A stretch of 20,843 bases of DNA, taken from IMG/VR virus record IMGVR_UViG_3300022074_000464, positions 1 through 20,843 of that record; one strand, written 5' to 3'. Numbering within the stretch: position 1 is the stretch's first letter; each line of letters starts with the position of its first letter. This stretch comes from a virus. Shown piece after piece: positions 1 to 20,843 of the stretch. Position numbers and translations under genes: made by a program. The notes under the pieces were generated by a model that worked only from the letters and a program-made list of their open reading frames with translations, was not told where the DNA came from and searched no databases.

Positions 1-82
1 GGTTTTTTGCACCTAATTAACCACTATCCTTAGTTAAGGACACTATATGTAAAACATATTTAATGTGACGTAACGTAACTTA

Positions 83-110
83 TTGACAGACGCTTGACAA
101 TACCTATAAC
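83..110 (+). promoter_or_regulatory. sigma70-like promoter upstream of the small-gene cluster
   Basis: TTGACA at 83-88 is followed after 16 bases by TATAAC at 105-110, close to the bacterial -35/-10 consensus. The -10 lies inside TATAACTATGGGGG, and the TATAACTAT string recurs before two later transcription units. A second TTGACA at 94-99 has no matching -10. The downstream palindrome at 134-145 sits where a repressor could act on this promoter (inference). Confidence 0.6.
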
Positions 111-133
111 TATGGGGGTAAGGGGGTATGTTA

Positions 134-291
134 AACATTAATGTTAAAACAATATAAGAGTAGTTAAACAAAGATAGTTAAACAATATAAGAATAGTTGA
201 ACATAAGTCATTTAAACATTAATGTATAACATAGAGAAAGTAGTTAAATAATTATCTGTATTTCTATTGACACTGTTAAAACATTAATGTT
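134..291. repeat. three dispersed AACATTAATGTT palindromes
   Basis: The perfect 12-bp palindrome AACATTAATGTT occurs at 134-145 and again at 280-291, and its 10-bp core ACATTAATGT occurs at 216-225. Start-to-start distances of the 12-bp units are about 81 and 65 bases. The last copy lies just downstream of TTGACA at 267-272, where an operator would overlap a promoter. Dispersed identical palindromes in a gene-free region are typical of binding sites for a dimeric regulator. Which protein binds is unknown. Confidence 0.6.
144..202. repeat. tandem near-repeat with core ACAATATAAGA
   Basis: Two near-identical 25-26 base units lie at 144-169 and 178-202. They differ by one A insertion and two substitutions, and both carry ACAATATAAGA followed by TAGTT. 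A weaker third match, ACAATATAATAACT, begins at 311. They interleave with the AACATTAATGTT palindromes. The function is unknown: they could be iterons, operators or simple AT-rich duplication. Confidence 0.5.
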
Positions 292-302
292 ACACTTACA
301 TC

Positions 303-342
303 AGTTACAAACAATATAATAACTATACAACTTTTTGTAACT
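303..342. repeat. 9-bp perfect inverted repeat
   Basis: AGTTACAAA at 303-311 is the exact reverse complement of TTTGTAACT at 334-342, with a 22-base spacer containing TAACTAT at 320-326. The arms could form a hairpin or be half-sites for a regulator flanking a promoter-like core. Confidence 0.45.
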
Positions 343-381
343 ACGTGTGTAGGCTACCTGTGTAAGTTAAACCACAGCGTG

Positions 382-399
382 TCTCCTCCTCCCTCCTCT
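382..399 (+). other. 18-base pyrimidine run resembling anti-Shine-Dalgarno sequence
   Basis: Bases 382-399 contain only C and T and include CTCCT and CCTCC several times, the same letters as the anti-Shine-Dalgarno tail of 16S rRNA. In a transcript starting near base 118 this would lie in the untranslated leader. On the opposite strand it would be a strong ribosome-binding purine tract, but no reading frame follows it there. Confidence 0.35.
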
Positions 400-472
400 A
401 TGTAGTTTGTACTTAGACTTGGTAGTCTACACACGTTGTTTTGTTGTAACTTATGTAAAGTTTTCCTTGACA

Positions 473-730
473 ATGCCAATTAAACCAGTAAAACTATATG
501 CATCCGAAGATGTACTACACGACTTCTACGATGCGTTAGCTAACAATGATGCTCGTGCTATAAGGAAGGTACACATTCCTAAGTCGGATGTGTTTTACGT
601 TAGAGAAGCAATACATAATCGTACTGGTGAGTGGTACACCTTAGACCATGTAGAACGTGCCATGTATCTTGAAGGTATGTTAACCAGGTATGAAGTACTA
701 GATCCAGACAGGGAACGTGAGTATGGATAA
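473..730 (+). CDS. conserved hypothetical phage protein, 85 aa
   Basis: This 85-residue cytoplasmic protein is mostly soluble and acidic-basic mixed. It resembles a small protein I associate with marine short-tailed phages: an N-terminal VKLYASEDVLHDFYDA stretch, a central IPKSDVFYVREAIHNRTGE stretch and a C-terminal helix ending near EGMLTRYEVL. No catalytic motif or membrane segment is visible and I cannot give a function. I chose ATG at 473 over an in-frame TTG at 407, because the 22 residues gained by the TTG look like translated leader and lie just after the pyrimidine run. The ribosome-binding site is weak. The stop overlaps the start of the next gene, so the two are probably co-translated. 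Confidence 0.75.
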   Translation: MPIKPVKLYASEDVLHDFYDALANNDARAIRKVHIPKSDVFYVREAIHNRTGEWYTLDHVERAMYLEGMLTRYEVLDPDREREYG

Positions 731-1076
731 TTTAAAACTACCTATAGCACTTGTAGCTGCAATGGGTATGCAACTAGCAGGTGGTGTGTGGTGGGTATCA
801 CAGCAAGCTGCTACTATATCTAGCTTAGAAGAATCTGTACAGCAGTTCGCTAGTAAGATGGCTGTAGAGGATAACGTTAATCTTAAGCGTGATGTCCTAG
901 ACAACATGGATTACATCGATGGTGCATTCGCTGAGATAGAAGAGCTATGGGAAGAACAAGAAAGCTTGGCTCTCACGATAAACAAGATCACTGCCCTACA
1001 GCAAAGACTAGCTTTGTTAGAGAACACTATGAAGTTTATGAATCGTGACCACATGAACATGATGGACCCTATGTAA
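723..1076 (+). CDS. membrane-anchored coiled-coil small protein, 117 aa
   Basis: Residues about 4-25 form one hydrophobic helix (LPIALVAAMGMQLAGGVWWV), followed by a long polar, heptad-like helical region rich in Glu, Leu and Gln, and a Met/Asn-rich tail. This one-helix-plus-coiled-coil design fits an inner-membrane protein with a periplasmic stalk. Inner-membrane spanins and some phage exclusion or lysis proteins are built this way, but no family-specific motif is seen and no outer-membrane spanin partner was found, so the role is open. ATG 723 overlaps the previous gene by 8 bases and has AGGGA upstream; a GTG at 717 is an alternative start. Confidence 0.75.
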   Translation: MDNLKLPIALVAAMGMQLAGGVWWVSQQAATISSLEESVQQFASKMAVEDNVNLKRDVLDNMDYIDGAFAEIEELWEEQESLALTINKITALQQRLALLENTMKFMNRDHMNMMDPM

Positions 1077-1077
1077 C

Positions 1078-1362
1078 ATGGCAACAACTAAAGATGTAGA
1101 GCGACTACCCAGTGGTAAGTTAAAGTATCGTGGTGAAACTTACCCAGGGTACAACAAACCTAAGAAGACACCAGGTGCAGCTAAGAAGAGTGCTGTACTA
1201 GCTAAGAAGGATGACCAAGTAAAGGTAGTTCGTTTCGGTGATCCTAATATGAGTATCAAGAAAGATCAGCCTGGAAGACGTAAGAGCTTCAGGGCTAGAC
1301 ACAATTGTGATACAGCTACAGATAAGTTCACTGCAAGATATTGGAGTTGTAAGGCATGGTAG
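1078..1362 (+). CDS. conserved basic phage protein with VRFGDPNM motif, 94 aa
   Basis: This highly basic protein begins with a short region (KLKYRGETYPGYNKPKKTPG) and has a strongly patterned C-terminal half: VRFGDPNMSIKKDQPGRRKS (51-70), then His75, Cys77 and Cys91 in an HNCD...YWSCKAW ending. I recognise this C-terminal pattern as recurring in many marine phages, without a known function. The Cys/His set could bind a metal, and the Lys/Arg richness suggests nucleic acid contact; both are inference. The gene follows the previous stop by one base and its own stop overlaps the next ATG (ATGGTAG). Confidence 0.8.
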   Translation: MATTKDVERLPSGKLKYRGETYPGYNKPKKTPGAAKKSAVLAKKDDQVKVVRFGDPNMSIKKDQPGRRKSFRARHNCDTATDKFTARYWSCKAW

Positions 1363-1523
1363 TAAATGCATCTAATAATTACACCAAACCAGGTATGCGT
1401 AAGAAGCTTGTATCAAAAGTCAAAGCAGGTAGTAAAGGTGGAAAGCCTGGACAATGGTCAGCACGTAAAGCGCAGATGGTTGCCAAGCAATATAAAGCAA
1501 AAGGTGGAGGATACAAATCGTGA
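1356..1523 (+). CDS. small basic GGKPGQWSARKAQ protein, 55 aa
   Basis: ATG at 1356 opens a 55-codon frame that overlaps the previous stop by 7 bases. The protein has YTKPGMRKKL near residues 9-18, then GGKPGQWSARKAQ (28-40) and ends in KGGGYKS. This short pattern is, to my knowledge, shared by small proteins of diverse phages and some large DNA viruses, and has no established function. It is strongly basic and lacks membrane segments. A longer frame starting at 1366 in another register covers the same bases but yields an unpatterned protein, so the present frame is the real one. The stop TGA overlaps a GTG that opens a candidate microprotein. Confidence 0.8.
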   Translation: MVVNASNNYTKPGMRKKLVSKVKAGSKGGKPGQWSARKAQMVAKQYKAKGGGYKS

Positions 1524-1594
1524 GAAGATACATAAAAAGATTGTGGTGTGCGATTATCAATCGTAAGTGTCACCCAGAATGTGACTGCTGTTAA
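1520..1594 (+). CDS. candidate Cys-rich microprotein, 24 aa
   Basis: A GTG at 1520-1522 overlaps the previous stop in the classic GTGA arrangement and opens a 24-codon frame ending at TAA 1592-1594. The N-terminal half is basic-amphipathic (MRRYIKRLWCAII) and the C-terminal half is CHPECDCC, giving five cysteines and one histidine in total. The tight coupling, filling of an otherwise empty gap and the non-random metal-site-like C terminus argue for a real gene. The very short length argues caution. It could bind zinc or iron, or sit at the membrane. Confidence 0.45.
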   Translation: MRRYIKRLWCAIINRKCHPECDCC

Positions 1595-1598
1595 CTAG

Positions 1599-1925
1599 AT
1601 GAAAGCGCCACAGAAGTCATTAAAGAAGTGGGGTGACCAGAAATGGCGTACCAAGAGTGGTAAGCCTAGTGCTAAGACTGGGGAGCGTTATCTCCCTGAT
1701 AAGGCTATTAAGTCTCTTAGCAGCAGTGAGTATGCCGCTACAACCAGAGCTAAACGAAAAGGCACGAAGGCAGGTAAGCAGCATGTACCTCAACCTAAGA
1801 AAGTCGCAGAGAAGACTAGACAATTTAGAGCCAACAAAGGGGGTGCTACTGTTAAAAGTCCTAGACAACAAGCTGCAATAGCTGTTAGTATGAAGAAGCG
1901 AGGTGTTAAACCGAAAGGGAAGTAA
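1599..1925 (+). CDS. small basic protein with KWRTKSGKP...TGERYLP motif, 108 aa
   Basis: This Lys/Arg-rich, 108-residue protein has an N-terminal patterned region (KAPQKSLKKWGDQKWRTKSG, then TGERYLPDKAIKSLS, residues 2-41), followed by EYAATTRAKRKGTKAGKQ and a very basic tail. I recognise the N-terminal pattern from other phages and giant-virus genomes but not its function. The high positive charge without acidic patches suggests nucleic acid binding or virion incorporation (inference). The start ATG lies four bases after the microprotein stop without a clear Shine-Dalgarno, which suggests coupled translation. The stop overlaps the next start by one base (TAATG). Confidence 0.8.
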   Translation: MKAPQKSLKKWGDQKWRTKSGKPSAKTGERYLPDKAIKSLSSSEYAATTRAKRKGTKAGKQHVPQPKKVAEKTRQFRANKGGATVKSPRQQAAIAVSMKKRGVKPKGK

Positions 1926-2602
1926 TGTCGTTTCTTACTAGCAGCATACCGTACTTCAAAGCGTGGGTACGTAGAGAATACACGAAGAACTTAGAAGAGT
2001 ACCACGGAGAGTTTTTACATTGTATGGTCATAGGTGTAACCACCATGCCAAACAGAACGTTAAGCTTTCAAGTTATGTTCACTGGATGTGAGTCAGACTT
2101 CGATGACTCAGCTAATGTACACGGTGGTGCAATGTGGGCTAGGATGCCCTTAACTGCACTTGTAGCTGATACGCCATTAGATGAATGGCCTAAAGAGTTA
2201 CCACCATATATGGCACAGCCTTGGGATTGTATGTCTCATACGCATTCAGTTTACAAATTAGAGAGGGCAAGTCCTGCTCCTTGGATAGCTAAAGTAGATG
2301 GTGAGTTCTACCCTGCCAAGTATTACTTCACGGTAGACTACACAGACAACGAAGTAGCTGATGATCCTGCACAACACAAACAGTCACATGTACTGGAGTT
2401 GTTAGATGCAGGTGAGTATACAGGTAACATGGTTGCGTTGCCCAATAATAGAGTGAGAGTAACTCACCCTGCATGGTTTGAAACAGGAGAAGGTGCACCA
2501 GACTTTAAACCAAACCAACATACTTATAATTCAAAAGAAGACGTAGACTATGTATGGGATACGCAACGAGTGTTTAACAACTTATACAGTGAGGAAGAAT
2601 AA
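1925..2602 (+). CDS. conserved hypothetical phage protein, 225 aa
   Basis: This soluble 225-residue protein is rich in aromatic residues and acidic overall. It carries conserved-looking segments such as QPWDCMSHTHSVYKLER, PWIAKVDGEFYPAKYYFTVD and DDPAQHKQSHVLELLDAGEY. I associate these with a hypothetical protein of other marine phages that has no assigned activity. No signal peptide, membrane span or nucleotide-binding motif is visible. Length and beta-rich character would suit a virion accessory protein, but that is only inference. It is linked to both neighbours by one-base TAATG overlaps, so it belongs to one translational unit with the flanking basic proteins. Confidence 0.8.
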   Translation: MSFLTSSIPYFKAWVRREYTKNLEEYHGEFLHCMVIGVTTMPNRTLSFQVMFTGCESDFDDSANVHGGAMWARMPLTALVADTPLDEWPKELPPYMAQPWDCMSHTHSVYKLERASPAPWIAKVDGEFYPAKYYFTVDYTDNEVADDPAQHKQSHVLELLDAGEYTGNMVALPNNRVRVTHPAWFETGEGAPDFKPNQHTYNSKEDVDYVWDTQRVFNNLYSEEE

Positions 2603-2865
2603 TGAAGATGAAGAAAAAAGGTTACGCAATGGGCGGCATGAAAAAGAAAGGCTATGCAGCAGGTGGCTTGAAGATGGTCAAAGGTAAAGATGGAAGTATG
2701 GTTCCGTTCTATGCTGCTGACGGTAAAGGTAAGATGAACAAGGGTGGTATGCCTAAGAAAAAGAAAAAGGGCATGGCTAATGGCGGTGCTATGATGAAAA
2801 AGAAGGGCTACTCAAGAGGTGGTTTCTTAGCACCTGCAGCACGTCCAATTAAAAAGAGTAAGTAA
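2602..2865 (+). CDS. Lys/Gly/Met-rich repeat protein, 87 aa
   Basis: The protein is built from imperfect copies of (M)KKKGYAxGG: near residues 3-12, 14-22 and 66-75, with shorter Lys-Gly-Met strings between. There are very few acidic residues, no cysteine and no predicted hydrophobic core, so it is probably disordered and strongly cationic. Such a protein could condense DNA, bind RNA or coat a negatively charged surface; none of these is shown. It overlaps both neighbours by one base. Confidence 0.75.
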   Translation: MKMKKKGYAMGGMKKKGYAAGGLKMVKGKDGSMVPFYAADGKGKMNKGGMPKKKKKGMANGGAMMKKKGYSRGGFLAPAARPIKKSK

Positions 2866-3218
2866 TGGCAAAATTTTATGAACAATATAGAGAAGTACTA
2901 GAAGCTAACGGCTACACTGTAGAAGAAAGTGGATGTGTCCGTGACTCTATGGGAAACCAATCAGCAGCAGAAGATGCCTATGGCAATGTGCAATGCAAAG
3001 ATCCTAACGTAACTGAGTTGTGCAGACAGCAAGAAGCTAAACCTGCTAAAGCAAAGAAGAAAGCTGCTCCTGTAGTACAAGATGAAGAGATGGAAGAAGT
3101 AGCGGTACGTGCTCGTAACGATAAAGGACACTACATCAAAGACGATCCTGATACACCAGAGAACGAAGCTTGGACAACTAAGATGGTCAAGAAAGTTAAG
3201 AGTACAAAAAAGTCATAA
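2865..3218 (+). CDS. conserved hypothetical phage protein with DKGHYIKDDPDTPENEAW motif, 117 aa
   Basis: The N-terminal third (MAKFYEQYREVLEANGYTVE) looks helical. The middle is Lys/Ala/Glu-rich and probably disordered (KPAKAKKKAAPVVQDEE). A patterned C-terminal segment, ARNDKGHYIKDDPDTPENEA (about 82-101), precedes a basic tail. I recognise the C-terminal pattern in small proteins of other marine phages, function unknown. This is the last gene of the first cluster. A weak hairpin (ACGGA-TAT-TCCGT, 3218-3230) and a new promoter-like element follow. Confidence 0.75.
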   Translation: MAKFYEQYREVLEANGYTVEESGCVRDSMGNQSAAEDAYGNVQCKDPNVTELCRQQEAKPAKAKKKAAPVVQDEEMEEVAVRARNDKGHYIKDDPDTPENEAWTTKMVKKVKSTKKS

Positions 3219-3260
3219 CGGATATTCCGTATTGTCTCTACTAACCTGACATTATTTATG

Positions 3261-3304
3261 TATAACTATGTATGCCCAAAAAGGAAAATGGGTTAACATA
3301 GGAG
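3261..3304 (+). promoter_or_regulatory. promoter-like leader module before the DUF1127 gene
   Basis: TATAACTATG at 3261-3270 matches the motif at 105 and 10051. A small stem CCCA (3275-3278) with TGGG (3289-3292) follows, then AACATAGGAG (3295-3304), whose AGGAG is a strong Shine-Dalgarno six bases before ATG 3311. No good -35 lies at the right distance, so a phage-specific promoter is as likely as a sigma70 one. The same order of elements appears before the scaffold gene. Confidence 0.5.
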
Positions 3305-3310
3305 CATAAA

Positions 3311-3475
3311 ATGTTTAAACGATTATTTAACAGAATAATAGAAGCAAGGACAGAATCAGCTAGACGTAAGATTGCACGTTTGCAACTTTACAATATGACT
3401 GACAGAGAACTACGAGACTTAGGTATTGGTAGATGTGATATAGAAAGGGCTATACTATCAGGTAAGGCTCTTTGA
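3311..3475 (+). CDS. DUF1127 family small protein, 54 aa
   Basis: ATG at 3311 with AGGAG six bases upstream opens a 54-codon frame. The product ends with the hallmark of DUF1127: ARRKIARLQLYNMTDRELRD (17-36) followed by LGIGRCDIERAILSGKAL (37-54). Bacterial members are arginine-rich proteins of roughly 45-70 residues, common in proteobacteria. Some studied alphaproteobacterial members act in RNA binding and stress or growth adaptation. The phage copy has the full motif and sits at the head of the packaging gene cluster behind its own promoter-like leader. A role in modulating host RNA turnover or physiology is inference. It also hints at an alphaproteobacterial host. Confidence 0.85.
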   Translation: MFKRLFNRIIEARTESARRKIARLQLYNMTDRELRDLGIGRCDIERAILSGKAL

Positions 3476-3526
3476 AAAACACAATCAGTTCTTTAATGAT
3501 ACTAGGAGTACTTTTGGAGGAGGCTC

Positions 3527-3985
3527 GTGGATCCAGTAACAATTATCGGTGGTGCAACCGTAGCTTTCAATGCGTTGAAGAAAGGCTTTCAGGTAGGTAA
3601 AGACCTACAAGATATGTCAGGACAGTTGACTCAATGGGCAGGTTGCATGAGTGATCTGTCCTACGCTGAACAGAAAAACAAAAACCCTCCTTGGTGGAAA
3701 GCACTCAATGGTGGGTCTGTTGAAGCAGAAGCTCTAGAGATATTCACAGCTAAACGAAAAGCTGAAGCAATGAGAAAAGAGCTAAAAGACTGGATTAGTT
3801 TCAGTATGGGGCCATCTGCTTGGGATGAGCTTGTAGCTACTGAAGGTAAGATACGTAAACAAAAGAAAGAACAAGAATACCGTAAAGCTGAAATGCAAGA
3901 AGCTATTATAACTTGGGGCGTAACAGGTTTGCTTTTAACTGCAGGGTTTGGTATATTTGGATTTGTAATTTACATGGTGGCATAA
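3527..3985 (+). CDS. C-terminally membrane-anchored conserved phage protein, 152 aa
   Basis: The protein starts MDPVTIIGGATVAFNALKKG, continues with a charged helical body (QKNKNPPWWKALNGG, EALEIFTAKRKAEAMRKELK) and ends with one hydrophobic helix at about 127-152 (GVTGLLLTAGFGIFGFVIYM). This single C-terminal anchor places most of it in the cytoplasm if inserted tail-first. I associate similar proteins with marine phages, without a proven role; a holin-like or virion-membrane role is possible. The start is GTG at 3527, supported by GGAGGAGG at 3516-3523. It abuts the small terminase gene with no gap. Confidence 0.8.
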   Translation: MDPVTIIGGATVAFNALKKGFQVGKDLQDMSGQLTQWAGCMSDLSYAEQKNKNPPWWKALNGGSVEAEALEIFTAKRKAEAMRKELKDWISFSMGPSAWDELVATEGKIRKQKKEQEYRKAEMQEAIITWGVTGLLLTAGFGIFGFVIYMVA

Positions 3986-4357
3986 ATGGCTAGAAACCTA
4001 ACAGAAAAACAACAGAAGTTCCTTGATGTCTTGTTTGAAGAAGCAGGGGGAGATGTTGTACAAGCTAAGAGGCTATCAGGCTATGGTGAACAGTCTAGTA
4101 CTACCGCCATTGTTGAGTCGTTGAAAGATGAGATAGGTGATCGTACTCGTAGTTACTTTGCACGTACAGCGCCTAAAGCTGCAATGGCTATGGTGGGTGC
4201 GCTAAGTGACCCAACAGAGCTAGGCATACGAGATAAGATGTCTGCAGCAAAAGACTTGCTTGACAGAGCAGGACTTGGTAAGGTAGATAGAGTAGACGTA
4301 TCGTCATCTAGCGGTGGCGTATTTATACTACCATCTAAAGAAGGAACAAACGAATAA
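3986..4357 (+). CDS. terS: terminase small subunit, 123 aa
   Basis: The small terminase subunit recognises the packaging site on phage DNA and delivers it to the large subunit. The N terminus (LTEKQQKFLDVLFEEAGGDVVQAKRLSGYG, split here at about residues 5-34) has the helix-turn-helix look of small terminases. The centre carries SAAKDLLDRAGLGKVDRVDV, typical of these subunits, and the C terminus ends with GGVFILPSKEG. The length of 123 residues is normal for the family. It directly precedes a conserved linking gene and the large subunit. The start ATG follows the previous stop with no gap. Its last codons, AAAGAAGGA, double as the Shine-Dalgarno of the next gene. Confidence 0.85.
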   Translation: MARNLTEKQQKFLDVLFEEAGGDVVQAKRLSGYGEQSSTTAIVESLKDEIGDRTRSYFARTAPKAAMAMVGALSDPTELGIRDKMSAAKDLLDRAGLGKVDRVDVSSSSGGVFILPSKEGTNE

Positions 4358-4779
4358 GTGTAAACCGTGAATCCCTTGGATATTGGGAACTACCTAGACC
4401 TCACAAGGGTGCAGAAAGAGACTGGCACGTAATAGCTAGAGTAACTAGAACAATACCGTTTGGTTACGAAGTTGACCCAGATAATGACAAGATACTTCAG
4501 CCTATCATTACAGAGCTAGAAGCCTTAGAACTTGCAAAGAAACATCTCATGCAGTACTCTTACAGAGAAGTAGCACTGTGGCTAACAAAACAAACAGGTA
4601 GATACATATCTGACGCAGGGCTAAAGAAAAGGGTAGACATTGAGCGAAAACGTAAGAAAGCAGCTACAATTAAACGCAAGCTTGCCAAAAGGCTCCAAGA
4701 AACGCTACAAGAGATCCAGAAGCTCGAAGAAGAATGTATTGGAGCCTACACAAACAAGTCAAGCGAAGCCAGAGCCTGA
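4354..4779 (+). CDS. conserved pre-terminase protein, apparent ATA start, 141 aa
   Basis: Between TerS and TerL lies an open frame whose translation begins NRESLGYWELPRPHKGAERD and continues TRTIPFGYEVDPDNDK, YSYREVALWLTKQTGRYIS and a Lys-rich coiled-coil tail. I recognise this arrangement in the gene before the large terminase of marine short-tailed phages; the function is unknown. The frame is open from 4339 but has no ATG, GTG or TTG until 4549, which would delete the conserved N-terminal half. ATA at 4354, overlapping the TerS stop, has AAGGA at 4341-4345 eight bases upstream, so I take it as the start. A sequencing error or recoding is the alternative. Confidence 0.75.
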   Translation: MSVNRESLGYWELPRPHKGAERDWHVIARVTRTIPFGYEVDPDNDKILQPIITELEALELAKKHLMQYSYREVALWLTKQTGRYISDAGLKKRVDIERKRKKAATIKRKLAKRLQETLQEIQKLEEECIGAYTNKSSEARA

Positions 4780-6229
4780 AGTACAAGTTGTAGCAGCCGA
4801 AGTAAAAGCGCCTGAGTTTGACGTTGACATTGCTCAAGAGGTAGTGTTTAAACCAAACCCAGGACCACAGACAAGCTTCTTATCCGCATCTGAAAGAGAA
4901 GTCTTGTATGGTGGGGCAGCAGGTGGTGGTAAGAGTTTTGCGATGCTTGCTGACCCACTTCACGGTTTGAACGATCCAAACTTTAGTGGTCTACTTGTCC
5001 GACATACTACAGAAGAACTTAGGGAACTCATACAGAAGAGCCAAGAACTTTACCCTAAAGCTATACCTGGTATCAAGTGGAGTGAACGTAAGTCACAGTG
5101 GATTGCACCTAGAGGTGGTAGACTGTGGATGTCTTACTTAGATAAAGACATGGATGTTACACGCTACCAAGGACAAGCGTTTAACTGGATTGGCTTTGAC
5201 GAACTTACACAGTGGCCTACTCCTTACGCTTGGGATTACATGAGGTCACGACTTCGTTCAGCGTTTAGCTCTCAGCTAGGTTTGTATATGCGAGGCACTA
5301 CTAACCCTGGAGGTAACGGACACCAGTGGGTCAAGAAAATGTTTATTGATCCTGCCCCTGCCAATGATCCTTTCTGGGCAACGAACATTGAAACTGGTGA
5401 CACTATAAGATTTCCTAAAGGGCATAGCCGTGAAGGTGAACCCTTATTTAGGCGTAGGTTTATACCTGCTAGTTTGTTTGACAATCCATACCTAGCAGAC
5501 AGTGGTGACTACGAAGCAATGCTACTATCATTGCCTGAGCACCAAAGAAAGCAGTTACTAGAAGGTAACTGGGATATTAACGAAGGGGCAGCATTTCCTG
5601 AATTTAACAGAAACATACACGTTGTGGAACCTATCGACATACCTAGTGGATGGGCTAAGTTTAGAGCTTGCGACTATGGTTACGGTTCCTACACTGGAGT
5701 ACTCTGGTTCGCTGTATCACCAAGTGAACAACTGGTTGTTTACAGAGAGCTATATTGTTCTAAAGTTACAGCTACTGATCTAGCGGATATGATACTAGAG
5801 GCAGAGGCTGAAGATGGTACTATAAGATACGGTGTACTAGATTCATCCCTCTGGCATAAAAGAGGTGATACTGGCCCATCACTTGCAGAGCAAATGAACA
5901 TGAAGGGTTGCCGTTGGCGTCCATCAGATCGCTCTCGTGGCTCTAGGGTTGCAGGTAAGAACGAGATACACCGTAGGTTGCAGGTGGACGAGTTCACTGA
6001 AGAGCCAAGGCTTGTGTTCTTTTCCACCTGCACGAATACAATAGCGCAAATCCCTGCGATTCCGCTAGACAAGAAAAACCCTGAAGACGTAGACACACAC
6101 GCTGAGGATCACTTGTATGACGCTCTACGTTATGGTATAATGACCAGACCAAGAAGTTCTATATGGGATTACAACCCTGCAACACAACGCTCTGGCTTTC
6201 AGATGTCAGACTCTACCTTTGGGTACTAA
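4739..6229 (+). CDS. terL: terminase large subunit, ATPase-nuclease, about 496 aa
   Basis: The large terminase subunit powers DNA translocation into the procapsid and cuts the concatemer. Visible motifs (numbered from TTG 4739): Walker A GGAAGGGKS (58-66), Walker B GFDELTQW with Asp154-Glu155, coupling motif TTNPGG (187-192), and the RNase H-like nuclease acids Asp312 in ACDYGYG, Asp368 in VLDSSLW, and Asp457/Asp461 in HAEDHLYDALRYG. Both domains appear complete. The start is uncertain: TTG 4739 has GAAGAAG just upstream and overlaps the previous gene by 41 bases. An earlier TTG at 4640 would add 33 basic residues lying wholly within the coiled-coil frame of the previous gene. Confidence 0.93.
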   Translation: MEPTQTSQAKPEPEVQVVAAEVKAPEFDVDIAQEVVFKPNPGPQTSFLSASEREVLYGGAAGGGKSFAMLADPLHGLNDPNFSGLLVRHTTEELRELIQKSQELYPKAIPGIKWSERKSQWIAPRGGRLWMSYLDKDMDVTRYQGQAFNWIGFDELTQWPTPYAWDYMRSRLRSAFSSQLGLYMRGTTNPGGNGHQWVKKMFIDPAPANDPFWATNIETGDTIRFPKGHSREGEPLFRRRFIPASLFDNPYLADSGDYEAMLLSLPEHQRKQLLEGNWDINEGAAFPEFNRNIHVVEPIDIPSGWAKFRACDYGYGSYTGVLWFAVSPSEQLVVYRELYCSKVTATDLADMILEAEAEDGTIRYGVLDSSLWHKRGDTGPSLAEQMNMKGCRWRPSDRSRGSRVAGKNEIHRRLQVDEFTEEPRLVFFSTCTNTIAQIPAIPLDKKNPEDVDTHAEDHLYDALRYGIMTRPRSSIWDYNPATQRSGFQMSDSTFGY

Positions 6230-6231
6230 GA

Positions 6232-6432
6232 ATGAAAACATTTGTAGTTGTAATAAGCATGTGGGGTAACACTGGAAAAGAGTGGCTATACACAGGTAAT
6301 CAATATGTTATGCAAGAACTATTTACTAAAGAACAATGCGAACAGATTGTAAAAAACTCTAACTGGGAAAAATTTGAAACTAATGAGTACTATGGCTTAC
6401 AATTTGATTGCTTTAATAAGGATGACCGATAA
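6232..6432 (+). CDS. conserved small phage protein, 66 aa
   Basis: ATG at 6232, two bases after the TerL stop, opens a 66-residue frame: MKTFVVVISMWGNTGKEWLY, NQYVMQELFTKEQCEQIVKN and a C terminus ending in QFDCFNKDDR. I associate such a protein with the TerL-portal junction of marine phages; its function is not known. It is soluble with two cysteines. The frame extends upstream to 6163 but that part only translates the end of terL out of frame. It overlaps the portal start by one base. Confidence 0.75.
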   Translation: MKTFVVVISMWGNTGKEWLYTGNQYVMQELFTKEQCEQIVKNSNWEKFETNEYYGLQFDCFNKDDR

Positions 6433-8552
6433 TGGCTGAAATAGATGATCTAGCATTTGAGACAGATGATGTAGTAGCAGCAGAGGGGCAAGAAGATACT
6501 CTCTTTGAAAATGTAAGCAATGTAGTTACATTTGTAAATGATCGTTTCAAACGTGCAGAGGATGCTCGTAACGCTGATGAAGAACGGTGGCTAAGAGCTT
6601 ACAGAAACTATCGTGGTGTGTATGGTCCAGATGTACAGTTTACTTCTACTGAAAAGTCAAAAGTTTTTGTTAAGGTTACTAAGACTAAAACACTAGCAGC
6701 ATATGGACAGATTGTAGACGTACTCTTTGGTAATAACAAGTTCCCTCTTACAATCAACCCATCTGTTCTACCTGACGGTGTAGCTGATGCTGTCCACATT
6801 AATATTGATCCAAATGCTGAAAAAGCTACGGATGTACTTCGTGAATCGTTCACAAAAGAAACGACAAAGCCGTACCTCATAGGACCAGACACTGAGTTAA
6901 AGCCAGGTGAAACTATGGCTGATCTTAGGCGTAAGCTAGGGCCAGTAGAAGATAAAGTAGGTCCAGTATCTGAAAAGATAATAGAAGGTGACGGTAGTAC
7001 ACCTACAAGTGTAACATTCCATCCTGCTATGATAGCAGCTAAGAAGATGGAAAAGAAGATACACGATCAGTTGAACGAGTCTGGTGCATCTAAATACTTA
7101 CGAAGCATGGCATTCGAGATGGCGTTGCTAGGTACAGGTGTAATGAAAGGCCCATTCGCTGTAGATAAAGAGTATCCTAACTGGAATGATGAAGGTGAGT
7201 ATGATCCTCTTATTAAGACTGTGCCATCTACTAATCATGTAAGTGTGTGGAACTTCTACCCTGACCCTGTAGCTTCTTCTATGGATGATGCTGAATACGT
7301 AATTGAAAGGCACAAGATGTCTCGCAATCAGTTACGTGCATTGAAAGGTAGACCATACTTTATTGATGAAGCTATTGAGGCTGCTATAGACTTAGGACCA
7401 GACTATGTGCGTAAGCACTGGGAAATGAAGATGGAGGATGATGATACTGCTCCTTCAGATACTGAGCGTTGGCAAGTCCTAGAGTTCTGGGGCTACGTAG
7501 ATACAGACATCCTACAAGAGAACGGCATTAAGATACCTGCTGATATGAAGGACTTAGATGAAGTAAGTGCTAACATATGGGTAGTAAACGGTAAAGTAGT
7601 TCGTTGTGTGCTTAACCCATTCAAACCTGCACGTATTCCTTACTATGCTGTGCCTTATGAACATAACCCATACAGCTTCTTTGGTGTAGGTATTGCTGAA
7701 AATATGGATGATACACAAACATTGATGAACGGTTTCATGAGAATGGCTGTTGACAATGCTGTATTATCTGGTAATCTACTTATTGAGATAGACGAAACTA
7801 ACCTTGTACCTGGTCAGGACATGAGCGTGTATCCTGGCAAAGTCTTTCGCAGACAAGGCGGTGCACCTGGTCAAGCTATCTTTGGCACTAAGTTTCCAAA
7901 CGTTGCAGGTGAAAACATGCAGCTATTTGATAAGGCAAGGGTATTAGCAGATGAATCAACTGGTTTCCCATCTTTCGCTCATGGTCAAACAGGCGTTTCG
8001 GGTGTGGGTCGTACTGCTTCTGGTATTAGTATGCTTATGTCTGCTGCCAACGGTAGTATCAGGACTGTTGTAAAGAACGTAGACGATTATCTTCTAGCAC
8101 CTATAGGTAGAGCATTCTTTGCATTCAACATGCAGTTTGACTTTGATGAAGGTATACGTGGTGACTTAGAAGTAAAAGCTAATGGTACGGAAAGCCTCAT
8201 GGCTAACGAAGTACGTAGCCAACGCTTGATGCAATTCTTACAGGTAGCTTCTAACCCAATGTTAGCACCTTTTGCTAAGATGGATTACATTGTACGAGAG
8301 ATTGCTAAGAGCATGGACTTAGACCCTGATAAAGTTACAAACTCTATGGCAGACGCAGCAATACAAGCTGAGATAATGAAAGCTTTCCAACAACCTATGC
8401 CAACCCCTGAACAACAACAAGCTCCTCCTGAAGAAGGTGCACCACCTGCAGGTGCAGACGTACAAGACCCTACAGGCGCAGGAGGTGGAAACATAGGTAC
8501 AGGAACAGCCCCAGTTCCAGGTGAACAAGGATTTAGTGGTAATGTCGCTTAA
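6432..8552 (+). CDS. portal protein, 706 aa
   Basis: The portal is the dodecameric channel at one capsid vertex through which DNA enters and leaves. The length, the position between terL and scaffold, and sequence features fit a P22-type podoviral portal: an N-terminal helical region (NDRFKRAEDARNADEERWLR), a stem/wing region with VWNFYPDPVASSMDDAEYVI, and a conserved AHGQTGVSGVGRTASGISML segment from about 517 leading into the crown helices. The last 50-odd residues are rich in Pro, Gln and Gly and probably disordered. ATG 6432 overlaps the preceding stop by one base. No frameshift is seen. Confidence 0.9.
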   Translation: MAEIDDLAFETDDVVAAEGQEDTLFENVSNVVTFVNDRFKRAEDARNADEERWLRAYRNYRGVYGPDVQFTSTEKSKVFVKVTKTKTLAAYGQIVDVLFGNNKFPLTINPSVLPDGVADAVHINIDPNAEKATDVLRESFTKETTKPYLIGPDTELKPGETMADLRRKLGPVEDKVGPVSEKIIEGDGSTPTSVTFHPAMIAAKKMEKKIHDQLNESGASKYLRSMAFEMALLGTGVMKGPFAVDKEYPNWNDEGEYDPLIKTVPSTNHVSVWNFYPDPVASSMDDAEYVIERHKMSRNQLRALKGRPYFIDEAIEAAIDLGPDYVRKHWEMKMEDDDTAPSDTERWQVLEFWGYVDTDILQENGIKIPADMKDLDEVSANIWVVNGKVVRCVLNPFKPARIPYYAVPYEHNPYSFFGVGIAENMDDTQTLMNGFMRMAVDNAVLSGNLLIEIDETNLVPGQDMSVYPGKVFRRQGGAPGQAIFGTKFPNVAGENMQLFDKARVLADESTGFPSFAHGQTGVSGVGRTASGISMLMSAANGSIRTVVKNVDDYLLAPIGRAFFAFNMQFDFDEGIRGDLEVKANGTESLMANEVRSQRLMQFLQVASNPMLAPFAKMDYIVREIAKSMDLDPDKVTNSMADAAIQAEIMKAFQQPMPTPEQQQAPPEEGAPPAGADVQDPTGAGGGNIGTGTAPVPGEQGFSGNVA

Positions 8553-8736
8553 GGCTTTTGTAAACAATAAAGCAGAGTGGGATGCATTCTGTGAAGAACT
8601 AGATATATGGATTGATGAACAACAAAGACGATTAGAGCAAGGTGAAATGACTATAGACTTGCATCGTTGTCAAGGTGCGATAGGTATTCTTAGAAGACTA
8701 AAATATTTGAGGGATAAAGTTAATGGCAACAAATGA
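8542..8736 (+). CDS. small helical phage protein, 64 aa
   Basis: This short, soluble, helical protein (MSLKAFVNNKAEWDAFCEEL, then GEMTIDLHRCQGAIGILRRL and KYLRDKVNGNK) lies between the portal and the 439-residue virion-protein candidate. I associate similar proteins with the same place in related phages, with no established function. I chose ATG 8542 (AAGGA ten bases upstream, 11-base overlap with the portal stop) over GTG 8521, which lies in the portal tail. Its own stop overlaps the next start by 14 bases. Confidence 0.75.
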   Translation: MSLKAFVNNKAEWDAFCEELDIWIDEQQRRLEQGEMTIDLHRCQGAIGILRRLKYLRDKVNGNK

Positions 8737-10042
8737 AGACAAACAGATGGTACTGGCATTCATGGCTGATGAAGTTGATGTAGACCCAGTATCAGGCAAT
8801 GAAGTACCTCCAGGTTCACTACCTGAAGAAGTACGAGATGACATTCCTGCACAGCTAAGTGAAGGTGAGTATGTAGTACCTGCTGATGTTCTTCGTTTTT
8901 ATGGCATGAAGTTCTTTGAAGACCTAAGAGAAAACGCTAAAATAGAGTTAGCTCGTATGGATAGAGAAGGACGTATAGGTGGTCAACCTGTACCTGCTAA
9001 CGACAATGAACTTACACCTGAAGAGATGGCAGAGCTAGACTCAATCGGTGCAGCAGTAGGTGGCTTCATTACAGGTCAAGCTTCTCAGTCTACAATGTCA
9101 GATCCGTATCAACAACAGCAGATGATGTATAGACAAGGTGCACCTGTTGCTATGGGTAATGCAGGTTATGATAAAGGCGGTGTAGTTAGAGAGAATGATC
9201 CTACGCAAGCTGAGTTTGACTTTAGTAAATACATGGCAGGTTTTTCTTTTGCTATGCCTAGTGGATTCACTCCTGTATTGATGTACAAAGAAGGTGAGAA
9301 TCCTAAGTATGCTACTACCCAAGAAATGTATGACACAATGTTAAGTGATGGGTGGACTACTAACCTTATACAAACTACAACAGAAACTACAGTAGGTGAA
9401 GAGCCAGAGGTTAGTGACAATAGCTCTAGTGATCCACTCTCTACTAGTGTATCTTCTGCTGCTGAGTCAATGGAAGACAAAGACTTAGATAAAACAACTA
9501 AAGGTCTAGGCTTACTAGCTAACCTATCTACTGCACTAGCAGGTACATTAGGAATACCTGTAACTGCTCTTATAAACGCTAAGGCTGTAGCTGCTTACAA
9601 TGATAAACTGCAAGATCAAAGTAAACGTAAGGGAAGCATCTTCGGTGGTGAAGGTAGTTTGTATGAAGGATTAGAAGGCGGTAAAGATTTTGGTAATACG
9701 TGGTTAGGCGATTTATTAGGTTTTGACGATGAAGGCTTTGGTGTACAGGGAGACAATTTAAGAGATTCTTTTATGGGTACACGTAGAGATGGTAAAACTA
9801 CACAATTAGATAAATCAACTAGCTCAACAATTAAACCTAAACCAAGACCTGTAGAAACACCTGCAGTTAAAAATATAGTTAGAGAAGGTAATAGGGATAA
9901 CTCAATTATAGGTAAAGATGCAGGACCAGGAATGACTTGGGTAAAAGACCCAACAGGAAATAGTAATGCAATAGTAAGAGTAAGAAGTGACAGTGTAGCA
10001 GCTAAAGGACAAAAAGCTGCTATGGAAGGCTTTGACGAATAA
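8723..10042 (+). CDS. conserved putative virion protein, 439 aa
   Basis: The N-terminal region has a clear conserved stretch, DVDPVSGNEVPPGSLPEEV then RDDIPAQLSEGEYVVPADV and FYGMKFFEDLR (about 19-70), which I associate with a protein next to the portal in marine podoviruses. The middle is Gln-rich then Thr/Ser-rich and low in pattern. Residues about 259-296 form a glycine-punctuated hydrophobic stretch (GLGLLANLSTALAGTLGIPV). The C-terminal third is basic and polar. No enzymatic motif is visible. Position and hydrophobic segment would suit an internal or ejection protein, but this is inference. Start ATG 8723 has GAGGG nine bases upstream. Confidence 0.7.
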   Translation: MATNEDKQMVLAFMADEVDVDPVSGNEVPPGSLPEEVRDDIPAQLSEGEYVVPADVLRFYGMKFFEDLRENAKIELARMDREGRIGGQPVPANDNELTPEEMAELDSIGAAVGGFITGQASQSTMSDPYQQQQMMYRQGAPVAMGNAGYDKGGVVRENDPTQAEFDFSKYMAGFSFAMPSGFTPVLMYKEGENPKYATTQEMYDTMLSDGWTTNLIQTTTETTVGEEPEVSDNSSSDPLSTSVSSAAESMEDKDLDKTTKGLGLLANLSTALAGTLGIPVTALINAKAVAAYNDKLQDQSKRKGSIFGGEGSLYEGLEGGKDFGNTWLGDLLGFDDEGFGVQGDNLRDSFMGTRRDGKTTQLDKSTSSTIKPKPRPVETPAVKNIVREGNRDNSIIGKDAGPGMTWVKDPTGNSNAIVRVRSDSVAAKGQKAAMEGFDE

Positions 10043-10050
10043 TAATTCCA

Positions 10051-10098
10051 TATAACTATAAGGCTACCCAGTTTAATTACTGGCCCCAACATAAGGAG
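10051..10098 (+). promoter_or_regulatory. promoter-like leader module before the scaffold gene
   Basis: TATAACTATAAGG at 10051-10063 is followed by a stem CCAGT (10068-10072) with ACTGG (10079-10083) around loop TTAATT, and then AACATAAGGAG (10088-10098), the Shine-Dalgarno of ATG 10107. No -35 lies at a standard distance. Order and spacing repeat those of the module before the DUF1127 gene. Confidence 0.5.
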
Positions 10099-10106
10099 AA
10101 AACAAA

Positions 10107-11057
10107 ATGGCTGAAGTAGAACAAGTAGAGGTGCATTCCGCATCTCATATGCGTAACCAAGCAAGAATCGACAAGGATGAAGCAGAGCTACGTGAAATAC
10201 TAAAAGAAGCAGGGTATACACAGGAAGATGAAACCCAAGAAGAAACTGCTGAAGCTAAACCCGATAGCAAAGAGCCTGAAGCTAAACCAGTACAGGCAGA
10301 AGGTGATTCCAAACAAAAAGAAGAACCAAAAGCAGAAGCACAAGAAGCAGATGATGAAGATGATGACCTAAGTGCTGAAGAGAAGACTTTCAAGCAACGC
10401 TACGGTGACATCAGGCGGCACATGAAAGATAAGGAACAAGAGTGGAAACTCAGGTTCGAGAAGCTAGAGTCACAGCTAGAGTCTGCAACTAAGAATGAAC
10501 TTGTACTACCTAAGTCAGAGAAAGAGATAGAAGCTTGGTCTAAGAAGTACCCTGATGTAGCAGGTATAGTAGAAGCTATAGCTGATAAGAAAGCACAAGA
10601 GCGTTCATCAGATATAGATAAGCGACTAAAAGAAGTTGAAGAGCTAAGAGTTACAGCTAAACGTGAAAAAGCTGAAGCTGAACTATCTGTAATGCACCCT
10701 GACTTCAACACTATTCGTGCTGATGATACATTCCATGAGTGGGCTAAGGAACAGCCTAAGTGGGTACAAGATGCTTTGTATGAGAATGTAGATGATGCTA
10801 AGTCTGTATCTCGTGTAATAGATTTGTACAAAGCAGACAAAGGTATAACAACTAAGAAGAAGCCTACTGAAGATAAAGGTGCAGCTTCTTCTGTAACAAC
10901 AAAACGTACTACCATACCTAGCGACAATGAAGAGTCCAAGTATATTAGAGAATCTCAAGTTGCTAATATGTCTATCAAGGAATACGAAAAGCGTCAGGAC
11001 GAAATAATGGATGCCCAACGCTCAGGAAAGTTTATTTATGATATGTCAAGAAAATAG
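10107..11057 (+). CDS. scaffolding protein, 316 aa
   Basis: Scaffolding proteins guide coat protein assembly and are then expelled or degraded. Support comes from position directly before the major capsid gene and from composition. The N-terminal third is very acidic (for example DDEDDDLSAEEKTFKQRYGD near 82-101), long charged coiled-coil helices follow (DKEQEWKLRFEKLESQLES), a middle region contains MHPDFNTIRADDTFHEWAKE, and the C terminus is mixed-charge and helical with a basic end (DAQRSGKFIYDMSRK). This is the usual design of podoviral scaffolds. It has its own promoter-like leader and strong AAGGAG, as expected for a protein needed in hundreds of copies. Confidence 0.85.
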   Translation: MAEVEQVEVHSASHMRNQARIDKDEAELREILKEAGYTQEDETQEETAEAKPDSKEPEAKPVQAEGDSKQKEEPKAEAQEADDEDDDLSAEEKTFKQRYGDIRRHMKDKEQEWKLRFEKLESQLESATKNELVLPKSEKEIEAWSKKYPDVAGIVEAIADKKAQERSSDIDKRLKEVEELRVTAKREKAEAELSVMHPDFNTIRADDTFHEWAKEQPKWVQDALYENVDDAKSVSRVIDLYKADKGITTKKKPTEDKGAASSVTTKRTTIPSDNEESKYIRESQVANMSIKEYEKRQDEIMDAQRSGKFIYDMSRK

Positions 11058-11117
11058 TTGACAAAACAGATTTCATAAGTAAAACTATGGCATATACACC
11101 ATAACTGTGTGTATGCT
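11058..11117 (+). promoter_or_regulatory. major capsid gene promoter and start-site hairpin
   Basis: TTGACA at 11058-11063, a 16-base spacer and TAAAAC at 11080-11085 form a good sigma70-like promoter beginning right after the scaffold stop. Spacer length and the downstream ACTATGG match the promoter at 83-110. The expected start near 11092 falls at the foot of a hairpin: 11090-11099 pairs with 11107-11116 (ten pairs, one G-U) around loop CATAACT. A hairpin at the 5' end would stabilise the capsid mRNA (inference). Confidence 0.6.
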
Positions 11118-11278
11118 TTAACAAGCACTAGCCACAAAAAGACTTACCTCAAAGTATAGGCCCAGATCAGACTAGTAGGCCAATTAGTCTGTAAACTGAC
11201 TACCCTAACACCAAGAGCCTCTTTATAGTGGGTATGTAGTGTAAATTTTCACGCCATATCTATAAAGGAGATTTAACT
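11118..11278 (+). promoter_or_regulatory. long foldable leader of the major capsid gene
   Basis: No gene is seen here. CAGACTA (11168-11174) pairs perfectly with TAGTCTG (11185-11191). The same TAGTC can instead pair with GACTA (11198-11202), so two hairpins compete for one strand. The leader ends with AAGGAG (11265-11270), eight bases before ATG 11279. The competing pairs could regulate capsid expression or be chance; no known riboswitch class is recognised. Confidence 0.45.
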
Positions 11279-12343
11279 ATGGCTATAGCAGTTGCCTCTG
11301 GCAAAAGCGGATTTGACGGCAATTTCAGCCCGATTATCTATTCCAAACAAGCACAGATTGCTCTAAGAAAAGCATCTGTTGCAAACGCAATCACTAACAA
11401 CTCCTACTTCGGAGACATTGCAAACCAAGGTGATGTAGTTCGTATCCAGAAAGAGCCTGATGTAACAGTCAACGCTTTGGAGCGTAAAACTGCAATCTCC
11501 GTAGAAGACTTAGATGACTCTGAGTTTTCACTAACCATTGATAAAGCTAACTACTTTGCTTTTAAGATGGATGACATTGAAGATCAATTCTCATCAGTTG
11601 ATTTCGTAAGCCTAGCTGCAGACAGAGCAGCATACAAAATGGCTGACGCAATGGATGCAGATTTGCTTCAGTATATGTCAGGTCACTCTGCTGCAGGTGC
11701 TATCACTACCACAGTTTCAGGTACAGCACAGCACCCAACATCTGGTGAAATAAACGGTGAATTTTTAAAGGTTAACCGTTTAGATGCGTCTGACATTGGA
11801 CACATCACAACATCAGCTTCATCAGGTACAACTGGTGACTCCATTCCTCTAGCTGCACGTCTTCCAGGTGCAACAGCGTTGTCAACATCTGTGACATCTC
11901 CGTTGACTGTGATTGCACGTATGGCTCGTCAGATGGATACAGCAAATGTTGACTCACGAGGTAGATGGTTAGTTGTGGACCCTGTGTTCATGGAAATCTT
12001 AAAAGACGAAGATTCACGTCTATTAAATGCTGACTACGGTGGAGCAGGTCTACAAAACGGACTAGCTGTAAACAACTTACACGGCTTCCGACTTTATGTA
12101 TCTAACAACTTACCTGCTAAAGGTACAGGTGCAGGTACATCAGGTGCGACTGCCCAAGACGATCATTACGGTGTTATCTTGGCAGGTCAGGAAGATGCGG
12201 TTGCTTCTGCAGAGCAGATCAACAAAGTTGAAAACTACCGTGATCCAGACTCATTTGCAGACATTGTACGTGGTATGCACCTATACGGTCGCAAAATCTT
12301 GCGCCCACAAGCATTGGTGTCAGCCGTTTACAACGCTGCTTAA
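11279..12343 (+). CDS. major capsid protein, 354 aa
   Basis: This is the coat subunit, expected to adopt the HK97 fold. It follows the scaffold gene and has the typical make-up: a small N-terminal arm (MAIAVASGKSGFDGNFSPII), a patterned segment VVRIQKEPDVTV...ISVEDLDDSEFSLTIDKANY resembling the E-loop/P-domain region of podoviral coats, an Ala/Asp-rich spine helix (LAADRAAYKMADAMDADLLQ), and a C-terminal segment ending YGRKILRPQALVSAVYNAA. The length of 354 residues is normal. Translation signals are strong (AAGGAG, spacing 8). Codons look more C-rich than in neighbouring genes (AAC, TTC, CAC frequent), as expected for a highly expressed gene. The subfamily is not certain. Confidence 0.9.
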   Translation: MAIAVASGKSGFDGNFSPIIYSKQAQIALRKASVANAITNNSYFGDIANQGDVVRIQKEPDVTVNALERKTAISVEDLDDSEFSLTIDKANYFAFKMDDIEDQFSSVDFVSLAADRAAYKMADAMDADLLQYMSGHSAAGAITTTVSGTAQHPTSGEINGEFLKVNRLDASDIGHITTSASSGTTGDSIPLAARLPGATALSTSVTSPLTVIARMARQMDTANVDSRGRWLVVDPVFMEILKDEDSRLLNADYGGAGLQNGLAVNNLHGFRLYVSNNLPAKGTGAGTSGATAQDDHYGVILAGQEDAVASAEQINKVENYRDPDSFADIVRGMHLYGRKILRPQALVSAVYNAA

Positions 12344-12359
12344 TACTAAATATACTGTT

Positions 12360-12383
12360 GGGCGAGCTATGTCAAGCTTGCCC
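12360..12383 (+). terminator. hairpin after the major capsid gene
   Basis: GGGCGAGCT (12360-12368) pairs with AGCTTGCCC (12375-12383) over nine pairs, with one G-U, around loop ATGTCA. It lies 16 bases after the capsid stop. Only a short pyrimidine stretch follows, not a full T tract, so it may be a leaky terminator or an mRNA 3'-end stabiliser that keeps capsid expression above that of the tail genes. Confidence 0.5.
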
Positions 12384-12412
12384 TTCAGCTTATATAACAG
12401 TAGGATAACTCT

Positions 12413-13138
12413 ATGGCTACTTATGTCACACTAGTAAATGAATTGCTAAGACGTATGAACGAGGTCACACTTGACATTGCAGGTGATGGCTTTGATTCTG
12501 TAAGAAACGTACAAGCTTTAGCTAAAGACGCAGTAAATAGTAGCATTAGACTTATTCTACAGGATGGCCAGGAGTGGCCTTTCCTCAAAACAACTTTCAC
12601 ACAGACTCTTACTGTAGGCACAAGACAGTATGATTTTCCTGCAGACTATTCTAGCACAGACTGGGATACATTCTATCTTAAGAAACTAAGCTCCGAAAAC
12701 AACAGTCCTATGCCATTAAGTGTAATATCTTATGAGCAGTATATACAGAATGTACGTCCATCAGATGATACAGGTGATCAAGTAAATGGAGATGGACCTC
12801 CTGCACTAGTGTATCAAACATTAGGTACAGCTTTTGGTGTTAGCCCCATACCTAATGCAGCATATGAAATAGAGTATGTGTATTGGAAATTTCCTACAGA
12901 CTTAACTGCATTTAATGATGTATCAATTATACCAGATAGGTTTAAGCACGTAGTTATAGACGGTGCTATGATGTTTATGATGCGTTTCCGTAGCAATGAA
13001 CAAAGTGCTGCCATGCATCAGAATAACTTTGAAGACGGCATCAAGACAATGCGTAGAGTTTTAATTGATGATACTTTATTTGTACGCTCTACTGTTGTAG
13101 GTGATTCAAGGACAAGTTCATTTACTAGTGGTGTATAA
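12413..13138 (+). CDS. head-tail adaptor protein, 241 aa
   Basis: The protein is expected to form the ring that extends the portal and receives the tail nozzle, like P22 gp4 or T7 gp11. The N-terminal helical bundle (YVTLVNELLRRMNEVTLDIA, then a helix with DAVNSSIRLILQDGQEWPFL) and following beta region (TTFTQTLTVGTRQYDFPADY) are characteristic of these adaptors in marine podoviruses. A long C-terminal helix region (VIDGAMMFMMRFRSNEQSAA) follows. Position directly after the coat gene and before the nozzle agrees. TAGGA lies seven bases before ATG 12413, and the stop overlaps the next start by one base. Confidence 0.8.
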   Translation: MATYVTLVNELLRRMNEVTLDIAGDGFDSVRNVQALAKDAVNSSIRLILQDGQEWPFLKTTFTQTLTVGTRQYDFPADYSSTDWDTFYLKKLSSENNSPMPLSVISYEQYIQNVRPSDDTGDQVNGDGPPALVYQTLGTAFGVSPIPNAAYEIEYVYWKFPTDLTAFNDVSIIPDRFKHVVIDGAMMFMMRFRSNEQSAAMHQNNFEDGIKTMRRVLIDDTLFVRSTVVGDSRTSSFTSGV

Positions 13139-14682
13139 TGGCTGATAATCTAGCTTCCTTCAAAGTCTTCTGCCAAGGAGGTCTTAACACTAGTAGGGAT
13201 GTGCTTTCTCAAGGTGAGACACAGCCAGGATCAGCTATATCTTTGATCAATTACGAACCTGCTGTTACTGGTGGCTACAGAAAGATAAGCGGCTTTGCTA
13301 ATAATTATGGTTCTGTAACAGGCCAGGCTAACACACCAGTTCTAGGTGTTTGTGTAGCAGATGGTATTAATGACGGTATACTAGCTTGTAGAAAACCATC
13401 AACAGGTAATAATTATCTACACTACTGGAGCAACTCTGGTTCAGCATGGAATGCTGTAACTACTTCAGGCTCACCTACTATGACAGGTGTAACTAAGGTT
13501 AGATTCTCTAGACTTAACTTTGGTACACAAAAGGTAGTTTTAACAGATGGTATAAACCCTGCAGCTACATATGATGGTACAACTTACACGCAGATCACTC
13601 ACGCTAACGCTCCAACAGATCCTAAGTACTCTGCAATATTTCAAAATCATTTATTCTTAGCAGGTGACCCTGCTCATCCAACAAAGCTATTCTTTAGTGC
13701 ACCGCTAGATGAAACAGACTTTGCACCAGGTCAAGGGGCAGGTGTAATAAATGTAGGATTTCCTATAGTTGCAATTAAATCGTTTAGGAACGAACTATTT
13801 ATATTTGGTAGTACAAACATTAAAAAGCTAGGTGGTACTGCCCTAGCTAACTTTGTACTACAAACTGTTACTGATGACTTAGGATGCCTAGCTACAGATA
13901 GTGTTATAGAAATTGGTGGTGACTTACTATTCTTATCTCAGGATGGTCTACGCCCTATCTCAGGTACAGCAAAGATTGGTGATGTTAATCTAGAGACAGT
14001 ATCAAAAGACATTCAGTCTATTTTTACAGACATAGTTTTTGACATTGACCTTAACAGCTTGAATGCTGTAACTATAAAACAGAAGACACAGTTTAGATAC
14101 TTCTTTGGTGCAGCAGATTCACAAGGTGTTATAGGTGGATTTAGACAAACACCAAATGGATTACAGTTTGAGTATGGGCAGCTACTAGGTATAACAGCTA
14201 CTTGTGCTGACAGTGGTTATATAGGACAGAATGAATTTGTAATACATGGCACTCAAGATGGTAAAGTACACAGGCAAGAACAAGGAAATAGCTTTGATGG
14301 TACAGACATCTTTAGTTTATTCCAGACTCCGTTTTTTCATATGCAAGACCCAGAACAACGCAAAGTATTTTACACTGTAGCTACATACTTAAGATCCGAA
14401 GGTGATAACTCTATAGTTATGTCGGCTGTGTATGACTACGAAGACGTAGATACATTAAACCCAACTAACTTTAATTTGACAACAACAGGCGCTGCAGCAT
14501 ATTATAATGAAGCTATATATAATAGTACTGCAATCTTTGATGGTAATCCATCACCAGTGCAACGCACAAATATATCAGGATCAGGTAAATCCGCATCTTT
14601 AAAATTCGTAACTAATGATTCCAGTGCATCACACAGTGTCCAAGGTTTAGTGATTACATTTGGAGTAGGAGACAGGTTATAA
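13138..14682 (+). CDS. P22 gp10-like tail nozzle / DNA-stabilisation protein, 514 aa
   Basis: The nozzle plugs the portal-adaptor channel and holds packaged DNA. The protein starts FKVFCQGGLNTSRDVLSQGE then SLINYEPAVTGGYRKISGF, a beginning I recognise from phage gp10-like stabilisation proteins. The body is beta-rich and blade-like, with HLFLAGDPAHPTKLFFSAPL, FPIVAIKSFRNELFIFGSTN and DLLFLSQDGLRPISGTAKIG, consistent with a beta-propeller. The size is near that of P22 gp10. It overlaps the adaptor by one base and precedes the fibres, as expected for a short-tailed phage. An exact family match would need a profile search. Confidence 0.8.
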   Translation: MADNLASFKVFCQGGLNTSRDVLSQGETQPGSAISLINYEPAVTGGYRKISGFANNYGSVTGQANTPVLGVCVADGINDGILACRKPSTGNNYLHYWSNSGSAWNAVTTSGSPTMTGVTKVRFSRLNFGTQKVVLTDGINPAATYDGTTYTQITHANAPTDPKYSAIFQNHLFLAGDPAHPTKLFFSAPLDETDFAPGQGAGVINVGFPIVAIKSFRNELFIFGSTNIKKLGGTALANFVLQTVTDDLGCLATDSVIEIGGDLLFLSQDGLRPISGTAKIGDVNLETVSKDIQSIFTDIVFDIDLNSLNAVTIKQKTQFRYFFGAADSQGVIGGFRQTPNGLQFEYGQLLGITATCADSGYIGQNEFVIHGTQDGKVHRQEQGNSFDGTDIFSLFQTPFFHMQDPEQRKVFYTVATYLRSEGDNSIVMSAVYDYEDVDTLNPTNFNLTTTGAAAYYNEAIYNSTAIFDGNPSPVQRTNISGSGKSASLKFVTNDSSASHSVQGLVITFGVGDRL

Positions 14683-14683
14683 T

Positions 14684-16993
14684 ATGGCAGGTTATACAAG
14701 ACAATCAGTAGCTGACATTATCGCTAATGCGGTTATTAAAGCTGCACCAGTAAACGCAGAGTATAACGCAATACGAGATGCTTTTGCTTTATCAGGCGGT
14801 CACAGACATGATGGTAGTTCTACAGAGGGTGCGTATGTACCCCTTATTGCTGACACGGATGCCTTAAACAAAGTTGTAATAGATACTAGTAATAACCGTA
14901 TAGGTTTCTTCAGTGAAGTAGGTGGGGCTGCAGTAGAACAAGTACGTATACAAGATGGTGCTATTGTTCCTGTAACTGACGATGATATAGACATTGGTAC
15001 TACATTATTAAAATTTAAAGATATACACATAGATGGCGTAGGATATTTTGACTCTATATCTGTATCGGGTACTGCTGCTTTTTCAAACATAGACATTAAT
15101 GGAGGTACTATTGATGGTGCAAGTATTGGTGCTTCTAGTGCTGATGCAGGTAGCTTTACAACTGTATCGTCATCTGGACAAGCCACACTTGCAAGTGTTG
15201 ATATTAATGGCGGTGCAGTGGATGGTACTATTATTGGTGCAACAACTCCATCATCTGTAGCCGCTACAACAGTCACAGCCTCATCAGGTTTTACAGGAGC
15301 ATTGCAAGGGCAAGTTACAGGAAATGTGACAGGTAATGTTAGTGGTGATTTAACAGGAGATGTGACAGGTAACGTAACTGCAGGTTCTGGCTTATCTACA
15401 TTTAATAATGTAACAGTCAACGGAACACTGGACGTTACAGGTACAACTATTGCTAACGTTACTGATCCCAGTTCTGCACAGGATGCTGCGACTAAAAATT
15501 ATGTTGATACACAGGTATCAGGACTTGTAGACTCAGCACCTGGAGCATTAAACACACTCAACGAACTAGCTGCAGCTATTAACGATGATGCAAGTTTTAG
15601 TACAACTATTACAAATAGTATAGCTACTAAGCTACCCCTTGCAGGTGGTACAATGTCGGGTGCTATAGCTATGGGTACTGCTAAGATTACAGGCTTAGGT
15701 GATCCAACAGCTAACCAAGATGCAGCAACTAAAAAGTATACAACCGATACATTCTTACCGTTAGCAGGTGGCACATTAACAGGTGCTATAGACATGGGTA
15801 GTCAAAAGATTACGACTACTTATACACCTACTAATAATCCTGACATCACAACCAAAGCTTATGTTGATGGCTTGTTTGGTAGCAGCCAAAACGCCTCTAC
15901 TTCAGCTACCAATGCACAAGCTTCTGCAACTGCTGCTGCAACTAGCGAAACAAATGCAGGTAACTCAGCTACGGCTGCTGCATCAAGTGCTACATCTGCA
16001 GCTTCAAGTGCAACATCTGCTGCTGCTTCTTTTGATGATTTTGATGATAGATACCTTGGACCTAAGTCTTCAGCTCCCACAGTTGACAATGACGGTGACG
16101 CCTTAGTTGCAGGTGCTCTCTATTTTAATACAGCAGTAAATATTCTTTATGTATACTCTACTGGTGGTGCATGGCAAGCTGCAGGTTCTTCAGTAAATGG
16201 AACATCTGGTAGAGAAGACTATGTTGTTGGAACTTCATCAGGGTCTTACAGTGGGTCAACTACAACCTTTCCTGCTACATATGATCCAGGCTTTGTAGAT
16301 GTCTATATGAACGGTATAAAATTAGCACCTACAGACTTTACATCTACAAGTGGAACAACTATAGTTTTAGGAACGGCTGCATCTACTAACGATGTCATTT
16401 CTATTGTAGGGTACGGTACATTTTCGTTAGGAAATATGTATACGCAAGCACAGTCTGATGCAAGGTACGCCCAACTAAGTGGTGCTACATTTACAGGAGA
16501 TGTAGATTTTGGTAGTAACAAAATTACTTACTCTAATGTCTACTCAAATGAAAATGATTTACCAAGTGCTAGTACGTATCACGGAATGTTTGCACACGTA
16601 CACGGTACAGGGAAAGCATATTTTGCACATGCAGGTAATTGGATAAAATTAGTTAGCCCAGAGACTTCTGGTGATTATGACTTTGGCAGTAATAAAATTA
16701 CTTACTCTAATGTTTATTCAAATGAATCAGACCTCCCATCAGCAAGCACGTACCACGGCATGTTTGCACACGTACATGGTACTGGCAAGGGGTACTACGC
16801 ACACGGTGGAAACTGGATAAAGCTTGTAAATGAAAATAGCTCTGGTGGTGTAGTACTTGGAAGTAATTGGACAGTAACTGAAAGTGGTGGGTCATTGTAC
16901 TTTGCTACTGGAGGTGTTAATAAAATGAAACTTGATGCTAATGGCAACTTAGATGTTGTTGGCGCAGTCAACTCAAACGCAACAATAAGCTAA
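14684..16993 (+). CDS. modular tail fibre protein, 769 aa
   Basis: The N-terminal domain (YTRQSVADIIANAVIKAAPV, GGHRHDGSSTEGAYVPLI) is the probable virion-attachment part. Fibre repeats follow: INGGTIDGASIGASS and INGGAVDGTIIGATT modules, a TGN/TGD run (about 210-231), two LPLAGGT...GAI.MG..KIT modules (from about 316 and 358), an Ala/Ser-rich coiled-coil-like stalk (about 403-455) with FDDFDDRYLG, and an ALYFNTAVNILYVY box. The C-terminal part carries two copies of a 50-residue His-rich module. These are typical trimeric fibre building blocks. No enzymatic or chaperone domain is recognised. The start ATG follows the nozzle stop by one base. Confidence 0.85.
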   Translation: MAGYTRQSVADIIANAVIKAAPVNAEYNAIRDAFALSGGHRHDGSSTEGAYVPLIADTDALNKVVIDTSNNRIGFFSEVGGAAVEQVRIQDGAIVPVTDDDIDIGTTLLKFKDIHIDGVGYFDSISVSGTAAFSNIDINGGTIDGASIGASSADAGSFTTVSSSGQATLASVDINGGAVDGTIIGATTPSSVAATTVTASSGFTGALQGQVTGNVTGNVSGDLTGDVTGNVTAGSGLSTFNNVTVNGTLDVTGTTIANVTDPSSAQDAATKNYVDTQVSGLVDSAPGALNTLNELAAAINDDASFSTTITNSIATKLPLAGGTMSGAIAMGTAKITGLGDPTANQDAATKKYTTDTFLPLAGGTLTGAIDMGSQKITTTYTPTNNPDITTKAYVDGLFGSSQNASTSATNAQASATAAATSETNAGNSATAAASSATSAASSATSAAASFDDFDDRYLGPKSSAPTVDNDGDALVAGALYFNTAVNILYVYSTGGAWQAAGSSVNGTSGREDYVVGTSSGSYSGSTTTFPATYDPGFVDVYMNGIKLAPTDFTSTSGTTIVLGTAASTNDVISIVGYGTFSLGNMYTQAQSDARYAQLSGATFTGDVDFGSNKITYSNVYSNENDLPSASTYHGMFAHVHGTGKAYFAHAGNWIKLVSPETSGDYDFGSNKITYSNVYSNESDLPSASTYHGMFAHVHGTGKGYYAHGGNWIKLVNENSSGGVVLGSNWTVTESGGSLYFATGGVNKMKLDANGNLDVVGAVNSNATIS
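16505..16828 (+). repeat. duplicated 150-bp module in the fibre gene
   Basis: Bases 16505-16654 and 16679-16828 encode 50-residue copies running from DFGSNKITYSNVYSNE to AHxGNWIKLV, with a shared YHGMFAHVHGTGK core. Codon by codon I count 46 identical residues, 4 substitutions and 23 synonymous changes, so the duplication is old and held by purifying selection. The HxH and AH positions are kept in both. Confidence 0.85.
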
Positions 16994-17008
16994 TAGGGGA
17001 TTCCGAAG

Positions 17009-20000
17009 ATGGCTTTAAAAGTAGGCGGCACAGAAGTTGTAGATAACAACCGACAGCTAAAAAACATTGCAACCATAGACAGTGGTACAGTCACCGCATT
17101 TAACAGTGCGCTTAATACTGACCCAACCAAAGGCACACTTACAAAGACGTTTGCCCAAAACGAAACGGCTGAGATAACACTTAGCTCTAATGTAACTGTA
17201 GGGCCAGTAGTATCTGCAACGAAGGAAGTACCACAAACAGGCATTAGCACTAAGGGTAACTGGGATGTAAATAGTACAGCATCGAACTACGACTTCCACA
17301 ATACGGCTGCGAATGTGACGCTTACGCCTAGTACTATTGGTTATGATTTAAGTGCTTTTTCGTATGATAGTAAAAGCTTTAATACTAATGTTAATATACA
17401 AGGAATTGACATTAGTAGCGATGGCACAAGAATATATTACGCTCAAAGCAGTGGTCAAATAAAACAAAGAACATTATCAACATCATTGGATATTTCTACA
17501 GCAGGTTCGGAAACATATTATGACCAATCGGCTCAAGACAATGAACCAAAAGATATAACATTTAAACCTGATGGTACTAAAATGTATGTAACAGGTAACC
17601 AATATAATCAGGTAGCCCAATATAGTTTAAGTACTGCTTGGGATATTACGACTGCAAGTTATGATATTAAATTTAAACAAGTACAAAGCCAAACGACTTC
17701 CCCTAGAAGCACTCAGTTTAAATCTGATGGTACTAAAATGTATGTTTTGGATGCTACTCACATAATTGAATATAGTTTATCAACTGCTTGGGATGTTTCA
17801 ACGGCATCTTATACAAACACTATTTTTCAAGTAAGCGGTCAAGACAGCGGCCCTAACGGCTTGGCCTTGAAGCCAGATGGCACAAAGATTTATGTTAGTG
17901 GTATAACTAACGATAAAGTTTATCAATATAATTTTGGAACTGCTTGGGATTTATCAACTCTTTCATACAGTAGCAGTACAGCTTCTTTTAGTTCAACAAG
18001 TGGACAACCAAGAGGTTTAGCTTTTAGTGCAAATGGTGGAAAAATGTATATTGGAGATTTTTCATCAGCTTATATATATCAGTTTACCACAGGAACAGAG
18101 GGTCTAGTTCTAGGCTCTGGCTCATTCGCAAGTACAGATGTCGGCAAACGCATCACAGGAAATGGCGGTGATGTAGTCCTAACGTCTACTGGCGGTGCAT
18201 TTAGCACAACAGGCGGCTCTGCATTTACGGATAGCAGTACGATAGCGGCAGGGTCTTGGTCTATGTTTGGTTTGAAAAGCGCAGGTGATGCTGATGGTAT
18301 TACTATATCTTCTGGCGCTGGAAGTGGTTCTGTAGATATAGATCAGGCAATAGAGGGTAGTAATACTTACCTTTATAGTGGAACAACAACTTCTGGTATT
18401 GATGTAACATTTAAACCTGATGGTACAAAAATGTATCTTGCAGATTTTAATGGTAATTCAGTTCGAGAATTTAATTTATCTACTGCATGGGATTTAACAA
18501 CAGCTAGTTATGTACAAAACTATGCATGGTCTAGTGCAACTTATGGTACTCAAACTACTTCTATGGCATTTAAGTCTGATGGAACAAGTTTTTATATTGT
18601 TAATTGGGGTTATGATTATTTACTGCAATTTAACCTTTCTACTGCTTGGGATGTTTCTACAGCAAGTTTTTATAATGCAAAAGACGTTTCTCAAAGCAGT
18701 TGGGGTTCTGTAAATAATCCAATAGGTTTACAGTTTAGTCCTGACGGTACTAAACTTTATATGAACTCAAATGCTGGTGATAAAACAGTCCAAATTAATT
18801 TAACTTCTGCATGGACTATAAATGGTGGGCAAACCGTTGCTCACACACATTCTCTTAGTTCCCAAATCTCAGGCTCTAATACAACAGCATTTGGTATTAA
18901 TTCTACTGGTACAAAAGTATATATTGGATCAACCGCTAGTTATAATCCAATATTCCAATACACTTTAAGCACACCTTATGATTTAAGCACTATTTCTTAT
19001 GACAATAAAAGTTTTCAAACAAGCTATGCTAGTGGTGGTTATGTTGGTGCTCTGTATGGAATATATATAAAACCTGATGACAGTAAATTTTATGCGACAG
19101 CATATAATGATTCTAAAGTACATGAGTGGAGTATTGCAACTTTTACCCAACCCACAGGTCAATATCATGTTGGCGTAACGAACACTTCTGGGCGCATAGA
19201 CAGTTCAGCATTCACAGACATCAACGGAATGACAGCCGCACAAAGCGCAGGGACAGGCACAGTTAACTACGCAGTCAGTACTGATGGCAGAACTACTTGG
19301 TCTGTAGCAAAAGCTACTGATGGTGTCAGGCCGATTGTGCGGAATAACAGCGGTACATGGCAGTATAATAATAACGCAGGGGTAGCATCTACTTACCAAG
19401 TAGCAAACCCTACTTATGTTCAAGTTAAATTTATAGGTACTGCTGCTATTCATGGGTTATTTATGAAGCCAGATGGTACTAAATTATATTACCAACAATA
19501 TACTGGTGGTTTAAGTGAGTGGGATTTATCTACACCTTACGACGTATCTACGGCTACTTACAATAATGTTACTAACACCTCTGCATTTAGTGGTCTAAGT
19601 AATGCTGGAACTGGTAACTATTTCGATCCAACTGGAACCTATTACTACATAACGAATATAGCTAATAATCAAGTTTCTCGTTGGACGCTGAGTACACCTT
19701 GGGATATTTCTACTTTAGGCTCTCGTCAAAATCAGTCCATCAGTGTTTCTGGTAATTTACTAGGTATTGATTTAAAAACTGATGGTACAAAAATGTTTTT
19801 ATGTACGGAGAACTCAGTAGTTGCTTATAATTTAAGTACTGCTTGGGATAACACGTCAGTCACTTCTAGCACACCAAATGTTACTTACAGTTTAGCAAGT
19901 TTTAGTGGGGCAGCGGCAGAAGCAATAAGATTTAAATCAGACGGTACAGAATTTTATATCTTAGACAAAAACAATAGCACAAGAATTTACATTTATTCAT

Positions 20001-20521
20001 TGTCTACTGCTTGGGATATTAGCACTGCTTCATATAGTTCGTATTACCAAATAACTGAAAGTATAACTACTGGGAGAGCTTTGGCGTTATCAAGTGATGG
20101 AAACAAAATGTATATTGTTGACGAAGCAAGTAGCGCAAGAACTTACGAGTACACTATTGGTTCATCAGCATACGCCACTACAGCTACATGGGCTAACGGC
20201 ACAGTCAATGATGAACTCTACACCCTACAACAAGCATTAGGCGCACAGTCTCATAACCGCATGGACAAAACCCAACTAGACGCTGTTGCCGATGCCAACC
20301 ATTTCGCCACTGGCACAAGCCTAGACCTGATGATTGCACTTAGGATGGATGCGGCTGCGTCTACACTGCCAACGAGTGATGGCGTTACGTTAAATTACGA
20401 TGCGGCTGCGTTGAACGAGGGTGCGGTATTGGGTACGGATTATGACTTCTTCCACCCTGCTGCCAATAAGGTGCAGATTAAATCGTTGGCTGCACAGAAC
20501 CTCAAAGTAAGAGTTGTATAG
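17009..20521 (+). CDS. large propeller-blade adhesin / receptor-binding protein, 1170 aa
   Basis: The N terminus (ALKVGGTEVVDNNRQLKNIA) resembles phage fibre starts. The body alternates blocks of about 50-residue repeats with non-repeat scaffold. Repeats follow the pattern KPDGTKMYV...QY.LSTAWDISTASY. Blocks span residues about 112-361, 452-713 and 801-1050, each with five blade motifs. Scaffold parts include FASTDVGKRITGNGGDVVL, GQYHVGVTNTSGRIDSSAF, RPIVRNNSGTWQYNNN and a C terminus TLPTSDGVTLNYDAAALNEG...LKVRVV, which I associate with marine phage fibre proteins. A virion-surface adhesin that binds host glycans is the likely role (inference). GGGGA eight bases upstream supports ATG 17009. 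Base composition differs sharply between blocks and scaffold. Confidence 0.8.
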   Translation: MALKVGGTEVVDNNRQLKNIATIDSGTVTAFNSALNTDPTKGTLTKTFAQNETAEITLSSNVTVGPVVSATKEVPQTGISTKGNWDVNSTASNYDFHNTAANVTLTPSTIGYDLSAFSYDSKSFNTNVNIQGIDISSDGTRIYYAQSSGQIKQRTLSTSLDISTAGSETYYDQSAQDNEPKDITFKPDGTKMYVTGNQYNQVAQYSLSTAWDITTASYDIKFKQVQSQTTSPRSTQFKSDGTKMYVLDATHIIEYSLSTAWDVSTASYTNTIFQVSGQDSGPNGLALKPDGTKIYVSGITNDKVYQYNFGTAWDLSTLSYSSSTASFSSTSGQPRGLAFSANGGKMYIGDFSSAYIYQFTTGTEGLVLGSGSFASTDVGKRITGNGGDVVLTSTGGAFSTTGGSAFTDSSTIAAGSWSMFGLKSAGDADGITISSGAGSGSVDIDQAIEGSNTYLYSGTTTSGIDVTFKPDGTKMYLADFNGNSVREFNLSTAWDLTTASYVQNYAWSSATYGTQTTSMAFKSDGTSFYIVNWGYDYLLQFNLSTAWDVSTASFYNAKDVSQSSWGSVNNPIGLQFSPDGTKLYMNSNAGDKTVQINLTSAWTINGGQTVAHTHSLSSQISGSNTTAFGINSTGTKVYIGSTASYNPIFQYTLSTPYDLSTISYDNKSFQTSYASGGYVGALYGIYIKPDDSKFYATAYNDSKVHEWSIATFTQPTGQYHVGVTNTSGRIDSSAFTDINGMTAAQSAGTGTVNYAVSTDGRTTWSVAKATDGVRPIVRNNSGTWQYNNNAGVASTYQVANPTYVQVKFIGTAAIHGLFMKPDGTKLYYQQYTGGLSEWDLSTPYDVSTATYNNVTNTSAFSGLSNAGTGNYFDPTGTYYYITNIANNQVSRWTLSTPWDISTLGSRQNQSISVSGNLLGIDLKTDGTKMFLCTENSVVAYNLSTAWDNTSVTSSTPNVTYSLASFSGAAAEAIRFKSDGTEFYILDKNNSTRIYIYSLSTAWDISTASYSSYYQITESITTGRALALSSDGNKMYIVDEASSARTYEYTIGSSAYATTATWANGTVNDELYTLQQALGAQSHNRMDKTQLDAVADANHFATGTSLDLMIALRMDAAASTLPTSDGVTLNYDAAALNEGAVLGTDYDFFHPAANKVQIKSLAAQNLKVRVV
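17342..18091 (+). repeat. propeller block 1, five blade motifs
   Basis: Five blades have their DGT-type turns near residues 138, 188, 240, 290 and 342 (SSDGTRIYY, KPDGTKMYV, KSDGTKMYV, KPDGTKIYV, SANGGKMYI). The period is about 50 residues, and YSLSTAWDxSTASY follows most turns. It is AT-rich compared with the flanking scaffold codons. Confidence 0.8.
18362..19147 (+). repeat. propeller block 2, five blade motifs
   Basis: Five blades have turns near residues 470, 523, 578, 632 and 690 (KPDGTKMYL, KSDGTSFYI, SPDGTKLYM, NSTGTKVYI, KPDDSKFYA). The period is about 54 residues. The last two turns are more diverged than the first three. Confidence 0.8.
19409..20158 (+). repeat. propeller block 3, five blade motifs
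   Basis: Five blades have turns near residues 821, 874, 925, 978 and 1030 (KPDGTKLYY, DPTGTYYYI, KTDGTKMFL, KSDGTEFYI, SSDGNKMYI). The period is about 52 residues. The same LSTxWDxST strand follows the first four turns. Confidence 0.8.
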
Positions 20522-20530
20522 GAGATATAA

Positions 20531-20843
20531 ATGTCTAGAGCAAGAGATTTAGCAAGTTTAATGTCGCAGGGAAACCTGCTGCAAGATGGTGTTATAAGCA
20601 CTACTGAAGTAGATGGCGTTACTGCTACATCTGCAGAGTTAAATAAGTTAGATGGTGTAACTGCAAACACAACAGAGCTAAACAAATTAGCAGGTGTTAC
20701 CGCAAGTACAGCAGAAATAAATAAACTTACAGGTGTTACTGCTAGTACTACAGAGATAAATAAACTTACAGGTTTATCTGCTTCTACTGTAGAAATAAAT
20801 AGAATAGCAGGTGTAACCTCAGATATTCAAACTCAGATTAACA
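20531..20843 (+). CDS. tail fibre protein, N-terminal part, runs off the window
   Basis: ATG 20531, six bases after AGGAG at 20520-20524, opens a frame that continues to the window end (104 complete codons, no stop). The N terminus is MSRARDLASLMSQGNLLQDG, a fibre-like start. Five tandem 13-residue repeats follow (DGVTATSAELNKL and variants), a motif common in phage fibre shafts. It is the third fibre-type gene in a row. The missing C terminus would hold the tip domain, so specificity cannot be judged. Confidence 0.8.
   Translation, partial: MSRARDLASLMSQGNLLQDGVISTTEVDGVTATSAELNKLDGVTANTTELNKLAGVTASTAEINKLTGVTASTTEINKLTGLSASTVEINRIAGVTSDIQTQIN
20612..20806 (+). repeat. five tandem 39-bp (13-residue) fibre repeats
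   Basis: The units read DGVTATSAELNKL, DGVTANTTELNKL, AGVTASTAEINKL, TGVTASTTEINKL and TGLSASTVEINRI, and a sixth begins AGVTSDIQ. The 13-residue period suggests a regular beta-structured trimeric shaft. The third and fourth units are most alike at DNA level, which hints at recent unit duplication. Confidence 0.8.

Follow-up and report, generated by a model that had tools for sequence, protein, structure and literature searches.

Does the repeat-rich protein encoded beside the tail-fibre gene of this phage consist of units that can be exchanged one by one, and what would such units be for? The window (the whole 20,843-base IMG/VR virus record) contained packaging and structural genes only, including TerL and an SU10-like portal and adaptor. 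In it, a single open frame on the plus strand, nt 17009–20521, encoded a 1170-aa adhesin candidate, adjoining a tail-fibre gene upstream and a gene of tail-like repeats downstream. The major capsid protein (MCP) shared 77% identity with that of CRP-207, 76.6% with that of Roseobacter phage CRP-603, 76.3% with that of CRP-2, and 58.6% with that of HMO-2011, and, judged by homologous major capsid and morphogenesis genes, the phage is of the HMO-2011 type. Proteins of the same family were encoded at the same genome place in CRP-2, CRP-9, CRP-13, and CRP-738, where they are annotated as "hypothetical protein"; CRP-603, as close by capsid as CRP-2, possessed no such gene. The scaffold of the protein matched no model of Pfam, PHROG, or NCBIfam, and PHROGs gave zero matches for the whole 1170 residues. 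With a probability of about 0.8, the gene provides this short-tailed marine phage of the HMO-2011 type with an adhesin associated with the tail, in which a scaffold with four slots carries propellers that are exchanged by recombination.

A blade profile reproduced the 15 blade motifs in exactly three blocks of five that had been counted in a sequence-only reading of this DNA. The motifs (..F.PDGTK.YV..) were located at aa 138, 188, 240, 290, and 342 in block 1, at aa 471, 524, 579, 636, and 690 in block 2, and at aa 822, 874, 925, 978, and 1029 in block 3, with a blade length of about 50 residues. In an AlphaFold2 model based on an input alignment of 29 natural relatives, each of the three blocks closed as a five-bladed propeller, namely slot 1 (aa 113–361, nt 17345–18091), slot 2 (aa 438–711, nt 18320–19141), and slot 3 (aa 796–1052, nt 19394–20164). 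The mean pLDDT was 77.7, mostly 80–93 in blocks 1 and 2 and mostly 67–89 in block 3, and at a pTM of about 0.5 the mutual placement of the three rings in the model is unreliable. The modelled blades were four-stranded, the strand preceding the first full blade completing the last blade of the same ring, and the same closure was found in a modelled one-propeller relative with five blades (pLDDT mostly 88–96); thus, each block is predicted to be self-closing. Four-stranded blades closed into a ring agree with a predicted five-bladed beta-propeller fold. Exactly five detectable blades were present in 192 of 234 slots of relatives, and the three-by-five pattern is therefore not a matter of chance. 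Searches of PDB and BFVD with the three-propeller model returned low-TM multi-propeller proteins or its own homologues only and were therefore discounted as a guide to function; the one-propeller model retrieved generic propellers only.

The family was collected by scans with the four islands of the scaffold and by a fifth scan with the contiguous S1-S2 of members whose slot 1 is empty, the best 80 of about 200 matched contigs being retained per scaffold scan. The contigs retained encoded at least 119 non-redundant proteins with a complete scaffold, of which the conserved part, about 350 residues, consisted of islands S1-S2-S3-S4a-S4b. In the window, S1 (nt 17114–17344) shared 91–93% amino acid identity with L007 and L006; the next islands were S2 (nt 18092–18319), S3 (nt 19142–19393), and S4a (nt 20165–20242, ..ATWANGTVNDELYTLQQALG); S4b (nt 20255–20518) extended from NRMDKTQLDAVAD.. 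to the C-terminus. Along the protein, amino acid identities to L007 were 91% in S1, 27% in B1, 87% in S2, 28% in B2, 91% in S3, 33% in B3, and 94% in S4 as a whole. Since S4 itself was divided in many relatives, there are four slots, between S1 and S2, S2 and S3, S3 and S4a, and S4a and S4b. The fourth, near the C-terminus and beyond the three blocks of the window, was represented there by 4 aa (nt 20243–20254) and scored as empty in the occupancy census, so that the window has the pattern P/P/P/E (P, propeller; E, empty). When bacterial and archaeal genomes were searched with S4, three MAG contigs were retrieved, a yield that gives no firm indication of hosts.

Among the 476 slots of the 119 proteins, 206 were empty, closed by 11 residues or fewer, and about 260 (261) contained a single insert of 206–338 residues (median, 266). 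An insert of intermediate size (30–200 residues) was observed in one slot only (121 aa); the remaining slots had longer or multi-propeller inserts, and a few slot-2 inserts comprised two or three propellers. The commonest patterns were P/P/P/E (36), P/P/E/P (25), E/P/E/E (22), and P/P/E/E (11), followed by E/P/P/E (5), E/P/E/P (4), P/E/E/E (2), and E/E/P/E (1), plus multiple or non-propeller fillings. Empty and filled junctions coincided at the same scaffold residues; for instance, in the empty slot 3 ..GTWQYNSNAT is joined to YGSETW.., precisely at the point where the filled slot 3 opens. On the scaffold tree, at least 11, 3, 9, and 12 occupancy changes were required for slots 1 to 4, respectively, figures that are rough because the islands themselves recombine. 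About one fourth of the 119 relatives had a propeller in slot 4, and none of them had propellers in slots 3 and 4 together; as this exclusion largely follows two clades, it may reflect descent and not a constraint. None of the 119 proteins (from the best 80 of about 200 contigs per scan) had four empty slots.

Propellers were not the only fillings. A LamG lectin-like domain (PF13385) took the place of the propeller in four slots in total, slot 2 of isolate CRP-738, L052, and L036 (E-values of 2e-13 to 7e-15) and of L497 (1.5e-10). Slot 2 of L521 contained an unassigned 352-residue insert, and the 121-residue insert in slot 3 of L491 was cupredoxin-like by eye, with no Pfam match. Sub-threshold, weak Pfam matches of toxin models to the LamG inserts were taken as fold noise. 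The many combinations of empty, propeller-filled, and other-fold-filled slots strongly support the earlier proposal of separate propeller cassettes set into a scaffold, here found to be conserved, and the alignment of homologues includes versions lacking one or more blocks, so that the three blocks are not always carried at the same places.

Single propellers were 84–97% identical between proteins whose other propellers were about 30% identical. Identities in slots 1, 2, and 3 were 97%, 25%, and 92% for L152 and L149, and 96%, 29%, and 34% for L041 and L048; L003 (CRP-2) and L035 shared 94% in slot 1 and 85% in the scaffold, and L004 and L042 shared 92% in slot 3 and 76% in the scaffold. L160 and L099 were 95% identical in slot 2, with slot 1 filled in one and empty in the other. 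The slot-1 cassette of CRP-2 was 88–94% identical in L035, L023, and L051, whose scaffolds shared 73–85% and other slots about 30%. Conversely, in pairs with 85–99% identical scaffolds, 197 of 239 block comparisons fell below 50%. At the slot borders DNA identity dropped from 88–100% to about 40% and was restored in the next island, and crossovers were located within islands S1 to S3, with a change of identity inside S1 and S2 in the pairs L092/L011 and L152/L149. When the window was compared with close relatives, the longest stretches of exactly matching DNA were 17–71 nt in S1, S2, S3, and S4b, 8–31 nt in the short S4a, and 11–18 nt in the blocks; matches longer in islands than in blocks suit homologous recombination in the islands. 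Such long scaffold matches were absent from random pairs of the family, and thus only close relatives would be direct partners, whereas exchange at a distance would need intermediates or another route. These alignments show that blocks are exchanged independently, one by one.

Exchange was also observed on the scale of the whole gene. Contig IMGVR_UViG_3300017714_000041 (G001) was 99.68% identical to nt 1–16251 of the window, without mismatch at nt 11114–15094 and 15893–17085. Its adhesin diverged from codon 26, with islands 82–89% identical in DNA and three propellers that were all different, and full identity resumed at nt 20546–20725, past the stop codon; thus, the tract differing between the two is nt 17086–20545, DNA identity being otherwise 99.7%. 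The left border of this natural replacement coincides with an N-terminal leader (codons 1–26, MALKVGGTEVVDNNRQLKNIATIDS.., nt 17009–17085) common to otherwise different fibre genes: identity to L183 was 100% across nt 15893–17085 and then broke off, and the match to L331 was confined to nt 16863–17080, leading into a different 549-aa protein. Among contigs of the same species recovered by capsid search, one had the adhesin gene, and a search by the neighbouring fibre was more productive. The comparison of the window with its sister contig shows that the whole adhesin allele has been replaced within one phage species. Furthermore, L007 shared 86–94% amino acid identity with the window in the scaffold, but 49% in MCP and 37–43% in tail genes, so whole genes also pass between phage backbones.

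Such a pattern might instead have arisen in an ancestral three-propeller protein, the propellers diverging fast in place under diversifying selection with no exchange of cassettes. This would explain why, in almost every pair, divergence was far greater in the propellers than in the scaffold, and why the nearest relative of a block was in the same slot in 137 of 234 cases, versus 83 ± 8 by permutation. The slot preference was not strict, however, since slot 1 of the window was nearest to slot 3 of the sister contig (68% nt identity), and divergence in place accounts neither for the many members with empty slots or LamG, nor for the stepwise identity, with segments of 95–100% nt identity adjoining those of about 40%, nor for single blocks more alike than their scaffolds (93% versus 73% for L003 and L023); it is considered highly improbable. 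The same holds for the view that faulty metagenome assembly produced most of the mosaic. IMG/VR contigs make up the majority of the members, and it is in conserved islands that assemblers would make wrong joins, but the cultured complete genomes of CRP-2, CRP-9, CRP-13, and CRP-738 were also mosaic (scaffold, 69–95%; blocks, 27–50%, and 16–20% against the LamG of CRP-738), the allele of the sister contig was present in a second, independent contig (L182), and the CRP-2 slot-1 cassette was found again in three contigs.

Cassette exchange being the preferred reading, the origin of the cassettes was considered from base composition. All five GC counts per 60 bases made by hand in the sequence-only reading (20, 20, 30, 33, and 33) were exact, and the GC contents of the segments were 0.44 (S1), 0.34 (B1), 0.50 (S2), 0.34 (B2), 0.48 (S3), 0.36 (B3), and 0.50 (S4). 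At fourfold-degenerate sites, the scaffold of the window had 35% GC and the blocks 12% (Fisher p = 1.2e-10), indicating that the contrast is not merely an amino-acid effect but is seated in synonymous sites. In the comparison with the rest of the genome, the other genes of the window had a fourfold GC of 0.14, versus 0.12 in the blocks and 0.37 in the scaffold; therefore, the blocks are not the foreign-looking part. The contrast was present in 75 of 92 relatives (p = 7e-13; averages of 0.30 in scaffold, 0.22 in blocks, and 0.27 in other genes), also appearing in lineages with unrelated blocks, and was missing in the clade L008/L009/L011, whose architecture was unchanged. Hence, the idea that AT-rich cassettes had been put three times into an older, GC-richer fibre does not stand as worded: it is the scaffold that is the outlier at fourfold sites, and a simple history of three insertions conflicts with repeated changes of occupancy, with the clade lacking the contrast, and with the failure to find a propeller-free scaffold. 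A recent foreign origin of the blocks cannot be read from GC alone, as they match the genome and that clade lacks the contrast. The chances are about even that the contrast reflects codon-level selection or blade composition, the blocks not being of foreign origin; the agreement of window blocks with their genome beside a high scaffold, and the reappearance of the contrast where blocks are unrelated, favour this, while the fourfold GC of blocks tracks that of flanking genes less than the scaffold does (slope of 0.30 versus 0.47), as expected of mobile cassettes.

By established propeller topology, the loops of a four-stranded blade are divided between its two faces, BC and DA being on one side and AB and CD on the opposite side. 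Over 704 blades, the mean entropy of the BC and DA loops was about 3 bits, compared with about 1.4 bits for AB and CD. Such a pairing of a hypervariable with a constant face is what a binding surface would be expected to show. The location in the tail-fibre region, where a phage receptor-binding protein should be encoded, and the substitution by LamG agree with a binding role. The protein would thus be displayed on the virion as a multivalent receptor-binding device, the propellers presumably targeting a host surface structure (glycans or proteins), and different propellers probably let related phages change what they stick to. Strain FZCC0023 is host to CRP-2, CRP-9, and CRP-13 alike, yet these phages had no propeller in common above about 50% identity; propellers are therefore not a simple key to the strain, and more than one receptor, or further adhesins, must come into play. 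As the gene is missing from CRP-603 and other close relatives, the protein may be an accessory adhesin. That the propellers act on the host surface as enzymes, SMP-30/lactonase-like or glycan-degrading, rather than as plain binders appears unlikely. SMP-30/lactonase propellers have six or seven blades versus five here, the variable loops contained no conserved polar residue, which a shared active site would demand, and the same slot accepts LamG, mostly a binding fold. The Pfam matches to SGL and Lactonase (PF08450 and PF10282) were weak, yet above threshold, and covered about 80–130 of 246–344 profile positions; with five blades, membership of that family was rejected. Some solved phage propellers are suspected of breaking down cell material (PMC4901313), which would suit enzymes.

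The closest known arrangements differ from this one in several respects. Targets of diversity-generating retroelements (DGRs) in phages share with the family a constant phage protein whose binding surface varies, but change by point substitutions at chosen sites, whereas the units replaced in the adhesin are entire domains of 265 residues together with their cores; whole blocks of about 30% amino acid identity beside scaffolds of about 90% speak against a DGR target. In evolved Dits of phages of Gram-positive bacteria, inserted carbohydrate-binding modules (CBMs) extend adsorption (PMC7291167, PMC10688798), and, as in the occupancy census, surface loops of a conserved tail protein are found with or without inserted binding modules. 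There, the distal tail protein of a siphophage carries one or two CBMs within its galectin domain, whereas the protein described here has four slots, five-bladed propellers, an unrelated scaffold, and block-by-block exchange, in a short-tailed marine phage. With a scaffold unmatched by Pfam, PHROG, and NCBIfam and a phage with an SU10-like portal and adaptor, it was not classed as an evolved Dit, although, by analogy, it may work like one. The receptor-binding protein Gp45 of phi11 also contains a five-bladed propeller, with sugar thought to be held in the central cavity (PMC4901313), but it is a trimer with helical stem and tower, each chain having a single propeller and no slots; no sequence relation to the window protein was found. 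The roseophages CRP-2, CRP-9, CRP-13, and CRP-738, with an HMO-2011-type morphogenesis module (PMC6918029, PMC8528129, PMC9038755), encode the same protein family, and the word "propeller" is absent from these three papers. Thus, inserted binding modules and phage five-bladed propellers are already known, while no description of a four-slot scaffold with interchangeable propellers was found in the openly accessible papers searched.

In the mechanism proposed, the conserved scaffold would present four surface loops as slots, each holding one complete five-bladed propeller, occasionally a different binding fold, LamG for example, or a few closing residues. Recombination in the scaffold islands and flanks would swap propellers singly or several at a time, or else the entire gene, the exact island matches pointing to homologous recombination as the crossover route, and the variable blade face would bind host surface glycans or proteins. 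More tentatively, and somewhat against the odds, the scaffold may be a dedicated combinatorial display platform, its islands serving as recombination handles whose similarity among phages is maintained by repeated transfer, and a shared marine pool of propellers and lectin-like domains being dealt out slot by slot. Shufflon systems shuffle alternative alleles within one genome; if the platform is real, one phage species would keep several adhesin alleles in a shufflon-like manner, but between genomes. HMO-2011-type phages have been described as one of the most abundant groups of marine viruses (PMC6918029, PMC9038755), and no account of their host recognition was found. The protein is a concrete candidate for this function, with a readable code of four positions, each empty or filled with a cassette, on a naturally occurring scaffold into which both propellers and lectin-like folds can be plugged. 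Since natural pairs differ in one slot, or almost only in the adhesin gene, as the window and its sister contig do within the compared region, the evolution of host range in these phages becomes testable.

Slot 3 of the adhesin in the related sequence L491 held an insert of 121 residues (L491:3852-4214; ..HPLRLSTTSDG..YYYCSAHSGMGG..), which by eye resembles a cupredoxin and for which a Pfam search returned no matches. Slot 2 of three other relatives, L237, L166 and L243, was filled by approximately 798 residues with 15 blades, corresponding either to three propellers in a single slot or to a larger array; the blade spacing, measured in L243, was constant at 52 residues.

Fibre proteins other than the adhesin, from unrelated phages (Synechococcus phages S-SKS1 and S-SCSM2R and the sequences L005, L015, L016, L018 and L019), each carried a single propeller of the adhesin type and are a possible source of the cassettes. 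The C-terminal scaffold part, S4, was present with 92% identity in L392 (PBGS01000047.1), a contig in a Euryarchaeota MAG bin that is probably a stray phage contig.

Three relatives (L322, L331 and L328) had capsid proteins 95% to 97% identical to that of the window and other fibre genes at the position of the adhesin; in L331, homology to the window stopped at about codon 24, close to the edge of the window/L183 replacement. The fibre gene upstream of the adhesin contained a direct repeat of 143 bases (nt 16505–16647 and 16679–16821, approximately 78% identity), which duplicates the stretch YSNE.DLPSASTYHGMFAHVHGTG...

In L008, L009 and L011, the three-propeller gene was directly followed by tandem paralogues, each with at least one propeller block. 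In the window, the gene 3′ of the adhesin (nt 20531–20843) starts with MSRARDLASLMSQG and carries TATTAELNKLDGVTA-type repeats. An N-terminus of this kind was fused to the adhesin scaffold in the cultured roseophages CRP-2, CRP-9 and CRP-13; judged from these fusions, the N-terminal anchor is modular as well.
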